From a virus: a DNA stretch of 64,000 bases. The position numbers and the translations under genes are program-made. Under the pieces are notes generated by a model. It saw only the letters and a list, made by a program, of their open reading frames with translations, did no database searches and was not told where the DNA came from. Positions within the stretch are counted from its first letter, which is position 1. Each line of letters opens with the position of its first letter. The stretch is from positions 80,908 through 144,907 of the IMG/VR virus record IMGVR_UViG_3300027708_000026; one strand, written 5' to 3'. Below are positions 1-64,000 of this stretch, in pieces.

Positions 1-2163
1 CTGACCGTAGCAGGTGGTGTTGGCATAGGCGGTGCTGTTTATATTGGGACATCTTCCTATATTGCTGGCGCACAGATCATTACCACTGCCACTATTGGAA
101 ATTACGCTAGCGGCGGCAGTACTAGTTCAAGTGGTATATCAATATACGATGAAGGTATTCAAATAGCATCGACAGTGACTGCTCTTAACTTTGTTGGAGA
201 CGGCGTTATAGCTACAACTTCAACTGCTGGAGCTATAAAGTTTGTTGGAAATACTCAATGGTTAAGTATTCCATCTGTCGCAGGATTAAATTTAGGCGAT
301 CCTAGTTACCCCGGCGCCCTAGACGGGCCAAACTTTACAATTGAATTTTGGATGTACGCCACTAGTTCTGCTACCGATGTGTACATAATGGATAAAGATG
401 GGATTGCAGGCCTATCATATGCTGAATACGGATTTAAGTTATCGACCTTAAGAGTAGTAACATTTTATGTTGGGCATGGTGATAATGCCGGCACCCAGTA
501 TGGTGGGGAGCAAAATTTCACAGTAGGCACAGTCGCATTGAATACCTGGTATCATGTGGCTGCAACACAATCGGCCACAAATCAAATTAAAACATTCCTT
601 AATGGCACATTAACTGGCACTACTACAAGAAATCAAAGGATGGTTGATGGCGGTAAAGCGTTATTAATAGGCTGGTGTCAAGATCAAGCAACTAATACTC
701 GATTTACTGGATATCTAACTAACATTCGAATTGTCAAAGGCACAGCACTTTATACGAATACCTTTCCATTGCCCGCCGCCGCACTGACCACAGTCACAAG
801 CACTGCACTTTTATTAAATGCCGCCAGTCCTGCATCTTTTCTCGCAGATGGTAGCACAAATAACGCCAGCATAACCAACAACGGAACAGTCTCGTTTGTC
901 AGCAGCTCGCCACTCTTTGCAGGTGTAACAGTTACTATACCAAGTTTTTCAGTATCGAGTGTTTCGTCAAATACACCAAGATATCTAACATTCGTCTCCA
1001 CTACCACTGGATCTGCAAGTGCAGAAACAACAGCTACCGGATTATTATATGTTGCAAATAGAGGTATAGCTATTGGCACAAGCACAATAACAGCATTAGC
1101 TGATCCAATGGGATTGGCCGGAGGTTATATTAGGGGCAAAGTTTTAGATCTCTACGGTGGTTTATATATTAGACAAGTGGGCTCTAGCATTATTTCGTCA
1201 AATTATCTGGGTCAAGGTGTTTACGACAATACCACTTACATTAATGCAGGCGGCACTAACAATAATTTTATTTGGCAGATAAATGGCGGCCAAAAGATGT
1301 ACCTATCAAATGCTGGATATTTTGGCATTGGGACATCTCCAATATCCGATTTACATTTACAAGGCTCACAATTTAGACACAATGATGTCAGCGGGTGGAA
1401 CACTTATACATTTACTGTATTACCAGGAGTGGTACAACTAGCATCGACTGCCAGTATTTCAATTCAGTCAGCTAATGTTTCCATCACTTCAACTGCATCA
1501 AGCACCGGTACTACAACAGGAGCATTACAAGTTGTGGGCGGCGTTGGCATTGGTGGAGATTTATATTTTGGTGGAATAATTTCTGGAGGTGGAGTTAGAA
1601 CAAGTACTACCACAACTACACCAAATCCTGCAAGCGTAGGAGACGTTTGGTATTATCAAGGCACTGATGTAGTTTATAGATACCAATATGATGGAACAAC
1701 CAGTACATGGGTAGATGTAACTGGACCTAATCTCATTGGATTGTATCAATATCAAGGCAATGCTGCATCAACTCCTGCCTATCTATCTGCTGCTTCAGGT
1801 AATAATTTTATAACACCATCAGTAGCATGGGCAGCAGCAGCACCTGTAGCATTAACTGATGCAGCGACAATACCTGTGGATTTAAGTGCGGGAATGAATT
1901 TTACCTGCCTGTTAACCAGCGGAGTTGGCACAACAAGAAAGTTAGATAATTTTGTAAATCCTAAACCAGGACAAACTGGATGGATAATGTTTACACAGGG
2001 TGCAACTGGAAACAATAATGTCACATTTGGTAATAACTGGCATTGGCCTCTAGGAACCACTGGAACATTTTCTACATCAACTGCCAACGCCGTAGATATT
2101 TTATTTTATACAGTTCTAACACCAACATACTATTTAGGTAATATGGCCAATAGGGTGGTATAA
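1..2163 (+). CDS. Tail fibre / adhesin with LamG-like domain (5' partial)
   Basis: The reading frame is open from base 1, so the gene begins upstream of the window; the in-frame GTG at 175 is not the likely start. The part seen has a GGVGIGGAVYIGTSSY module (bases 1-95), then a concanavalin A/LamG-like jelly-roll at about bases 245-750 (FTIEFWMYA, WYHVAATQS, FLNGTLTG, GYLTNIRIVKGTALY), a variable middle, a second TTTGALQVVGGVGIGG module near 1510-1560 and a C-terminal segment. LamG-like folds bind sugars in many proteins, so a receptor-contact role at the tail tip is likely but inferred. The first 95 bases are nearly repeated at 4371-4463 in the next-but-one gene. The adhesin gene at 2165 follows after one base. 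Confidence 0.8.
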   Translation: MTVAGGVGIGGAVYIGTSSYIAGAQIITTATIGNYASGGSTSSSGISIYDEGIQIASTVTALNFVGDGVIATTSTAGAIKFVGNTQWLSIPSVAGLNLGDPSYPGALDGPNFTIEFWMYATSSATDVYIMDKDGIAGLSYAEYGFKLSTLRVVTFYVGHGDNAGTQYGGEQNFTVGTVALNTWYHVAATQSATNQIKTFLNGTLTGTTTRNQRMVDGGKALLIGWCQDQATNTRFTGYLTNIRIVKGTALYTNTFPLPAAALTTVTSTALLLNAASPASFLADGSTNNASITNNGTVSFVSSSPLFAGVTVTIPSFSVSSVSSNTPRYLTFVSTTTGSASAETTATGLLYVANRGIAIGTSTITALADPMGLAGGYIRGKVLDLYGGLYIRQVGSSIISSNYLGQGVYDNTTYINAGGTNNNFIWQINGGQKMYLSNAGYFGIGTSPISDLHLQGSQFRHNDVSGWNTYTFTVLPGVVQLASTASISIQSANVSITSTASSTGTTTGALQVVGGVGIGGDLYFGGIISGGGVRTSTTTTTPNPASVGDVWYYQGTDVVYRYQYDGTTSTWVDVTGPNLIGLYQYQGNAASTPAYLSAASGNNFITPSVAWAAAAPVALTDAATIPVDLSAGMNFTCLLTSGVGTTRKLDNFVNPKPGQTGWIMFTQGATGNNNVTFGNNWHWPLGTTGTFSTSTANAVDILFYTVLTPTYYLGNMANRVV

Positions 2164-2164
2164 C

Positions 2165-4147
2165 GTGTTTCCCGGAATCAATCCTAATGCAGTATCTGGT
2201 AGCAAGCGGCCCGGCGCTCCTTGTAGTCCAATTGTAACCTCTGTAGTATTCACTGCAACTAGTGCCACAGTCACAGTTTCTCCCCCGGATCATAATGGCG
2301 GAGCATATATTAGATCATATGTAGTCGTTAGCAATCCGGGAAATTTAATAGGAGCCGGTTCAAATCCTAATAATATCATAGTTTCAGGCCTGACTCCAAA
2401 TACAAATTATAATTTCACAGCATATGCGGTAAATGAAATTAGTTCAGGGACTGTTTCTATTCCTTCGGGAACAATAAAAACTTTGACTGATATACCGACA
2501 GCCCCAACAGGAATAATTGCTGCTGCCTCCGGCAGTACTAGTGCGACTGTAAGTTATACACAATCTTCTAGAGATAATGGTTTAACTATAACCTCATATA
2601 CTGCGGTCAGCACACCTGGAGGAATTACAGCATCAACCAGCACATCTGTATCAAGCACGATATATGTTACCGGACTAAATGTTACTACCGGATATACATT
2701 TCAAGTGTATGCAACTAACAGCAAAGGCAACAGCCCATATAGTGCCGCAAGCAATTCGATAACAACATTTGCAGTGGTGCCAAATGCACCAACTATCGGT
2801 ACAGCAAGTATTGTAAGTGGTAATCAAATCAGTGTAAGTTATACGCCGCCCGCATACAATGGCGGATCTGCAATCACATCGTATACTGCAATTAGCAACC
2901 CCGGTGGCGTCACAGCATCTGCTGCTTCTGGAAATATTGTGTTCAGTATCAGTAATCTAATCAAGGTAACTACATATACCTTTACGGTGTATGCAACAAA
3001 CGCCATTGGCAACAGTGCAGTCAGTGGGGCTAGTAATTCAGTAACAACCCCTGCAGCAGTGCCAGGAGCACCTACCATCTCATCGGTATCATTGACTGCT
3101 CCCACATCTATCACTGTGGCATATAATGCTCCGGCTGACGATGGTGGGGCAGCAATTACTTCTTATACCGCAATCAGCACACCTGGATCAATCTCGGCAA
3201 CAGCTGCTCGCGCTGGAGGGGGTACGATTGTGGTCACCGGACTGTCCTATAATACCAGCTATTATTTTAGGGTATATGCTACTAATAGTATTGGGGCAGG
3301 CGCAAACAGTTCAACATCAAGTTATGTAGCCACATGGGGAAGTGCAATATATGCTACGTCAGGTAAGAGTGATCTACCTAATACATACAGCTGGGTTGCT
3401 CCCCAGGGCGTTGCTTCAGTGAGCGTAGTTGCTGTGGGCGCAGGTGGTGGCGGCAGGCTGCGAATTGATGGAAATAGTTGGTTCTGCAATGTTGATCTTG
3501 TCTCGGGCAAAGGGCCAGCAACGGGTACCAGTTTAGGAAGTTCCCGTTATCAGGATAACGGCGGCACCTATGTTGGTGACGGCGGCGGCCGTGGCGGAGT
3601 CGGTGGCTCTTATACAATTAATGCCAATCTCTTCCACGAGGGAGCAGGTGGTGGCGCAGGCGGATATACTGCTGCTGGCGGAGCTGGTGCAAATGGGCGC
3701 AGCGGCTGCATCGGCGGCACTGGCTCTGACGCTGTCAGCGGAGGTGGCGGAGGTGGTGGAGGTGCAAATAACTATCCATCAGGCCGGAGAGATGGTGGCG
3801 GCGGCGTTGGATTATATGGACTGGGTCTCACCGGCGCCGCCGGCGGCAAGGGTGGTAGTGGCGGGGGAGATACATATGGTACTTGTCTACAGGGATGCGG
3901 TGGTAATTACGGAGGCGGTGGTGGAGCATCTTTTGGCAAATTCGGCTGCGGCGCCGGTGGGGGTGGTGGACTAGGTTGGAAAAATAATATTACAGTGACA
4001 CCGGGACAAACATACACAGTCCAAGTCGGCGCTCGGGGCGCGGACGGACGGTGCAGGGGCGGAGCCGGTGCAGTACGCATAGTGTGGCCTGCTTCGAGTT
4101 CTGGCGGAAATCGCGAATTCCCGTCAACCAACGTGTCAGCTCCATAA
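2165..4147 (+). CDS. FN3-repeat adhesin with glycine-rich C-terminal domain
   Basis: 660 residues. Four fibronectin type III repeats (about residues 17-105, 110-200, 205-298 and 300-393) are followed by a glycine-rich domain (about 397-660) that opens with TYSWVAPQGVASVSVVAVG and closes with GAVRIVWPASS and REFPST. The same glycine-rich unit occurs eight more times in the giant minus-strand adhesins at 46.5-60.4 kb. Glycine-rich tips of this type resemble the polyglycine-helix receptor-binding domain of T-even-type gp38 adhesins, so host recognition is the likely role (inference). The start is GTG at 2165, one base after the preceding stop, with an AGGGTGG ribosome site 5' of it. Confidence 0.8.
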   Translation: MFPGINPNAVSGSKRPGAPCSPIVTSVVFTATSATVTVSPPDHNGGAYIRSYVVVSNPGNLIGAGSNPNNIIVSGLTPNTNYNFTAYAVNEISSGTVSIPSGTIKTLTDIPTAPTGIIAAASGSTSATVSYTQSSRDNGLTITSYTAVSTPGGITASTSTSVSSTIYVTGLNVTTGYTFQVYATNSKGNSPYSAASNSITTFAVVPNAPTIGTASIVSGNQISVSYTPPAYNGGSAITSYTAISNPGGVTASAASGNIVFSISNLIKVTTYTFTVYATNAIGNSAVSGASNSVTTPAAVPGAPTISSVSLTAPTSITVAYNAPADDGGAAITSYTAISTPGSISATAARAGGGTIVVTGLSYNTSYYFRVYATNSIGAGANSSTSSYVATWGSAIYATSGKSDLPNTYSWVAPQGVASVSVVAVGAGGGGRLRIDGNSWFCNVDLVSGKGPATGTSLGSSRYQDNGGTYVGDGGGRGGVGGSYTINANLFHEGAGGGAGGYTAAGGAGANGRSGCIGGTGSDAVSGGGGGGGGANNYPSGRRDGGGGVGLYGLGLTGAAGGKGGSGGGDTYGTCLQGCGGNYGGGGGASFGKFGCGAGGGGGLGWKNNITVTPGQTYTVQVGARGADGRCRGGAGAVRIVWPASSSGGNREFPSTNVSAP

Positions 4148-4153
4148 TAAATA
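4148..4153 (+). promoter_or_regulatory. T4-type late promoter -10 element upstream of the large fibre gene
   Basis: TAAATA motif in AATAAATAG, matching the T4 late consensus TATAAATA. It lies 22 bases before the ATG at 4176, leaving room for a short leader that contains an AAAGGA ribosome site. Confidence 0.6.
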
Positions 4154-4175
4154 GTATGGTAATCAAAGGATTTAA

Positions 4176-7100
4176 ATGTCATTCCCAGTAAACCCAACCA
4201 GTGGACAGATCGCTGTAGTTAATAATATTGTATATTCTTATAACTCTTCAGGTACCGGTTATTGGACTAGAGTAGCAGCAAATACCAGTACACTTGCGAT
4301 CACTGTTGCATCTTTAAACATTGCAAATACATCTAGCAGCACGTCAACTACAACCGGAGCATTGATAGTTTCTGGCGGCGTGGGCATTGGTGGCGCCGTT
4401 TATATCGGAACATCTTCTTATATTGCTGGCGCACAGATCATTACCACTGCTACCATTGGATTGTATGCTGCGGCATCCTCAGCCAGTACTGGTACAACTA
4501 GCACATTCACTATTTTAAGTACAGCAAATAGTTTTAGTACCACTACAGGCGCATTGCAGGTGCGTGGCGGTGCAGGCATTGGCGGTAACTTATATGTCGG
4601 CGGAGCACTAAATGTTGTTGGAGTCAGCACATTAACTGGCAATTTATACACGTCAATCATTTATGATATTGCTGATACAAATTACCAAACATATCTATGG
4701 CCCACTGATACCAGTAAAATAGTCGGACTTTCAGCCAGGGGATCTGAGGTGGGCACCGGAAATGACACGCAGATTGGTTCTATATCAGTAACTCGAGGAG
4801 CAATTACTGCCGCGAATACTGCAACATTCTATGGGTTGTATAATAGGTCACTCAGTTATGCCGCAGGTATTGGTATAGATTTCAACGGCAATTTATGGTT
4901 TGGTAAAGTATCTGGTGGCGGTTCTGCATCCACTAGACAAAGCAATTTATTTTATAGTGATAATTCCGGCAACGTATATGCAGGCAATTCTTTTAGATCA
5001 AATGTATTTTATGCCAACAACACTGCATACTTTTTAGATTTTGCCACCACTGCTACTAAACATACTATACTATCAAATGCAGTCAGCACTGATTTGATTG
5101 GCTACGATCCTGCTATAGGAGTTTACATTGGCGGCACTGACAATAGGTACCTAACCAATGGTACGACATCGTCTGGCGGTCCACTATGGGTGATGACCGG
5201 CACCACTTATAATCTAATACATTCAGGAAATATTTCACAATATGCAGGAGCTTCAAGTACTACAACATTTACTAACCCTGTAATAATTAGATTAAACACT
5301 GTTGATACCATTGGCTCTACAGCTTCTACTCATTTAACATTAATTAACCCCAATACCGGCGCTGCCAGTTCTGGAATTTATTGGAGATTTGCCAATCAGT
5401 CTGAGATACGTGCTAGCCTGCGTGTGAATGACTCTGGCGATATTATACATAATTCTTTGAGCGGGAATTATAGATTCCAGCAAGATTCTGGTTCAAGTGC
5501 AACTAATTTTTTAAATTCTACAACATCATTTATGAGCGTCGATGGCGCAGGAAATGTATCGTTCCCTAAAAATATCACTGCTGCAAAATTAATCGACTAC
5601 GATGATAATACATATTATCTAGATCCTAACTCTACTTCAACTATCAATCAGTTAACAATGAAAGGATTGTTTACAGCCACTGTTGTAGGCACAGCTAATA
5701 CCTGGACTGATGTAGTTCTTGCCACTTCAAATCAAGGCGGAACATATATCACTGCCAATAGACCAACTGTAGCCACTGGGGATGTGGGATATAAATGGTC
5801 AACTGGAAACTCTGCAATTTGGACCAATTACATACCAGCAAACGATGCGTATACATTGACATGGGGATTGCTCGGCGTCAAACAGTTCACTATGAATAGT
5901 GCTGGCAACATGTCAACACAGGTTCAAGGAGCAGCAATAGGGTCTCCTCAATTTTATGATGCCAACAATTCCAGTTACTATATAAAACCTTCGGGATATT
6001 CATACTTAAACTCTTTAAACTTAGGCGGCTTGATCACCGGAATTAGCACAGGTACGGGCATACGTGTATTCAACAACGGTTCAAATAGTTTCACCAGCAC
6101 GGTATTCTGGGGAGTCCCAACGTTAAATTATTATTGGAACTGGCAAACCGACGCCGGCGGCAATGCAGCGTTATGGGGTTATCCATTTAACAATACTTCT
6201 ACAAGAGTATTAACAGTAACTCCATCAGGCAATTGGGGATTCAATCAATCGACATTACCTGGTGATGTTGACATGATCGGCGGTATATCAGTCACTGGTA
6301 CTGGAACTACGCAAGTCAGTGTTATGAAAGGTTCGACGTCCGGATTCTCATTGAGAGTTTCAGATACAGTCTTTGGTGATTTTTCACTTTATGATAAGGC
6401 CCAGGGTAGTTGGAAATTGGCAATCAATGCGGCCAGGGGATCGGTTGGTGTTAATGCCACTGCCAATGCCGCATATGGATTGAATGTCGGCGGTGATATT
6501 AACATCGGCGGCAACATTTATCAAAACGGATCTGCCCTTACCAACAATGTCAACACTGGCACATTTTCTGCAAATCAATATGCATGGTATGGAACTACTG
6601 GTGCAGGTGTTAGTCTTACACAAAATAATACATTTGAGACCAGTGCTATTTTTGGTGCGGATCATGTATTGGGTAGCGGATCTTTATATGATTTATTAGC
6701 ATGGAATCCACCGAACACCACTGAATATTATAATTTTAATGGATTTACATTTGCATGGATCTCTGATGCAACAGATGTTAAACCTCTGTTCAACGGACAA
6801 AACTCTCAGATATCAGTCAGTAATAACTATACGCTTACCGGCGCAACTAAACAAGGTGTTAGATTTACTTGGAGTACCTTTAGTAATAGATTCTGGGATG
6901 CATTATTGATCACTGGAAATACCGCAGGTGTAGCCTTAGATGTAACTATAGAAAGTTCTAATGACGGCGGGACAACCATCGTTACTCATGTTAGTCGAGC
7001 ATCTATCGGATCTACAGCAGTAAATGGTATGCACTACTTGAGAAATCAAGCAACCAATGCTAGTACTGGACAATGGTTTAGATTGACCATTAGAGAAACA

Positions 7101-10052
7101 ACTGCTGTCACGGCTAGTGTTAATTTATACAACATAAGTCTTCTAGGAACTAAAGGCGCTGCTAACAGATTACTCAACTGGGATAATCAAAGAAATATAA
7201 CTACCTACGGTAATTTAACAACCAATGTAGTTTATGATACAAATAATACTAGTTATTATCTCTCTCCTTCCAAGACTTCTAATCTGTTTACTGCAACACT
7301 GGCAGGTGACTTACTGACACAGGGACAGGGTAGATTTACTGGCTGGCAAAATAATGTCGCCACTGCCACTAGAACTGCTGGATTAGGCGTTGAAGTGGGA
7401 GTTAATGCAGGTGCTGCATCGATATCAGCGTACAATAGAACTTCTGGGTTATATGACACACTGGGGATTTACGGAAGTCCGATCAAAATAATTCCCCAAA
7501 CAACTGCTTCAGTATATATTGGCGGAACATGGTACGATAACGATGATCCTAGATATTATGTTAAACCTGCCACCGGCACCGTAATCACCAATTTGAAAGC
7601 ATTTGGATTGGTACAGGTTGTCAATACGGGCGGCAGCAGTTATAATGAGAATATTAGACTACCTAGGGCAGCCGATGGTATTGCCATGGTTTCGATGGCC
7701 ACCGATCTTTCTGGAACTGGAAATATTTTAGGCCAATGGAATATTGTTGTACAACCGACTACTGGCGGTGTTAATCAAGGTCAATTTAGCATACTCAACG
7801 GAAGTACAGCGTCATTCAGCATTGCCACTGCAACCAGCACAGCAACATTTGCGGCCAATGTGTATGCTCCAAAATATCTACAGGTAGGTGCAGATCAAAC
7901 CTTTTTTATACAACAGGGACAAACATCCTATTTAAATGCACTACAGGTTGGTCCAATTGGCGGGTTGTTTGATGTATTGACAAAAGGTCCGTTGGATGAT
8001 TACGCAAATACATTCACGTATGTGCATACTTCCTTAGGGGGAATTGGTGACCCTTTAAGAGATTTCAACACCGCAACATTGAGCTATGCATCTTATTCGG
8101 GATCTTTTTACGCAAATGCCAATACACCGGCATCGACTAATAACTGGTATACACTGTATCAAGCTGCCCATCGCGGAGGATCAGCTCCTAATGGTCCAGA
8201 TTATAGTAGTCAAATCGCACTGCCAATGACCAGTGCGGATGCTCGTGATTATACTAGAATGTTTTTTAGGGTAAAAAATAATACCTCTTGGAAATCTTGG
8301 GCAGAAGTTTTTACTGTGGGCGCAACAAATCAGTCACAGGGATATACAATATACGCTCAAACGCTTTATGATTATGCCGATACTCGTTACAGTATATCCC
8401 CTAGTGGAACGTCGACGCTGTTAAATCTAAAGACTTATGGGTCTATCTCTGGATACCTATCAGGTACACCTACCGCTGCTAGTTCTGGCGTCGTAGGCCC
8501 TCCCGATACTCGCGTGCCTGCACTACCTAGATTGGGATCTGCTGAATGGATATTCCCTAGCACTACAGATGCCAATATTGGAACAAGTATAGGTGATTCT
8601 GGGTTGCCGGCCGGAAATAGAACCGTATATAGAGAGGGCTTATATACTTGGAAAAGTGCAACTAGTGCATTGGGTCCCACTGGATCGACCACTCCGTACT
8701 ATGCAGCAGTTGGATTTGGCGCCGGCAGTAATGGTGCAGCAGAAATTGCAGCGTATCTGATATCCGGCGGTGCAGCCAACGATCAAGCAGTTGGACTACA
8801 CTTTAGGACCTTGCGTGATAATGGTGCTGCTCCTTGGTCCAAGTGGACACAAATATTAAATTCGACCACGCACGTATACGCAGCCAATTTAAATCAAAAT
8901 TTAAGAACCACTGACAGCCCAACATTTAGTAGCATAACATTAACCAATACTCCAACATTTAACCAAATAAAAGCTGGTTCTTACTGGATCACCGGTGGCG
9001 ACAATAATCAAGCCAAGTTCATAATGCCATGGAATGGCAATAATCAAGGCGGCATTGGTCCTTACTATGCTCCGGCCAACCCTCCAATAACAACTAGTCC
9101 TAGCGATCTTCAGAGTTTTAGATTTGATGAAGTATCATTATCTGGAACTTCACCTACTTATCAATCAGCATATCAAGGCAGTACAGCAGTTTGTATATAT
9201 TTAGGCGCTAAAAAGATATTTGGCTCGTCCGGTGCCGCCGCCTGGCACGATACTGTAACTGGACTGAATGATTCCAATTTCCTCCTCAGCCTCATAGCCT
9301 CCGGTGTTACTAGACTCGGTGCAGCAGAATTTAAAAACGGTATCACACTAACTGGCGATAATATAACCGCAAATCAAAGCGGCCGACTTAATCTCACACC
9401 GGGTCGCGGTATATTTGATGCGAGCTACTCATTTAATAAATCGACTGTAAACGTATCTTCATTCGGTACTGTTGCAACTTTTGGACCTGGTTTATTTGGT
9501 TGGGATGGGTACGTAATTGGCGGAAATGCTTCTGCATATGATGCATCTTTTATTAAGCAAAGTACAGGTCCAGAATTTGCTCTACGCGGCGGCGGTAGCC
9601 ATTGGGCGATATATGCAAATGGTGCGGATGCCGGCGGCATAAGACGGATATCTTTGAATTCTGATACTGGAGGATTGATAAATGGTTCCTATTCAGTATC
9701 TGTTGGAGGAACACTCTATTGTACGCAGAACATATACGCTTACTCAGATAGGCGTAAAAAAACTAATATTGCCACTATTGACAACGCCTTGGGTAAAGTG
9801 CTGCAACTTAGGGGAGTCTACTATAATAGAATTGACCCTGAACCTGAAGACATTGGTCGAAGAGATATAGGGGTTATCGCACAGGAAGTATTAGAAGTAT
9901 TGCCAGAAGCTGTAAAACATTCTGAGCACACTGATGAATACAGCGTTAACTACGGTAATATGGCAGGAATTTTCATCGAGGCTATAAAAGATCTTAAGAA
10001 AGAACTTGATGAATTAAAAGCAGAATTAAATATGCTCAAGGGCAATAAATAA
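4176..10052 (+). CDS. Long tail fibre with C-terminal S74 intramolecular chaperone
   Basis: 1958 residues. It starts MSFPVNPTSGQIAVVNN and carries two TTTGAL.V.GG.GIGG modules in the first 150 residues. The shaft holds at least six imperfect repeats of the form YDxxNTxYYLxPxxTS..N.L...G (near bases 4660, 5007, 5596, 5953, 7231, 7532 and 8368). The C-terminus is a Peptidase_S74 domain: SDRRKKTNI places the catalytic serine at residue 1857 and lysine at 1862, the spacing of the endosialidase/tailspike auto-cleaving chaperones. In that family the domain trimerises the fibre and then cuts itself off, and a coiled-coil end (LKKELDELKAELNML) fits this. Likely a trimeric host-binding fibre. Confidence 0.9.
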   Translation: MSFPVNPTSGQIAVVNNIVYSYNSSGTGYWTRVAANTSTLAITVASLNIANTSSSTSTTTGALIVSGGVGIGGAVYIGTSSYIAGAQIITTATIGLYAAASSASTGTTSTFTILSTANSFSTTTGALQVRGGAGIGGNLYVGGALNVVGVSTLTGNLYTSIIYDIADTNYQTYLWPTDTSKIVGLSARGSEVGTGNDTQIGSISVTRGAITAANTATFYGLYNRSLSYAAGIGIDFNGNLWFGKVSGGGSASTRQSNLFYSDNSGNVYAGNSFRSNVFYANNTAYFLDFATTATKHTILSNAVSTDLIGYDPAIGVYIGGTDNRYLTNGTTSSGGPLWVMTGTTYNLIHSGNISQYAGASSTTTFTNPVIIRLNTVDTIGSTASTHLTLINPNTGAASSGIYWRFANQSEIRASLRVNDSGDIIHNSLSGNYRFQQDSGSSATNFLNSTTSFMSVDGAGNVSFPKNITAAKLIDYDDNTYYLDPNSTSTINQLTMKGLFTATVVGTANTWTDVVLATSNQGGTYITANRPTVATGDVGYKWSTGNSAIWTNYIPANDAYTLTWGLLGVKQFTMNSAGNMSTQVQGAAIGSPQFYDANNSSYYIKPSGYSYLNSLNLGGLITGISTGTGIRVFNNGSNSFTSTVFWGVPTLNYYWNWQTDAGGNAALWGYPFNNTSTRVLTVTPSGNWGFNQSTLPGDVDMIGGISVTGTGTTQVSVMKGSTSGFSLRVSDTVFGDFSLYDKAQGSWKLAINAARGSVGVNATANAAYGLNVGGDINIGGNIYQNGSALTNNVNTGTFSANQYAWYGTTGAGVSLTQNNTFETSAIFGADHVLGSGSLYDLLAWNPPNTTEYYNFNGFTFAWISDATDVKPLFNGQNSQISVSNNYTLTGATKQGVRFTWSTFSNRFWDALLITGNTAGVALDVTIESSNDGGTTIVTHVSRASIGSTAVNGMHYLRNQATNASTGQWFRLTIRETTAVTASVNLYNISLLGTKGAANRLLNWDNQRNITTYGNLTTNVVYDTNNTSYYLSPSKTSNLFTATLAGDLLTQGQGRFTGWQNNVATATRTAGLGVEVGVNAGAASISAYNRTSGLYDTLGIYGSPIKIIPQTTASVYIGGTWYDNDDPRYYVKPATGTVITNLKAFGLVQVVNTGGSSYNENIRLPRAADGIAMVSMATDLSGTGNILGQWNIVVQPTTGGVNQGQFSILNGSTASFSIATATSTATFAANVYAPKYLQVGADQTFFIQQGQTSYLNALQVGPIGGLFDVLTKGPLDDYANTFTYVHTSLGGIGDPLRDFNTATLSYASYSGSFYANANTPASTNNWYTLYQAAHRGGSAPNGPDYSSQIALPMTSADARDYTRMFFRVKNNTSWKSWAEVFTVGATNQSQGYTIYAQTLYDYADTRYSISPSGTSTLLNLKTYGSISGYLSGTPTAASSGVVGPPDTRVPALPRLGSAEWIFPSTTDANIGTSIGDSGLPAGNRTVYREGLYTWKSATSALGPTGSTTPYYAAVGFGAGSNGAAEIAAYLISGGAANDQAVGLHFRTLRDNGAAPWSKWTQILNSTTHVYAANLNQNLRTTDSPTFSSITLTNTPTFNQIKAGSYWITGGDNNQAKFIMPWNGNNQGGIGPYYAPANPPITTSPSDLQSFRFDEVSLSGTSPTYQSAYQGSTAVCIYLGAKKIFGSSGAAAWHDTVTGLNDSNFLLSLIASGVTRLGAAEFKNGITLTGDNITANQSGRLNLTPGRGIFDASYSFNKSTVNVSSFGTVATFGPGLFGWDGYVIGGNASAYDASFIKQSTGPEFALRGGGSHWAIYANGADAGGIRRISLNSDTGGLINGSYSVSVGGTLYCTQNIYAYSDRRKKTNIATIDNALGKVLQLRGVYYNRIDPEPEDIGRRDIGVIAQEVLEVLPEAVKHSEHTDEYSVNYGNMAGIFIEAIKDLKKELDELKAELNMLKGNK
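10046..10051 (+). promoter_or_regulatory. T4-type late promoter -10 element overlapping the fibre stop codon
   Basis: TAAATA in CAATAAATAAAG; the stop codon of the fibre gene overlaps its last bases. A 17-base leader with TTAGGAG precedes the ATG at 10069. Confidence 0.55.
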
Positions 10053-10068
10053 AGTTAGGAGAATAACA

Positions 10069-10464
10069 ATGTCAACATCCATTCCAGAACGAGTAGGAGT
10101 AGTCTATACAGACGGCACACCTACTGAGATTACATTTACTTGGAGAATCAAAAGCCTTAGTACCAAGAAAGAAGGCAGTTATAATAATGCGGTGGTGCAA
10201 ACCTACTGGAATGTCATCGGCACAGATAGTCAAAATAAAACGGGGATATTTGATGGGGCAACACCATTTACTACATCGGGACAATCTGGATTCATCGAAT
10301 TTGCAGATTTACAAGAAGCTGATGTATTAGGTTGGATCAAGGACCAAGTGGTTGGTTCGTATGCTGATCATATTATGGAGCAAATACATCAGAAGCTTGA
10401 TGCTCAGTATAATAGCATTTCTGATGCTGCTCTGCCATGGGCGCCCCCGGCTGAAACTGTCTAA
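10069..10464 (+). CDS. Small protein downstream of the tail fibre, function unknown
   Basis: 131 residues, acidic, no signal peptide or membrane segment. It starts MSTSIPERVGVVYTDGTP and ends in a proline-rich WAPPAETV. It follows the S74 fibre by 16 bases behind its own TAAATA motif and a strong TTAGGAG ribosome site, so it is probably expressed late with the fibre. Proteins of this size and opening are common after fibre genes in aquatic T4-like phages, but I cannot assign a role; a fibre accessory or minor virion protein is possible. Its stop overlaps the convergent NUDIX gene by four bases. Confidence 0.7.
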   Translation: MSTSIPERVGVVYTDGTPTEITFTWRIKSLSTKKEGSYNNAVVQTYWNVIGTDSQNKTGIFDGATPFTTSGQSGFIEFADLQEADVLGWIKDQVVGSYADHIMEQIHQKLDAQYNSISDAALPWAPPAETV

Positions 10465-10910
10465 TTAGTTTTAAAAATATCTAATAAAACTTCTAATTTA
10501 GCCTTGACGACTTTATTGTTAAGGCTATTTTTTACGCCCTGATGAAGTGGTTTGGGCCAGCAGTCATAATTACACCATGCGTATCCGCTATGTTCAAAAT
10601 TTAATACAGGGATAAACTCTTTTTCCACGATTAGAACATAGGTATTGTACTGGAAATTATTGTCATTGGATATAAAGAGTTCTAGGGGAATGACCTTTTT
10701 TATTTTAGGTGTAGCACCAACTTCTTCCTGAATTTCTCGATACAGTGAATCTACTACAGTAGTATCAGTGGGTTCTTTTTTGCCGCCCACTAGTCCCCAA
10801 GTGCCTAAAGTTTTTTCGTGTGTACGCATCAGCAGTAAAAATCTGCGGGTATCTTCGGCTAAAAATAATCCGCCACTGCAAATGATTTGATTTATAGGAC
10901 TAAACGCCAT
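10461..10910 (-). CDS. NUDIX hydrolase
   Basis: 149 residues from the ATG at 10910; a TTG two codons upstream is possible. NUDIX enzymes hydrolyse nucleoside diphosphates linked to another group. The motif is recognisable as GGKKEPTD followed by YREIQEEVGA, with the REIQEEVG half canonical. Between the two halves one residue is inserted, and the usual first glutamate is replaced by Asp or Thr, so activity or metal binding may differ. T4 encodes a NUDIX enzyme (NudE) elsewhere. Here the gene is third in a minus-strand run with gp14 and gp15, and its start lies inside the gp15 coding end, implying translational coupling. The substrate cannot be told from sequence. Confidence 0.8.
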   Translation of the reverse strand: MAFSPINQIICSGGLFLAEDTRRFLLLMRTHEKTLGTWGLVGGKKEPTDTTVVDSLYREIQEEVGATPKIKKVIPLELFISNDNNFQYNTYVLIVEKEFIPVLNFEHSGYAWCNYDCWPKPLHQGVKNSLNNKVVKAKLEVLLDIFKTN

Positions 10911-12277
10911 GACCAATTACTATACAATCCTTCAAAACTCTTACTCCAATTTCCGTTATCCCACTTATACTGGATACCTGTATATGAATTAGTTATGTAG
11001 GTTGTTGTGTCAACTGATGAAGAACTGAATATTACAGACCAATCAGTTCCGTTGTATTCAATAATATCGTTAGCATAAGCAATGAAGTCAGTACCGGTAC
11101 TATTTTTCCAAGCAGTAGGCCCACTGTAGTTGGGTAATGCATGATCCGGATTTATGTCTTCCAATATTAGATATCTTGTGCCGCTGACTTTACCAGATGG
11201 ATTGAATGTGTCTGGGTTAATGATAGCATCAACCGTGCCACGGCCATTAATTACATCATTGCCGGGAATAGTATCAACATCGAAGGTCAACATCATTTGC
11301 GTTTCGTTGTTTGGGTCAAGTCTCATAAATGCGACGATTTCATTACCGTTAGGTGTAGTTAACCGTAACTGGCTTAATCCGGCAGTGAATTTTCCTGGAT
11401 ATCTATCTAAAATAGCCAACCAAGATACTGGTGGTTGATTGACATCATCCCCCTGTGACTCATACGATAACGCTTCTAACTTTGCAACACCGTTCAATAC
11501 CAGCAAATTAAAGTTATTAAGAGTGACCACTACTTCAGTAGTTGGCTCAGTAAATATTTGGGCAGCATATCCAGATTTTAAATCATCGAGAGCAGTGTCA
11601 GTAGTGATGGGTAAAAACACATTAGTGATAATTTTAGTGATCACATTCATCTGTTTGACCTTGGCCGGCGGTGTGATCCAAACTGGAGCCTCAAATATTA
11701 GGCTGGCAATTTCCAAGTTTTCATCCATGCCTTGCGGAACAGTCCTAGTACTCCACTGACCCTGATCTGTCAGCGACAGCATACTTAAACTGGTCCAGTC
11801 GATATAGTTGTCAGTAGTCTGTAGATCTAAAGCAGGATTAAAAATATAAGCAATCTGTTCTACTATCTGAAATTTTTGATCGCTGTTCATGGTCCATATA
11901 TCTGCAGAGAATGTTATTTTATATGGACTAGGCATGATACGCTCTACAGTATAATTGCCGCCCTGTGTATTAAGTAAATTTCCGTTGGCATCAACATCGC
12001 GTTCTCTTATCTGAACCTTACTGACAAAAGTAGGATCTTGTAATCTAGAACGATCGTATCTAAAATCTTTTATATAACAGGCAATAAATGGTGCAGACGA
12101 TAGGACATTTTCGCTGCCTTTCTTCAATATTTGTGCAGTCTGTCTACTGAGATCTCCGTACCTAACTGGAATTTGTATTAAGTTTCCCTTGCCGTCCTTG
12201 TAGCTAAAGTTACTCATGACTCGTATAAACTGAGTCACGTACCTTCTTATTTGACCGTCGTAAAAATAATCACTCAT
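10892..12277 (-). CDS. 15: Tail sheath stabiliser and completion protein gp15
   Basis: 461 residues. The first 270 or so follow T4 gp15 closely: YFYDGQIRRYVTQFIRVMSN at the N-terminus, IQIPVRYGDLSRQ, then PSPYKITFSADIWTMNSDQK with FQIVEQIAYIFNPALD, and a FEAPVWITPPAKV block. gp15 forms the ring that caps the contractile tail at the neck and joins it to gp14/gp13. T4 gp15 is about 272 residues; here roughly 190 extra residues form a C-terminal extension ending WNTGNW-like repeats (YKWDNGNWSKSFEGLYSNW), perhaps a neck decoration. The start at 12277 is one base after the gp14 stop, so the two are one transcript on the minus strand. Confidence 0.85.
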   Translation of the reverse strand: MSDYFYDGQIRRYVTQFIRVMSNFSYKDGKGNLIQIPVRYGDLSRQTAQILKKGSENVLSSAPFIACYIKDFRYDRSRLQDPTFVSKVQIRERDVDANGNLLNTQGGNYTVERIMPSPYKITFSADIWTMNSDQKFQIVEQIAYIFNPALDLQTTDNYIDWTSLSMLSLTDQGQWSTRTVPQGMDENLEIASLIFEAPVWITPPAKVKQMNVITKIITNVFLPITTDTALDDLKSGYAAQIFTEPTTEVVVTLNNFNLLVLNGVAKLEALSYESQGDDVNQPPVSWLAILDRYPGKFTAGLSQLRLTTPNGNEIVAFMRLDPNNETQMMLTFDVDTIPGNDVINGRGTVDAIINPDTFNPSGKVSGTRYLILEDINPDHALPNYSGPTAWKNSTGTDFIAYANDIIEYNGTDWSVIFSSSSVDTTTYITNSYTGIQYKWDNGNWSKSFEGLYSNWSWRLVL

Positions 12278-12278
12278 A

Positions 12279-13493
12279 TTAGTTGTCCGCGTTGGGTTTT
12301 AAGGCTTTGCTCAATGCTTGGCGTTCATTTATAATCTTACCGCCCACTGTTGATGTTGTATTATTGTTAATGAAGCCAGTTTTTTGAGTTTTTCTAACCT
12401 GGGCACCCATTGTTATTGCAGCATAGTCATTAGCACCGGTGTTATCCATGGTCATCCTAACATTTTGTTCAAACATTTTCCAGTGTGTGCCTTCATATCT
12501 GAATAGTCTATTAGGCAAGTAGTCAGTACGCAAATAAAACTGTCCGTTCAAAGGGCTTGGTGGAAACGTAATACCTTGACTGAACGGAGAACCATTTGCA
12601 GGTATCCCGTCACCAGTTAGATAGCCTACATATAAATCTCTAGAAGGACTTTGTAATACAATACTGGCATCGAATGTGGCATTGTCAATGCTAACATCCA
12701 TTCTATCATCAGATACATCAGCAATATTCATCAGCCCGTCATCTTTTAAAGGTAACACATAATATCCTGTGGTATCATATCCGCTTTTTGGTGCATCCAG
12801 CTCTGCCTGTGCGATGACCTGATTATTAATCTCAATACTTTTAGAATAGGTACTGAGTAAATCTCTGAGTGTGCTTCCATCTCCGTTACCGCTATCAACA
12901 TCTAGAATCTCTGCAAATTCTTGGCTATCAACTAGTGGTGAACATTTTGCTTTTAATAAATGAGGATACCAAGTAGGGCTAAATCCCGCTGCCGGCCTAG
13001 TTACTTCCTGTACTACATAAAATCTTTTTAGAGCTGTAATATTATTCTGATCTAATCCATAGTCATCTTGCAAGTGTGGCAACTCCAACACATCTCCAGC
13101 CATGAGTTTTCGACTGAGTGCATCAACACTAGTTTTTATATGGAAATGCATCATGATATTATCGTTATTCAGCATTATGCCAAACTGTGTGAGATTGAAA
13201 TCTAAATCCTGCATGGTATAAATTCCACGAATTATGTACACATCGGGATCATATTTCCTATCTCGATTCTCCATCAATAATACATCTTGGATACCTAATT
13301 CTGGAACAGTATTTCCGCTAGTATTAGGTTGAGCAGGTGAGGCTTCTCCCCCAACTTCGTCTGGGCTAACTGGACCTAAATATTTGTGGACATATATATC
13401 AGTGCCGCCAACTTGGAATTGTTCACCGATTATTCTATCTATGAATTTAAAATCATTGCCCTTTTCGGGTTTGTATAAACTGAGTCTTGGCAT
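12279..13493 (-). CDS. 14: Neck protein gp14
   Basis: 404 residues, longer than T4 gp14 (256). Recognised by the block TQFGIMLNNDNIMMHFHIKT, then LSRKLMAGDVLELPHL and FYVVQEVTRP, which match the gp14 pattern (MTVNDEMTMTI, GDLIYFP, FEINWVE). gp14 sits with gp13 at the head-tail junction. The extra length is mainly C-terminal, with a segment (FYLRTDYLPNRLFRYEGTHW) like those in virion proteins that describe decorated surfaces. It is transcribed leftward, away from gp13, from a late promoter at 13502-13507 whose TAAATA ends eight bases before the ATG. In T4, genes 13 to 19 run in one direction, so this is an inverted block. Confidence 0.75.
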   Translation of the reverse strand: MPRLSLYKPEKGNDFKFIDRIIGEQFQVGGTDIYVHKYLGPVSPDEVGGEASPAQPNTSGNTVPELGIQDVLLMENRDRKYDPDVYIIRGIYTMQDLDFNLTQFGIMLNNDNIMMHFHIKTSVDALSRKLMAGDVLELPHLQDDYGLDQNNITALKRFYVVQEVTRPAAGFSPTWYPHLLKAKCSPLVDSQEFAEILDVDSGNGDGSTLRDLLSTYSKSIEINNQVIAQAELDAPKSGYDTTGYYVLPLKDDGLMNIADVSDDRMDVSIDNATFDASIVLQSPSRDLYVGYLTGDGIPANGSPFSQGITFPPSPLNGQFYLRTDYLPNRLFRYEGTHWKMFEQNVRMTMDNTGANDYAAITMGAQVRKTQKTGFINNNTTSTVGGKIINERQALSKALKPNADN

Positions 13494-13501
13494 AGTACTT
13501 G

Positions 13502-13507
13502 TATTTA
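13502..13507 (-). promoter_or_regulatory. Late promoter for gp14-gp15-NUDIX
   Basis: Reverse-strand TAAATA (TTAAATACA), eight bases before the gp14 ATG. There is no room for a ribosome site, so the mRNA would have a leader of two to three bases at most. Confidence 0.65.
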
Positions 13508-13509
13508 AC

Positions 13510-13515
13510 TAAATA
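13510..13515 (+). promoter_or_regulatory. Late promoter for gp13, leaderless spacing
   Basis: TAAATA followed by five bases and then the ATG at 13521. With the usual T4 late distance, transcription starts at about the A of the ATG. It is two bases from the opposing late motif. Confidence 0.7.
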
Positions 13516-13520
13516 ATCGT

Positions 13521-14279
13521 ATGACTGATACCGAAACCGCCCGACAAATAATCGTAGAATATGTTAAAACCATGCTAGGGTCTGGCATGATTGACGTGGA
13601 ATTAGACCCAGTTCATTACAATGTTGCTATTGATAAGTCACTAGCAAAATATCGCCAACGCAGTAGCAATGCTGTAGAGGAAAGTTTTGGATTTTTGACC
13701 CTAAACACCGATAATAATGAATATGTAATGCCCAAAGAAGTTGTCGAAGTTAGACAGCTATTTCGCAGAAGCATTGGCAGCAGAACTGGTGGGGGAGACG
13801 GCGGCAGTTTGTTCGAGCCATTTAACCTAGCCTATAGTAATACATATTTGTTAGCTTCTACTAATATGGGCGGCCTTGCAACTTATTATGCATTTGCCAG
13901 CTATCAAAAACAAGTCGGAAAAATGTTTGGCGGTGAGATCAATTTCACTTACAATAAAACCAGTAAAGTATTGAATATAATGCAACGCCCTAGAGCGGGT
14001 GAAGAAGTGCTAGTTTGGATGTACAACTATCGTCCAGATTTTAATCTGTTGGATGATATGTATGCCGGACAGTGGATCAAAGATTATGCTTTGGCCAATG
14101 CTAAGGTAATCCTAGGCGAAGCAAGGGAGAAATTTGGGACTATTGCTAGCCCACAAGGCGGAACACAGTTAAATGGCACCACCTTGAAAACCGAAGGCAA
14201 AGCTGAAATGGAAATTTTAGAGCAAGATCTAATCAATTACAAAGAGGGCGGAACACCGCTAACCTGGGTAACTGGATAA
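13521..14279 (+). CDS. 13: Neck protein gp13
   Basis: 252 residues (T4 gp13 is 309). Family features are an early YVKTMLGSGMIDVELDPVHY segment, VMPKEVVEVRQLFRRS, IMQRPRAGEEVLVWMYNYRP, and the terminal block LINYKEGGTPLTWVTG. gp13 and gp14 close the filled head and provide the docking site for the tail. The promoter leaves essentially no 5' leader and no Shine-Dalgarno sequence is present. It is divergent from gp14, with only 27 bases between the two start codons. Confidence 0.85.
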   Translation: MTDTETARQIIVEYVKTMLGSGMIDVELDPVHYNVAIDKSLAKYRQRSSNAVEESFGFLTLNTDNNEYVMPKEVVEVRQLFRRSIGSRTGGGDGGSLFEPFNLAYSNTYLLASTNMGGLATYYAFASYQKQVGKMFGGEINFTYNKTSKVLNIMQRPRAGEEVLVWMYNYRPDFNLLDDMYAGQWIKDYALANAKVILGEAREKFGTIASPQGGTQLNGTTLKTEGKAEMEILEQDLINYKEGGTPLTWVTG

Positions 14280-14282
14280 AGG

Positions 14283-14311
14283 TTGACTTACAGGCAAAGA
14301 TCCTGTAGACT
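14283..14311 (+). promoter_or_regulatory. Sigma70-type promoter with leaderless spacing
   Basis: TTGACT, 17-base spacer, TAGACT, then six bases to the ATG at 14318. No ribosome site fits between the predicted start of transcription and the ATG. Confidence 0.6.
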
Positions 14312-14317
14312 TTATCT

Positions 14318-15091
14318 ATGCGTCAAATTGAAGTATTCTATCATGTATTAATCCCTTCAGATATAAGGGCAGCTCATTGGCCCTGGTTGATAGATTTGCA
14401 ATTATCTTTGATAAGAGATAGTCAGTTGTCATCTATTGCTAAAATTAACATGGCCATTACAATGCCCAAGCATTGGGCATTTATTCATTCACCCTCATTA
14501 ACTTTTAGAAAAAACAAAGAGATAACTGCTGAAATTAGTTTTGAACACAAAGTCAGAGAATATATAAATCTAAGATATCCATTTGTTAGCATATTAGACA
14601 TTCGTGACAGTGGGGAACCTAATTTATGTGAGGGTCAGACGCTAAAACTATTATGGGATAGGTGCAATGATGTCGATGTAGATGTGCTCTACATTCACGG
14701 TAAAGGAGTAATTAGTTCATCCGCACCTGTAGCAAATTGGCGAGATATTCTAAACCATTATTTTATTACTAAATGGCCCAAAGCTATCGTAAATTTATCC
14801 CATTCAGATGTAGTGGGTATTAGAGATGCCACTCCGGAGACTGAAAGACTCATGACCAGCGGTAATTTTTGGTGGTCAAAATCTAGTCATATTCGAACTC
14901 TACCTGACCCAACCCAATCACAGCATTACATGTCAGACCCAGTATTTCATCCCGGCGGTCCAAGTTACAGATGGGCTATGGAATATTGGGTTAGATTAAA
15001 CGATCCATCGTTTCATTGTTTAGTAGATACTAAAACTTGTCATTTTGATGATTATTGCTTCTTGGAAGATTTATTAAAATTAAATCCTTGA
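14318..15091 (+). CDS. Putative glycosyltransferase-like protein
   Basis: 257 residues, soluble. The central VLYIHGKGVISS, the W...HYFITKWPKAI helix, the SHSDVVGIRD strand and SGNFWWSKSSHIRTLPDP resemble a group of viral and bacterial glycosyltransferase-like proteins that have HxKG and GNFWW motifs; the later MEYWVRLNDPS fits the same pattern. This is recognition by motif pattern, not by a match I could run, and the sugar donor and acceptor are unknown. It has its own sigma70-type promoter with no leader, so it is probably expressed early, unlike the late neck genes beside it. An early phage transferase could modify host or phage DNA or surface glycans. Confidence 0.5.
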   Translation: MRQIEVFYHVLIPSDIRAAHWPWLIDLQLSLIRDSQLSSIAKINMAITMPKHWAFIHSPSLTFRKNKEITAEISFEHKVREYINLRYPFVSILDIRDSGEPNLCEGQTLKLLWDRCNDVDVDVLYIHGKGVISSSAPVANWRDILNHYFITKWPKAIVNLSHSDVVGIRDATPETERLMTSGNFWWSKSSHIRTLPDPTQSQHYMSDPVFHPGGPSYRWAMEYWVRLNDPSFHCLVDTKTCHFDDYCFLEDLLKLNP

Positions 15092-15116
15092 CACTGTAAT
15101 TTGATTGTAATAAACT
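15088..15116 (+). promoter_or_regulatory. Sigma70-type promoter for the dNMP kinase gene
   Basis: TTGACA, 17-base spacer, TAAACT. It overlaps the preceding stop codon. A leader of about 15 bases with TCAGGAGAG precedes the ATG at 15137. Confidence 0.65.
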
Positions 15117-15136
15117 AATACTGTTCAGGAGAGATT

Positions 15137-15787
15137 ATGATTATCGGAGTTTGTGGGTTTATTGGTTCGGGAAAAGATACTGTGGCAGACTATCTAACTA
15201 ACTTTCACGGTTTTAGACGAGAGAGTTTTGCTAATAGTCTCAAAGATGCAGTGGCGCATGTATTTGGTTGGGATAGGACCATGTTAGAAGGGCGTACTAA
15301 ACAAGCTCGTGAATGGCGAGAACAATTGGACCTGTGGTGGAGTGAACGATTGGGAATACCTGAACTAACTCCACGTTGGGTGCTACAAAATTGGGGTACA
15401 GAGGTTTGTCGCAAAGGATTCCACGATGATATCTGGATTGCCAGTTTAGAAAACAAATTGCGTAACAGCAAAGACGATATTGTTATTAGTGATTGTCGCT
15501 TTCCTAATGAGATTAAATCCATTAAAAATGCTGGTGGAATAGTAGTTCGCGTAATACGTGGGCCGGAGCCCAAATGGTATGATGCGGCATTAAGTGCGAA
15601 TAAAGGTGAACAAGGTAACACTTCCTGGTCCCTAAGTAAGAAGAAATTAGAACAACTCAAAATACACGCCAGTGAAACTGCTTGGGTTGGTACTAAATTT
15701 GATGCGATATTAGACAATAATCATAGCATTGATGACCTATATGCCCAAGTTATAAGTCTGGTACCAAATCCCCTTGCCGCCACTTGA
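15137..15787 (+). CDS. 1: Deoxynucleoside monophosphate kinase (T4 gp1-like)
   Basis: 216 residues (T4 gp1 is 241). A P-loop GFIGSGKDT at residues 7-15 opens the protein, followed by RESFANSLKDAVAHVFGWDR, TPRWVLQNWGTEVCR and the DDIVISDCRFPNEI strand, all typical of phage dNMP kinases. The enzyme phosphorylates dNMPs to dNDPs with ATP for phage DNA synthesis, recycling nucleotides from degraded host DNA. A sigma70-type promoter and good ribosome site (AGGAGAG) suggest early expression. Its 3' end overlaps the convergent small zinc-protein gene by 38 bases. Confidence 0.85.
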   Translation: MIIGVCGFIGSGKDTVADYLTNFHGFRRESFANSLKDAVAHVFGWDRTMLEGRTKQAREWREQLDLWWSERLGIPELTPRWVLQNWGTEVCRKGFHDDIWIASLENKLRNSKDDIVISDCRFPNEIKSIKNAGGIVVRVIRGPEPKWYDAALSANKGEQGNTSWSLSKKKLEQLKIHASETAWVGTKFDAILDNNHSIDDLYAQVISLVPNPLAAT

Positions 15788-16085
15788 CGCCATCCTTGTG
15801 TAATGTGCGTTGACAGTTGGCACATATCGTCTTTAGATTTGAATGACGGTGGTTTGTTAAATTGCCGTCGATGTAAAACACATTAAACTGCTCGGGAAAT
15901 TTCGAAGTAAAACTGCACTTTTCACAAGTTAATTTTTTCTTGTATCCAGCCAAGGCCCATAGGGGCCTTGTTTCTTTTCTACCCTTGCTACAATGGTCGC
16001 ATTTGGACCTATAAAAAGGCAGTCCTTCCTTATAGTAGTTAATAGCTGCCGGTCTCTGTCCACATTCTTTACATAATTTTCTCAT
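15750..16085 (-). CDS. Small Cys-rich, HNH-like zinc protein
   Basis: 111 residues from the ATG at 16085 (MRKLCKECGQRPAAINYYKEG). Two CxxC pairs near the N-terminus, a further CEKCSF pair, FYIDGNLTNHRHSNLKTICANC and the ending KWRQGDLVPDL suggest a zinc-ribbon or degenerate HNH nuclease fold. A small protein with the same layout and WRQGDLVPD ending is conserved in T4-like cyanophages; its function is not known to me. The frame stays open upstream to an ATG at 16187, but that would cover the gp18 promoter and ribosome site, so the shorter start with AAAGGGCGGAT in front is preferred. It is convergent to dNMP kinase and divergent from gp18. Confidence 0.65.
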   Translation of the reverse strand: MRKLCKECGQRPAAINYYKEGLPFYRSKCDHCSKGRKETRPLWALAGYKKKLTCEKCSFTSKFPEQFNVFYIDGNLTNHRHSNLKTICANCQRTLHKDGVKWRQGDLVPDL

Positions 16086-16147
16086 ATCCGCCCTTTTTGG
16101 TACCTTTTCATACCAGTATTTAACCGCTATTTTTTTGGGTATACTGC

Positions 16148-16153
16148 TAAATA
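16148..16153 (+). promoter_or_regulatory. Late promoter for tail sheath gp18
   Basis: TAAATA in GCTAAATAAAA, 32 bases before the ATG at 16186. The leader holds a strong TTAAGGAGA ribosome site, unlike many other late genes here. Confidence 0.65.
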
Positions 16154-16185
16154 AAACAAAGTAATCCATTAAGGAGATTTTACTC

Positions 16186-19100
16186 ATGGCAAATTTAAGT
16201 TCACCAGGAATTCAAGTTAAAGTTATCGACGAGAGTTTTTATACTCCTGCTGCGCCTGGAAGCACACCGCTTATTTTCATTGCGTCGGCTGAAAATAAAT
16301 CCAATGCATCCGCGACTGGTACTGCACAAGGTACGCTAAAAGCCAATGCGGGATCTGTGTATGTAATCACAAGTCAACGAGACTTAACAAATACTTTCGG
16401 AAGTCCAACTTTCCAAGCAGACAATTCCGGAAATCCAATACACGGCGACGAAAGAAACGAATACGGCTTACAAGCTGCTTATAGTCTGCTAGGCATTAGT
16501 TCACGTGCGTATGTAACACGTGCCGATGTAGACTTGGCACAATTGGTTCCAACATCGGTGATTCCTACAGGTACACCAGAAGCAGGTGCTTACTGGATCG
16601 TTCCTAGTCAAAGCAAGTTTGGAATCAATGTTTGGTCCACTGCAACTAGCCAATTTACGCTAGCAACTCCACTAATTATCAATGATGATAATATGGATAC
16701 AGCGATGAATGCTCTTGCTACAGCTCCAGCAGATGCATTTGGTCAACAAGGCGATTATGCAGTAGTTGTAACAAAATACAACGGCTGGGACTCAACACCC
16801 AACGCAGTCTATTATAAAACTACAGCAGGAACAAATTCTTGGGTAGCAGTTGAGGGCGGATTTGATGGCGGCAAACAGGTAAAAATGTCCGCACACACTG
16901 ACTACCCAGATTTCACTGCAAGTGGAACTTCTGCAAAAACTGGCAGTGTTTGGATTAAAACAACTAGTCCCGGCAATGGAGCAAATTGGACTGTAAAATT
17001 CTATAATGGTGGTACTAAATCATGGACTACGAAACTAGCACCAATTTATAACAGCACCGTACAAGCCCTTTACTCATATGATTCTGCTGGCGGCGGCGCA
17101 AACATTGCAACTGGCACACTATTCGTAGAATCGGATCCCGATCACTACGGAATCACCACTGCCACAAATGCTGCCGCAGAGTTCCGTGTTTGGAGATATA
17201 ATGGAGCAGGATCTACCAGTATCACTGGTGCTGCATCAAACACTATCAGCTCTAGTACAGCGTCAACATTCTATATCAGAGAAACAGTCAAAGGCAGCAA
17301 TGCATGGGGTACTACAAAACTAGTGACTGTAGCTGCTGATCCATTAAACCCAATAGCTGCTGGCGTTCCAGCAGCATTGAGCGCAGCTGGACTCACTAAC
17401 GTGACTGGATCATTTGATGCTGTTACTAAAGAATTGACAATCAAACATAAAACAGGCGGTGATTTTGAATTGGCTGCGGGAACAGGTCCAGGAACATTTA
17501 CAGCATTGGGATTCAGTGCTCACACATATGACCCAGCAACGGAGATGTCCAGCGGTATTACAAATCTCTATACTGCACCTAAAGCTGACTACAGTGGCCG
17601 AGCGTTTGATTTTATTGCATCTAGCTGGATGCCGTTAGACTATCATTCAACTGGAACTACACCATCAACGACCCCAGCTGATGGAAGACTGTGGTTCGAC
17701 AGCGATATAAAATCAGTGGATATCATGTATCACGACGGCAGCAAGTGGGTTGGCTATAGGAATCAATTTCCTGCTGCTGATCCAAACGGACCTATTATCT
17801 CCGCAACTGCTCCGCCAAAGATTGGTGGACAGAGTGATGGCACCGATCTAGTAACTGGTGATATTTGGATCAGCACAGAAAACGCAGACAATTATGGTCA
17901 GGACATTTATGTATGGGACGGTGTCACAAACGAATGGGTTAAACAGGATCCAACTGATAACCATAGTCCAAATGGATGGGTATTTGCAGATGCTCGATGG
18001 AGTGGTGCAGGTGATGATATAGTTCCTGATTCTACGAAAAAATTGTTAACATACAATTATGTAGATCCAGATGCTCCCGATCCTGCACTATATCCACGTG
18101 GTACACGCTTATGGAATACACGCCGTAGCGGTAACAACGTCAAGCAGTATCATAGATCATATATTGATAAAATGGCCACTAACCCACGCATGGGCGATGC
18201 GAGCATGAGTGGATATTTTGCAGATCGTTGGGTATCTGTCCACAACCGTAAAGAAGACGGATCAGGCAATTTTGGTCGTTATTCTCAACGTGCTCAGATT
18301 ATCGCAGCATTCAAGTCATTAATTGATACTAATAGTGCTATCCGTGATACTGAAACACTGAGATTTAATCTAATTGCTTGCCCTGGATATCCAGAGGCGA
18401 TCGCTAACATGGTCAATTTCAATACAGACATTGGACAGACAGCATTTGTTATTGGAGATACACCGTTTAGATTATCACCAACAGGTACTGCATTAAGTGC
18501 ATGGTCAAACAATTCAAACAATGCATTAGACAATGGAGATATTGGCACTGTCACTGCCGACAGTTATTTGGCATTATTCTATCCAAGCGGTTTCACAAAT
18601 GACAACACTGGAAAGAACATTGTTGTTCCTCCAAGTCACATGATGTTGAGCACTATGATCAATAGTGACAGTCTAAGCTACGAATGGTTTGCTCCGGCAG
18701 GTATCCGTAGAGGTGGCATTATCAATGCAACATCTGTAGGCTATATCAATGACATGGGTGAATTCCAAAAAGTAAGTTTATATCAAGGTTTAAGAGATGT
18801 ATGCTCACAGGTTAAATTAAATCCACTATCTACTATGGTGGGTGTTGGAACAATTAACATGGGTCAGTACACAAGGTCAGCTGGTGCAAGTGCATTAGAT
18901 AGAATCAATGTTTCTAGACTAGTAGCATATCTACGCAGACAACTAAACGTATTGGCTAAACCATACTTGTTCGAACCTAACGACACAGCAACTCGTAATG
19001 AAATACGTGGTGCCGTTGAAAGTCTACTATTAGAGCTAGTTGGTCAACGAGCACTAAATGACTTCGTTGTAGTATGCGACACTTCAAACAATACTCCTGC

Positions 19101-19248
19101 AAGAATTGATAGAAGCGAGTTATACGTGGATATTGCTATTGAGCCAGTTAAGGCAGTGGAATTCATTTACATTCCATTGCGCATACTTAACACAGGCGCA
19201 ATAGCATCTGGTAATTTGGGAGCAGGTTTCCCAGGTTCAACTAATTAA
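16186..19248 (+). CDS. 18: Tail sheath protein gp18
   Basis: 1020 residues, much longer than T4 gp18 (659). The N-terminal MANLSSPGIQVKVIDESFYT and the C-terminal third (FNLIACPGYPEAIANMVN, FYPSGFTNDN, PPSHMMLSTMINSD, FAPAGIRRGGI, NPLSTMVGVGTINMGQYTR, RINVSRLVAYLRRQL) are characteristic of myovirus sheaths. The added length is a large middle insertion (about residues 130-640) rich in Ser, Thr and Gly, expected on the outer face of the sheath and with WRYNGAG/YWIVPSQ patterns found in phage surface proteins. The sheath contracts around the tube to drive DNA injection. Very strong ribosome site and late promoter fit its high copy number. Confidence 0.93.
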   Translation: MANLSSPGIQVKVIDESFYTPAAPGSTPLIFIASAENKSNASATGTAQGTLKANAGSVYVITSQRDLTNTFGSPTFQADNSGNPIHGDERNEYGLQAAYSLLGISSRAYVTRADVDLAQLVPTSVIPTGTPEAGAYWIVPSQSKFGINVWSTATSQFTLATPLIINDDNMDTAMNALATAPADAFGQQGDYAVVVTKYNGWDSTPNAVYYKTTAGTNSWVAVEGGFDGGKQVKMSAHTDYPDFTASGTSAKTGSVWIKTTSPGNGANWTVKFYNGGTKSWTTKLAPIYNSTVQALYSYDSAGGGANIATGTLFVESDPDHYGITTATNAAAEFRVWRYNGAGSTSITGAASNTISSSTASTFYIRETVKGSNAWGTTKLVTVAADPLNPIAAGVPAALSAAGLTNVTGSFDAVTKELTIKHKTGGDFELAAGTGPGTFTALGFSAHTYDPATEMSSGITNLYTAPKADYSGRAFDFIASSWMPLDYHSTGTTPSTTPADGRLWFDSDIKSVDIMYHDGSKWVGYRNQFPAADPNGPIISATAPPKIGGQSDGTDLVTGDIWISTENADNYGQDIYVWDGVTNEWVKQDPTDNHSPNGWVFADARWSGAGDDIVPDSTKKLLTYNYVDPDAPDPALYPRGTRLWNTRRSGNNVKQYHRSYIDKMATNPRMGDASMSGYFADRWVSVHNRKEDGSGNFGRYSQRAQIIAAFKSLIDTNSAIRDTETLRFNLIACPGYPEAIANMVNFNTDIGQTAFVIGDTPFRLSPTGTALSAWSNNSNNALDNGDIGTVTADSYLALFYPSGFTNDNTGKNIVVPPSHMMLSTMINSDSLSYEWFAPAGIRRGGIINATSVGYINDMGEFQKVSLYQGLRDVCSQVKLNPLSTMVGVGTINMGQYTRSAGASALDRINVSRLVAYLRRQLNVLAKPYLFEPNDTATRNEIRGAVESLLLELVGQRALNDFVVVCDTSNNTPARIDRSELYVDIAIEPVKAVEFIYIPLRILNTGAIASGNLGAGFPGSTN

Positions 19249-19264
19249 TCAAGGGAGCATTTAA

Positions 19265-19900
19265 ATGCCAGTTTCAAGTTTAAGTAATTTTACAGTTCCA
19301 TTATCATCCAATCAGGGATCCAGTTCCCAGGGATTGTTAATGCCAAAATTAAAGTTTCGCTTCCGCGTTACTTTAACAGGTTTTGGTGTGGCAGGAACAC
19401 CAAGTACAGAACTAACCAAACAGGTTATGAATGTAACACGTCCTGAAATTAGTTTTGAAGAAATCAAACTAGCGGTGTATAACAGCACGGTCAAGTTAGC
19501 AGGCAAGCATAGTTTTGCTGATATTAAACTTACCCTTCGTGATGATGTATCTAATGCAGTTTCTCATAAAGTTGCTGAACAGATGCAGAAGCAATTCGAC
19601 TTCTTTGAACAAGCAAGTGCAGCATCTGGCATTGACTATAAATTCAAAACTATCATTGAAATCCTAGACGGCGGCAACGGTGCTACATCAGTAGGAGTTT
19701 TAGAAATATTTGAGTTAGAAGGTTGCTGGATCAAGCAGGTAACATATCAGGGCGGCGACTATAGTAGCGCAACTGATCCGTTAGACATCGCGCTAACAAT
19801 CTGCTACGATAACGCAATGCAAATGGATCAATCAGGAAACCCAAGCGGACTAGGCGAGAATATTGGACGCACTATACGTACACTCGCACTAGGTGGTTAA
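19265..19900 (+). CDS. 19: Tail tube protein gp19
   Basis: 211 residues (T4 gp19 is 163). MPKLKFRFRVTLTGFG, TKQVMNVTRPEISFEEI, YNSTVKLAGKHSFADIKLTL, ASGIDYKFKTIIEILDGGNG and FELEGCWIKQVTYQGGDYSS match the myovirus tail tube family. The protein builds the rigid hexameric tube through which DNA passes. It follows gp18 by 16 bases with an AAGGGAG ribosome site, so both are made from the same mRNA, and a hairpin terminator closes the unit. Confidence 0.93.
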   Translation: MPVSSLSNFTVPLSSNQGSSSQGLLMPKLKFRFRVTLTGFGVAGTPSTELTKQVMNVTRPEISFEEIKLAVYNSTVKLAGKHSFADIKLTLRDDVSNAVSHKVAEQMQKQFDFFEQASAASGIDYKFKTIIEILDGGNGATSVGVLEIFELEGCWIKQVTYQGGDYSSATDPLDIALTICYDNAMQMDQSGNPSGLGENIGRTIRTLALGG

Positions 19901-19922
19901 TCAACAACTCCGTTAAAACATT

Positions 19923-19946
19923 AAACCGGGAATTACCCGGTTTTTT
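19923..19946 (+). terminator. Rho-independent terminator after gp18-gp19
   Basis: Eight-pair stem AAACCGGG/CCCGGTTT with a five-base AATTA loop, running into six T residues. It ends seven bases before the next late promoter motif. Confidence 0.88.
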
Positions 19947-19952
19947 GTTGGA

Positions 19953-19958
19953 TAAATA
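19953..19958 (+). promoter_or_regulatory. Late promoter, leaderless spacing
   Basis: TAAATA followed by five bases and the ATG at 19964. Same spacing as the gp13 and gp17 promoters. Confidence 0.7.
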
Positions 19959-19963
19959 ATCAT

Positions 19964-22900
19964 ATGAATCAGGCTTTTAATGATTTCTTAAGCAGTGTGG
20001 GCGGTGGTCTATCAGGAGACGGCGGCCCAAACATGAAAAACTACCAACATGCATCTAAGTTGTATGTTGAGGGTGGCTATGCACGAGCACCAAAATTTAA
20101 TCATTTATATTTTGTAGCATTCAACATCAACGATGGTGTGGTAAGGGATCGAAGCTGGCTACAAAATGGGTATAACACAGTGGGACTACTGGTCAAAAGT
20201 ACATCATTGCCCAAGTTCAAGATTACTTCTGAACAACTAAATCAGTACAATAGGAAAACACAAGTACAAACTAAGTTGACCTACGAGCCAGTGACCATGG
20301 AATTCCATGATGATAATAGTGAAATCACTAATGGACTTTGGAAAAATTATTATCGATATTATTACACAGATAGTATTTACGGCGGCAAGGACGACACAGT
20401 AGCACCAACGCCTAGTCAAGTGAGTTTAGGAAAAAAATTGTTTGGTGGGCTGTTGTCTCCGGGACGCAAAAGAATAAAAGCAAGGGAAAATAATATTTTT
20501 CCCGATGCATACACTGATAACAAATACAAGAAACATAATTACCCTTACGGACTAGATAATTTTCAAACGGTGCCGTTTTTTAAAAGTATCGATATTTTTG
20601 TATTGCATCAACAAAAGTTCACGCAAATAACCTTAATCAATCCTAAAATTACCAGCTGGGATCACGACGATGTTGGACAAAGTGACTCTACCAAACTCAT
20701 GAGAAGTAAAATGTCGCTGGTTTATGAAAATGTTTTGTACAACGACGGTAGGATAGGCAAGGGTAGTAAGTCTGGGGTATTCGCAGAAGCATTTTATGAT
20801 ACATCGCCAAGTCCTCTCAGTATCGCAGGTAAGGGATCAAAATCACTGTTTGGCCCCGGCGGCCTCATTGGTGGAGTCGAAGATGTATTTGGAGAGAATG
20901 GATCATTAGCCCAGGGCGATTATCTAGCGGCTGCACTACAGGCCGCAACATTGATTAAAAACGCAGGACAGATCACTGAACAGCAATTGAGCGCTGAAGG
21001 ATACAGTATGTTAGGTGCTGCTGTAGGAATCGCCGTGTCTTCTAGAAATGGTGAAATTGCACAGAATCTCGAGAATTATTTTTCAAACGGTATTGGAGTA
21101 TACACTAATCAGTATTCAAAAAACAATTTGGAAGATATCCCGACTACCCCGAATGCTCTGACTCCGGATCAATATCGAAAATTTATTTTAGATCAAGAAG
21201 CAGCCGCGTATGCTCAGGAAGTTGCCGATACACGGGCTAGGCAAGCACAACAAGAGAGAGAACTTGCCCAGCGTACCAATGCCGAATTAGATGCACTAAC
21301 TGAACAAAAAAATGCCATTGGAACACAAATATCGAATAATTTGAAAGTTGCGGAAAAAGCACTTAACACGATAAACGAGTGGAACGAAAAAATAGTCGAT
21401 CCCACTGATACAAATTTGTTATATTCTTCACCTGTATACATAGCTGCTAGAGCCCTCGGTGATTCCGAGTCAGTGGCTTTGGGAAAAGCTAAAGCCGATG
21501 CAGTAACAGCCAATGAAGGTGCTATAGCTATCATAGAGTCGGCTAATAGACAAAAAGAATCAGTCTATGCCATTAACAAGTTATTGGTCGCAAATCAAGA
21601 GTCTCTTACCCAGCAAGCTCAATTAATAAAAGATTATGGCCCTGATTACGCAGCTAAAATATCTAGGGATTCTCTAGACTATATACAGAAATATGGTGCT
21701 GTTGTTGCGCAAGAAAATACATTAGACACCAGCGCTCTTCCAAATCCTTTCTTGGATCACGAAATTGCCACAAAAACCTATCTAGCCGCACTTAATTCTG
21801 GAAGAATTTCATCCGTAAGTCAAGCTGCCGCAGATCTGCAAACCAGTGAGAATCTAGTTAAGGTGGAACGGCAAGCTGCCGTAAGCCAAGCAATTGGTAA
21901 GATCACAGAAAATTATGGTAATTTAACATTAGATAAGGCCCAAACTAATGTTGAGATAGCAGTCTTATTAGCAGAACAATCTAGGATCGATGGTGAGAGA
22001 ACTGAGTTGACTGATCGGTATCGAGCATGGCAGGTTGACCAAACCTTGGGTAATATAGTGGAAGATGCTAAGTATGTTGGATTGAAAAACATAGAGGACA
22101 TAGAAAAGCTGGTTATTGAGAAAGCGTTATTTCAGAAGGCCGCTTCTAATTTATTCACTGAGAAAAAGTTATTGCAAGCAGAATATGCCGATAAAGTTGG
22201 TGCGTATCCCGACACAGCATCAGCTAGAGAATTTTTTCTAGGATTAGCTAAAAAATATGATCCAACGAATCCAGATGCTGGTTTGATAACTAAACAAGAT
22301 TTTATCGACAAATACTCGGGTGCATCGTATATTGATCCAGAAAGTGGAAACACATATAAATGGACCGAAGATCAAGCTGTCCTTAAATATTATGCAGCAG
22401 GGGAAAAAGCCCCGGCACTGTATGAAAAAGCTATCGCTAGTTTTGATATTGCTATTAGTAAGGTAAACAACACGATAGTATTAAACAGTTTCGAATTGAG
22501 CAATATTAAAGGTCAAATTGGCGATGCTTATGTCACTTTGTTAAAGTCAAAATCTGCAACAGGTGATGAATATACAAATCTAACAACATCTATCGAGAAT
22601 AAAATCATAGATCTTGGAAAAACACAAGAAAAAATAACAGCTAGCGAACTACTATCACAGAGAATGGTTATAGTCAATACTGAACTTGCCTCAGCGCAGG
22701 CAGTTGTAGTAAAAGAATTGGCATATAATAAAAACCCCGATAAACCCTATGTTGTCATGGTCGACACTAGATCGGCCGAACAAATACAGTCCGATAGCAA
22801 ACCCGCCGCAACGAGTGAGTCTAAATCATTTATGGCCAAAACTACGATATCGATGGAGGTATCGGTGCAGCAAGCAATCCTTACATTACAGCAACAATTA

Positions 22901-23248
22901 GGGACAACTAATATTTACGGATTAACCATTGAGAAACAGGAAACTTTCGATGACATCGGTCGAAGAATATATACTGCAACAGCCACAGGTGTTGCTGTAC
23001 CGATACCGACAGATTTAGTGACTACTGTTAGGGTTACCTATAAGAATCAGTTTGGTGATATTGTTACTGATAATAGATACTACTCCGGAAGCACTTATCT
23101 CAGCCAATCACAAGCCGCTGCTGCAACACTGGCAGAATTTAAATCCATTAAAAATACAAAAGTTTTAGGCCTAGCCGTGGGTACAAGAAATAATAATACT
23201 AGCAGTACTAATACCAATGGAAAACGCTATACTGCCAACAAGAGCTAA
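19964..23248 (+). CDS. Giant tail protein: tube-like N-terminal domain plus long coiled coil
   Basis: 1094 residues. The first 270 (FNHLYFVAFNINDG, VGLLVKSTSLPKFKITSEQL, NQYNRKTQVQTKLTYEPVT, MEFHDDNSEITNGLWKNYYR, SIDIFVLHQQKFTQITLINP, KITSWDHDDVGQS) look like a tail-tube or gp54-like domain. From about residue 395 to 800 the protein is Ala-, Gln- and Glu-rich and strongly helical (QQERELAQRTNAELDALTEQ and similar). The last 150 residues resemble a small globular domain with TATATGVAVPIPTDLVTTVR. A fused tube-like and helical protein could act at the tube-baseplate junction or as a length ruler, but this is inference. It follows gp19 behind its own leaderless late promoter. Confidence 0.7.
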   Translation: MNQAFNDFLSSVGGGLSGDGGPNMKNYQHASKLYVEGGYARAPKFNHLYFVAFNINDGVVRDRSWLQNGYNTVGLLVKSTSLPKFKITSEQLNQYNRKTQVQTKLTYEPVTMEFHDDNSEITNGLWKNYYRYYYTDSIYGGKDDTVAPTPSQVSLGKKLFGGLLSPGRKRIKARENNIFPDAYTDNKYKKHNYPYGLDNFQTVPFFKSIDIFVLHQQKFTQITLINPKITSWDHDDVGQSDSTKLMRSKMSLVYENVLYNDGRIGKGSKSGVFAEAFYDTSPSPLSIAGKGSKSLFGPGGLIGGVEDVFGENGSLAQGDYLAAALQAATLIKNAGQITEQQLSAEGYSMLGAAVGIAVSSRNGEIAQNLENYFSNGIGVYTNQYSKNNLEDIPTTPNALTPDQYRKFILDQEAAAYAQEVADTRARQAQQERELAQRTNAELDALTEQKNAIGTQISNNLKVAEKALNTINEWNEKIVDPTDTNLLYSSPVYIAARALGDSESVALGKAKADAVTANEGAIAIIESANRQKESVYAINKLLVANQESLTQQAQLIKDYGPDYAAKISRDSLDYIQKYGAVVAQENTLDTSALPNPFLDHEIATKTYLAALNSGRISSVSQAAADLQTSENLVKVERQAAVSQAIGKITENYGNLTLDKAQTNVEIAVLLAEQSRIDGERTELTDRYRAWQVDQTLGNIVEDAKYVGLKNIEDIEKLVIEKALFQKAASNLFTEKKLLQAEYADKVGAYPDTASAREFFLGLAKKYDPTNPDAGLITKQDFIDKYSGASYIDPESGNTYKWTEDQAVLKYYAAGEKAPALYEKAIASFDIAISKVNNTIVLNSFELSNIKGQIGDAYVTLLKSKSATGDEYTNLTTSIENKIIDLGKTQEKITASELLSQRMVIVNTELASAQAVVVKELAYNKNPDKPYVVMVDTRSAEQIQSDSKPAATSESKSFMAKTTISMEVSVQQAILTLQQQLGTTNIYGLTIEKQETFDDIGRRIYTATATGVAVPIPTDLVTTVRVTYKNQFGDIVTDNRYYSGSTYLSQSQAAAATLAEFKSIKNTKVLGLAVGTRNNNTSSTNTNGKRYTANKS

Positions 23249-23249
23249 T

Positions 23250-23255
23250 TAAACA
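23250..23255 (+). promoter_or_regulatory. Possible weak late promoter
   Basis: TAAACA, one base off TAAATA, five bases before the ATG at 23261. The spacing matches the other leaderless late genes, but the motif is imperfect and could be chance. Confidence 0.3.
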
Positions 23256-23260
23256 TAATC

Positions 23261-23635
23261 ATGACCACAGCATTAACCAACATACCCTACGGCAACATTA
23301 AATCGTCTGACGCAACAGTCCAGGCATTCAATAACTATTTTGCCAATCCCATAGAGCTACATTCAGGCACACTAAATGCCATAACTGGATTTTTTACCGC
23401 AAGAGGGTTTGAACAAAATGCTGCTCAGACCATAGCAGTCATCATCATGACACAGTCAAAGAAAGATAGGTTAAACCCCATGTCTGTATTAGATACACTG
23501 GGCGGTTATGATGCAGTTGAAATCAGCGCATTTGCCACTACACTATTAAATTACAACAGATATAAAACTAGTTTCTTAGGATTTTCTCTAGCTTTTAGTC
23601 CTAAAGATGTAGCGGCAAGAAACGTTCTAGCATAG
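23261..23635 (+). CDS. Conserved T4-like phage protein, probably structural
   Basis: 124 residues. It reads NYFANPIELHSGTLNAITGF, FTARGFEQNAAQTIAVIIMT, QSKKDRLNPMSVLDTLGGYD, AVEISAFATTLLNYNRYKTS, a helical protein layout conserved beside head and tail assembly genes in aquatic T4-like phages. Function is unknown to me; the position between a tail gene and gp4 suggests a minor virion or assembly role. No clear ribosome site precedes the ATG; a weak late-type motif lies five bases upstream. Confidence 0.65.
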   Translation: MTTALTNIPYGNIKSSDATVQAFNNYFANPIELHSGTLNAITGFFTARGFEQNAAQTIAVIIMTQSKKDRLNPMSVLDTLGGYDAVEISAFATTLLNYNRYKTSFLGFSLAFSPKDVAARNVLA

Positions 23636-23636
23636 C

Positions 23637-24080
23637 ATGAGCTTAAAATTCAGTCAAGGCGTCTATAAAATAAAAAATCCCGACAAATATGTTGGACTAG
23701 GCGAGCCTAGATTTAGAAGCAGCTGGGAATTCACTTTCATGAACTTCTGTGATACTAATGAAAGCGTCAAAAAATGGTCCAGCGAACCGGTGAAAATTCC
23801 CTACAAGGATCCATTGACTGGCAAGCAGACAGTTTACATTCCGGACTTTCTAATCACTTACATTGATAAGTCCAAGAAAGAAATGGTAGAGATGATTGAG
23901 ATCAAGCCTGCCAATCAAACGCTGATAGAAAAGGTAGGAAAAAATCCCTACAATCAAGCACAGTATGTCAAGAATATAGCCAAATGGTCTGCTGCCAGCA
24001 AATGGTGCGGCGAAAAAGGTATCAAATTTCGTATCATAAATGAATCCGATATATACCACAATCCCAAAAGAAAGAAATAA
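23637..24080 (+). CDS. 4: Head completion nuclease-like protein gp4
   Basis: 147 residues (T4 gp4 is 150). It has a PD-(D/E)xK-like core: Glu31 in FRSSWEFTFMNFCD, Pro-Asp at 69-70 in YIPDFLITY, and Glu88-x-Lys90 in EMIEIKPANQ. gp4 (also called gp50/65) is a head completion protein needed to make packaged heads competent for tail joining, probably by processing DNA ends. The gene begins one base after the previous stop and is followed closely by gp16 and gp17, a natural head-filling cluster. Confidence 0.82.
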   Translation: MSLKFSQGVYKIKNPDKYVGLGEPRFRSSWEFTFMNFCDTNESVKKWSSEPVKIPYKDPLTGKQTVYIPDFLITYIDKSKKEMVEMIEIKPANQTLIEKVGKNPYNQAQYVKNIAKWSAASKWCGEKGIKFRIINESDIYHNPKRKK

Positions 24081-24088
24081 GTAAGTTT

Positions 24089-24574
24089 ATGACCAAACGA
24101 CTTAATGAAATTTTTGACTTGCCTGAGGACAAAGACCCTCTAGTAATACCCAAGGTTGAGGAAACAGCCGCAACTCCTATAATCGATCTACAGGATCAGC
24201 TGGAAGAATTTGATAAAATTGCAGCAGCATTGCCTAGAGTAAAAGGACTAGGTGATATGAGTGATATGGAGCTCGACGGACTTGCCAGCAAGGCCGAACA
24301 GGCCTACGATGACTTAATGGATCTAGGCATGAATGTAGAACCAAAATACGGCGCTAGGATGTTTGAAATCGCAGCACAGATGATGACTGCTGCCATCGCT
24401 GCCAAGACCAACAAGATCGACAAGAAGTTGAAAATGGTTGATCTACAGCTGAAGAAGCTGGCAATTGAAAAGAAAAACGGTAACCAAGAGAGTGGAAATA
24501 CTGTAGAAGGGCAGGGATACATCCTAACAGATCGCAATAGTATCCTAGAAAGATTAAAGAAATTGGATAAATAA
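24089..24574 (+). CDS. 16: Terminase small subunit gp16
   Basis: 161 residues (T4 gp16 is 164). It is acidic at the N-terminus, with a central helical hairpin (MELDGLASKAEQAYDDLMDL, ARMFEIAAQMMTAAIAAKTN) and a basic coiled C-terminal part (KIDKKLKMVDLQLKKLAIEK), the plan of T4-type small terminases. It recognises phage DNA and regulates the large subunit gp17. Assignment rests on this layout and position upstream of gp17 rather than a strong sequence motif. Its stop codon overlaps the TAAATA promoter of the next gene. Confidence 0.75.
   Translation: MTKRLNEIFDLPEDKDPLVIPKVEETAATPIIDLQDQLEEFDKIAAALPRVKGLGDMSDMELDGLASKAEQAYDDLMDLGMNVEPKYGARMFEIAAQMMTAAIAAKTNKIDKKLKMVDLQLKKLAIEKKNGNQESGNTVEGQGYILTDRNSILERLKKLDK
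24568..24573 (+). promoter_or_regulatory. Late promoter overlapping the gp16 stop codon
   Basis: TAAATA in GATAAATAAAG, seven bases before the ATG at 24581; no Shine-Dalgarno sequence is visible. Confidence 0.55.
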
Positions 24575-24580
24575 AGTATC

Positions 24581-25144
24581 ATGAAAAATTTTAAAGAATA
24601 TCTATCAGAATCTATCGCTGACAAAAAATACAATTTTCGTGTCAAGGTAGCAGGCGATTTCTCTGCCGATCAAGAAACTAAATTACAGACTATGCTTGAG
24701 AAATTTCAAGTAGATGCTTTTAAAAAGTTAAGCGTGACGCCAGTACAAAAGTTTCCTCTGGACTTTCCACAAATTAGAAACTGCGAAGTTTCTATTTTTG
24801 AAGTCACAGTAAACTATCCCACTACCCCACAAGAATTGAAAGAGTATTTGGGCTCAGGATTAGCAGTCAATCCATCCATGTTGGCAGTAGTAACTCCTGG
24901 CATGCCTAGCGAAGAATACCAGCGTGAAGAACCCAAACGCGAAGGCGCACTATTAAATGACAGTGAATACAAAGAGGCACCAAATGCAAATTTTGATGAC
25001 TACTACGGTTCAAAATATAATAGTGGGTTTGTCAAAGAACTCAACGATATCTTAAAATTGCAACGCAGAGCACGCGGCGAAATCATACCAGAAACTGCTC
25101 CTGCTAGTTATATGCAAAGCGCCGAAAACGATACAAGGAAATAA
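24581..25144 (+). CDS. Unknown protein between terminase genes
   Basis: 187 residues, starting MKNFKEYLSES, an opening that recurs in virion-associated proteins of aquatic T4-like phages. The first 100 residues form an alternating alpha/beta region (NFRVKVAGDFSADQETKLQT, RNCEVSIFEVTVNYPTTPQE) and the rest is acidic and probably disordered. I cannot assign a function; a head assembly or packaging accessory is suggested only by its place between gp16 and gp17. A TAAATA motif ends seven bases before its ATG. Confidence 0.6.
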   Translation: MKNFKEYLSESIADKKYNFRVKVAGDFSADQETKLQTMLEKFQVDAFKKLSVTPVQKFPLDFPQIRNCEVSIFEVTVNYPTTPQELKEYLGSGLAVNPSMLAVVTPGMPSEEYQREEPKREGALLNDSEYKEAPNANFDDYYGSKYNSGFVKELNDILKLQRRARGEIIPETAPASYMQSAENDTRK

Positions 25145-25148
25145 AATT

Positions 25149-25865
25149 ATGCAAATGATCGACGTAATGAAGCGTTTGGCTGAACTTGATTCAACAAACC
25201 CCAATGTTATTAAAGAAAGCGCCGGTATAAAAGAATGCGGACCAATGGGCATGATGGGCAGCATGGGTGGAATGGAAAAGCCAAGCACACCTGCTAGCAT
25301 GAACATTACAGCAGGCAGCGGCGATGAACTGGCAAACATGCTAGCCACCATTATGCAATTGGCAGGTGTTAAACAAGATGCACCGGGCGAAATGGGCGAT
25401 GCACCTGGCATTGAAATCATGACTGCTGAGCCAGAAGTTAAAGTTGAGCCAATGAGCGGCGGCGATACAATGCGTTCCATGATCGACAAGCTAAATCCAA
25501 TGGATGACGAGGGCGGCGATGATGTAAGCAAAGCACACGGCGACTTTGATAATGACGGCGATCACGACATGGATGATCATGATAAAGAAAAAGACGAAGA
25601 GGAGACTGACGAAAGTTACGATAATTCTCCAAATCCAGAAACTGAAAACTACGGTGCATTCCAAGCTCATGGAGACATGGATAAGAATCCAGCAGGTGGC
25701 GGCAATGTTCCAAAAGATCACGATGCCCGTCCACGTGTACGCACACAGCCAGTTGCTACATACGAATCTTTAATGTCAGAATACGAAAAATTCGTTAGCG
25801 AAGGCGAGGGCAAGACAATGAGCCGTGCAGCTAAGGTTATGAAAAGTATGGCAAGAAAGGTATGA
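25149..25865 (+). CDS. Acidic Met/Asp-rich protein, C-terminal module split off by a frame change
   Basis: 238 residues. The N-terminal part is Met- and Gly-rich (MGMMGSMGGMEK), the middle very acidic with DFDNDGDHDMDDHDKEKDEE, a spacing of Asp residues like calcium-binding loops, and the end reads TMSRAAKVMKSMARKV. The reading frame stops at 25863, but in the -1 frame the sequence continues GMMALAKAGRDGEDLEPIQD to a stop at 25939. MSRAAK....KGM.ALAKAGR.G.DL.PI.DK.NKY is a tail I recognise from several phage virion proteins, so the intact gene probably ran to 25939. Function unknown; an AAGGAA ribosome site precedes the ATG. Confidence 0.6.
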   Translation: MQMIDVMKRLAELDSTNPNVIKESAGIKECGPMGMMGSMGGMEKPSTPASMNITAGSGDELANMLATIMQLAGVKQDAPGEMGDAPGIEIMTAEPEVKVEPMSGGDTMRSMIDKLNPMDDEGGDDVSKAHGDFDNDGDHDMDDHDKEKDEEETDESYDNSPNPETENYGAFQAHGDMDKNPAGGGNVPKDHDARPRVRTQPVATYESLMSEYEKFVSEGEGKTMSRAAKVMKSMARKV

Positions 25866-25939
25866 TGGCTTTGGCCAAGGCCGGACGTGACGGGGAAGAT
25901 CTTGAGCCAATTCAAGATAAATTCAACAAGTACAAATAA
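25862..25939 (+). CDS. 25-codon frame carrying the detached C-terminal module
   Basis: The ATG at 25862 overlaps the upstream TGA (ATGA). It encodes MMALAKAGRDGEDLEPIQDK and five more residues. It may be a separate small gene by translational coupling, the product of -1 frameshifting at GCA-AGA-AAG, or simply the rest of the upstream gene after a one-base indel in phage or assembly. The fused reading matches the module better than either half. Confidence 0.5.
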   Translation: MMALAKAGRDGEDLEPIQDKFNKYK

Positions 25940-25957
25940 TTTACGATCTATTTGTCC

Positions 25958-25984
25958 AATAGCCTCTTCGGAGGCTATTTTTTT
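25958..25984 (+). terminator. Rho-independent terminator before gp17
   Basis: Nine-pair stem AATAGCCTC/GAGGCTATT closed by a TTCG tetraloop and followed by a T run. Four bases later the gp17 late promoter begins. Confidence 0.92.
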
Positions 25985-25987
25985 CAG

Positions 25988-25993
25988 TAAATA
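25988..25993 (+). promoter_or_regulatory. Late promoter for gp17, leaderless spacing
   Basis: TAAATA, five bases, ATG at 25999. No Shine-Dalgarno sequence. Confidence 0.7.
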
Positions 25994-25998
25994 AAGAT

Positions 25999-27591
25999 AT
26001 GGCAAACAAAAATCTCGACGGCGTTCTAATTAAGAAAGCCAACACGACTCAGAAGTGGACTGAAAAAGACATTGAGGATCTATTGAAATGTCAAGATCCT
26101 GTTACAGGTCCTGAATATTTTTTAAAGAATTTTTTCTTTATACAGCATGCCACACTAGGTAGAATCAAATACGACGCATACGGATATCAAGAAGAACTGC
26201 TACACAGCTATCACACCAACAGATATAGCGTTAACATGTTAGGCAGGCAGATGGGTAAGACTACTACTGCTGTGGGATACTTGTTATGGTATGCGATGTT
26301 TATGCCCGACAGCACAATACTTATTTGTGCCCACAAATACACTGGCGCACAGGAAATCATGCAGCGTCTAAGGTATGCGTATGAGACTTGCCCAGACTGG
26401 ATACGGGCAGGTGTTATTAACTACAACAAGCAAAGTATCGAATTTGAGAATGGGTCACGTATTGTAGCGCAGACAACTACTGAAACAACAGGTCGTGGTA
26501 TGTCTGTATCATTACTATACTGTGACGAGTTTGCCTATGTTGAACCTAATATTGCTGTAGAGTTTTGGACATCTATCGCTCCTACACTGGCAACTGGTGG
26601 TAAGGCCATTATTACCAGTACACCAAACAGTGACGAAGATCAGTTTGCACAAATTTGGAATGAAGCCAATAAGCGTATTGACGAGTATGGTAATACCACC
26701 AAGTTAGGCAAAAACGGGTATTATCCCTATATGGCCATATGGAATCAACATCCGGATCGTGATGAAAAATGGGCTAGCGAAATGCGCAGTCAATTGGGGG
26801 AAGATCGATTTGATCGTGAGCACGAATGCAAGTTCTTAATCTTTGATGAAACACTTATCAGCTCATCTTGTCTAATTGCCTTAGAGGGTCAAGAGCCCAC
26901 TATGAAAATGGGCCAAGCACGTTGGTATAAAAAGATCAATCCCTCAAGCACCTACATCGTCAGCTTAGATCCCAGCTTGGGAACTGGCGGAGATAACGCT
27001 GCTATCGAAGTGATAGAAGTGCCTAGCATGGATCAAGTAGCAGAGTGGCATCATAACCAAACGCCAGTGCAGTCACAGGTTAGAATATTAAGAGATATAG
27101 TGAATCACATTGAGGGGAAATGTCAAGCAGCGGGTGTAACATCTAGCATTTACTACAGTGTGGAAAATAATACCCTGGGAGAAAGCGCATTGATTGCTAT
27201 CGAAGCATTGGGCGAAGAATCATTTGCTGGCTTGTTTTTAAGCGAGCCAGTGAAGCGTGGTCATGTTAGAAGATTCCGTAAAGGATTTAATACTACTCAT
27301 AATAGTAAAATCTCAGCCTGCGCAAAATTAAAGCAGATGATCGAAACTAAAAAACTCAAAATACGTAGTAAATCCTTCATCAGCGAGTTAAAAACCTACG
27401 TAGGCGAGGGTGTTACATTCAAAGCCAAAGCCGGACATACAGATGATCTAGTGGCATCTATGCTGCTGGCCGTGAGAATGATCATGACTTTGCAGGAATG
27501 GGATCCAACAGTTTACGATAAAATGCGGGATCAAGATGGATTAGAAGCGCACGATTTGCCCATGCCCATATATATCAGCACGCCGTTCTAA
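25999..27591 (+). CDS. 17: Terminase large subunit gp17
   Basis: 530 residues (T4 gp17 is 610). Packaging ATPase: Walker A-type GRQMGKTT at about residues 82-89, Walker B with catalytic Glu in LLYCDE at 172-177, and coupling motif ITSTPNS near 205-211. C-terminal RNase H-like nuclease: first Asp at about 324 in SLDPSLGTGGDN, and GHTDDLVASMLLAVRMI near the end with the later acidic residues. It pumps DNA into the prohead and cuts concatemers. The gene stands alone between a terminator and the next late promoter. Confidence 0.95.
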   Translation: MANKNLDGVLIKKANTTQKWTEKDIEDLLKCQDPVTGPEYFLKNFFFIQHATLGRIKYDAYGYQEELLHSYHTNRYSVNMLGRQMGKTTTAVGYLLWYAMFMPDSTILICAHKYTGAQEIMQRLRYAYETCPDWIRAGVINYNKQSIEFENGSRIVAQTTTETTGRGMSVSLLYCDEFAYVEPNIAVEFWTSIAPTLATGGKAIITSTPNSDEDQFAQIWNEANKRIDEYGNTTKLGKNGYYPYMAIWNQHPDRDEKWASEMRSQLGEDRFDREHECKFLIFDETLISSSCLIALEGQEPTMKMGQARWYKKINPSSTYIVSLDPSLGTGGDNAAIEVIEVPSMDQVAEWHHNQTPVQSQVRILRDIVNHIEGKCQAAGVTSSIYYSVENNTLGESALIAIEALGEESFAGLFLSEPVKRGHVRRFRKGFNTTHNSKISACAKLKQMIETKKLKIRSKSFISELKTYVGEGVTFKAKAGHTDDLVASMLLAVRMIMTLQEWDPTVYDKMRDQDGLEAHDLPMPIYISTPF

Positions 27592-27605
27592 TGACTCAAA
27601 TTAAC

Positions 27606-27611
27606 TAAATA
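27606..27611 (+). promoter_or_regulatory. Late promoter, leaderless spacing
   Basis: TAAATA in CTAAATACAG, four bases before the ATG at 27616. Confidence 0.65.
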
Positions 27612-27615
27612 CAGT

Positions 27616-29967
27616 ATGGACGCTATTAAAATTATCTCCCAGGATCTTTTTGACAAGATCAGAAGCCGCTTCTCAAACCTAGAAATGGGCGATGATGCAG
27701 GTGGTGTTACAATTGACCCCTCGAGTGCTTACTACTTTGATTTCGATTTTGTTGTAGAAGGCACAAATTTAGGACGAGTCAGCATCAGCTTAGGTGATCT
27801 AGGCAGCTTGAAAGTATATTACAGCCAAGGTATCACTGAAAATCAAGATGATCCTGTTAAGAAATATTGGTACAGTTTCTTGCGTGAAATGAGATTTTTC
27901 GCCATGCGCAGAAAACTTAGATTTGATACAAGAGACATAACTAAAACGAATCTCGATAAAAACGATTTTCAACATTTGGCCGCTACACAAGGCCCTAAGG
28001 AAGAACCAGAAATGACCACTATGAACGAATCCCGTTGGAGCGAAAAAAGCTCACGTAAAACTAGCCGTGCTGTTCAAGGCAAGACTGAAGTTATTGTGCG
28101 CCACGCAAATCCAGTAGACGAAACATACGCAGGCGCCCGTAGTCAGCGTAAAAATATCAAAGCAATTTTTATTCAAAATTGTGATGGCGAAAGATTCAAA
28201 TATCCATTTATTCATCCGGCAGGTGCGTTTGCCATGGCACAACATGTGGACCACGGCGGTACTCCTCATGATCCAGCAGGCAAGGCCATCATCGACATGA
28301 GCGAACAAATTGCCAAGTTAGGTGAATTTCATCGTAAAGTAAACTCAGCAACCCTACATCCTGATGCAACTGGCATCACTGAGCGTGCAATGGCACACCT
28401 GTCAGAATTAAAGAACCGTGTGGGCATGTTGAGCAAGCGTCATCACTATCAACAATGGATGTCGGAATTCCAAGAGCCGCAAGATGCAGCAGTGACTGAA
28501 TTGGATGCCGTCACCATGGAAGATTACAAGAGCAAATTTACACAAACTAGTTTCCAAGAAGAACTATCGGGTTACTTCCCATTACTGCACAGAATTATGG
28601 GTGAGGCTAATACCGTTGACCTCGAAGAATTTGTCAAAGAATCTAACGAAGACACGAATAGATTAGGAATTGGCCAACAAATGGCGCGTGATGGAATAAA
28701 ATACAGTCCAGACAAAGAAAACGAACTTATTGATTTAATGGTTCAATACATGAAGAAAAATGGAATGAGTTCAAAAGAGATTCGATATCGTTTAAATTAC
28801 GATGAGGATTACATTCCTGATCAACTCAGCGACTTGCCAAAAGAAGGTAGTAGTGAAGAACCACCGTTTGAACCAGACACAACATCCAACTTCAACAAAC
28901 CAAACAATCCAAATCGTACAGGCATGGATTCTGCTCGAGCATTGGCACAGCGCGGAATGTCTCCAGCAGAAAGCATTAATGCTTTTGAAGAATGGGCAAC
29001 CGCCACAGAGAGTGGTGAGATCACCGATGACCAAATAGGACAATTGGCTGACGCAGTTGCCAAATTACCCACGGGAGATGATGGTAAGCCAGAATTGAAG
29101 TTGGGTCAGGATGGCAGCGAAGCTATCATGTTCTTTAGTGACTATGGCTTAGACAACATGGATCTTCAGACTAAATTAAAAGATGCTGCCAGTGGCGATG
29201 AGAATGCAGACCCATTCCAAGTGTTGAAATCTTGGGCTGAGGATGATCATAACTATCCGGGACTAATGCAACGCATGGGAATGACTGACACCGAACAGCC
29301 GCCCGGTCAAGAACCAGCAGCAGAGCCTGCACCAGAGCCTGAAGCAGATCCAGCAGCAGCTCCTCCTGAGCAAGGTGAAGAAGATTCGGGAGAAGAGCCG
29401 GAGCAACCACAGGGCACTATGTTTGAAGAAATTGCCAAACTAGTCAGTGGACGCTTTAATAGAGACAACATGCAAGTTGGTGCATTCAACGGCAAGGAAA
29501 ATATTGCTTTAGAAGTTAAGAAAGAAATTTCCGAAAAGTTTGGCGAGCAAGCTGGCGAAATGTCTGAACAACTGGCATTGCAGTTTATGGAAAAATTAAG
29601 TAAAGAACGAGACCACGGACCAGTGGGTGACGATGGATTGGCGCGTATTAGAGAAATCATGCGTCACATGGGCGCTAAGGTAGAAGCCATCGGTGATGTG
29701 ACCACTAACGGTCATGCTCCTGGTAACAATATTATGACATCAGCAGAGGAAGGTATCCTAAGCAAAGCTAGAGAGATTGGTAAAAAAGTGCTAGATCGAG
29801 TTGCACCCGGCGATGATGAATTACTACGCCAATTGCAAAAAAGTGCAGGCGTTCCATCACATGCTCAACACGGCAAGCCGCCGATGGCTAGTCCAAATCG
29901 TAGACAGCAACAACAAGAAAGCGCCGAATTTGCAGATATTTTGAAGCTGTCCGGATTGGCAAAATAA
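27616..29967 (+). CDS. Large conserved protein, function unknown
   Basis: 783 residues. The N-terminal 270 residues look globular (MDAIKIISQDLFDKIRSRFS, FDFDFVVEGTNLGRVSISLG, NIKAIFIQNCDGERFKYPFI, AGAFAMAQHVDHGGTPHDPA). The rest is low complexity: acidic helical blocks, a Pro/Glu/Ala stretch (residues about 555-600), and a C-terminal segment ending QQQQESAEFADILKLSGLAK, a short helical tail found on other virion-associated proteins. I know similar long proteins near gp17 in aquatic T4-like phages, without an assigned role. Its late promoter points to a virion or assembly function. Confidence 0.6.
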   Translation: MDAIKIISQDLFDKIRSRFSNLEMGDDAGGVTIDPSSAYYFDFDFVVEGTNLGRVSISLGDLGSLKVYYSQGITENQDDPVKKYWYSFLREMRFFAMRRKLRFDTRDITKTNLDKNDFQHLAATQGPKEEPEMTTMNESRWSEKSSRKTSRAVQGKTEVIVRHANPVDETYAGARSQRKNIKAIFIQNCDGERFKYPFIHPAGAFAMAQHVDHGGTPHDPAGKAIIDMSEQIAKLGEFHRKVNSATLHPDATGITERAMAHLSELKNRVGMLSKRHHYQQWMSEFQEPQDAAVTELDAVTMEDYKSKFTQTSFQEELSGYFPLLHRIMGEANTVDLEEFVKESNEDTNRLGIGQQMARDGIKYSPDKENELIDLMVQYMKKNGMSSKEIRYRLNYDEDYIPDQLSDLPKEGSSEEPPFEPDTTSNFNKPNNPNRTGMDSARALAQRGMSPAESINAFEEWATATESGEITDDQIGQLADAVAKLPTGDDGKPELKLGQDGSEAIMFFSDYGLDNMDLQTKLKDAASGDENADPFQVLKSWAEDDHNYPGLMQRMGMTDTEQPPGQEPAAEPAPEPEADPAAAPPEQGEEDSGEEPEQPQGTMFEEIAKLVSGRFNRDNMQVGAFNGKENIALEVKKEISEKFGEQAGEMSEQLALQFMEKLSKERDHGPVGDDGLARIREIMRHMGAKVEAIGDVTTNGHAPGNNIMTSAEEGILSKAREIGKKVLDRVAPGDDELLRQLQKSAGVPSHAQHGKPPMASPNRRQQQQESAEFADILKLSGLAK

Positions 29968-29998
29968 CCCAAATTATTGCACCTTTTTAGGTTGCAGG

Positions 29999-30006
29999 TA
30001 TAAATA
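29999..30006 (+). promoter_or_regulatory. Perfect T4 late promoter upstream of gp32
   Basis: TATAAATA, the full T4 late consensus. Predicted start of transcription is near 30012, about 90 bases before the gp32 ATG, inside the left arm of the hairpin at 30008-30037. Confidence 0.8.
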
Positions 30007-30007
30007 G

Positions 30008-30047
30008 ATGTGTGTATACTTAATGGTATGCACACATTTTTCTTTTT
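30008..30047 (+). terminator. Hairpin with T tract between late promoter and gp32
   Basis: Arms ATGTGTGTATAC (30008-30019) and GTATGCACACAT (30026-30037) pair over 12 positions with one G-U, with a six-base loop and then TTTTTCTTTTT. This is a terminator for transcripts arriving from the upstream gene. Late transcripts from the adjacent promoter would begin inside the left arm and could not form the full stem. Confidence 0.65.
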
Positions 30048-30102
30048 AGTCAGTTGGCTAGAAAGAAGAGGCATAATATAACATTTATTAAGGAAAAACA
30101 TT

Positions 30103-31098
30103 ATGGCAACTTTAGCAGAAATTCGCGCGAAGCTACAAGCTTCTTCACAACAAAATACTGGCACAGGCGGTGGAGACAATGGCATATTTGCCCATTGGAA
30201 CATTGCAGAGGGACAAACAGCAACAGTTCGTTTCCTTCCAGACGCAGATACTAACAATACTTTTTTCTGGATTGAACGTGCAATGATCAAATTGCCCTTC
30301 GCCGGAGTCAAAGGTGACACCAACAGCAAACCCGTTACTGTGCAGGTTCCTTGTATGGAAATGTGGGGAGAGCAATGCCCAGTATTGACAGAAGTCCGTC
30401 CGTGGTTCAAAGACAAATCTTTGGAAGATATGGGTCGCAAGTACTGGAAAAAGAAAAGTTACTTGTTCCAAGGACTTGTAATCAATTCACAAATGCAGGA
30501 AGACAAAGTTCCTGAAAATCCAATCCGTCGCTTTATCATGAGCAGCCAAATTTTTAACATTGTTAAGAATGCACTGATGGATAATGAGATTGAAGAAATG
30601 CCCACTGACTTTGTTCGTGGCTTGGATTTCAAGATCGCAAAAACATCTAAGGGTGGTTATGCTGACTATACAACATCCAGCTGGTCACGTCGTGAACGTG
30701 CATTGACTACTGACGAATTGGCAGCAGTCAAGCAGTATGGTTTGTTTGATTTGAAATCGTTCCTTCCTAAGAAGCCTAACGATGCAGAATTAAACTGCAT
30801 TAAAGAAATGTTCACAGCATCAGTGGATGGTGAAGCATTTGATATGGATCGTTGGGGACAATACTACAAACCCGATGGTATGAAAGGTAACTTCCAAGCA
30901 CGTAACGAAGCGGCAGCGCCAGCAGCTCGTCCTGCTCCAGTAGCAGCACCAATTGAGGATGACGATATCCCTTTTGAACCTGCGGCAGCAACACCCGCTA
31001 AAGTGGTTGCATCAGAAGCAGCCAAACCAGCAGGCGAAGCAGGTTCACGTGCAGCAGACATTATTGCAATGATTCGCAATCGTCAGCAAGCTCAATAA
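30103..31098 (+). CDS. 32: Single-stranded DNA-binding protein gp32
   Basis: 331 residues (T4 gp32 is 301). The N-terminal basic cooperativity segment (MATLAEIRAKLQ) is followed by the OB-fold core: FAHWNIAEGQTATVRFLPDA, FFWIERAMIKLPFAGVKG, VQVPCMEMWGEQCPV, YWKKKSYLFQGLVI, PIRRFIMSSQIFNIV and GLDFKIAKTSKGGYADYTTS. T4 gp32 holds zinc with one His and three Cys; here only Cys84 and Cys92 are obvious, so the zinc site is reduced or lost. An Ala/Pro linker and acidic patch (EDDDIPFEP) form the protein-binding tail. A TTAAGGAAAAA ribosome site precedes the ATG. Confidence 0.92.
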   Translation: MATLAEIRAKLQASSQQNTGTGGGDNGIFAHWNIAEGQTATVRFLPDADTNNTFFWIERAMIKLPFAGVKGDTNSKPVTVQVPCMEMWGEQCPVLTEVRPWFKDKSLEDMGRKYWKKKSYLFQGLVINSQMQEDKVPENPIRRFIMSSQIFNIVKNALMDNEIEEMPTDFVRGLDFKIAKTSKGGYADYTTSSWSRRERALTTDELAAVKQYGLFDLKSFLPKKPNDAELNCIKEMFTASVDGEAFDMDRWGQYYKPDGMKGNFQARNEAAAPAARPAPVAAPIEDDDIPFEPAAATPAKVVASEAAKPAGEAGSRAADIIAMIRNRQQAQ

Positions 31099-31112
31099 TT
31101 AGGAGATAGACA

Positions 31113-32168
31113 ATGGGAAAGGCTTTTGATATAAGCAAGTTCCGGAAGTCTATCACTAAGTCTATTGATGGACTTGGTATTGGATTTAACGATCCAACTG
31201 ATTGGATTTCTACCGGAAACTATGCATTAAACTATCTCATCTCGGGGGACTTCTTTAGGGGAGTTCCTTTAGGTAAGGTTACGGTGTTCGCTGGCGAAAG
31301 TGGTGCTGGAAAGAGTTATATCTGTTCTGGAAACATTATTCGACATGCCCAAGAAGCGGGTATATTTGTTATCTTAGTTGATAGCGAAAATGCGCTAGAC
31401 GAAAAATGGTTGATTGATTTAGGTGTTGATACTAATGAAGATAAACTGCTAAAACTTAACATGGCCATGATCGATGATGTAGCAAAAACTATATCTGAAT
31501 TCATGAAAGAATACAAATTGATGCCAGAAGAATCTCGTCCAAAGATTCTTTTTGTCATTGATAGTTTGGGTATGTTGTTGACTCCTACTGATGTGAATCA
31601 GTTCGAAGCAGGCGAGATGAAGGGTGATATGGGCCGCAAGCCCAAGGCACTGACAAGTCTCGTTCGTAACTGCGTGAACATGTTTGGCTCCTGGAATGTT
31701 GGTTTAGTTTGTACTAATCACACATACGCAAGTCAGGACATGTTTGATCCAGATGACAAAATCTCAGGTGGACAAGGTTTTATCTATGCTAGCTCTATTG
31801 TAGTTGCTATGCGTAAATTGAAATTGAAGACCGACGAAGATGGTAACAAAACTACCACCATAAATGGTATTCGTTCAGCCTGTAAGATTATGAAAACACG
31901 CTATGCTAAACCTTTTGAATCAGTACAAGTTGAGATTCCATATTCGACGGGTATGAGCCCATTTAGTGGTTTAGTTGATTTGTTTGAAGCCAAAGGCAAG
32001 TTGAAGAAAGAAGGCAACAGTCTTGTTTACACAACTAAGGATGGCGAAATCATCAAGCAATTCCGCAAAGCGTGGAACAGTAATGACAAAGATGGACTAA
32101 CTACAATTATGGCTGAGTGGGAAGAAACAGCAACACCAATAACTATAGAAGAAACAGAGGAAGCATAA
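31113..32168 (+). CDS. uvsX: RecA-like recombinase UvsX
   Basis: 351 residues (T4 UvsX is 391). Walker A GESGAGKS at 61-68, the Walker B strand KILFVIDSLGMLL near 145-157, the L1/L2 region (EAGEMKGDMGRKPKALTSLV, KISGGQGFIYASSIV) and ACKIMKTRYAKPFESVQVEI are those of T4-type recombinases. UvsX forms filaments on ssDNA and drives strand exchange and recombination-dependent replication with UvsY, gp32 and UvsW, all encoded next to it. TTAGGAGATAG precedes the ATG; gp32 ends 14 bases upstream, so the genes are co-transcribed. Confidence 0.95.
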   Translation: MGKAFDISKFRKSITKSIDGLGIGFNDPTDWISTGNYALNYLISGDFFRGVPLGKVTVFAGESGAGKSYICSGNIIRHAQEAGIFVILVDSENALDEKWLIDLGVDTNEDKLLKLNMAMIDDVAKTISEFMKEYKLMPEESRPKILFVIDSLGMLLTPTDVNQFEAGEMKGDMGRKPKALTSLVRNCVNMFGSWNVGLVCTNHTYASQDMFDPDDKISGGQGFIYASSIVVAMRKLKLKTDEDGNKTTTINGIRSACKIMKTRYAKPFESVQVEIPYSTGMSPFSGLVDLFEAKGKLKKEGNSLVYTTKDGEIIKQFRKAWNSNDKDGLTTIMAEWEETATPITIEETEEA

Positions 32169-32410
32169 TGGAAGAAGATCTAATCATTGAAATCTGGGAT
32201 GTGTTCAAAGAATATATCTCTGATAAAAATAAGGACACCGCTGCAAATCATTTTGTAGATTTCTTATTAGGTAAGGATGTTGAAACTGATGTACTGAAAT
32301 CATTAGTGGGTTATGATTCATCCTTAGATGAAGCAATCGCATTGGTCATCGATGAGGGTGAAATCGATGATTACGAAGACGACGACGGTTACTACGAAGA
32401 AGAGGACTAA
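32168..32410 (+). CDS. Small acidic protein between uvsX and uvsY
   Basis: 80 residues from the ATG at 32168, which overlaps the uvsX stop (TAATG); AGAGGA lies just upstream. The body is helical (LIIEIWDVFKEYISDKNKDT, AANHFVDFLLGKDVETDVLK, SLVGYDSSLDEAIALVIDEG) and the end is extremely acidic (DDYEDDDGYYEEED). A small protein in this place is conserved in T4-like cyanophages. The tight coupling to uvsX suggests a role in recombination, perhaps modulating filament assembly, but there is no direct evidence. Confidence 0.7.
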   Translation: MEEDLIIEIWDVFKEYISDKNKDTAANHFVDFLLGKDVETDVLKSLVGYDSSLDEAIALVIDEGEIDDYEDDDGYYEEED

Positions 32411-32412
32411 CA

Positions 32413-32868
32413 ATGTCCTGGTATGCTAAAGTCAGCAAGGACATAGCACACCTTCCAGATTGTCTAGATCATTACTATAATGAAATAGAACTTGCGCGGC
32501 GAGAAGTTAAAATCCACGGCAGTGTGGAAAAAGCTTCTGCCGCCTTGCCTGGAATCGTTGAACAGAGATTTAATCAGCTTCAAGAAATTGAAGCTGTATT
32601 AGAATATCTTAACATCGAACTACGTCGAATCAAATCCAAAACTTTTAGAAAATATCTAGAAAACTATCAACGTGCGCTGAGTAGTAGAGACTGCGAAAAG
32701 TTTGCCGAAGGCGAGCCTGATGTTGTAGATATGGAAAAAGTTATCAACGAGTTTGCCATGTTGAGGAATCAATGGCTGGGCATCATCAAAGGCTTAGACA
32801 TCAAACAATGGCAATTGAGCAATATTATCAAATTAAGGGCTGCGGGTCTTGAAGATATCTCATTATGA
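32413..32868 (+). CDS. uvsY: Recombination mediator UvsY
   Basis: 151 residues (T4 UvsY is 137). Recognised by the order of helical blocks: DLPDCLDHYYNEIELAR-like start, VEQRFNQLQEIEAVLEYLNI, ELRRIKSKTFRKYLENYQRA, SSRDCEKFAEGEPDVVDMEK, NQWLGIIKGLDIKQWQLSNI and KLRAAGLEDISL. UvsY loads UvsX on gp32-coated ssDNA as a hexamer. It follows the small acidic gene by two bases. A strong sigma70-type promoter for the next gene lies within its last codons. Confidence 0.88.
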   Translation: MSWYAKVSKDIAHLPDCLDHYYNEIELARREVKIHGSVEKASAALPGIVEQRFNQLQEIEAVLEYLNIELRRIKSKTFRKYLENYQRALSSRDCEKFAEGEPDVVDMEKVINEFAMLRNQWLGIIKGLDIKQWQLSNIIKLRAAGLEDISL

Positions 32869-32877
32869 GTGTATAAT
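32849..32877 (+). promoter_or_regulatory. Sigma70-type promoter inside the uvsY end, leaderless spacing
   Basis: TTGAAG, 17-base spacer, perfect TATAAT, then six bases to the ATG at 32884. Confidence 0.7.
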
Positions 32878-32883
32878 AGTGCT

Positions 32884-34068
32884 ATGTACATTGAAGACTT
32901 AATCATATCTCTAATACACAATCGTGTGCCAGTGAACGCATGGGATAAGGGTGTTGTTGTCAGCTTCTACACACAGATCCACGATCTTACCGGCTTCACT
33001 GAAAAGCAGTCGGCATTGGCTTTGAGAATATGTAAAAGATATGCTTCATCTCTTTCCTTACACGCCAAACAAGATGTTACGCCATTTTTAGAAAATCCAA
33101 AATTTCGTAATACAATTAGGAAATCAGTGAACAGTCGAATTATTAAAATAGTTGATGATGAATACTTACATCGAGTTATCGAAGTTAATTTTCCCTATGA
33201 TGAGAAAATGATTGCAGAAATCAGAGAATTCAAAAATCAAAATCATGATAATCTTGTGGTATGGAGCAAGGAAAAGTCTTCATGGTCGTTCTGTTTGAAT
33301 GAGCCAAACATTAAATTCTTATCAGATCATTTTAAAAATACTGGTGCTGATATTGATATGGAATTTCAAAATTACTCCGATCAGTTAGAACCAATTGTTT
33401 CTAATCTTCAAAATCATATTCCCATGTTGACTGCTAGAGATGGGAGATTGGCTATTACTAACGCTCCTAAAACTATGCCAGAAATCAAAACTGGAAATAT
33501 ATTAGAAGCAGTATTTGCTGCTAGACAGTATGGTATTACCATGTGGGATGAAACGATTGATGATTTTATAAACAGCGATTATGTCGATGAATCCACTAGG
33601 GAATTCTTGAAATCAGATTATCGAGCTACAACTAAGTTATCAGCGGATGGAAATGGCATCTGTTGTTTAGGAAACATGGCGAGATTTTTAGGACCAATGT
33701 TGTTTATCATTCCGGGCGGAAGCGAATACCGTAAGATACAGCAAATACATACTGTGCTAAGTGATATAGGAATAACCGATAAAAAAATGAGTGTTTTGTT
33801 CAGATTAAGCAGCGAAACCGGCAGAGAATTTAATGATTTTGTTAAAAATCATTCATTAAATAACCCTATTTCTGAAGAGACACAGGTAGTGTTTGTAAGT
33901 GGTAAGTTACCTAAACCATTGATTGAATCTGGAATACGATTCAACAGCGTGGTGAATGTTGGATTTAATAATGCCCATTATACCCTAAGAGAATATGCAA
34001 AAAATCATCAAAATGTAGTATACTTTGAACTAGAAAAACAAAAGGGATCAGATTTTGGCCACATGTAA
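32884..34068 (+). CDS. Conserved protein between uvsY and uvsW, function unknown
   Basis: 395 residues from the ATG at 32884; an in-frame GTG at 32869 would put the -10 box inside the gene. Sequence marks: MYIEDLIISLIHNRVPVNAW, GFTEKQSALALRICKRYASS, FRNTIRKSVNSRIIKIVDDE, LFIIPGGSEYRKIQQIHTVL, SVLFRLSSETGREFNDFVKN and QVVFVSGKLPKPLIESGIRF. A protein with this layout sits between uvsY and uvsW in aquatic T4-like phages. The C-terminal half has a helicase-domain-like alternation of strands and helices but no P-loop. Location suggests a recombination or replication partner; the activity is unknown. It overlaps uvsW by 14 bases. Confidence 0.7.
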   Translation: MYIEDLIISLIHNRVPVNAWDKGVVVSFYTQIHDLTGFTEKQSALALRICKRYASSLSLHAKQDVTPFLENPKFRNTIRKSVNSRIIKIVDDEYLHRVIEVNFPYDEKMIAEIREFKNQNHDNLVVWSKEKSSWSFCLNEPNIKFLSDHFKNTGADIDMEFQNYSDQLEPIVSNLQNHIPMLTARDGRLAITNAPKTMPEIKTGNILEAVFAARQYGITMWDETIDDFINSDYVDESTREFLKSDYRATTKLSADGNGICCLGNMARFLGPMLFIIPGGSEYRKIQQIHTVLSDIGITDKKMSVLFRLSSETGREFNDFVKNHSLNNPISEETQVVFVSGKLPKPLIESGIRFNSVVNVGFNNAHYTLREYAKNHQNVVYFELEKQKGSDFGHM

Positions 34069-35515
34069 AGTTGTTATTAAAGATGAAGTCAATGTTAAGA
34101 TAGAAAATCTAGACTTAGATACACGCAAGGCATTGGTCAAAAAATTCAAATATGAGGATCCATCTGCTCGATTTAGGCCCAGCTATAAACTAGGTAGGTG
34201 GGATGGTAGCATCAGCTTCTTTGGATTAGGCGGTACTACCTATATGAGTATGCTAGGTCCGGTGTTAGAATATCTAGAAAGCAAGAATTTTTACATCGAA
34301 GTAGAAGATCATCGAACTAGTGAGCCCTTAGAATTTCCTGAAATCTTTGAGGACTTTTGGGGAGACCAAACATGGCCCGAAGGACATAGATTTGCCGGAG
34401 AGAAGATTGTGCTGCGCGATGACCAAGTGGATGTTATCAATAAATTTTTAGCCAATCCTCAATGCATTCAAGAAATTGCCACAGGATTTGGTAAAACTAT
34501 TACTACTGCCACGCTGTCGAAGATTTGTGAAAAGTATGGACGCACTATAACTATCGTTCCAAACAAAAGTCTAGTGGAACAAACTGAAGAGGATTTTGTC
34601 AACTGTCAATTAGATGTAGGTGTGTATTACGGTGATAGGAAAGATCTAGACAAGACGCATACAATTTGTACCTGGCAGAGTTTGAACATACTAGATAAAA
34701 ATTCTAAAAATTGGGACGAAGCGGCGTGTGCTCGATTAGAAATGTTATTGGATAATGTACAATGCGTTATGGTCGATGAAGTGCATATGGCCAAAGCTGA
34801 AGTGTTAAAAAATCTACTGACTCGCAATCTTTCAAGGACACCAATTCGGTGGGGATTGACTGGCACTATACCCAAAGCCGAACATGAGTTCCAAAGCATC
34901 CGTGCAAGTTTGGGCGAGGTAGTTAATAGAGTTGCTGCACATACTCTACAAGAGGCCGGAGTGCTTAGTAACTGCCATGTCAATATTATACAAACCGCTG
35001 AATGGAAAGAGTTCGGTAGTTATGCGGAAGAACTGAAATATCTAGTAACTGATCCAACTCGCATGAATTATTTGTGCTCATTGATACAGGGAATTTCAGA
35101 AACGGGAAATACACTGGTCTTAGTCAATAGGATCGAGTCTGGCAAAACTATGGCAGAGAAATTAACTGATGCAGTATTTGTATCGGGCGAAGTTAAAACT
35201 AAAGATAGAAAAGCAGAATATGATGAAATTAAGACAGTTGACAATAAGATTATTGTGGCGACTTACGGTGTGGCCGCTGTGGGTATTAATATTCCTAGGA
35301 TTTTTAATCTGGTTCTTCTGGAGCCCGGAAAGAGCTTTGTACGAGTTATACAGTCGATTGGGCGAGGTATTCGAAAAGCAGACGACAAAGATTTCGTAAC
35401 TATCTGGGATGTAACAGCAGCCAGCAAATACGCCAAACGTCACCTGACAGAAAGAAAGAGATTTTATAAAGAAGCCAAATATCCATTTACGATTGAAAAA
35501 GTAAAATATGTATAA
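34055..35515 (+). CDS. uvsW: RNA-DNA and recombination helicase UvsW
   Basis: 486 residues. The N-terminal domain has RFRPSYKLGRWDGSISFFGL, as in T4 UvsW (RFNPRFRYGNWDGRIRLL). Superfamily 2 motifs follow: ATGFGKT at 142-148, IVPNKSLVEQT, VDEVH at 240-244, GLTGTIPKAE, and in the second RecA domain VATYGVAAVGINIPR and QSIGRGIRK. UvsW unwinds R-loops and branched DNA, switching phage replication from origin- to recombination-dependent mode. The start is TTG, as no ATG fits before MATCKVVIKD; AAAGGGAT lies upstream within the preceding gene. Confidence 0.92.
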   Translation: MATCKVVIKDEVNVKIENLDLDTRKALVKKFKYEDPSARFRPSYKLGRWDGSISFFGLGGTTYMSMLGPVLEYLESKNFYIEVEDHRTSEPLEFPEIFEDFWGDQTWPEGHRFAGEKIVLRDDQVDVINKFLANPQCIQEIATGFGKTITTATLSKICEKYGRTITIVPNKSLVEQTEEDFVNCQLDVGVYYGDRKDLDKTHTICTWQSLNILDKNSKNWDEAACARLEMLLDNVQCVMVDEVHMAKAEVLKNLLTRNLSRTPIRWGLTGTIPKAEHEFQSIRASLGEVVNRVAAHTLQEAGVLSNCHVNIIQTAEWKEFGSYAEELKYLVTDPTRMNYLCSLIQGISETGNTLVLVNRIESGKTMAEKLTDAVFVSGEVKTKDRKAEYDEIKTVDNKIIVATYGVAAVGINIPRIFNLVLLEPGKSFVRVIQSIGRGIRKADDKDFVTIWDVTAASKYAKRHLTERKRFYKEAKYPFTIEKVKYV

Positions 35516-36215
35516 CATCTTTAAGAAAAAAGAAAAACTAAAAATAGACATTTACGGACCGTGTGGCCAACTGATAGATATGTTTCCACCTACCTTGATG
35601 AAGGAGTCGTTGCCAAAATGGTTTGGTAATTTGTCTAATAAACAGAAGCCATATAAAACTGTAAAGGGCTGTCCGGGGCTACATCATCTATATGGCAAGG
35701 GTATTTCATTGCCCTTGTGGTCGGACTATTCTATAGAAATTGGAGAAACTAGTATTGAAAATATTGATTGGCCAAAAAAATCCAATCAGGTGGGTGCAAC
35801 AGCGCATGACTTGGAATTACAAGCGCCCGGTGCTTGGCCCGGTTATAAGAGTATTAAATTTTCAAGCCCGTGGTTTTTCTCCTGCAAAGAACCTGTACCA
35901 TTTGTATGGGTTCAGAATGTTTGGTCGTACGAAGACCCACAACAATTTACCGTAGTGCCGGGTATGACTGAATTTAAATATACACACCAAACACATATCA
36001 ATACATTATGGAAAACTGACGGGAAACCTAGAAAAGAAATATTAAAAGCAGGAACTCCGATGGTTCAACTGGTACCTTTAACTGAGCGTCCTATCGAACT
36101 ATCATTCAACGTGATGACCGAAGAAATTTTCAACCAAAAATTTATGGTTTGGGATTTTACATTCGCTGCATTCTATGCAAAATCAAAATTTGCAATTAAC
36201 AAAAACGAAACATAA
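35508..36215 (+). CDS. Conserved phage protein (DUF6065-like), function unknown
   Basis: 235 residues. The ordering KGCPGLHHLYGKGISLPLWS, SIKFSSPWFFSCKEPVPFVW and ILKAGTPMVQLVPLTERPIE resembles a phage family of unknown function (I believe DUF6065) with a CPP.....GY.I.LP.D, W.I.TP and G.P..Q..PF pattern. Its first residues are basic (MYNIFKKKEKLK). It overlaps the uvsW end by eight bases and is tightly followed by the next two unknowns, forming a co-transcribed group. The beta-rich fold is reminiscent of cupin-type proteins, but no metal-binding set is evident. No function proposed. Confidence 0.6.
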   Translation: MYNIFKKKEKLKIDIYGPCGQLIDMFPPTLMKESLPKWFGNLSNKQKPYKTVKGCPGLHHLYGKGISLPLWSDYSIEIGETSIENIDWPKKSNQVGATAHDLELQAPGAWPGYKSIKFSSPWFFSCKEPVPFVWVQNVWSYEDPQQFTVVPGMTEFKYTHQTHINTLWKTDGKPRKEILKAGTPMVQLVPLTERPIELSFNVMTEEIFNQKFMVWDFTFAAFYAKSKFAINKNET

Positions 36216-36217
36216 CT

Positions 36218-36721
36218 ATGCAAATTTTAACCTTAGACAACAAGACCATGTTCTTAAACGATCTACCTAGCGAGATCGATGATGACCTTAGATTTGCTAT
36301 TCTTGATAACAGCGACAGCTCAAACCCCGATCACTTTTTTATACCTTTGATATTTTTAGAAAGTTTTACCGGTCCCGCGGTAGTCTTAAAAATAGGCCCT
36401 CACGAACTCAGCATGCCATTAGATTGGTGTACTATCGTAGGTGATCCAGAGGGTCCTGATATGGAAGTACTACCGCTGACCAGTTTGAATGATCGAGGTT
36501 TTAAAACTTTCTGTTTCAATCCTCGCGGCAGCTTCCGTCCAGAATTTTTAGATATCGACATCATTGATGTGTATCAAGATGTCAAATGGTATTTCCCTAA
36601 AATGCGTCCCGGACATTTGTTATGCACTCCATTAGAAGCCGGTGACAATCCTAGATGTGCTTATTTTGTCAAAGAAGTGAGCCGTCAAAATGAACTCGTA
36701 GATTATACTAAGTGTTGGTAA
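36218..36721 (+). CDS. Conserved T4-like phage protein, function unknown
   Basis: 167 residues. Marks are GPHELSMPLDWCTIVGDPEG, VLPLTSLNDRGFKTFCFNPR, VYQDVKWYFPKMRPGHLLCT and ending RCAYFVKEVSRQNELVDYTK. The LPLTS.NDRGF and DVKWYFPK blocks are familiar from conserved proteins downstream of uvsW in T4-like cyanophages. Mostly beta with a few helices, soluble. It starts two bases after the previous stop with no clear ribosome site and its own stop abuts the next ATG. Confidence 0.65.
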   Translation: MQILTLDNKTMFLNDLPSEIDDDLRFAILDNSDSSNPDHFFIPLIFLESFTGPAVVLKIGPHELSMPLDWCTIVGDPEGPDMEVLPLTSLNDRGFKTFCFNPRGSFRPEFLDIDIIDVYQDVKWYFPKMRPGHLLCTPLEAGDNPRCAYFVKEVSRQNELVDYTKCW

Positions 36722-36988
36722 ATGACTCGAATATTTGAAAGCCCGGACAAGGGTGAAACCGTATATGCCAGAGATATGGGTTCAACTGAACGGGTCATTC
36801 ATTCAGAGAGCGAAAAGAGAAAAAGTCTTCACGATGATATAAAAGAATCTCAGCTCTGGGGAAATATTCATCGTGCGGCAAAGACCAATCCTGCTTTACA
36901 AGAAGCATTAGATCGTGTTAAAATAACATACTACCTAACAGCAGATTACGAAAAACGATATGGCAACCGCAAAAACACCAAAACCTAA
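36722..36988 (+). CDS. Small conserved phage protein
   Basis: 88 residues, starting directly after the previous stop. SQLWGNIHRAAKTNPALQEA and LDRVKITYYLTADYEKRY suggest two helices. It overlaps the next gene by 29 bases in another frame. Similar short proteins occur at this place in aquatic T4-like phages, with no known role. Confidence 0.6.
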   Translation: MTRIFESPDKGETVYARDMGSTERVIHSESEKRKSLHDDIKESQLWGNIHRAAKTNPALQEALDRVKITYYLTADYEKRYGNRKNTKT

Positions 36989-37454
36989 AGCAAAGCCAAA
37001 ACTTGACTTAACTAAGGTACTCAACGCCGTTGATTCTAGGAACTACGGATTCTATGATACTCTGACCGAGGAAGAGGTCAAAGGATTCAGTCCATATGTG
37101 CTGATGAGATATACATCGAATGTCAGCTCTAGTGATAAAGGAGTTCATGAATGGTTTATAGAAAGGACCAATGAACGTGTAAATTTGAATCACTGGGACT
37201 TGAGTAAGAATCATGAAGCATTGTTGTGGAAGCTGTGTGCTACAGTAGGTACAGGTGAAAAATACTATCATCAATATGCCAAGGCTCCTGGCAAAGAGTC
37301 AGCTAACAAGATTGAAAAATTGTTATGCGAACTACATCCAGCGATGAAAATGTCTGACATCAAGGTTATGGCAGGTATGATGAGCGATGAGGATTGTAAA
37401 GAGCTATTCGATAAGATGGGATTTGATAAGAAACAAAGGAAGATCTACGAATAA
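36960..37454 (+). CDS. Candidate clamp-loader small subunit (gp62-like)
   Basis: 164 residues with a basic Lys/Pro-rich N-terminus (KTPKPKAKPKLD). The segment FSPYVLMRYTS, then LWKLCATVGTGEKYYHQYAK, compares with T4 gp62 around its MNLIGSGLSD and MAAVPRGKRYGKWAKL region in order and spacing, and the C-terminal helices (LFDKMGFDKKQRKIYE) fit. gp62 is the collar subunit that joins four gp44 ATPases to load the gp45 clamp. The partners gp44 and gp45 are not in this window, so context does not confirm it. Alternatives: an unrelated conserved replication protein. Confidence 0.45.
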   Translation: MATAKTPKPKAKPKLDLTKVLNAVDSRNYGFYDTLTEEEVKGFSPYVLMRYTSNVSSSDKGVHEWFIERTNERVNLNHWDLSKNHEALLWKLCATVGTGEKYYHQYAKAPGKESANKIEKLLCELHPAMKMSDIKVMAGMMSDEDCKELFDKMGFDKKQRKIYE

Positions 37455-37660
37455 TGGAAAACTCTAAAGAAAATACCATGCGTGTACTAAAAGGACAGTT
37501 TCCCATACAGAAACTTCGTTGCCGTATGAATTGGCATAGGTGGACCAGTTGGGAAGTAATTACAAACCCTAATTTTGGAAATACATATGCCCACTGTCAT
37601 TGTGCAGACTGTGGTATGCCACGGCAAGAACTTCCGTACACCAAAAGTAGGAGAATATGA
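37454..37660 (+). CDS. Small Cys/His-rich protein
   Basis: 68 residues. Cys23 and His28 in CRMNWHRWTSWE plus Cys48, Cys50 and Cys53 in YAHCHCADCGMPR can form a zinc site. The start overlaps the previous stop (TAATG) and the end overlaps the next gene (ATGA). A small zinc protein with W-rich middle is common among phage unknowns; no function is assigned. Confidence 0.6.
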   Translation: MENSKENTMRVLKGQFPIQKLRCRMNWHRWTSWEVITNPNFGNTYAHCHCADCGMPRQELPYTKSRRI

Positions 37661-38352
37661 TCGCATTAGTAGAACAACCTTATAATTGTGTACATTGCGG
37701 TAAGAGTTTTATGAAAGATAAAACTCTAGTAGCGCATATGTGTGAGCGCAAACGCCGCGCACTGCAAAAAGACGAGAAGCGTGTGCAAGCAGGCTTTATG
37801 GCATTCAATCGTTTTTGGCAACTGACACAAAATGCCAAGAAGTCTAAGACATATGACAACTTTGCCGACAGCAGTTATTACAATGCATTTGTTAAATTTG
37901 GTGGATTTGTCAATAACATAAATCCCCTGTACCCAGATAAGTTTATCGACTATGTGATCAAAAGTGGAGTCAAGTTGGATCACTGGTGTAGAGATGAATT
38001 GTATGAGAAATATCTTTATGAGATGATCAAAGTCGAGCCAGTTGAAAGCGCAGTACAGCGTTCATTGAAAACAATGATGGAATGGGGAGACGAGCGCGAT
38101 ATGAATTTTTCAGAATACTTCTCTCAGGTCAGCTTAAACAAAGCAGTATATGATATACTAAACGGGAAGATAAGTCCTTGGATAATTTTAAATTGTAACG
38201 CTGGACAGTCCATGGTCAAGGGAATGAGTGATGAGCAGCTGGACATGATTGCTCCGGCATTTGATGTGCCGTACTGGTTGCGTAAATTCCGTGAACTACC
38301 AGCTGATACTGCATTGGTAAAAGAGATATGTTCAGAGGCGGGAATAAAATGA
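37657..38352 (+). CDS. Zinc-finger protein, function unknown
   Basis: 231 residues. A single classical finger at the N-terminus has Cys11, Cys14, His27 and Cys29 (YNCVHCGKSFMKDKTLVAHM), followed by a basic segment CERKRRALQKDEK. The remaining 190 residues are helical (FMAFNRFWQLTQ, YYNAFVKFGGFVNNINPLYP, WIILNCNAGQSMVKGMSDEQ). The finger plus basic stretch suggests nucleic-acid binding, possibly regulatory; that is inference. It is conserved in T4-like aquatic phages as far as I recall. It is coupled to both neighbours by four-base overlaps. Confidence 0.65.
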   Translation: MIALVEQPYNCVHCGKSFMKDKTLVAHMCERKRRALQKDEKRVQAGFMAFNRFWQLTQNAKKSKTYDNFADSSYYNAFVKFGGFVNNINPLYPDKFIDYVIKSGVKLDHWCRDELYEKYLYEMIKVEPVESAVQRSLKTMMEWGDERDMNFSEYFSQVSLNKAVYDILNGKISPWIILNCNAGQSMVKGMSDEQLDMIAPAFDVPYWLRKFRELPADTALVKEICSEAGIK

Positions 38353-38738
38353 GTCAGGAAAATGTTAAAAAATTTGTAGAGCATCATCGAATCAATGTTA
38401 TTGATGATAACAAACGTGCCTATAAACATACACGCATGGATGTGAAATATTTTCAGTTTCCCGATGACTATAATAAGATGAATACGACACAGGCGATACA
38501 ATACGAAACTGTAAAACTATTAACAGTGGAAATTACCGAAGATACATTAGAAAGAATAGCAGACTTTGAAACTGAAGTATTCAATAACATGCGAGATCAA
38601 GGTCATTATAGAATGTTTGAAACCTTGATGGAACAGAAGGAAAAAGAAAAATATCTAAGGTTCACATATCCAGCAGTGAAAAAGGCTTACGAACATTATA
38701 GTCTTATGTTAAAACTAGCAGAAAGCGGGGAAATGTGA
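38349..38738 (+). CDS. Small helical protein, function unknown
   Basis: 129 residues from the ATG at 38349 (ATGA overlap with the previous stop, GAGGCGGGA ribosome site). A longer in-frame start at 38328 would lie inside the upstream gene without benefit. Sequence is charged and helical (YKHTRMDVKYFQFPDDYNKM, LERIADFETEVFNNMRDQGH, FETLMEQKEKEKYLRFTYPA). No motif recognised. Confidence 0.6.
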   Translation: MSQENVKKFVEHHRINVIDDNKRAYKHTRMDVKYFQFPDDYNKMNTTQAIQYETVKLLTVEITEDTLERIADFETEVFNNMRDQGHYRMFETLMEQKEKEKYLRFTYPAVKKAYEHYSLMLKLAESGEM

Positions 38739-39211
38739 CCAACATAGTTAAGGGTAGGACCAGTTATGACTCTACTTCTACTGGCGCCATAATTCCTTTC
38801 CTTAATAGGAATGTCACACCTTATGCTACAGAATCTAGCGGACCAACATTTGATCTAATACCAGTCACTGAACAAAAGGATCTAATGATCAATCATGCCA
38901 GGATGTATGCCCAGCAAGAATATGATCGTATCATGGAATTGGTTCGAGTACTAGAAGGTCAGGCTCGCCAAATTAAAAGAAGATTAGAAATAACAGATGC
39001 AGTACATGCATCAGAATTTCAATTTAAACTGGTCATGGGCAAGTGCTATTGGCTAGTTTGGGACAAGAGAAAAGAAAAAACTCTGTTGGTGCTGCAAGGA
39101 CCTGACGGGTGGAGCACCGGTGTGCCGGAGGATTATGTGTATCAAACCCAAGTTAAATATATGGGAGATCATACTTGGTTAGAAGTTGATGAAGAAGGGG
39201 AACCTATATGA
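38735..39211 (+). CDS. DUF2452-like protein
   Basis: 158 residues, GTG start overlapping the upstream stop (GTGA) with GCGGGGAA as ribosome site. The block FDLIPVTEQKDLMINHARMY, AQQEYDRIMELVRVLEGQAR, FQFKLVMGKCYWLVWDKRKE and VLQGPDGWSTG resembles the DUF2452 family (LVP...DI...A, helix pair, FNF.P..G..Y.L....), known from bacteria and phages with no established function. Soluble; a coiled helical pair followed by a beta sheet. Confidence 0.65.
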   Translation: MTNIVKGRTSYDSTSTGAIIPFLNRNVTPYATESSGPTFDLIPVTEQKDLMINHARMYAQQEYDRIMELVRVLEGQARQIKRRLEITDAVHASEFQFKLVMGKCYWLVWDKRKEKTLLVLQGPDGWSTGVPEDYVYQTQVKYMGDHTWLEVDEEGEPI

Positions 39212-39396
39212 ATAAGCCAAAACAAGGCAGTAGATGGATTGGTAGCGGGAGTCACGAAGTATTTCGAGTACTGAATACTATTGACATGAAAGATGGACAT
39301 ACCTGGGTACACTACTGTAAAGAAAATGACGGGGATCAGAACTACAGTTGCTACTTAGAAAGTTTTTTAGAACGATTTACAGAAACCGTTAATTAA
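39208..39396 (+). CDS. Small protein, function unknown
   Basis: 62 residues, beta-rich (GSRWIGSGSHEVFRVLNTID, HTWVHYCKENDGDQNYSCYL). It overlaps the previous stop by four bases. The layout is like small phage proteins with an SH3-type barrel, but no match can be claimed. The -35 part of the next promoter lies in its last codons. Confidence 0.55.
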   Translation: MNKPKQGSRWIGSGSHEVFRVLNTIDMKDGHTWVHYCKENDGDQNYSCYLESFLERFTETVN

Positions 39397-39405
39397 TGCT
39401 ATAAT
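39376..39405 (+). promoter_or_regulatory. Sigma70-type promoter with leaderless spacing
   Basis: TTTACA, 18-base spacer, perfect TATAAT, then five bases to the ATG at 39411. Confidence 0.65.
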
Positions 39406-39410
39406 AATGT

Positions 39411-39998
39411 ATGCCTGATATCGATGTAGACTTTGCCAATCGTGATGATATTTTAAACATTATCAAACACATACCTGCGGCTATTCGTGATAAGGACACA
39501 CTGAAAAAACATAACACTGGCGTATACTGTTCCACTATCCCCTATAATCCATTAACTGATACTGCCAGTATCGATTATAAAACTGCCGACGAACGTGGAT
39601 ATTTTAAGATAGATTTTTTAAATGTTGGAGCATATCACGGAGTCAAGAACGAAGAACATTTGAAGCAGTTGCTTGACATTGAACCGCTATGGGATTTGTT
39701 AGAATCTAAAGATGTGTGCGATCAATTATTTCACATCAACGGATATCATAACTTGTTGGCAGATTTAAAACCTAAAAGTATCGTTGAACTAGCCATGGTC
39801 CTGGCCATGATCAGACCCGGCAAAAAATATCTCGTCCCAGTATGCAAGGAACAAGGATTCCAGGCCATCAATGATGAAATATGGACTAAGACTGAGGATG
39901 CCTATTTCTTCAAGAAGGCCCACGCCATATCGTATGCGTCGGTTATTGTAGTTCAACTTAACCTCCTATGTGAGCGTATTAGCTGCGGGTACTCTTAA
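39411..39998 (+). CDS. Miniature DnaE-like (DNA polymerase III alpha) protein
   Basis: 195 residues with DnaE motifs in their normal order. MPDIDVDFANRDDI gives the catalytic pair (Asp3, Asp5) at the very N-terminus; KKHNTGVYCSTIP matches HAAGVVISP; DERGYFKIDFLN gives the third palm Asp at 68 (DnaE GLVKFDFLG); LFHINGYHNLLADLKPKSIV with ELAMVLAMIRPG matches GVFQ.ES.GMR..LK.LKP and L.RPGP; FFKKAHAISYASV matches FNKSHAAAYA. Bacterial DnaE has over 1100 residues; the PHP domain, the segment between the palm acids and the whole C-terminus are missing. It could be an active minimal polymerase, a decoy or inhibitor of host polymerase, or a relic; sequence alone cannot tell. Own sigma70-type promoter with no leader. 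Confidence 0.7.
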   Translation: MPDIDVDFANRDDILNIIKHIPAAIRDKDTLKKHNTGVYCSTIPYNPLTDTASIDYKTADERGYFKIDFLNVGAYHGVKNEEHLKQLLDIEPLWDLLESKDVCDQLFHINGYHNLLADLKPKSIVELAMVLAMIRPGKKYLVPVCKEQGFQAINDEIWTKTEDAYFFKKAHAISYASVIVVQLNLLCERISCGYS

Positions 39999-40362
39999 CT
40001 GCCCTAACTAGTTGTATTGATTTTCTTTTTATTCTTTTTTCGGCAATTTCACTGAGATTAACAGTGGGGCCAAATACCACTTCGATATCTTTGCTGCTGA
40101 ATGTTTTTATCGTATACCTAAATGCCTGCATTTCTTTTTTTAGGAAAATATTAATAGGTATTCGACGATTGCTCTCCCACCACCATATTTCACCTAATTC
40201 TAAAAAAGCCAATCGATCTTCCTCAGTTTTAACAGTGGATATATCGTAGATACTAGTGATATAGTCATCGAAATTAATGACGATTCCCACATATTCTATG
40301 TTATTTGATTTAACACAGGAGATGAAGGGATGATTTTCTTGGAAGGTATTGGGAACAGCCAT
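39979..40362 (-). CDS. Conserved T4-like phage protein, function unknown
   Basis: 127 residues from the ATG at 40362 (MAVPNTFQENHPFISCV); the frame is open further upstream but that would run into the opposing gene. Marks: NNIEYVGIVINFDDYITSIY, LELGEIWWWESNRRIPINIF and a basic end KRIKRKSIQLVRAVKS. A protein with the same WWWESNR.LPINIFL core is conserved in T4-like cyanophages. Function unknown. It is convergent with the DnaE-like gene (20-base overlap) and divergent from the gene at 40380 with only 17 bases between. Confidence 0.65.
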   Translation of the reverse strand: MAVPNTFQENHPFISCVKSNNIEYVGIVINFDDYITSIYDISTVKTEEDRLAFLELGEIWWWESNRRIPINIFLKKEMQAFRYTIKTFSSKDIEVVFGPTVNLSEIAEKRIKRKSIQLVRAVKSTRS

Positions 40363-40368
40363 TATCAA

Positions 40369-40374
40369 TAAATA
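40369..40374 (+). promoter_or_regulatory. Late promoter, leaderless spacing
   Basis: TAAATA in CAATAAATACT, five bases before the ATG at 40380. Confidence 0.65.
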
Positions 40375-40379
40375 CTTGT

Positions 40380-41216
40380 ATGCAAAGTTTACCAATCTAT
40401 TTATACGAAAATATTCTGGCTGTAACATTAGATTTGGATACAACAGTCCGGGGAGTCAATCAAGTCATGTATCAACGCGATTTACAAATACAAAAGGGCA
40501 TCAAAAACGTAGTCCGAATACAGTTCAAAAACAGCAATCAAAAGCGAGTCCCGATAACAGACGCATCTGTTTTCATATTCTCCATGTTTGATGCTGTCAA
40601 CAACCGATTGCTGGTAGAAAAGCAACTCACAATCTTAGATGACGGATCTACTCTAGCTTTAAAAGGTCTCGCAGAATTGACATTGACTGAAAGCGATACC
40701 ATGGATCTACCAGTATCCAGTTATCAATTTGTGATCAAGCATCAAGATCCAACTGACGGAACTTACTTGCCAACTTACGCAGATACCTACTATGGTGTCA
40801 GTGGCAGGCTTCATTTAAAACAAGATGCTTATCCAATTTTGCAGCCCAGTCAGGAAATCGTCAGCTTCAATCGCAGCTACAACTCATCGATTGCCAAATA
40901 CGAACACTCTTCCGGTAGTGTGTATGCTTATCCAGAGTTCAATGGAAACCAAGCACTTCATACCATGGCTATCTACATGAAGAAATTTAAAGGTACGGTT
41001 TATATTCAAGGAACACTTTCTAATATTCCGGGATTCAACTATTCAACTATTAGCACCAAAGTATACAATGGATTTAGCGGAATTGATTACGTCAATTTCA
41101 ACGGAGTATACACATACGTTCGGGCATACTATGTGCCCGCAACTGCCCCAGCAGAATCTATGAACGATAATACTGCTTTCTACGGATCACTTGACAAAAT
41201 ACTGTATAGATGCTAA
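40380..41216 (+). CDS. Putative virion structural protein
   Basis: 278 residues, predicted mostly beta. The block VMYQRDLQIQKGIKNVVRIQ and FKNSNQKRVPITDASVFIFS resembles the N-terminal domain of phage baseplate upper or receptor-binding proteins (IQ.G....I.F...D....DLTG..V.F.). Later LPTYADTYYGVSGRLHLKQD and SSGSVYAYPEFNGNQALHTM are followed by a TVYIQGTLSNIPGFNYSTIS sheet. Its late promoter supports a virion role. It is placed between early-type replication genes, so it must be separately timed. Confidence 0.6.
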   Translation: MQSLPIYLYENILAVTLDLDTTVRGVNQVMYQRDLQIQKGIKNVVRIQFKNSNQKRVPITDASVFIFSMFDAVNNRLLVEKQLTILDDGSTLALKGLAELTLTESDTMDLPVSSYQFVIKHQDPTDGTYLPTYADTYYGVSGRLHLKQDAYPILQPSQEIVSFNRSYNSSIAKYEHSSGSVYAYPEFNGNQALHTMAIYMKKFKGTVYIQGTLSNIPGFNYSTISTKVYNGFSGIDYVNFNGVYTYVRAYYVPATAPAESMNDNTAFYGSLDKILYRC

Positions 41217-41219
41217 AAT
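41191..41219 (+). promoter_or_regulatory. Near-consensus sigma70-type promoter for gp61, leaderless spacing
   Basis: Perfect TTGACA, 17-base spacer, TAAAAT, then five bases to the GTG at 41225. It overlaps the end of the upstream late gene, separating early from late expression. Confidence 0.75.
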
Positions 41220-41224
41220 AAAGT

Positions 41225-42229
41225 GTGAACGAAATACAGTCAACACTTCAAGCATTACTGCCTTCCAAAAAGAAATCTACCCTAAGCGGTTGGGATTCTT
41301 TTAACGCACCCTGCTGTCACAATCGCGGAGAAACTCGCGACAAACATCAGCGCGGCGGTATACGCATAGAGAAGGATGGCTTCGTTTTCCATTGCTTTAA
41401 CTGCGGATTTGCTGCTGGATGGACTCCCGGTAAATTACTGAGCAAAAATACCAAAGACTTATTCAAATGGCTGGGATTGGGTGAACTTGATATAGGCAAA
41501 CTTAATTTGGCAGCACTCAAGATCAAAGATGATCAACCAGTATTCAAAAAGCCTCTAAACTTTACATTGGAAGAACGACCTTTACCAGAAGGCGCTATGC
41601 TACTCAAAGAGTGGGCATTGGCGATTTGGCGTCCTGGCCAAGATGCAGACATGGTTCAAGTGTTTGAATACCTTGTCAGTAGAGGCATGGAACTCGATTG
41701 GTATGATTGGATGTGGACTCCTGCTGCTGGATACAAGGATCGATTACTTATACCTTTCTATCACGATGGTAAAGTAGTTGGCTACACTGGTCGTAAGATA
41801 ACTGAAGGCAAGCCAAAATATCTAACAGATGCTCAATCTGGTTATGTATTCAACTTGGATCGTCAGACTAGAGACAGGGAATTTGTCATAGTAGTTGAGG
41901 GTCAGTTTGATGCCATAGCAGTTGACGGATGTGCCATAATGCACAACGATCCCAATGACACACAGGTGACTAGGCTGAATGCCATGGGCAAAGAAGTAAT
42001 AGTCGTACCGGACAAGGATCGCCCGGGTGCAAAACTTGTCGCCGCTGCCATAAAGAATAAATGGAGTGCCAGTTTGCCCCCGTGGGAAGATGACATAAAA
42101 GATGTCGCCGATGCAGTCAAACGATATGGCAGAATATACACATTAACCACGATATTGAACTACAAGGTTAGTGGCGAGATAAATTTACATCTACTTAAGA
42201 AGAAACTAGAGTCTATAACCAATGAATAA
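41225..42229 (+). CDS. 61: DNA primase gp61
   Basis: 334 residues (T4 gp61 is 342). N-terminal zinc site: Cys30, His32 or His41 in FNAPCCHNRGETRDKH and Cys57, Cys60 in FVFHCFNCGFA. Toprim core: VVEGQFDAIAVDG with Glu225, and VVPDKDRPGAK with Asp263/Asp265. The enzyme makes RNA primers for lagging-strand synthesis together with gp41. The start is GTG, placed five bases from the -10 element, so initiation is probably on a leaderless mRNA. The stop overlaps gp41 by eight bases. Confidence 0.92.
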   Translation: MNEIQSTLQALLPSKKKSTLSGWDSFNAPCCHNRGETRDKHQRGGIRIEKDGFVFHCFNCGFAAGWTPGKLLSKNTKDLFKWLGLGELDIGKLNLAALKIKDDQPVFKKPLNFTLEERPLPEGAMLLKEWALAIWRPGQDADMVQVFEYLVSRGMELDWYDWMWTPAAGYKDRLLIPFYHDGKVVGYTGRKITEGKPKYLTDAQSGYVFNLDRQTRDREFVIVVEGQFDAIAVDGCAIMHNDPNDTQVTRLNAMGKEVIVVPDKDRPGAKLVAAAIKNKWSASLPPWEDDIKDVADAVKRYGRIYTLTTILNYKVSGEINLHLLKKKLESITNE

Positions 42230-43676
42230 AAAAGAAAAAACACCCAAGCCAAACTATGATTTGGCCATGCAAAAATTATATATCGAAATGTTTTTGTCCG
42301 ATGGAGAAACATTCATGCGCTGTCAAAATATTTTCGATCCGTTAAACTTTGATCAAAGACTACAAACAGCAGCAGAATTTATCAACAAGTATGTCGATGA
42401 CTACAAAGTCATGCCCGAGCCCAGTATCATTAATGCTGCAACTCGCAGCACCTTTGAGGGTATAGCATTGCCCAAGGAAAATTATGAATGGCTGATGGAT
42501 GAGTTTGAAAACTTCAGCAGACATAAAGGATTAGAACGAGCAATCATTGCCAGCAGCGATTTACTTGAAGCTGGCGATTATGGTCCAGTGGAAAAGCTGA
42601 TTAAAGATGCCATACAGATCAGTTTGAATAAAGACATGGGCACTGACTATTTTGCAGATCCCAGAGCTAGACTGATGGCATTGAAAGATGGCAATGGTCA
42701 GATCAGCACAGGGTGGCCTAGTGTGGATAAGAAACTATATGGCGGATTCAATCGTGGAGAGTTGAATATCTTCTGTGCAGCATCAGGTGGTGGTAAGAGT
42801 TTGTTCTTGGCCAACCTAGGTGTGAATTGGGCACTGATGGGATTGAATGTTATCTATCTAACTTTTGAATTGAGTGAGCGATTAGTGGCCATGCGTGTGG
42901 ACAGTATGACTACTGGCATTGGTACAAGGGACATTTTTAGAAATATCGATGATGTCGAACTCAAAGTAAAGACTTTGCAAAAACGCAGTGGACATCTGCA
43001 AATTAAGTATATGCCTAGTGGCAAAAATTGCAACGATATTCGAGCCTATTTAAAGGAATATCAGGTCAAATCAGGTGTGAAACCAGACGTTATTTTAATA
43101 GATTACTTGGATTTAATGATGCCTTTGTCAGTGAAGGTAAGTCCCAGCGATTTGTTTGTTAAAGACAAATATGTGTCGGAAGAGATTAGAAATTTGGCAA
43201 TGGAAACACAATGTATCACAGTGACTGCCAGTCAGTTGAATCGTAGTGCGGTTGAGGAAATTGAATTTGATCACAGTCATATTAGTGGCGGATTGAGTAA
43301 GATTATGACGGCGGATAATGTGATTGGTATTTTTACTAGTCGTGCAATGAAAGAGCGCGGACGCTATCAGATACAGTTTATGAAGACACGCTCCAGTAGC
43401 GGTGTGGGCCAAAAAGTTGATTTAGAATTCAACTTAGAAACTTTGCGAATAAGCGATTTGGATGAGGAAGAAGACGGCGGTATTAAAAAGCCCACTTCAA
43501 ATAGTGTATTGGATGGATTGAAAAGAACTAGCGTAGTTACCACAAGCACTGATAGTAACAAGTGGGAACGTGCAACTCCCAAGGAAGGGTTCGATCTTGC
43601 CAAACCTCAACCCCCAAAAACTTCAGGCCCGTCAATTAGGACCATGCTTAATAATCTACATCCCGAAAAGGATTAG
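42222..43676 (+). CDS. 41: Replicative DNA helicase gp41
   Basis: 484 residues (T4 gp41 is 475). DnaB family: N-terminal helical domain, linker, then RecA-like motor with Walker A AASGGGKS at 186-193, YLTFELSERLVAMRVDS, the Walker B strand VILIDYLDLMMP, and TASQLNRSAVEE with HISGGLSKIMTAD. It is the hexameric 5'-3' helicase that pairs with gp61 as primosome. Start overlaps the primase end and the 3' end overlaps the convergent YqgE-like gene by four bases. The last 75 residues are a flexible tail. Confidence 0.93.
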   Translation: MNKKEKTPKPNYDLAMQKLYIEMFLSDGETFMRCQNIFDPLNFDQRLQTAAEFINKYVDDYKVMPEPSIINAATRSTFEGIALPKENYEWLMDEFENFSRHKGLERAIIASSDLLEAGDYGPVEKLIKDAIQISLNKDMGTDYFADPRARLMALKDGNGQISTGWPSVDKKLYGGFNRGELNIFCAASGGGKSLFLANLGVNWALMGLNVIYLTFELSERLVAMRVDSMTTGIGTRDIFRNIDDVELKVKTLQKRSGHLQIKYMPSGKNCNDIRAYLKEYQVKSGVKPDVILIDYLDLMMPLSVKVSPSDLFVKDKYVSEEIRNLAMETQCITVTASQLNRSAVEEIEFDHSHISGGLSKIMTADNVIGIFTSRAMKERGRYQIQFMKTRSSSGVGQKVDLEFNLETLRISDLDEEEDGGIKKPTSNSVLDGLKRTSVVTTSTDSNKWERATPKEGFDLAKPQPPKTSGPSIRTMLNNLHPEKD

Positions 43677-44245
43677 AACCATTGGGTAGATTGATAGGTA
43701 GCACTGGCTTCTAAAGTCCTAAGCCACTGTTGATCACCGGGTTGATCGAAAAATGTCAACTCAATTGATGCAGGAACGATCTCCCAAGATGTTTGGCGAA
43801 TCTTAACACTGGCGGACTTCACTCCTAAAGAATGCATTAGTTCGTCGTGACTCCAACTGAGAAAGCCGGCGCAGGCTTTAAACTGTTTGGGTCCCGCGCC
43901 CTTGCTCAATGCCATCAATATTGAAATATCATTGGTCACTGCGATATCATCAGTGACTTTTGCACTGGATATTCCCATCCAATCTGTAGTATGTATGATG
44001 TGTATTTTATCTCTACCTAAATTTCCGCCGTGCCAGATAGAATCAGATCCAGGGATCATGATACCCATCTTTCGTCCAATAGCCTGTAATGTTTGCCCAA
44101 TCGCCTCTTGATTAATTTGTATTCCTATAGATAACTGATCAGTGTGGCTAATCAGTAGTATAACCTGCTGCTGAACATCATCTCGAAACATGGCAGGACT
44201 TGACGCCAATAAATTTCCAGCGAGTTTATCGTCATATGTAATCAT
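43673..44245 (-). CDS. YqgE/AlgH family (UPF0301) protein
   Basis: 190 residues from the ATG at 44245. The pattern follows bacterial YqgE/AlgH: LLASSPAMFRDDVQQQVILL, then the SIGIQINQ strand, WHGGNLGRDKIHIIHTTDWM, then DISILMALSKGAGPKQFKAC and AGFLSWSHDELMHSLG (family: LLA.P.....F...V..L, GL.LNRP, GGPV..D....LH, GPG..R...GYAGW...QLE.E). The biochemical role of the family is unknown; AlgH was linked to alginate regulation. A late promoter ends five bases before this ATG, which rejects the longer TTG start. It is divergent from the nucleotidyltransferase-like gene. Confidence 0.75.
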   Translation of the reverse strand: MITYDDKLAGNLLASSPAMFRDDVQQQVILLISHTDQLSIGIQINQEAIGQTLQAIGRKMGIMIPGSDSIWHGGNLGRDKIHIIHTTDWMGISSAKVTDDIAVTNDISILMALSKGAGPKQFKACAGFLSWSHDELMHSLGVKSASVKIRQTSWEIVPASIELTFFDQPGDQQWLRTLEASATYQSTQWF

Positions 44246-44250
44246 AATAA

Positions 44251-44256
44251 TATTTA
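44251..44256 (-). promoter_or_regulatory. Late promoter for the YqgE-like gene, leaderless spacing
   Basis: Reverse-strand TAAATA (GGTAAATATT), five bases before the ATG at 44245. Confidence 0.65.
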
Positions 44257-44291
44257 CCGACAAACAATATCTGTTAAAGATAAACGAACGA

Positions 44292-44297
44292 TAAATA
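44292..44297 (+). promoter_or_regulatory. Late promoter for the nucleotidyltransferase-like gene
   Basis: TAAATA in CGATAAATATT, eight bases before the ATG at 44306. Confidence 0.65.
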
Positions 44298-44305
44298 TTA
44301 TTTGT

Positions 44306-44989
44306 ATGAGAATTACCGATTTTATTAGTTATAACGACAGTCTAAATCCCAAGCTATGGGACGATAGTCATTTAAAAGAACCTGTTAGGGATGCCCTTTT
44401 GCGCATTGCCGCAGACTTTAAAGAATTCATCGATGTACCTTTTGACATAGTTGATGTTGTGATAACTGGCGGAAATGCCAATTATAATTACACAGAGCAT
44501 AGCGATATAGACCTGCATCTTATCGCCGATTTTGGATCAGTTACTTGTGATCGAGAAGCTGCCGAATTATTTGATACCAAAAGACATCTTTATAAAAAAA
44601 CATACGATGTTAACATATATGGAATTCCTGTAGAACTGTATGTTGAGGACAAGGATCATCCGGCAGTAAGCAGCGGTAGTTATAGCATACTTCACGACAA
44701 ATGGATGTCTGTACCAAATCCAGATCTTCCCGACTATGACGAAGATACTGTCGAAGAAATGGCAGAAGTATGGAAGGGTGTACTAGATCATGCTATGGAT
44801 ACTGAATCGTTGGATGCATGTAGGACCGCAGTTGATCTCTTGAGGAAATATAGAAAATTGGGGCTTGGAACAGATCAAGGAGAATTTAGTGTGCCTAACC
44901 TAGTGTATAAAAGTTTGCGCAATGACCATACGCTGGGCAACATCACTGAATTCATCGATCAATTACATGATCGAGAACTCAGCATTTAA
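44306..44989 (+). CDS. Nucleotidyltransferase-fold protein
   Basis: 227 residues. The Pol beta-type core shows in VVITGGNANYNYTEHSDIDL: Gly55-Gly56 followed by Asp67-x-Asp69, then a strand VELYVEDKDHPAVSSG with a possible third acidic residue. The first residues MRITDFISYNDSLNPKLW match a phage-type opening. C-terminal helices (CRTAVDLLRKYRKLGLGTDQ) follow. The family transfers a nucleotide to proteins, RNA or small molecules; the acceptor is unknown here. Some phage enzymes of this fold act on host factors. Its late promoter puts it among late genes. Confidence 0.7.
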   Translation: MRITDFISYNDSLNPKLWDDSHLKEPVRDALLRIAADFKEFIDVPFDIVDVVITGGNANYNYTEHSDIDLHLIADFGSVTCDREAAELFDTKRHLYKKTYDVNIYGIPVELYVEDKDHPAVSSGSYSILHDKWMSVPNPDLPDYDEDTVEEMAEVWKGVLDHAMDTESLDACRTAVDLLRKYRKLGLGTDQGEFSVPNLVYKSLRNDHTLGNITEFIDQLHDRELSI

Positions 44990-45234
44990 TTACTTACATC
45001 AGAAATAACTGCGGTGGAGGTTTCTTTGTCGATGGACATGTATCCACTACACGCAAAGTTCCAATCATCATTACCCTGTCCATCTCCGGTAGTTTCATCG
45101 TTAACTGGCACTGTAATTTTGATATGTTTGAGAATATACTCGCGCCCGTTTTCAAAAACTCGCCAAACATGATCTTTAGAGCCGCGTCCTGGCTGACCGC
45201 GACTTTTGTTGAATCTAATATGGTACTTGTTCAT
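44986..45234 (-). CDS. Conserved small T4-like phage protein
   Basis: 82 residues, starting MNKYHIRFNKSRGQPGRGSK with DHVWRVFENGREYILKHIKI and NFACSGYMSIDKETSTAVIS. This small beta protein is highly conserved in T4-like cyanophages, always with NKSRGQPGRG near the start. Function unknown; the basic N-terminus may bind nucleic acid. It is third in a minus-strand run with the 2OG oxygenase, and convergent (four-base overlap) with the nucleotidyltransferase. Confidence 0.7.
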   Translation of the reverse strand: MNKYHIRFNKSRGQPGRGSKDHVWRVFENGREYILKHIKITVPVNDETTGDGQGNDDWNFACSGYMSIDKETSTAVISDVSN

Positions 45235-45235
45235 A

Positions 45236-45997
45236 TTATACTATAATTGGGCCATTTTCAGCATTAGTGGGTGCAGCTTGCTGTTGCGGAGGAGTTTGCC
45301 CGACACCCAGTGTAAAGTGTATAAACCTAATGGGTTTGGCAGATGCATGACGACTAAACGAATGTGGTATCCATGAATTGGCAAAAAACAGTAGTCCGGG
45401 TTCCGGCGTAAAGTTGATACTGTTACTGGCATAAGTCACATTGGCCATGTTAGCCTCTGGCAGATTAATCTGCTTTTTAGCAGGTCTCGGATCGTTGATT
45501 ACGACTTTCGAACAATCGGCTGGCGTATCTAGGAAATAAAATCCCACCAACTGCGCTCCAAAACCATGAACATGTTCGTCCATGGCACTATGCCTGTGAT
45601 GTTCTTGACACCACATCTCCATAAAGAATACATTTTTATTGGTCATATCGGAACCCTGAGATTGCAATATATTCCAACCAGTCGCACCTACATAGTTTGC
45701 AAAGTCTGCTATTCTAGGATCGTTGAATAAATTTTCAGTTTGATACAATGGATAAATCGGATCTAATTTTGGCTGTTCTTTTTTTCTTTTGGTCAGCATA
45801 TCCATAGATATAGATTTGACTGTGTGTAGAAATTCAGGCTTTTTAATCGTATATATTGTGCTGGGAAAATACGAAAACACTTCTAACTGATTTTCCGGCT
45901 TAGCTTGGGGCTCCGACGAATTTCCAACAATAGTCGGGTTATCTGATAATTCGATTCCCGAGCTCCCTACAATCACAGGGTTATTTTCTGTATTCAT
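45236..45997 (-). CDS. 2OG-Fe(II) oxygenase
   Basis: 253 residues. Family marks: FFMEMWCQEHHRHSAMDEHV with the metal His142/His144 (EHVHGFGAQLVGFYFLDTPA), the NFTPEPGLLFFANSWIPHSF strand with the distal His212, and an Arg at 219 or 224 (RHASAKPIRFIHFTLG) for the 2-oxoglutarate carboxylate. This is the TIGR02466-like group common in T4-like cyanophages; substrates are unknown, with proteins and DNA both proposed. The first 30 residues carry two NP.IVG repeats absent from most relatives. It is between two conserved genes on the minus strand under one late promoter (46505-46510). Confidence 0.8.
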   Translation of the reverse strand: MNTENNPVIVGSSGIELSDNPTIVGNSSEPQAKPENQLEVFSYFPSTIYTIKKPEFLHTVKSISMDMLTKRKKEQPKLDPIYPLYQTENLFNDPRIADFANYVGATGWNILQSQGSDMTNKNVFFMEMWCQEHHRHSAMDEHVHGFGAQLVGFYFLDTPADCSKVVINDPRPAKKQINLPEANMANVTYASNSINFTPEPGLLFFANSWIPHSFSRHASAKPIRFIHFTLGVGQTPPQQQAAPTNAENGPIIV

Positions 45998-46005
45998 ATG
46001 TTCCT

Positions 46006-46479
46006 TTAAATTATTAGATCACCGTCTTCATCTACTCGGGGCATCATAGGCCAAGCTACATTAAACGGATCACTAGTATCTAAAGAGTTTAACAAATTTG
46101 AATAAGTTTGCCAAGCATTTTGGACATCTCCGGTAGTATTTTCAATGCGATCAGTTGCAAATAATTTTAATGATTCTAACTGTTCAGCTACTGATTTTTT
46201 CCGTGCTTTTGTAGTAACTCGCTTCTCATCATCATCCATTTCCCTAACGGTCCAGGTATCTTCATATACTCCATCACTGGCTAGTTCATAAGTGCATATA
46301 GGCACTTGAAAATTGCCCACTGGCATGACATCCGGGCCAGGCTGCTGGTGTCTTCGAAATCGTGCGAGGTTGGCGGGTAGATTATTCAAATCTATCCCGG
46401 GCCAGGCTTGTAGTACATTATCCTCCAAAAGTGGATGTTGCCAGGGTTGTCCATCTTGCATTTGTATATATAAGTTCAT
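46006..46479 (-). CDS. Probable fibre-associated or fibre-assembly protein
   Basis: 157 residues. It begins MNLYIQMQDGQPWQHPLLED, continues with a YELASDGVYEDTWTVREMDD segment and ends in a helical part (AEQLESLKLFATDRIENTTG) with VNSLD-like turns. The opening (...DGQP..HP....N) and (GVY.D.W.VR.M...E) are shared by proteins encoded near fibre genes in aquatic T4-like phages. A helper or linker for the giant adhesins upstream is suggested by proximity. TTAAAGGAGATC gives a strong ribosome site. Confidence 0.6.
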   Translation of the reverse strand: MNLYIQMQDGQPWQHPLLEDNVLQAWPGIDLNNLPANLARFRRHQQPGPDVMPVGNFQVPICTYELASDGVYEDTWTVREMDDDEKRVTTKARKKSVAEQLESLKLFATDRIENTTGDVQNAWQTYSNLLNSLDTSDPFNVAWPMMPRVDEDGDLII

Positions 46480-46504
46480 AAATATGATCTCCTTTAATTA
46501 AGTG

Positions 46505-46510
46505 TATTTA
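46505..46510 (-). promoter_or_regulatory. Late promoter for the 46479-44986 minus-strand run
   Basis: Reverse-strand TAAATA in ATTAAATACA, about 25 bases before the ATG at 46479, with an AAGGAGATC ribosome site between. Confidence 0.6.
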
Positions 46511-46524
46511 ATATTTCACCGGAT

Positions 46525-46543
46525 CCTAGATAAAAGATCTAGG
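46525..46543 (-). terminator. Palindromic hairpin after the adhesin operon
   Basis: Perfect seven-pair arms CCTAGAT/ATCTAGG with a five-base loop, 12 bases beyond the stop of the adhesin gene. There is no T run, so it is a weak terminator or an RNA-processing or stability hairpin. Confidence 0.45.
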
Positions 46544-46554
46544 GTCGTTGTATT

Positions 46555-49500
46555 TTAGAGGTTGCTCGAAGGCCCTGTTAGTGTGCTTGGGAAAGTTCGT
46601 ATATTGCCCGGCCAGATGATTCGAACAGCGCCGCCGCCGGCTTGCGCAATCGTGGCCCCGCCGCCGCCTACTATGACTGCATAAGAAGTACCCGGGGATA
46701 CATTATAATTATTCAGGTATCCTAAGCCTCCACCGCCGCCACCAGAACTGGCTCGAGGCCCGTTGGAGCCGCTGCCCCCGCCATAAGCGCCACCCAATCT
46801 GTCGCTGTCCGATGCAGTGGCACCACCTGATCCGCCGCCGCCACCACTGCCAGTACCAGAATAGCTAGAAGTTCCGCCAGCACCGGAACTGCCCTGACCG
46901 TAAACACCAACGCCGCCGCCACCGCCGTGATTGAGCGTATATTTAAAGCCACCACCACCACCAGCTCCACCAGTTCCAGCTGCACCATCAGCAGCATATA
47001 CACCAGAACTATTTGATCCAGTACCACCAGCACCACCGGCGCCGCTATATCCACCAGCGCCACCACCACCACCAGAGCCAGCGCTATTGTTGCCACTACC
47101 ACCGGCACCACCATATCCGCCACCGGTACCTGCATAGTCGCCACCAGCCCCACCGGCGTAACAATATACATATCCAGTACCTCTTCCACCGCCACCACCT
47201 CTAACAAGACTGGAGTTAATAAAGTAACTTTGGGAGCCGCCGGCACCCTGCGTACATCCGGCTGCATCGCCTCCGCCACCACCAACTGCTACTACACTGA
47301 CTGATGTGACATTTGCTGGTGCGATCCAAGAGAATGTGCCAGGAGTAGTATACAAATTCTCCCCGCTAGCAACTAGGGTTGTAACCTGTGTAGTTATACT
47401 GGCAGTACTAATACCGTAGACACTATTAGCATAAACAGATACTGTATATGTAGTTCGGGGAGTTAATCCCAATATTAGTATAATTCCAACCGATGCGGTA
47501 GTTGCACTGATACTAGTGGTGCCAGTCGTTGCCACTGCTGTGTAACTGGTTATAGGAGTAATATAATAAGACGATGGAGGTGCTGTAAAGTTTACAGTAA
47601 TACCCGTGCCGCTAGAAGCCACTGCTGAACTTAGTATAGGTGCTCCTGGTACATATGTGTTACTTATTGTTAATGCGTCAGTATCGTAACCCTGGGCCAC
47701 ATTGGTACTTGGGAATGACCTAACCTGACCGGGCCATACAACACGAACTGCGCCCTTACCACCCGCTGTATTAGTATTGGCACCACCGGCACCTACAACT
47801 ACTGTATAAGAATCTCCTGCTGTGACTGATACGTTGTTTACATAGGCCAACGCGCCGCCGCCACCGCCTGGCATAGATCCGCCACTTATAAAGGATGCAC
47901 CGCCACCTCCCCCAAAGAATCCGCCAAATCCGCCTACATTTGAAACAAATCCATTACCATATCCCCCTATGGTGCCGTTACTTCCGCCAGTACCTGGTCC
48001 GGCAGATGCAACGCCACCAGTGCCGTTACCGCATTTCCCAAACAGTCCGACACCCCCGCCACCCCCGCCTACACCAGGCTGGCCGCGTCCACCACCACCA
48101 CCACCGCCAGTGGAAGCAGCTCCGTCATTACCTGCGCCACCACCACCTGCGCCGCCAGCAGCAGTATATCCACCTGCGCCACCGCCACCGCCACTCTGGC
48201 CGGAACAACCTGCGCCACCGCCACCGCCACCAGAAAACCCCGTACCAGCAATGACTGATCCGCCAGTTTGTCCAGAACCGCCGCCGGCTGATACGTGTAC
48301 AGTATTTGGCAATGCTGCCATCGTAAAACTACTGGCCCCGCCGTTGTTATTATTCCCATCTAATCCGCGCCCTGAACTTCCACCGCCAACGCTTATTACA
48401 CTGACTGCGGTAACATTTGCAGGTACAACCAAAGTATATGTTCCGGGAATCGTATATGCTATACTTGAGCTGGCCACATATGTAGTAGTCGATATACTGT
48501 TGCTGGATGTGCTATTGCCATATACACTAGTAGCATAAACAGATACCGTGTAATTAGTGAGTGGAGTTAATCCCGATATCAATACAGTTCCAGATGATGC
48601 GGTAGTTGTAGTGATACTAGTAGTTCCAGCGGTTGCTACTGCTGTATAACTGGTTATAGGGGTGATATAATAAGGTGATCCTGCTGAGAAATTAATCAAG
48701 ATCGATGTACCATTGGATGCCACTGCTGAATTTAATGTAGGCGGCCTTGGCACATATGTGCTACTTACTGTTAATGCGTCAGTATCGTAACCCTGGGCCA
48801 CATTGGTACTTGGGAATGATCTAAATTGTCCAGGCCATACTATGCGAACTCCTCCGTTACCGCCAGCATGGTCAGGGACTGTGCCGCCAACACCGACAAC
48901 CACTGTATAGGATGCCCCGGGTGTGACTGATATATTATTTGCATAAGCAAGACCGCCACCACCGCCAGCGGCTGCATTATTACCGGGTACATATGACCCG
49001 CCACCGCCACCGCCAAATAATCCACCAAAACCTCCGGTGCCGCTACCAGTGAGATTAAAGTTAGCATATCCGCCAGTAACTCCACAACTTCCGCCTGTAC
49101 CTGGACTTGGTGGCGTGGGCGAATAGACACCGCCCGCGCCGTTACCGCATTTTCCAAAAAGTCCGACACCTCCGCCGCCGCCGCCACCAGAATTTGCACT
49201 AGTAAGGCCACCGCCACCTCCACCACCGCCACCGCCGGTAGAAGCAGCTCCATTAGCACCATGTGCGCCGCCAGTGCCGCCAGCTGCTGTATATCCACCT
49301 GCACCGCCACCACCGCCTTGTTGGGCCGACGACGCCGCTGCCCCGCCAGCGCCGCCAGCAAATCCTGTACCTGCAATGACTGACCCCCCCGTTACTCCAG
49401 AACCACCACTAGCTGATACATGTACTGTATTTGGCAATGCCACCATTGTGAAACTGCTGGCCCCGCCGAGAGCAGTATTATTGCACCTAGACGTGCCCGA

Positions 49501-52065
49501 TGCGCCACCGCCTACTGCTACAACACTAACTGAGGTAACATTTGTGGGCACTACCCAACTATATGTTCCGGGAATTACATATGCTGCGCTGCCGCTGGCT
49601 ACAGCAGTGGTAGTTGATAGACTACTGCTGGATGTGCTATTGCCATATAAATTTGTAGCGTATACAGAGAATGAATAAGAGGTAACCGGAGTTAGTCCCC
49701 TTACGAGGATACTGCCTGACCCAGATGTAGAAGTCGTGCTACGGTAATTTCCATCCGAAGATATTGCAGTATAGCTAGTTATTACATCACCGCCGACATA
49801 AGTAGGTGCTGTATAGGTAATAGCGATCGCAGTGCCACTAGTAGCGGAAATTCCAGTTATCGTAGGTGCATTTGGAACAAATTGACTGCTAGTTGAGTTT
49901 GCGTAACAAACAACTGCTGTCGAAGGGAAAGATCTTATTTGTCCGGGCCATACTATACGTACCCCGCCGTTACCACCGGTACCGCCAACATAAACACCAG
50001 AGGAATCACCTGCGCCGCCCGCACCTACGACTACTGTATAACTTTGGGCCGCATTAACTGTATAGTTATTAACATATGCTAGGCCGCCGCCTGCCCCGCC
50101 TGCACCACTATTGTTTGATCCACTGACAGCACCTCCCCCGCCTCCTCCAAAAACACCACCATACCCTTTTGTTCCTACTTGTCTCCCAGGTGTTCCTCCA
50201 GACCCGCCACCGCCACTTGGATCACACACTGCACCGGTGCTACCGGTAACTCCGTTTGAGCCTAGACCAAACAGTCCAACTCCGCCACCGCCACCTTTTT
50301 CTCCAACAGCATTAATGGCACCGCCAGCACCAGAACCGCCGCAGCCTGCGGCACGGCCAGCACCGCCACCTGTACCAGTATAGCCGCCAGCACCGCCACC
50401 CCGAGCGCTGGCGTCTGCGCCGCCAGTGCCACCTGCAAATGCCACGGCGGTATTGCCTGTTCCTGATCTACCAGTACCACCGGTACCGCCTGTATAATTT
50501 GAAGTTCCTGGAAGACCGCCATATGCACGGACAACACATGTGGCTGCAAAATAACTCGAGCCGCCTGCGACGCCTGCATAACAACTTCCATTGACACTAT
50601 TGCCAAAAGTGCCACCTCCACCACCACCTACAGTGACTACACTGACTGAGGTAACTCCGGCAGGTGTAACCCAACTGTAAGTCCCGGGGAATTTATATAT
50701 ATTCGAACCCGGAGATGCATAGGTTGTGATAACAGACGATGTACTACTAACATCACCATCGCCTACGAGATTTGTTCCATATGCCTGGAATGTATAAGAA
50801 GTTAACGGACTTAAATTTGATGCAGTTACTGAGACATATACATCAAACGGTTGAACAGTACTAGTAGTCGCACCGCTAACTGTGACGCTACGTGCATAGT
50901 AACTGTTGTCTACTATGCTAGTGGCATTTTGTAAAGTTAACATAGTCACTGTGGTTGCCGAGATGATAGCACTGATGTTAGTGCTGTTAGTTTGTGTAGT
51001 TGACAACGGTGCAGTTGGTGGAGTAAAAGCGCCTGTATAAACTGCTAGATATCTAGCAATGCGTAGATTGCTTATATAACCATTGAACCAAGTCGTATTA
51101 TATCCAGGGTTTTCAGTACCGATGTACAAATATTGTTCGTACATGTCATTCGAATATGTTCCGGATACGGCACTGGTGCCATTTACATATAATGTAACTG
51201 TTGATCCGACGCGGACAGCAGCCACGTGATACCAAGCATTAGCAGCATATGTATTAGCAGATACCATGACCCCAGGCGAACTTTGCCCTGATGATGAGTA
51301 AAAAAATTCAAACTTACTGGCCACAGCTCTACCATAAGAAATCTTCATGCCGTGATCGCCACCGAGATTTTGTGTCCAGTTGCCCAGCATCGATCCGTTG
51401 GTGGTGGCAAGAGGATACACCCACATTTCAATGGTAAAATCTGTAGTGCCAACTAGGGGATTTGGGGTGGTTGAGAATGAAAGATAGGAGCTGCTGCCAT
51501 TGAAATATCCAGAGTAACTGGTAGTGGGCAGCGTGGTAGTGGTGCCTGCTAGTGCGCCATTGGCTAATACTGAATACGAGTATGCTGGAATGACACTGGT
51601 ACCGGGTAGAAACCTGACCAAAGCCGACGGCGTCGATGTGACATTAGTCGAAGTTATTATGGCCGATATCGATGTTGGTGCTGTAGGTACCGCATAACTG
51701 GATAACATGATAGGGGACGAGTATGTACCATAGACAACATTGCTGGCAGTACTGAGTAAACTGTTACCGGCAAAGTTGGTGGCATACATGTTGAACACAT
51801 AATATGTACTCGAGCTCAATCCTGGGATGACGACGGTGTTAGTGCTTACAGATACTGTGGCGGTAAATCCTGCAGGATTGCTGACTGCTGTATAAGTTAA
51901 TATAGGACCGCTGCCCGAATAATTTGGCGCAGTAAATTTCAAACTAACTGTGTTAGTGGCCGTAGTAGTCCACGTTGCAGTTAATGCCGTAGGAGCATCG
52001 GGCACATAGTTGGCCGTGAACCGCACAAATCCTGTTATTTTGACGCCGCCTTGAATTATTGTCAT
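46555..52065 (-). CDS. Giant adhesin: FN3, LamG and four glycine-rich modules
   Basis: 1836 residues. Order: an FN3 (about 24-112), a second FN3 interrupted by a LamG-like domain (about bases 51520-50860; FTIEMWVYPLATTN, WYHVAAVRVGSTVTLYVNGT, NGYISNLRIARYLAVYTG), then four units of FN3 plus glycine-rich domain. Each glycine-rich domain opens with PGTYSWV.P..VTSVSVV.VG and closes with VRIVWPG..RSFPST. A perfect 50-base direct repeat at 47669-47718 and 48770-48819 shows a recent 1.1-kb duplication. The likely role is receptor binding (inference by analogy to polyglycine adhesins). Its late promoter is six bases from the ATG, so the transcript would be leaderless. Confidence 0.8.
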   Translation of the reverse strand: MTIIQGGVKITGFVRFTANYVPDAPTALTATWTTTATNTVSLKFTAPNYSGSGPILTYTAVSNPAGFTATVSVSTNTVVIPGLSSSTYYVFNMYATNFAGNSLLSTASNVVYGTYSSPIMLSSYAVPTAPTSISAIITSTNVTSTPSALVRFLPGTSVIPAYSYSVLANGALAGTTTTLPTTSYSGYFNGSSSYLSFSTTPNPLVGTTDFTIEMWVYPLATTNGSMLGNWTQNLGGDHGMKISYGRAVASKFEFFYSSSGQSSPGVMVSANTYAANAWYHVAAVRVGSTVTLYVNGTSAVSGTYSNDMYEQYLYIGTENPGYNTTWFNGYISNLRIARYLAVYTGAFTPPTAPLSTTQTNSTNISAIISATTVTMLTLQNATSIVDNSYYARSVTVSGATTSTVQPFDVYVSVTASNLSPLTSYTFQAYGTNLVGDGDVSSTSSVITTYASPGSNIYKFPGTYSWVTPAGVTSVSVVTVGGGGGGTFGNSVNGSCYAGVAGGSSYFAATCVVRAYGGLPGTSNYTGGTGGTGRSGTGNTAVAFAGGTGGADASARGGGAGGYTGTGGGAGRAAGCGGSGAGGAINAVGEKGGGGGVGLFGLGSNGVTGSTGAVCDPSGGGGSGGTPGRQVGTKGYGGVFGGGGGGAVSGSNNSGAGGAGGGLAYVNNYTVNAAQSYTVVVGAGGAGDSSGVYVGGTGGNGGVRIVWPGQIRSFPSTAVVCYANSTSSQFVPNAPTITGISATSGTAIAITYTAPTYVGGDVITSYTAISSDGNYRSTTSTSGSGSILVRGLTPVTSYSFSVYATNLYGNSTSSSSLSTTTAVASGSAAYVIPGTYSWVVPTNVTSVSVVAVGGGASGTSRCNNTALGGASSFTMVALPNTVHVSASGGSGVTGGSVIAGTGFAGGAGGAAASSAQQGGGGGAGGYTAAGGTGGAHGANGAASTGGGGGGGGGGLTSANSGGGGGGGVGLFGKCGNGAGGVYSPTPPSPGTGGSCGVTGGYANFNLTGSGTGGFGGLFGGGGGGSYVPGNNAAAGGGGGLAYANNISVTPGASYTVVVGVGGTVPDHAGGNGGVRIVWPGQFRSFPSTNVAQGYDTDALTVSSTYVPRPPTLNSAVASNGTSILINFSAGSPYYITPITSYTAVATAGTTSITTTTASSGTVLISGLTPLTNYTVSVYATSVYGNSTSSNSISTTTYVASSSIAYTIPGTYTLVVPANVTAVSVISVGGGSSGRGLDGNNNNGGASSFTMAALPNTVHVSAGGGSGQTGGSVIAGTGFSGGGGGGAGCSGQSGGGGGAGGYTAAGGAGGGGAGNDGAASTGGGGGGGRGQPGVGGGGGGVGLFGKCGNGTGGVASAGPGTGGSNGTIGGYGNGFVSNVGGFGGFFGGGGGASFISGGSMPGGGGGALAYVNNVSVTAGDSYTVVVGAGGANTNTAGGKGAVRVVWPGQVRSFPSTNVAQGYDTDALTISNTYVPGAPILSSAVASSGTGITVNFTAPPSSYYITPITSYTAVATTGTTSISATTASVGIILILGLTPRTTYTVSVYANSVYGISTASITTQVTTLVASGENLYTTPGTFSWIAPANVTSVSVVAVGGGGGDAAGCTQGAGGSQSYFINSSLVRGGGGGRGTGYVYCYAGGAGGDYAGTGGGYGGAGGSGNNSAGSGGGGGAGGYSGAGGAGGTGSNSSGVYAADGAAGTGGAGGGGGFKYTLNHGGGGGVGVYGQGSSGAGGTSSYSGTGSGGGGGSGGATASDSDRLGGAYGGGSGSNGPRASSGGGGGGLGYLNNYNVSPGTSYAVIVGGGGATIAQAGGGAVRIIWPGNIRTFPSTLTGPSSNL
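47669..48819 (-). repeat. 1.1-kb tandem duplication of an FN3 plus glycine-rich unit
   Basis: Bases 47669-47718 and 48770-48819 are identical over 50 positions, 1101 apart (a multiple of three, so in frame). The flanking units are similar along their length (TYVP..P.L.SAVAS.GT, YYITPITSYTAVAT, SFPSTNVAQGYDTDALT). Confidence 0.85.
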
Positions 52066-52071
52066 TTGCTT

Positions 52072-52077
52072 TATTTA
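52072..52077 (-). promoter_or_regulatory. Late promoter for the 1836-residue adhesin, leaderless spacing
   Basis: Reverse-strand TAAATA in TAATAAATAAAG, six bases before the ATG at 52065. Confidence 0.65.
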
Positions 52078-52099
52078 TTAGTTGATAAATCTCTAATTT

Positions 52100-55087
52100 C
52101 TAATTGAATAGTATTGTCCCTGACGCAGTGAATATGTAGTTTCTATAGCCACCTTCTACAACATAAGTAGCGGTATTTACAACTGCCGGATTAAATGAAG
52201 TTGGATAACGGAGGATCGCTATGCCAGATCCGCCAGCAGTACCGACCGATGAACCGCCTGCACTACCGCCCCCTCCGCCGCCCCCTCCGCCAGAATACTG
52301 TTTCGCCGCAGTTCCAAGATCAGTTGTAAATGCTCCATTGCCGCCTCCGCCAAATCCACCTATACCGGTGGCGGTGCCGCCACCACCTGCACCGCCACCT
52401 GCAAAATAAACTGCATTAGTGGCAGTAATGTATTGTCCCACACCTAATGTTAACGCCAGTGTTGTAGAAATTATAGTAGTAAATGTTCCAGTACCTCCAT
52501 TGCCTGGAACACCGGAATTGTGATTAGCACCAACGCCGCCAGCGCCACCACCGCCTCCACCAGATGAGCTAGTGTTGTTAGTGTAGCTAGAACCTGCACC
52601 GCCAGCAAATCCAACTCCGTAACCGTATGTGGCGAATTGCGTGCTAGTTCCGCCGACAGTATTATTGGAAGCGCCACCACCACCAGAACCGCCTGGAAGA
52701 CCGTTAAAGCTAGGAGACCAGCCTCCACCTCCGCCGCCGCCCACTGCTGCTCTCGTAACGGCACCTCCGATAAACGATGAAGTAGAACCAGCGTTCCCAG
52801 CTATAGTCGATGCCGATGCCGCAGCACCAGCACCAATTATAACTGAGTATAACACACCAGAAGATATAGTCTGACTACTGACGTAGACGAGACCGCCAGC
52901 GCCACCACCGCCTCCTCTTCCATGAGTGCTCGTTCCACCTCCACCTCCACCACCTCCGCCCACCAACAGAATTTCTATGGGAGGCATTGTGTTAAAAATT
53001 GTACTAGTAGATCCTACACTATCACCTAAAATACTAGTTGAATATATAGTCGCTGTGCTAGGCACTGATATACCAGGGAAAGTTAATATAGCACTACCCA
53101 AAGTGGTGTAAGCTGATGCTGAAATTCCGCCTGCTTGGCCAGTGAACAGGTAAGACTTAATTCCAGTTTGTGTAAATGCATCTTGAACATATGCGATCCC
53201 AGTCCATGTGTTATTTGAAAAATATGCTGTTGATGATGTAACTACTGGATAAGGGAAATTTGTATAGGCAGTAGTCGTTGTCAATGCTGAACAGGCTGCA
53301 ACCAATGTGCTGGGAAACTGTCTATCACTAGCTGGCCACACGATACGAACTGCACCGCCTCCACCTATTGAATTTGCACTACCACTTGGTGTGGGTGCCG
53401 CCCCTACGATAACTGTATATGATAGATTATATACCACTGTGACAGTGTTGGCATATACTAATGAACCACCGGCACCACCACCGCCTGCGCTGCCACCCCC
53501 ACCACCGCCGTATACTCCCCCGCCACCATATGTTCCCGCGGAGACTGTGCTAGTGCCCGCAGAGCCGCAAGATCCACTGCCTCCACCAATGCCAGAACTT
53601 CCACTGGTAGTGCCACCGGCACCACTGGCACCTAGACCAAAGATTCCTGTGCCACCCCCACCTGCTCCCAGACTACCGGTATACCCACCGCCACCGCCGC
53701 CGCCACCGAAGCCGTTAGTACCAGAGCTACATCTACCACCAATGCCGCTGCCAGGATATGTGCCCAATGTAGTAGTTACCGAACCGACATTAGTGATGGC
53801 TAGACTTCCACCATTGTCTACTATGGTAGCATTTTGCAGAGTTAGAAACGCAGTGGTAGCTGATGATGCAATAGCAGAGATATTAGTACTGGAAGATTGT
53901 GTAGTTGCTAACGGTAACACTGGCGGAACAAAGTTACCTGTATATACAGCTTGTCTAACCACACGAAGATTGGACATAGACCCTACTAATTTATAAGGAT
54001 CAAATGTTTGTCCTATATTCATAAGAGTTCTAGTGAAGTTTGTGGCATCGGCAAATTGCAATCTATTGATACCATTGATGTATATATTTAGGTTGCCAGC
54101 AGTTCTAACTACTGCCACATGATGCCACACACCAATGACCATGCTGGCATTGCTAGAAATAGTGCTACTGACGCTGCCGATCCTAACGATAAAGGTACCA
54201 GCGTTAAAGTAAACTCCAAAGCCAGCAGTATCACTTCCAGTAGTCCTAATATCAAACATGCCGGGGAATGAATTAGTGGTAAACGATCCAGGATTTACCC
54301 ACCATTCCACAGTAAAATCAGCGGTGCCTAAAGCAGATGGCAATGTTGCTTGTAATGCTTGACTACCACTTAGACTTGCGTAGTATAAAGAATTACCAAC
54401 ATAGCCGCCCGCACCGCCACCGCCGCCACCTGCGCTACTTGCGCAATTGGCTGCAACCCCGCCAGCATTACCACCATATACGACCACTGAGTTAGCTTGC
54501 CCTGTTCCGCCCTGACTATATCCTGGGAAATTAACAGTACCTGCACTATATCCGCTCCTGCCGCCCAGCGCCGAAGCTACACTGCCACTGACAAATGTAC
54601 TAGTTCCGCCAAAGCTGTTGTCTACTACCGTACCAGCACTGGATTTTCCTGACCCCCCTGCTCCAATGGCCACCACGCTGACTGATGTTACATTAGGATT
54701 GGCATTGATCCAGCTGTAGGTTCCTGGCACCGTATACGCTTGACTACCATAAGTATATGGCAATACAATAGGTGTCAATGTCTCTGTGCCCGGGCCAACT
54801 TCTGAATTAGCATATACTGAAAATCTATAGAAAGTTCCTGAACTCAATCCGCTGACTGTTATCGTTCCTGTACCGCTAGTGTTGAGTGAACCGGTGATGA
54901 GACCTGGATAGCTAACAGCTGTCACTGAAGTAACTGTGAAACTACCTCGATTAGTTGGACCTGTAAATAAGATAGTGGCTGTATTTAGAGTGGTCATCGT
55001 TGCTGATGTTATGACAACTGGACCCGGTGCCGACAATGAAGTCATAATAATACCACCAGAAAAATTGACACCGCCACTAATTATCAT
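52100..55087 (-). CDS. Giant adhesin: FN3, interrupted glycine-rich domain with LamG insert, second glycine-rich type
   Basis: 995 residues from the ATG at 55087 (MIISGGVNFSGGIIM) with CAGGAGCG as ribosome site; the frame is open upstream into the previous gene but that start is not used. Order: FN3, a glycine-rich domain opening SINANPNVTSVSVVAIG-like, a LamG domain (about bases 54400-53760; FTVEWWVNPGSFTT, WHHVAVVRTAGNLNIYINGI, LVGSMSNLRVVRQAVYTG) placed inside it, the rest of the glycine-rich domain closing with VRIVWPASDRQFPST, and a C-terminal second-type glycine-rich domain (EILLVGGGGG, ILRYPTSFNPA, GGYRNYIFTASGTILF). Coupled to the gene upstream by a one-base gap. Confidence 0.78.
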   Translation of the reverse strand: MIISGGVNFSGGIIMTSLSAPGPVVITSATMTTLNTATILFTGPTNRGSFTVTSVTAVSYPGLITGSLNTSGTGTITVSGLSSGTFYRFSVYANSEVGPGTETLTPIVLPYTYGSQAYTVPGTYSWINANPNVTSVSVVAIGAGGSGKSSAGTVVDNSFGGTSTFVSGSVASALGGRSGYSAGTVNFPGYSQGGTGQANSVVVYGGNAGGVAANCASSAGGGGGGAGGYVGNSLYYASLSGSQALQATLPSALGTADFTVEWWVNPGSFTTNSFPGMFDIRTTGSDTAGFGVYFNAGTFIVRIGSVSSTISSNASMVIGVWHHVAVVRTAGNLNIYINGINRLQFADATNFTRTLMNIGQTFDPYKLVGSMSNLRVVRQAVYTGNFVPPVLPLATTQSSSTNISAIASSATTAFLTLQNATIVDNGGSLAITNVGSVTTTLGTYPGSGIGGRCSSGTNGFGGGGGGGGYTGSLGAGGGGTGIFGLGASGAGGTTSGSSGIGGGSGSCGSAGTSTVSAGTYGGGGVYGGGGGGSAGGGGAGGSLVYANTVTVVYNLSYTVIVGAAPTPSGSANSIGGGGAVRIVWPASDRQFPSTLVAACSALTTTTAYTNFPYPVVTSSTAYFSNNTWTGIAYVQDAFTQTGIKSYLFTGQAGGISASAYTTLGSAILTFPGISVPSTATIYSTSILGDSVGSTSTIFNTMPPIEILLVGGGGGGGGGTSTHGRGGGGGAGGLVYVSSQTISSGVLYSVIIGAGAAASASTIAGNAGSTSSFIGGAVTRAAVGGGGGGGWSPSFNGLPGGSGGGGASNNTVGGTSTQFATYGYGVGFAGGAGSSYTNNTSSSGGGGGGAGGVGANHNSGVPGNGGTGTFTTIISTTLALTLGVGQYITATNAVYFAGGGAGGGGTATGIGGFGGGGNGAFTTDLGTAAKQYSGGGGGGGGGSAGGSSVGTAGGSGIAILRYPTSFNPAVVNTATYVVEGGYRNYIFTASGTILFN

Positions 55088-55088
55088 A

Positions 55089-58000
55089 TTAAAACGCTCC
55101 TGAAACGTTAGTACTAGGGAATGATCTAGTTGCACCGGACCAAACAATTCGAACCGCGCCAACCCCGCCCGGTGATTGTGGACAGTTTCCAGTTGCCCCG
55201 CCGGCGCCAACGATTACGGTATAGCTAGCGCCCGGAGTAACTGATACATTATTAGCATACGCCAGTGCTCCTGCTCCACCGCCCGCCATCGCACCACCAC
55301 CAATAACTGAGGCTCCTGTACCGCCACCATATGTGCCACCTTTACCACCAGTTCCACTAGTTTGTGCGCCACCTGCACTACCGCCAGATCCACCACCACC
55401 ACCACCTGTGCCGTTACAGCCCAGTCCATATAATCCAACGCCGCCGCCGCCCATACCTGTACCATTGCCGCCGCCGCCGCCGCCGCCAGTTGATGCAGCA
55501 CCAGCAGCGCCGCCGCCAAAGCCGCCAACTCCGCCAGCAGCGGTATATCCGCCTGCTCCGCCACCACCACCTTGTTGGCAACCATTGCCGCCGCCACCTG
55601 CACCGCCAGCAAATCCAGTACCAACACCAACGGTTCCGCCAGCGCCTCCAGTAGCACCATAACTACCGCCAGCACCGCCACCTGCAGATACATAGGTCGT
55701 GCTTGGCGATGTTAATGCGAAGCTACTGGCGCCACCGGATACTTGAGCAGCACACTTCATACGACCAGTTCCACCACCACCAACAGCTACTACACTGACT
55801 GATGTAACTCCCAATGGTGCGACCCAAGAGAAGGTGCCAGTGTTTATATATAGAGCATTGCCCCAAGGTGTACCAGTGCTTACTGCGCTGCCCGGGCCTT
55901 GACCTGCGGCATTGGAAGCATACGCTACAAAACTATAGGCAACGCCTGAAGTCAATCCTGATACAGTTACTACATTGCCTGATACAGTGGTTCCTGAGAA
56001 GCTGCCGGGACTTGCAATCACAGTATATCCGGTTATAGACAACCCACCGGTATTGACAGGGGCTGTTACAGCAACACTTACTGTAGAACTGCTGGTGCCA
56101 GTTATGGCAGCTATCGTAGGACTACCTGGAACGCCATTTGTAGTGATCGACAAGGTGTTAGTTGATGTCGTAGTTCCTGCTAGATTAGTAGCATATCCCG
56201 TGACAGTATACGTGGTATTATTAGTCAATCCACTGATGTATACGGTGCCTGTCAGCAGCCCATTAACTACTGATACAGTACCACTGGAGTTTCCAGGTGT
56301 AGTCACTGCTGTAAATTGATACGTGGGCAGTATTGCCGATGTTGATCCAGTATTGGAAACAGACACCGCTATCGTACCTAAACTGAAATTAGTCACTGTA
56401 GTCACAGTGACAAAAGCAGGCGGACTATATCCACTGGCTAGTTTAGGAGTAGTACATGCAACTGTGACATTGGTACTGGGGAAACTCCTCGTTGTTCCAG
56501 GCCAAACAATTCGAACTGCTCCACTGCCACCTAAACCACCAGAGCAACTGCTGCCCTTTGTGCCCCTAGCACCCACTACCACAGCATAGCAGGAATTAGG
56601 AGTCACTGCGATGTTATTACCATAAGCTAATGCACCGCCACTACCACCGCCGTGTCCGCAACCGCCGTTTGCACCGGCGCCGCCGCCGCCACCATATGCA
56701 CCACCAGCACCGCCTACACCAGAAACTGTGCTGGTTCCGCCAGCTACCCCACAGGAGCCACCACCACCGCCTACCGCGTTGCCTGCTGCCCAAGTGCCGC
56801 CAGCGCCGTTAGAACCTTGTCCAAATAGTCCAACTCCGCCGCCGCCGCCAGAATATTGACCTGATGCGCCGCCACCTCCGCCAGCTCCACCAGTGCCAGC
56901 ACTACCTGTACTGGCGTTCCACGCACCACCGCCACCACCATTGCCCGAATAGCCGCCAGCACCGCCGCCTGCGCCACCGTTGGCTCCGTTACAGGCAATG
57001 CCGCCCGCCCCGCCGGTGCCACCACCGGTTCTAGCTGTTCCTGAGCCAGTCCCACCTCCTATATACCCACCGGCATTGGAACCACGAAATCCGCCGCCAC
57101 CACCCGAAGCCTGGAGTGTACCAGACGCTGCAAAATAACTTGCGCCGCCTTGGCCGCCCGATGCGCCGCCTCCACCTCCGCCGCCTACAGCTACCACGCT
57201 GACGCTGCTGACTGTGGCAGGTGCTTTCCAAGTATAGCTACCCGGTGTAGTATAACTGGCTTCAGTGACTGCCTGGGAACCAAATGGGAATGTCACAGTG
57301 CTGGCAGTACTGATAGTACCGGTGCCAAGTGAATTAGTGGCATAGACTTGGAATGTATAGTAAGTGCTACTGTCCACAGTCATGACAATGGGACTTGCAG
57401 ATGCAGATTGTGTCTGCCCAAATGGTGTTGCAATCACCGTATAGGACGTTATAGGTGTGAATCCTGGATATATAGGAGTAGTCCATGCCACTGAAATAGT
57501 TCCTGTACTGGTAGCAGAGGTTATCACAGCAGTGGGTGCAGATGGGACTGCACTGATGCTGGTACCGCAATTACCCACATTGGTACTGGGGAAACTTCTT
57601 GCTGCGCCGGGCCATACGATACGAACTATTCCCCCACCTCCTATCGATGTTGTTAATGAACCAAAAGTGATGGTGCCGGAACCAACCGTCGTCCAGATAT
57701 ATGTCCTATATCCGCCCGAAACTGTAATAGTTGGATTACCTGTAGTGCTTGTTGCTGGTAGATAGATATCTGGATAACGGATGACTACTATACCTGAACC
57801 GCCATTACCACCTAATACGGTGCCGCTGGATTGAGAACTTCCTCCACCACCGCCACCAGTGTTTGGTGTTGCATTTCCTCCATTGGTATTAGTAACTAAT
57901 GCGCCATTGCCGCCGCCCCCTGTGCCTCCCAACCCACCTGTTGCGCCCGTCCTACCACCGGCACCACCACCACCTGCGTAGTATGTTGCTGTTCCAGTGA

Positions 58001-60383
58001 TGCTAGATTGTATTCCAATACCGCCTGCGCCCGCAACAGAACCAGAACCGGCGGCGCCAACGGCTCCTGCTCCACCACCACCGCCACCCGGAAACGGAGT
58101 GCTATTGACACCAGCCCCGCCGTTATTGCCTTGACTGGGGCTAGTGCTTGGTGTGTTACCCGCACCACCACCGCCGGTGCTTAAATAATTTCCGCCTCCA
58201 CCAGAGCCTCCCGAGCCGGCGGTGCCGGCAGAAGAGGCACCACCACCGCCACCACCACCAGTTGCAGTTATTGATGCAAACACAGAATCGAGACCGTTTG
58301 CACCTGTTCCTGACCCACCCGTAGCGCCTGCGCCGACTGTGACTGTGTATGCCACTCCGGTAGATACTGCATAACTGGATGAAGAAAGATAACCACCGGC
58401 ACCACCGCCACCTTGACCGCCACCGTTTGTTGTTCCACCACCGGCACCACCACCGCCAACCACTAGATATTCTACGGTAGGTGGTGGCAACATAACACCG
58501 CCAGCGCCCACAGTGACCGCATAACAGTTGCCCGCAATCACTGGATAGTTGTTGATATAGGCCAATCCGCCACCGCCACCACTTGCACCAGCAGCAGCCC
58601 CGCCACCGCCAGGATATCCGCCATTGGAACCGCAGCCACATGCGCCACCGCTGCCGCCGTAGCCATAATAATGTCCACCTGGAGAATTTGCACCCGGCGC
58701 ACCGTTCGTGCCCTGTCCAAATATTCCCGTACCACCACCACCGCCATAATTAGTACCGTCGAAAGTTCCGCCGCCCCCGCCGCCAGATATTGATGTAGTG
58801 GTGGATGTGTTTAGGACCAGCGAGAAATTTATTGTCCCCGATGCTGTGAATATATATGTCCTAAATCCACCTGACGCAACATATGTAGCACTGGTTATTG
58901 CCGCCGCAAATGTATCTGGATAACGCACGATCACTACCCCGGAACCACCGTTACCGCCAATGTTGTAACCACCGCCAGTAGTGGACCTACCAGCACCACC
59001 GCCGCCACCTGTGTATGGTGTGCCGGAAAAACCAGTGGCATTTGCACTATTACCCGCTGCGCCACCTCCGTAGCCACCCAAGGACTGCGCACAGTTGGAT
59101 ACGCCAGAACCGCCACCACCAAAATAAACACTGTTTGTGGCAGTGATATACTGACCAACTGCCAATGTTATGGCCAATGAAGTACTTATGATAGTGGTTG
59201 CAGTGCCAACACCACCAGCACCGCCGGGCGACGATGCACCATTAGCACCAACGCCTCCAGCACCGCCACCACCAGCACCTGCATATCCAGGCGCTGTATT
59301 AAGTCCGCTGCCGCCCGCAAATCCAAAACATGCACCCGTTTTGGCGCCGGGGCTGCTGCCATTATTGGCTGCACCGCCGCCGCTGCCGCCGCTGCCCCCG
59401 GCTCGGACAGTGGTTGCAACTCCAGTCCAACCACCACCATAGCCGCCGCCCAGGGCAGTCAATCCAAATGCCACAGAATCTTGACCGTTTGATCCACCTG
59501 TGGCATTGCCCGAGCCGCCTTGGCCAACAGTGATACCATAAACTGTAGCACTCACTGCCGCAGATCCTAGGCGCACACCACCGGCACCGCCACCGCCAGC
59601 GTTGTCAGTACAGGCTTTGCTGGTGCCGCCAGATCCGCCGCCAGCCACTATGAGATATTCAACTGTGGTGGGGAGACTAGATGCACCCACCATGGGATAG
59701 CCGCTGCCACCCACAGTGCCGTAGCCACCAGCACCGCCAGCACCTGACAGTGTATTGCCGCCAGCACCACCAGCGCCTACCACAAATCCTGTATAGCCAG
59801 TGCCCGTGCCGCCCGCACCCCCGCCAGCCACATCGTTGAGGTTGTAACCACCCGCACCCCCAAAAGCAGCCAAAGCACCTGTGTTGATGAATGTACTGGT
59901 ACCACCTGATGGCGCACGAGTTCCCGCAGTTACTGGCATGCCACCACCGCCACCACCTATGGCCAGGACACTGACTGAAGTGACTCCTGTGGGAGCCCGC
60001 CAGGTATAACTGCCCGGCGAGGTGTATGTGGTGCTGCTGTTGGCCACCAGTGTGGTGACGGCCACACTGGTACTGGCCGCGCTGGTGCCTGCATCAGTGA
60101 TGGCTGCTATGGAGATGTTATAGCCAGTGAATGTGCTCAGTCCCACTACTGTGATGCCAGTGGCTGTGATGGATGATATCACACCACCCACAGGCGATGT
60201 TGACACCGTGTAGCCCGTGATGGGCAAGCCACTGGTAGCGGTATTGGCAGTGTAGGTGACCAGCACAGTGGTCTGCCCAGTGGCCACAATGCTGTTGATA
60301 GTGGGCGCACCGGGAGGATAGATGTTGTTGGTAACTACAGTGGCGCCACTGAACACAACTCCACCTGTCATTACAATTCCCAT
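55089..60383 (-). CDS. Giant adhesin with nested glycine-rich modules
   Basis: 1764 residues. Order: FN3, a first-type glycine-rich domain interrupted by two second-type modules (VEYLIVAGGGSGG to GGFRTYIFTASGTINF, about bases 59665-58825, and VEYLVVGGGGAGG to GTITFGS, about 58484-57655), then its closing VRIVWPGAARSFPST, an FN3, a second complete first-type domain, two FN3 (LTNNTTYTVTGYATNLAGTT, GVPGSPTIAAITGTSSSTVS), and a third first-type domain ending SFPSTNVSGAF. Runs of six or more glycines are common. Probably a tail-tip receptor-binding protein with the two adhesins downstream. A perfect TATAAATA late promoter and a leader with ACAGGGAA lie upstream. Confidence 0.78.
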   Translation of the reverse strand: MGIVMTGGVVFSGATVVTNNIYPPGAPTINSIVATGQTTVLVTYTANTATSGLPITGYTVSTSPVGGVISSITATGITVVGLSTFTGYNISIAAITDAGTSAASTSVAVTTLVANSSTTYTSPGSYTWRAPTGVTSVSVLAIGGGGGGMPVTAGTRAPSGGTSTFINTGALAAFGGAGGYNLNDVAGGGAGGTGTGYTGFVVGAGGAGGNTLSGAGGAGGYGTVGGSGYPMVGASSLPTTVEYLIVAGGGSGGTSKACTDNAGGGGAGGVRLGSAAVSATVYGITVGQGGSGNATGGSNGQDSVAFGLTALGGGYGGGWTGVATTVRAGGSGGSGGGAANNGSSPGAKTGACFGFAGGSGLNTAPGYAGAGGGGAGGVGANGASSPGGAGGVGTATTIISTSLAITLAVGQYITATNSVYFGGGGSGVSNCAQSLGGYGGGAAGNSANATGFSGTPYTGGGGGAGRSTTGGGYNIGGNGGSGVVIVRYPDTFAAAITSATYVASGGFRTYIFTASGTINFSLVLNTSTTTSISGGGGGGTFDGTNYGGGGGTGIFGQGTNGAPGANSPGGHYYGYGGSGGACGCGSNGGYPGGGGAAAGASGGGGGLAYINNYPVIAGNCYAVTVGAGGVMLPPPTVEYLVVGGGGAGGGTTNGGGQGGGGAGGYLSSSSYAVSTGVAYTVTVGAGATGGSGTGANGLDSVFASITATGGGGGGGASSAGTAGSGGSGGGGNYLSTGGGGAGNTPSTSPSQGNNGGAGVNSTPFPGGGGGGAGAVGAAGSGSVAGAGGIGIQSSITGTATYYAGGGGAGGRTGATGGLGGTGGGGNGALVTNTNGGNATPNTGGGGGGSSQSSGTVLGGNGGSGIVVIRYPDIYLPATSTTGNPTITVSGGYRTYIWTTVGSGTITFGSLTTSIGGGGIVRIVWPGAARSFPSTNVGNCGTSISAVPSAPTAVITSATSTGTISVAWTTPIYPGFTPITSYTVIATPFGQTQSASASPIVMTVDSSTYYTFQVYATNSLGTGTISTASTVTFPFGSQAVTEASYTTPGSYTWKAPATVSSVSVVAVGGGGGGGASGGQGGASYFAASGTLQASGGGGGFRGSNAGGYIGGGTGSGTARTGGGTGGAGGIACNGANGGAGGGAGGYSGNGGGGGAWNASTGSAGTGGAGGGGGASGQYSGGGGGVGLFGQGSNGAGGTWAAGNAVGGGGGSCGVAGGTSTVSGVGGAGGAYGGGGGAGANGGCGHGGGSGGALAYGNNIAVTPNSCYAVVVGARGTKGSSCSGGLGGSGAVRIVWPGTTRSFPSTNVTVACTTPKLASGYSPPAFVTVTTVTNFSLGTIAVSVSNTGSTSAILPTYQFTAVTTPGNSSGTVSVVNGLLTGTVYISGLTNNTTYTVTGYATNLAGTTTSTNTLSITTNGVPGSPTIAAITGTSSSTVSVAVTAPVNTGGLSITGYTVIASPGSFSGTTVSGNVVTVSGLTSGVAYSFVAYASNAAGQGPGSAVSTGTPWGNALYINTGTFSWVAPLGVTSVSVVAVGGGGTGRMKCAAQVSGGASSFALTSPSTTYVSAGGGAGGSYGATGGAGGTVGVGTGFAGGAGGGGNGCQQGGGGGAGGYTAAGGVGGFGGGAAGAASTGGGGGGGNGTGMGGGGVGLYGLGCNGTGGGGGGSGGSAGGAQTSGTGGKGGTYGGGTGASVIGGGAMAGGGAGALAYANNVSVTPGASYTVIVGAGGATGNCPQSPGGVGAVRIVWSGATRSFPSTNVSGAF

Positions 60384-60412
60384 AAGCTAGCTGATTCCCT
60401 GTAAGTATATGA

Positions 60413-60420
60413 TATTTATA
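60413..60420 (-). promoter_or_regulatory. Perfect late promoter for the three-adhesin operon
   Basis: TATAAATA on the reverse strand, 29 bases before the ATG at 60383. It should drive the genes at 60383 and 55087; the third has its own TAAATA. Confidence 0.75.
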
Positions 60421-60529
60421 CATATAGAACACTAGCGAATTAAATTTTTTTAAGCGATAGGGCGAGTCAAGAGCAGCCCCCAGCAGAGCGCGAAGCGCAG
60501 AAAATTGTCAGCGACTTTTTTTTGATTAT

Positions 60530-60535
60530 TAAATA
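60530..60535 (+). promoter_or_regulatory. Late promoter for the gene at 60544
   Basis: TAAATA in ATTAAATACA, eight bases before the ATG at 60544; no Shine-Dalgarno sequence. A T8 run lies at about 60516-60523. Confidence 0.55.
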
Positions 60536-60543
60536 CATACATA

Positions 60544-60780
60544 ATGACAAGACAGATACGCTTTCCATCAGCTACTAGCAGTGGATCAAGACTGCTGCTG
60601 ACGCGCCATCAAGTATTGACATGGTGTGGTAAACACAGTATACTCTACAGTGAGCACTGGGACAACAGTGAATACACGGTGAGTCTAACAGACGAGAAAA
60701 TGCTAACACTGTTTATGTTAGCGTGGCAGGGTGAAGAATTCTATATAGAGACTGAAAAATTTGTCCAAAAAATTTTTTAG
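60544..60780 (+). CDS. Small protein, function unknown
   Basis: 78 residues: MTRQIRFPSATSSGSRLLLT, RHQVLTWCGKHSILYSEHWD, then a helical end EEFYIETEKFVQKIF. No motif recognised. It is the first plus-strand gene after the adhesin block and is preceded by a T run and a TAAATA motif eight bases from its ATG. Confidence 0.55.
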   Translation: MTRQIRFPSATSSGSRLLLTRHQVLTWCGKHSILYSEHWDNSEYTVSLTDEKMLTLFMLAWQGEEFYIETEKFVQKIF

Positions 60781-60793
60781 TCTAGTAGAATGC

Positions 60794-60823
60794 TTGACCC
60801 GAAGGCATTTTTCACTGTATAAT
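60794..60823 (+). promoter_or_regulatory. Sigma70-type promoter for the gene at 60857
   Basis: TTGACC, 18-base spacer, perfect TATAAT. The leader of about 27 bases contains a minimal ATG-GAA-TGA frame but no good ribosome site. Confidence 0.6.
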
Positions 60824-60856
60824 CACGTAGACATAACCTAATGGAATGACCAATAT

Positions 60857-61117
60857 ATGAACTATAATTTTTTAAACCTAACCAATGCCAACCCCAATAA
60901 CTTGGGAGAACGAGTGGCCATACGCAGAAACCTCATAGTCAGCGTGTTTACAGCCCAAGTGGTAAGAGATGGTACGGATGTGCCCACGCCAGTGACATGT
61001 GTGTTCGCACCGCCGCACGGCACTTGGGAAGTGCAGGAAAGCTACAAGGACGTGTTCGCACAGTTGAACAAGACTGAGGATGGTGTGGGCTACACGGCAG
61101 CAGCAGCCAAGGCATAG
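60857..61117 (+). CDS. Small protein, function unknown
   Basis: 86 residues, probably beta-rich: RVAIRRNLIVSVFTAQVVRD, VTCVFAPPHGTWEVQESYKD. It ends in Ala-rich GYTAAAAKA. GC content is higher than in the fibre genes, like the rest of this end. No family recognised. Confidence 0.6.
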   Translation: MNYNFLNLTNANPNNLGERVAIRRNLIVSVFTAQVVRDGTDVPTPVTCVFAPPHGTWEVQESYKDVFAQLNKTEDGVGYTAAAAKA

Positions 61118-61369
61118 TGTGTGATCGGGTTGGAAGCTGAGCTAGCGCTCAGCTGAATCGGGCCACGAAATACCGGCGCGGCCCCGATTCTATAGTGTAC
61201 CTAAAATTTTGGGGCGCAAAAAATAAAAGACCTGGAGATCTAGATCTACCGGTTTCTACTATAAGTCGGGTTTTTTACGGTGGAGATTTTAAGAATAATT
61301 GGCATGCTTGCTTGCAAAGCTGCAAGCAAGTTTGGATTATATACTCCACCACCCCACCACCCACCAGGG
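61118..61369. other. Non-coding stretch packed with inverted repeats
   Basis: No gene is supported here. It holds tandem hairpins AGCTGAGC/GCTCAGCT (61135-61154) and a ten-pair stem GAATCGGGCC/GGCCCCGATTC with one bulge (61155-61190), a 12-base palindrome AGATCTAGATCT (61236-61247), and ten-pair arms CTTGCTTGCA/TGCAAGCAAG with a four-base loop (61307-61330). It separates convergent genes, so bidirectional termination is possible, but T runs are weak; an unrecognised RNA or protein-binding site is also possible. Confidence 0.55.
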
Positions 61370-61636
61370 TCAGTCTTCTTCCACCTGCTCTCGGATGTCC
61401 AACACCATGGCAGTGTCTCCGTAGAGATCAAAGCCTTCAGCAGTCAGCTCCTCCACGGCCTCCGACAAGAGCTGTTCTACCAAGCGTACCCTAGCGGCCT
61501 GTGCAGTGTCCCGACGGCGCTGTACGCCGCTGCCCACCTTGTAGACTAGTGCGTAGTGCTGCTCACAGTAGTGCTTGTCCTGTAGTGCCGGTGCTGTACA
61601 TCCCTCGCCCCCGCCGATGTATGTGCATGTGGTCAT
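61370..61636 (-). CDS. Small zinc-finger-like protein
   Basis: 88 residues. Cys4, Cys13, Cys24 and His27 (CTYIGGGEGCTAPALQDKHY, CEQHYAL) form the C...C...C..H layout of small treble-clef domains; a helical tail with LVEQLLSEAVEELTAEGF follows. Such short zinc proteins are common in phages with unknown roles. It follows the membrane protein gene by four bases on the minus strand. Confidence 0.6.
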   Translation of the reverse strand: MTTCTYIGGGEGCTAPALQDKHYCEQHYALVYKVGSGVQRRRDTAQAARVRLVEQLLSEAVEELTAEGFDLYGDTAMVLDIREQVEED

Positions 61637-61640
61637 AGTG

Positions 61641-61889
61641 TTAGTCCTCTTCCCTTACCTTCAGCACCATGCTCAGCAGCTCATCGCGCTGTGCTTGGGT
61701 CATGTCTGCCATCATGTCCATGGTGCTGACCACACCCTGCTCCACTCCCTGATGGAAGTTGACGATGTTGCTGGCCACAGTCAAGGCTATGATGCACCAG
61801 AAGTTGACATCGTCCACATGTATGTCCATGACCCATAACACCGCTCCCAGAGCGAATGTTATGCCCCACTGTTGTAGGCTGGTGTTCAT
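61641..61889 (-). CDS. Small membrane protein
   Basis: 82 residues from the ATG at 61889, which overlaps the upstream ATPase stop (ATGA). Two hydrophobic segments (ITFALGAVLWVMDI and FWCIIALTVASNIVNF) are joined by a short acidic loop; the rest, QAQRDELLSMVLKVREED, is a soluble helix. Probably inner-membrane; role unknown. Coupled translation with the ATPase suggests a shared task. Confidence 0.6.
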   Translation of the reverse strand: MNTSLQQWGITFALGAVLWVMDIHVDDVNFWCIIALTVASNIVNFHQGVEQGVVSTMDMMADMTQAQRDELLSMVLKVREED

Positions 61890-62752
61890 GCTCGCTTCAT
61901 ACAAGTGGTCTTAGCCATCGTAGTCCAGTTAGTGGGAAAGCTCTTGCGGAGATCCGCCAGCTTCAATACCATGCGCAGGCTCAGCTCGCGCAGTCGATCC
62001 TTGTTGGCATCCACGAAGTCGATGAGTTCGTCTCGCACACAGTCGGCAAAGTCATAACGCTCCAGCATGGAGGGGGCAATCTGTTTGATGCGCAGGATCT
62101 TCTCCCGTTGTGTGTCCATCTGCAGATCCACATAGTGGCAGCGTGACTCTAGTGCATCCAAGTGTCCCCGCAGCTTCTTGCTACGGACGTGCTCGAACTT
62201 GATATTGGTGATGAATATGGCCGCACCCTTGAACTCAAAGCGGTCGGGAATGCCTTCACTACGCAGGATTCTGCTGTCTGTGTTCCAGCTGATAAAGCGG
62301 CGTGCTGAGCTGTCCAGTGCGCCTTTCAGCGTGTTCAAGCTCTGCTCTTCCATCAAGATGTCGTCACAGTCGTCGAACACCACCACATTGCCTTCCGCGG
62401 CGAACTCATATAGTTTGGCATAGAGGCCGATGGCACTCATAGCACCTTTGACGATCTCGTACTTGGCCTTGCGCTCTGCCAAGACATCTAAGAGGCCAGC
62501 CTTTTCCAGCTGGTACTCTACGCCATAGCTCTTGCCCACTCCTGGGGGACCTGATACGATCATAGCACGGATGTTGCCGTTGCGTACTGCCTTGGTCATC
62601 TCGTCCAAGATCTCAAAGCGTTCGCTCAAACGCGTCAGGATCTCTTGATCCGTCTCGCGTGCCACTGCCTGCTCTGTGCGCTTGATCGCCTCTTGATCAA
62701 ACTCCAGGATGTTGGTGCCTGCGTCGGGTTTACGTGATGCCTTTGTTGCCAT
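61886..62752 (-). CDS. AAA+ ATPase
   Basis: 288 residues. Walker A GPPGVGKS at 68-75, Walker B VVVFDDCDD at 123-131, sensor-1 like IFITNIKF near 200, and a C-terminal helical lid (LDFADCVRDELIDFVDANKD-like, LSLRMVLKLADLRKSF). It resembles AAA+ proteins found in many aquatic phages beside replication or early genes; the partner is unknown. It is not the clamp loader gp44, whose motifs and length differ. Early expression is likely from the sigma70-type promoter at 62781-62809; the mRNA has AAGGAACACT before the ATG. Confidence 0.75.
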   Translation of the reverse strand: MATKASRKPDAGTNILEFDQEAIKRTEQAVARETDQEILTRLSERFEILDEMTKAVRNGNIRAMIVSGPPGVGKSYGVEYQLEKAGLLDVLAERKAKYEIVKGAMSAIGLYAKLYEFAAEGNVVVFDDCDDILMEEQSLNTLKGALDSSARRFISWNTDSRILRSEGIPDRFEFKGAAIFITNIKFEHVRSKKLRGHLDALESRCHYVDLQMDTQREKILRIKQIAPSMLERYDFADCVRDELIDFVDANKDRLRELSLRMVLKLADLRKSFPTNWTTMAKTTCMKRA

Positions 62753-62780
62753 AGTGTTCCTTGTTTATTAATGAGTGTGT

Positions 62781-62809
62781 ATTATAACAGGGGATCGCTC
62801 CCCTGTCTA
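62781..62809 (-). promoter_or_regulatory. Sigma70-type promoter with palindromic spacer
   Basis: Reverse strand: TAGACA, 17-base spacer, TATAAT. The spacer and the end of the -35 form a perfect inverted repeat ACAGGGGA/TCCCCTGT with a four-base centre (62787-62806), a natural operator position. Leader about 23 bases with AAGGA. Confidence 0.65.
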
Positions 62810-62812
62810 TAT

Positions 62813-63146
62813 TTAATCTGCCCGGCTACCTGCGTAGGCCCGCTCAATGCCCATCTTACGTAGGACTTCAGCGTAGGCGCTGGCACCTGCCTCTTTAACG
62901 CTCATGCTCTGGGTACCGTGTCCCGCCCGAGGGATTCCACAGCTGGAGTCCGCCGCCGTATGCGGGCTTGAAGCCTACACGTTTCAGCGCACGGCCCAGT
63001 TTAGTACTGCCCTTCTCGTAGACTGTGACCCAAGCAAAGCCGCAGTACCAGTCTTCGCCGTGCTGGGCGATGTAGTCCTGTGCAGCCTGCTCAGCGGCAG
63101 CAGAAGCAGTGTTGTGGATGGATTCAATATTGTCTAGTGCGATCAT
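62813..63146 (-). pseudogene. Conserved phage protein gene disrupted by a one-base frame change
   Basis: The first frame gives 83 residues (63146 to 62895): CGFAWVTVYEKGSTKLGRAL, then LQLWNPSG, and stops at RYPEHER. Phage proteins of this family go on from WNPSG to a conserved tail of the type VKEAGA.AYAEVL...GI.AYAGSRAD. That tail is present here in the +1 frame, as GTQSMSVKEAGASAYAEVLR to AYAGSRAD with a stop at 62813-62815. Skipping one base of GGGCGGG (about 62930) joins the halves. Either a real +1 shift, an inactivated gene or an assembly error. The family's function is unknown. Confidence 0.7.
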
Positions 63147-63173
63147 GCTCAGCTCCTTAGTGTGTAAGCCTGT

Positions 63174-63202
63174 ATTATACAGCCGTTTCAGCGGCTTGTC
63201 AA
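63174..63202 (-). promoter_or_regulatory. Consensus sigma70-type promoter with palindromic spacer
   Basis: Reverse strand: perfect TTGACA, 17-base spacer, perfect TATAAT. The spacer contains AGCCG/CGGCT arms with a six-base centre (63181-63196). The -35 overlaps the stop codon of the upstream gene. The leader carries AAGGAGC before the ATG at 63146. Confidence 0.75.
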
Positions 63203-63396
63203 TCCTTTTTCTTCACATTCACTGTGAAAAATCCCTTGATGATGATAGCAGCCGCCCAAGTCTCAAGGGTGTAGGGAATGGCCAGTGAGGGGAACAATGT
63301 GTTTAATGCCCATACACCCAGCCAGGGTCCGAAGACCACAAGGGCAATGATGAGGGCGGAGAATAGCAAGATGCCAAAGATTGAATCGACTTTCAT
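63199..63396 (-). CDS. Small membrane protein
   Basis: 65 residues. Two hydrophobic segments (SIFGILLFSALIIALVVFGP, WLGVWALNTLF and TWAAAIIIKGFF) and a basic end NVKKKD. Probably spans the inner membrane with both ends inside. Small proteins with LGVW.LN.LF..L.IPY occur in many phages and lack a known function. TAAGGAAATA is the ribosome site. Confidence 0.6.
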   Translation of the reverse strand: MKVDSIFGILLFSALIIALVVFGPWLGVWALNTLFPSLAIPYTLETWAAAIIIKGFFTVNVKKKD

Positions 63397-63405
63397 TTTA
63401 TTTCC

Positions 63406-63627
63406 TTACAGTGTGAATTGGTTGAGAATTTCTTTAGCCTCTGTGACATTCACAGTGACCTCGTCAGCGAAGGCCATGACCATCAGTTGGATCAGTGTGC
63501 GGCACTCCTTGCGTTCTGCTTTAGGCAGAGTAGCGATGAATGCCTCCACAGCATCGTATTCCTCCAGGGTCCACATGATGTCGCAAAGTGCCTTTTGTTT
63601 AGGGTTCAGTCCAGGGATAGTGATCAT
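63406..63627 (-). CDS. Conserved small phage protein
   Basis: 73 residues, helical: MITIPGLNPKQKALCDIMWT, LEEYDAVEAFIATLPKAERK, TLIQLMVMAFADEVTVNVTE. A protein beginning with (I)TIPGLN..Q..L.D..W is familiar from several aquatic phage genomes, function unknown. The start overlaps the stop of the 30-residue membrane peptide (ATGA), so it is translationally coupled. Confidence 0.6.
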   Translation of the reverse strand: MITIPGLNPKQKALCDIMWTLEEYDAVEAFIATLPKAERKECRTLIQLMVMAFADEVTVNVTEAKEILNQFTL

Positions 63628-63716
63628 TTCATGCTCCAGAAGTAAAGGATAAAGGGAAAGCCAATTGTGGCTGCGATTAGTGTGGCCTGGGCCAGTTCTT
63701 TAAGTGCTTGTTTCAT
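63624..63716 (-). CDS. 30-residue membrane peptide
   Basis: MKQALKELAQATLIAATIGF followed by PFILYFWSMK: a short amphipathic or basic start and one hydrophobic segment of about 18 residues. A consensus promoter stands six bases upstream of its ATG (leaderless), and its stop overlaps the next gene by four bases, both of which support it being a real gene despite the size. Confidence 0.6.
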   Translation of the reverse strand: MKQALKELAQATLIAATIGFPFILYFWSMK

Positions 63717-63722
63717 GTGTGT

Positions 63723-63751
63723 ATTATACAATCAATCTGCCATCATGTCAA
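63723..63751 (-). promoter_or_regulatory. Consensus sigma70-type promoter with leaderless spacing
   Basis: Reverse strand: perfect TTGACA, 17-base spacer, perfect TATAAT, six bases to the ATG at 63716. It lies within the end of the upstream gene. Confidence 0.75.
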
Positions 63752-63989
63752 CCATTCCGTATTCGCTGCGGCGGTCGATACCTTCGTGTGGGCAGTAGAT
63801 CTCGCTGAGTTGCCAGCACTCTACGAACTCTTTGTTGCGGCCCCAGGTGATATCGTCCGAGGTGTAGAACCCAGCATCCATCAGCCTATTAAAAATCTTC
63901 AAGGGAGCATCCAGTTCGAAGATACAGTGAACATCGTGTAACTTCAGGACTTCTACGACCTGATCATAGGTGATGTAGTAAGGGTTCAT
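63732..63989 (-). CDS. Small protein, function unknown
   Basis: 85 residues, starting MNPYYITYDQVVEVLKLHDV near the window edge; an upstream start beyond the edge cannot be excluded. Two Cys and several His (CIFELDA, ECWQLSEIYCPHEG) but no clear metal motif. Its 3' end carries the -35 of the next promoter. Confidence 0.55.
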   Translation of the reverse strand: MNPYYITYDQVVEVLKLHDVHCIFELDAPLKIFNRLMDAGFYTSDDITWGRNKEFVECWQLSEIYCPHEGIDRRSEYGMVDMMAD

Positions 63990-64000
63990 ATGGCTCGGAA

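Follow-up and report, generated by a model that had tools for sequence, protein, structure and literature searches.

Excision of recognised domains and rescoring of the joined flanks confirmed, at the level of sequence profiles, that whole domains occupy loops of other domains in two giant adhesins of an uncultured phage, and are not misread tandem neighbours. The window, the whole 64,000-nucleotide stretch analysed, is part of the 145-kb record of an uncultured virus. The record encodes a phage tail sheath, a terminase, a UvsX-like recombinase, a DnaB-like helicase and tail-fibre proteins and can therefore be assigned to a myovirus; its host is likewise uncultured. Three adhesin genes run on the minus strand from 60383 to 46555. 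Adhesin C (55089..60383, 1764 aa) comprises an FN3 domain, a split type-1 glycine-rich unit with two type-2 guests, FN3, a type-1 unit, two FN3 domains and a last type-1 unit. Adhesin B (52100..55087, 995 aa from the ATG at 55087; the ORF listed at 52100-55210 starts from a TTG and has 1036 aa) comprises FN3, a type-1 unit with a nested LamG and a C-terminal type-2 module. Adhesin A (46555..52065, 1836 aa) comprises FN3, an FN3 with an apparently nested LamG, and an alternation of four type-1 units with FN3. Adhesin A is followed immediately downstream by a tail-fibre-assembly (Tfa/Caudo_TAP-like) gene (46006..46479, minus) and then by a 2OG-Fe(II) oxygenase gene. The Tfa-like product scores 21.8 bits against PF02413, just under the cut-off of 22.1, and matches PHROG tail assembly families with E-values down to 1.1e-5.

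The first-pass annotation had counted nine type-1 units, and this number held: four in adhesin A, one in B, three in C and one in the protein encoded at 2165-4147. When the full 145-kb record was searched independently with a profile of aligned intact units, seven whole and exactly two split units were returned. The intact units, located by profile match, are A1 to A4 (49900..50703, 48787..49587, 47686..48462 and 46558..47358), C2 (56454..57248) and C3 (55092..55856), all on the minus strand, together with the ninth unit, which is C-terminal in the 660-aa protein (3356..4144, plus strand). With their guests excised, the split units are 253 and 270 aa long, compared with 255-268 aa for the seven intact ones, and align with them end to end. 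Scored against a leave-one-out profile, trained on the other units without the split ones, the joined units reach 154 bits (C) and 150 bits (B), and intact units 148-225 bits.

Excision and the leave-one-out profile bear out the earlier proposal that two type-2 modules lie within a single type-1 unit of the 1764-aa protein. The split unit of adhesin C spans aa 116-940, and its parts follow one another along the minus strand. The opening part (59667..60038; aa 116-239; model positions 2-114, 62 bits) leads into guest 1, a type-2 glycine-rich module with the core VEYL...GTINF that belongs to Pfam PF21722 (58788..59666; aa 240-532). A middle part (58479..58787; aa 533-635; model 125-235, 48 bits) is followed by guest 2, again a type-2 module (57642..58478; aa 636-914), and by the closing part, VRIVWPGAARSFPST (57564..57641; aa 915-940; model 243-267, 34 bits). 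Since the host's own middle part lies between the guests, they occupy two different loops rather than one.

A LamG had likewise been placed within the type-1 unit of the 995-aa protein, and here excision, the leave-one-out profile and a gap in a MAFFT alignment agree. The opening part of this unit, B1 (54401..54745, minus; model 2-104), is followed by the LamG (Laminin_G_3; 53750..54400, minus; aa 271-487 in the 1036-aa numbering), which begins directly after GGAGGY, and then by the closing part (53285..53749, minus; model 110-267). The LamG scores 57.8 bits against PF13385, its host gains 80 bits on excision, and one long gap opens at the LamG when split B1 is aligned with 21 intact units. 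The type-2 module of adhesin B, identified by Pfam and profile match, occupies an ordinary C-terminal position (52103..52981, minus). An AlphaFold model of the split unit with its LamG was poor (overall pLDDT 57.6, LamG below 40); its alignment was built without the LamG rows because these were misaligned onto Gly regions. Foldseek searches with this low-confidence model gave chance matches only, and these were discarded. The nesting is not an assembly error, since the same arrangement is present at 99.9-100% DNA identity in IMGVR_UViG_3300009182_000052 and 3300010158_000269, two contigs assembled from other metagenomes.

The evidence also supports a LamG inside an FN3 of the 1836-aa protein, as first annotated, less strongly than in the type-1 cases owing to the low score of the left FN3 half (8.7 bits). 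This half (VPTAPTSISA...; 51523..51690, minus) is matched as well by 15 of 2000 shuffled sequences; the right half (50716..50847, minus) scores 31 bits. The LamG between them (50848..51522, minus) was delimited by its domain match and by joining the FN3 halves, which together reach 37.0 bits against a mean of 24.2 with the left half shuffled (none of 1000 shuffles as good).

The generality of nesting was assessed at about 160 loci by removing each recognised domain, joining its flanks and scoring the host domain across the junction against either side. Among the 18,153 test sequences covered, and with a strong nest defined as a gain of at least 35 bits, eight strong nests were found: three in adhesins B and C and five elsewhere. 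The latter are two LamGs in locus L141, one LamG each in L012 and L079, and one glycine-rich unit in L015. Type-2-like units host the strong nests of L141 (both), L012 and L015, with the junction at model positions 56-71 / 70-75; the nest in L079 lies at a site other than the type-2 beta-turn. Nests in the reverse sense also occur. A type-2 unit lies within a LamG in L012:5271-11570 (aa 949-1243, between GTALYP and GNFTPP; gain 22 bits), and L062:4123-6441 encodes a head-closure Hc3 (phrog_578) protein split by a type-1 unit (aa 421-692), with flanking parts that match profile positions 2-401 and 399-473. No nested domain was detected by this test in five isolate-phage loci. LamG-in-LamG matches (gains of 12-17 bits) and one FN3-in-glycine match in L014 are probably tandem-repeat artefacts and were not counted. 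By eye, a LamG in L021:2592-4115 apparently separates the last core strand of a type-2-like unit from its terminal strand pair, and L021:76-1314 holds an unsplit sibling of that unit; the excision test did not flag this case.

Intact units are present in L014 and L141. L014, another contig from one of the same metagenomes, carries an FN3 array with at least six intact type-1 units, none of them split. The host sequence of split unit C1 has its nearest relative in L012 (55%), and that of B1 is nearest to intact C2 of the same genome (55%). With tblastn against isolate phages, neither whole adhesin C nor one type-1 unit gave a match, and for adhesin B only its LamG matched, in cyanophage and other virion proteins. 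A scan of genome contigs detected no type-1 unit and thus offers no clue to the host.

The type-2 module was modelled by AlphaFold with good confidence for guest 2 of adhesin C (pLDDT 93.4, pTM 0.92, from an alignment of 31 sequences) as short strands with long unstranded Gly segments. In this model, four of the outside nests map to a turn flanked by strands 65-67 and 70-72, with profile and residue numbering possibly differing by a few positions. The recurrent turn is a concrete permissive site that can be tested. In a Foldseek comparison, the 272-aa model and the viral protein A0A6J5L2W1, named Concanavalin A-like lectin, align across 495 columns (TMq 0.83), a span to be expected from a nested guest. 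The first strand of type-2 modules is VEYLVV, and their last strand pair (GGYRTYIFT.SGTI.F) resembles the first strand of type-1 units; by this comparison of sequences the modules look like a possible circular permutation. They also look like good guests, because that likeness would place both of their ends at one turn.

The order of segments within glycine-rich units varies too. In most other viral units the segments matching the type-1 model are arranged differently (2-35, about 191-245, 40-210, 239-265): the hairpin GGALAY.NN..VTPG.SYTVVVGAGG comes after the first strand pair (order A-B-C-D). In the window and in L006, L007, L009, L012, L014, L039 and L062 the same hairpin follows the glycine lobe (A-C-B-D). 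Relatives with A-B-C-D order include L044, L046 and L061, as well as L053, and segments of the L044 unit are recognisably equivalent to those of A2. Of 49 delimited units, about 20 are A-C-B-D, about 29 are A-B-C-D and none has both, counts that include a by-eye reading of rows left undecided or misplaced by the pattern. A tree of the units without hairpin B lacked resolution and gives no count of A-C-B-D origins. Guest 2 of adhesin C lies between the hairpin and the last strand, which is the place of the glycine lobe in other units.

The domains were compared with known families and systems. The whole type-2-bearing proteins score 108.5 and 68.6 bits against PF21722 (Gly_rich_2; cut-off 24.3), and LamG matches to PF13385 (Laminin_G_3) reach 68.8 bits besides that of the adhesin B guest (cut-off 27.6). 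FN3 matches to PF00041 (cut-off 25) reach 79 bits in adhesin A, 71.3 in adhesin C and 107.3 in the 660-aa protein, and only 19.4 in adhesin B. Type-1 units stay below the PF21722 cut-off (A2 16.3 bits, C2 no match, adhesin A 19.4), plausibly because of the change in segment order. In BFVD, phage proteins labelled 'glycine-rich domain-containing' are matched by the type-2 model with E-values down to 1.8e-27. Unlike the PF21722 / PHROG 2295 proteins as known, two of the three type-2 modules in the window are guests inside another unit, and the modules end with a strand pair that resembles the opening strand of other units. Type-1 units match PHROG 4474 (226.6 bits for adhesin A), a family of unknown function, from which the window differs in that guests split two of its nine units.

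A search of PDB sequences with the type-1 profile gave no match. The nearest solved structures by Foldseek were the Bxb1 tail-tip (9d93, E 4.5e-4) and the Pam3 fibre (7ypx, E 0.096; E 0.004 by profile). According to the available sections of reports on Pam3 and Salmonella phage S16 (PMC9608196, PMC6851490), the glycine-rich domain extends out of beta-strands and is proposed to contact receptors through variable distal ends, and the Pam3 fibre has a Tfa-type chaperone. Pam3 gp24, S16 gp38 and the Bxb1 tail-tip proteins are tail proteins with a beta-core and extended glycine-rich loops, an organisation that the adhesins may share. The same sections describe short variable segments at the loop tips of gp24 and gp38, and not whole-domain insertion, whereas the units in the window also form arrays with FN3. 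Mosaic phage tail proteins (PMC10684548) are likewise host-contact proteins diversified by domain exchange, but that study deals with domain combinations and the word 'nested' is absent from it. In the open-access literature searched, no description of nested glycine-rich phage domains was found. Our analyses indicate that the three proteins are most likely tail-fibre proteins related to polyglycine adhesins that would bind receptors.

Three other accounts of the arrangement were weighed. That the domains are ordinary tandem neighbours with misread boundaries, repetitive glycine-rich stretches being pairable as halves of any unit, draws on the general rule among relatives: of 432 LamG domains counted across 86 loci, most are in tandem and only a handful pass the nesting test, and glycine-rich composition can inflate matches. 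This account is nevertheless very improbable and contradicted by the data, since the parts of each split unit cover complementary and ordered stretches of the leave-one-out model and sum to an ordinary unit length, positives among the test sequences were few, and L079 and L141 show nesting in other phages. Another possibility is that the guests grew from within as duplicates of neighbouring units of the same genome. A third type-2 unit and further LamGs do occur there, and B1 has its nearest relative in the same genome. Against this, the two adhesin LamGs in the window share only 37% identity and resemble LamGs of other phages about equally well, and for the nested LamGs of L079, L012 and L141 the closest LamGs belong to other contigs, so that we regard such an origin as unlikely.

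The first-pass annotation had further suggested insertion at Gly-codon runs, which would proceed by recombination between short repeats. Several insert edges do abut Gly runs, and exact repeats of at least 21 bp among the four genes cover 386 bases, against 6.5 in a codon-shuffled null, with an enrichment in Gly codons (0.48 against 0.25). One identical 29-bp tract (GGGVGLYGLG) is shared by adhesin C (55420-55448) and the gene for the 660-aa protein (3797-3825), about 50 kb apart. These long repeats, however, do not lie at insert edges; they fit duplication or conversion between units and are silent on the edges themselves. Direct repeats between the left and right edges were unremarkable for three of the four inserts (P 0.26-0.83), and the 12-bp edge repeat of the adhesin B LamG (P about 0.03 before correction) is not significant after correction for four tests. 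The type-2 guests are close to their host gene in GC content and Gly-codon use, leaving no compositional trace, and the commonest site, used by four of the eight strong nests, is a beta-turn (model positions about 68-72) and not a Gly run. The suggestion is thus not borne out, and we consider this mechanism doubtful. The two near-identical contigs carry the same inserts and the next relatives share only about 50-60% protein identity, so the DNA edges have no empty site for comparison. A reverse transcriptase was sought by RVT_1 in the 145-kb record, which may be incomplete, and neither it nor, by this criterion, a diversity-generating retroelement was found. As for the proposal that recombination builds receptor diversity, nesting recurs in other phages, which fits domain-sized recombination, and we infer that recombination placed whole domains in loops; greater receptor diversity would be its presumed consequence.

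We therefore favour, with good though not full confidence, the reading of adhesins A to C as tail-fibre-type receptor-binding proteins, chains of FN3 and glycine-rich units whose cores accept whole domains. It is supported by the units restored on excision, the recurrence of nesting, the beta-turn site, the matches to phage tail structures and the adjoining Tfa-like gene. Each glycine-rich unit would consist of a small beta-core and a large polyglycine lobe that emerges from the turns of the core and may be of polyglycine-II type by analogy with S16 gp38 and Pam3 gp24. The core turns would tolerate whole domains, either the lectin-like LamG or further glycine-rich units, which would then project sideways from the fibre and serve as additional binding heads. 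Such inserts may have originated by domain-sized illegitimate or homologous recombination, with subsequent selection favouring loops with closely spaced ends; a UvsX-like recombinase is among the proteins of this phage.

More broadly, there is perhaps an even chance that environmental phages use the glycine-rich beta-core as a general docking scaffold, in which several turns independently accept LamG or glycine-rich domains, reverse insertions occur, the order of hairpin and lobe has changed and type-2 may be a circular permutation. If so, receptor-binding proteins would evolve by nesting and permutation, beyond tandem shuffling or point change. Insertion of a whole domain into a loop would add a binding head while keeping the old one, and nesting or reordering of units would account for the failure of standard domain libraries to recognise such proteins in one piece or at all.

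Several minor features were noted. A short N-terminal motif of the form M.I..GGV.FSG recurs in all three adhesins (ORF starts at 60383, 55087 and 52065, minus), with the copies MGIVMTGGVVFSG, MIISGGVNFSG and MTIIQGGVKITG read from the sequence, and is perhaps a shared attachment segment. The frame of the LamG-containing ORF at 175-2163 extends upstream past the edge of the window, and 2095 codons are open in the record. In the 1094-aa protein at 19964-23248, which is very large for a tail tube, matches to tail-tube families are confined to a segment close to the N-terminus (aa 40-137), and the tail sheath protein at 16186-19248 is unusually long at 1020 aa.
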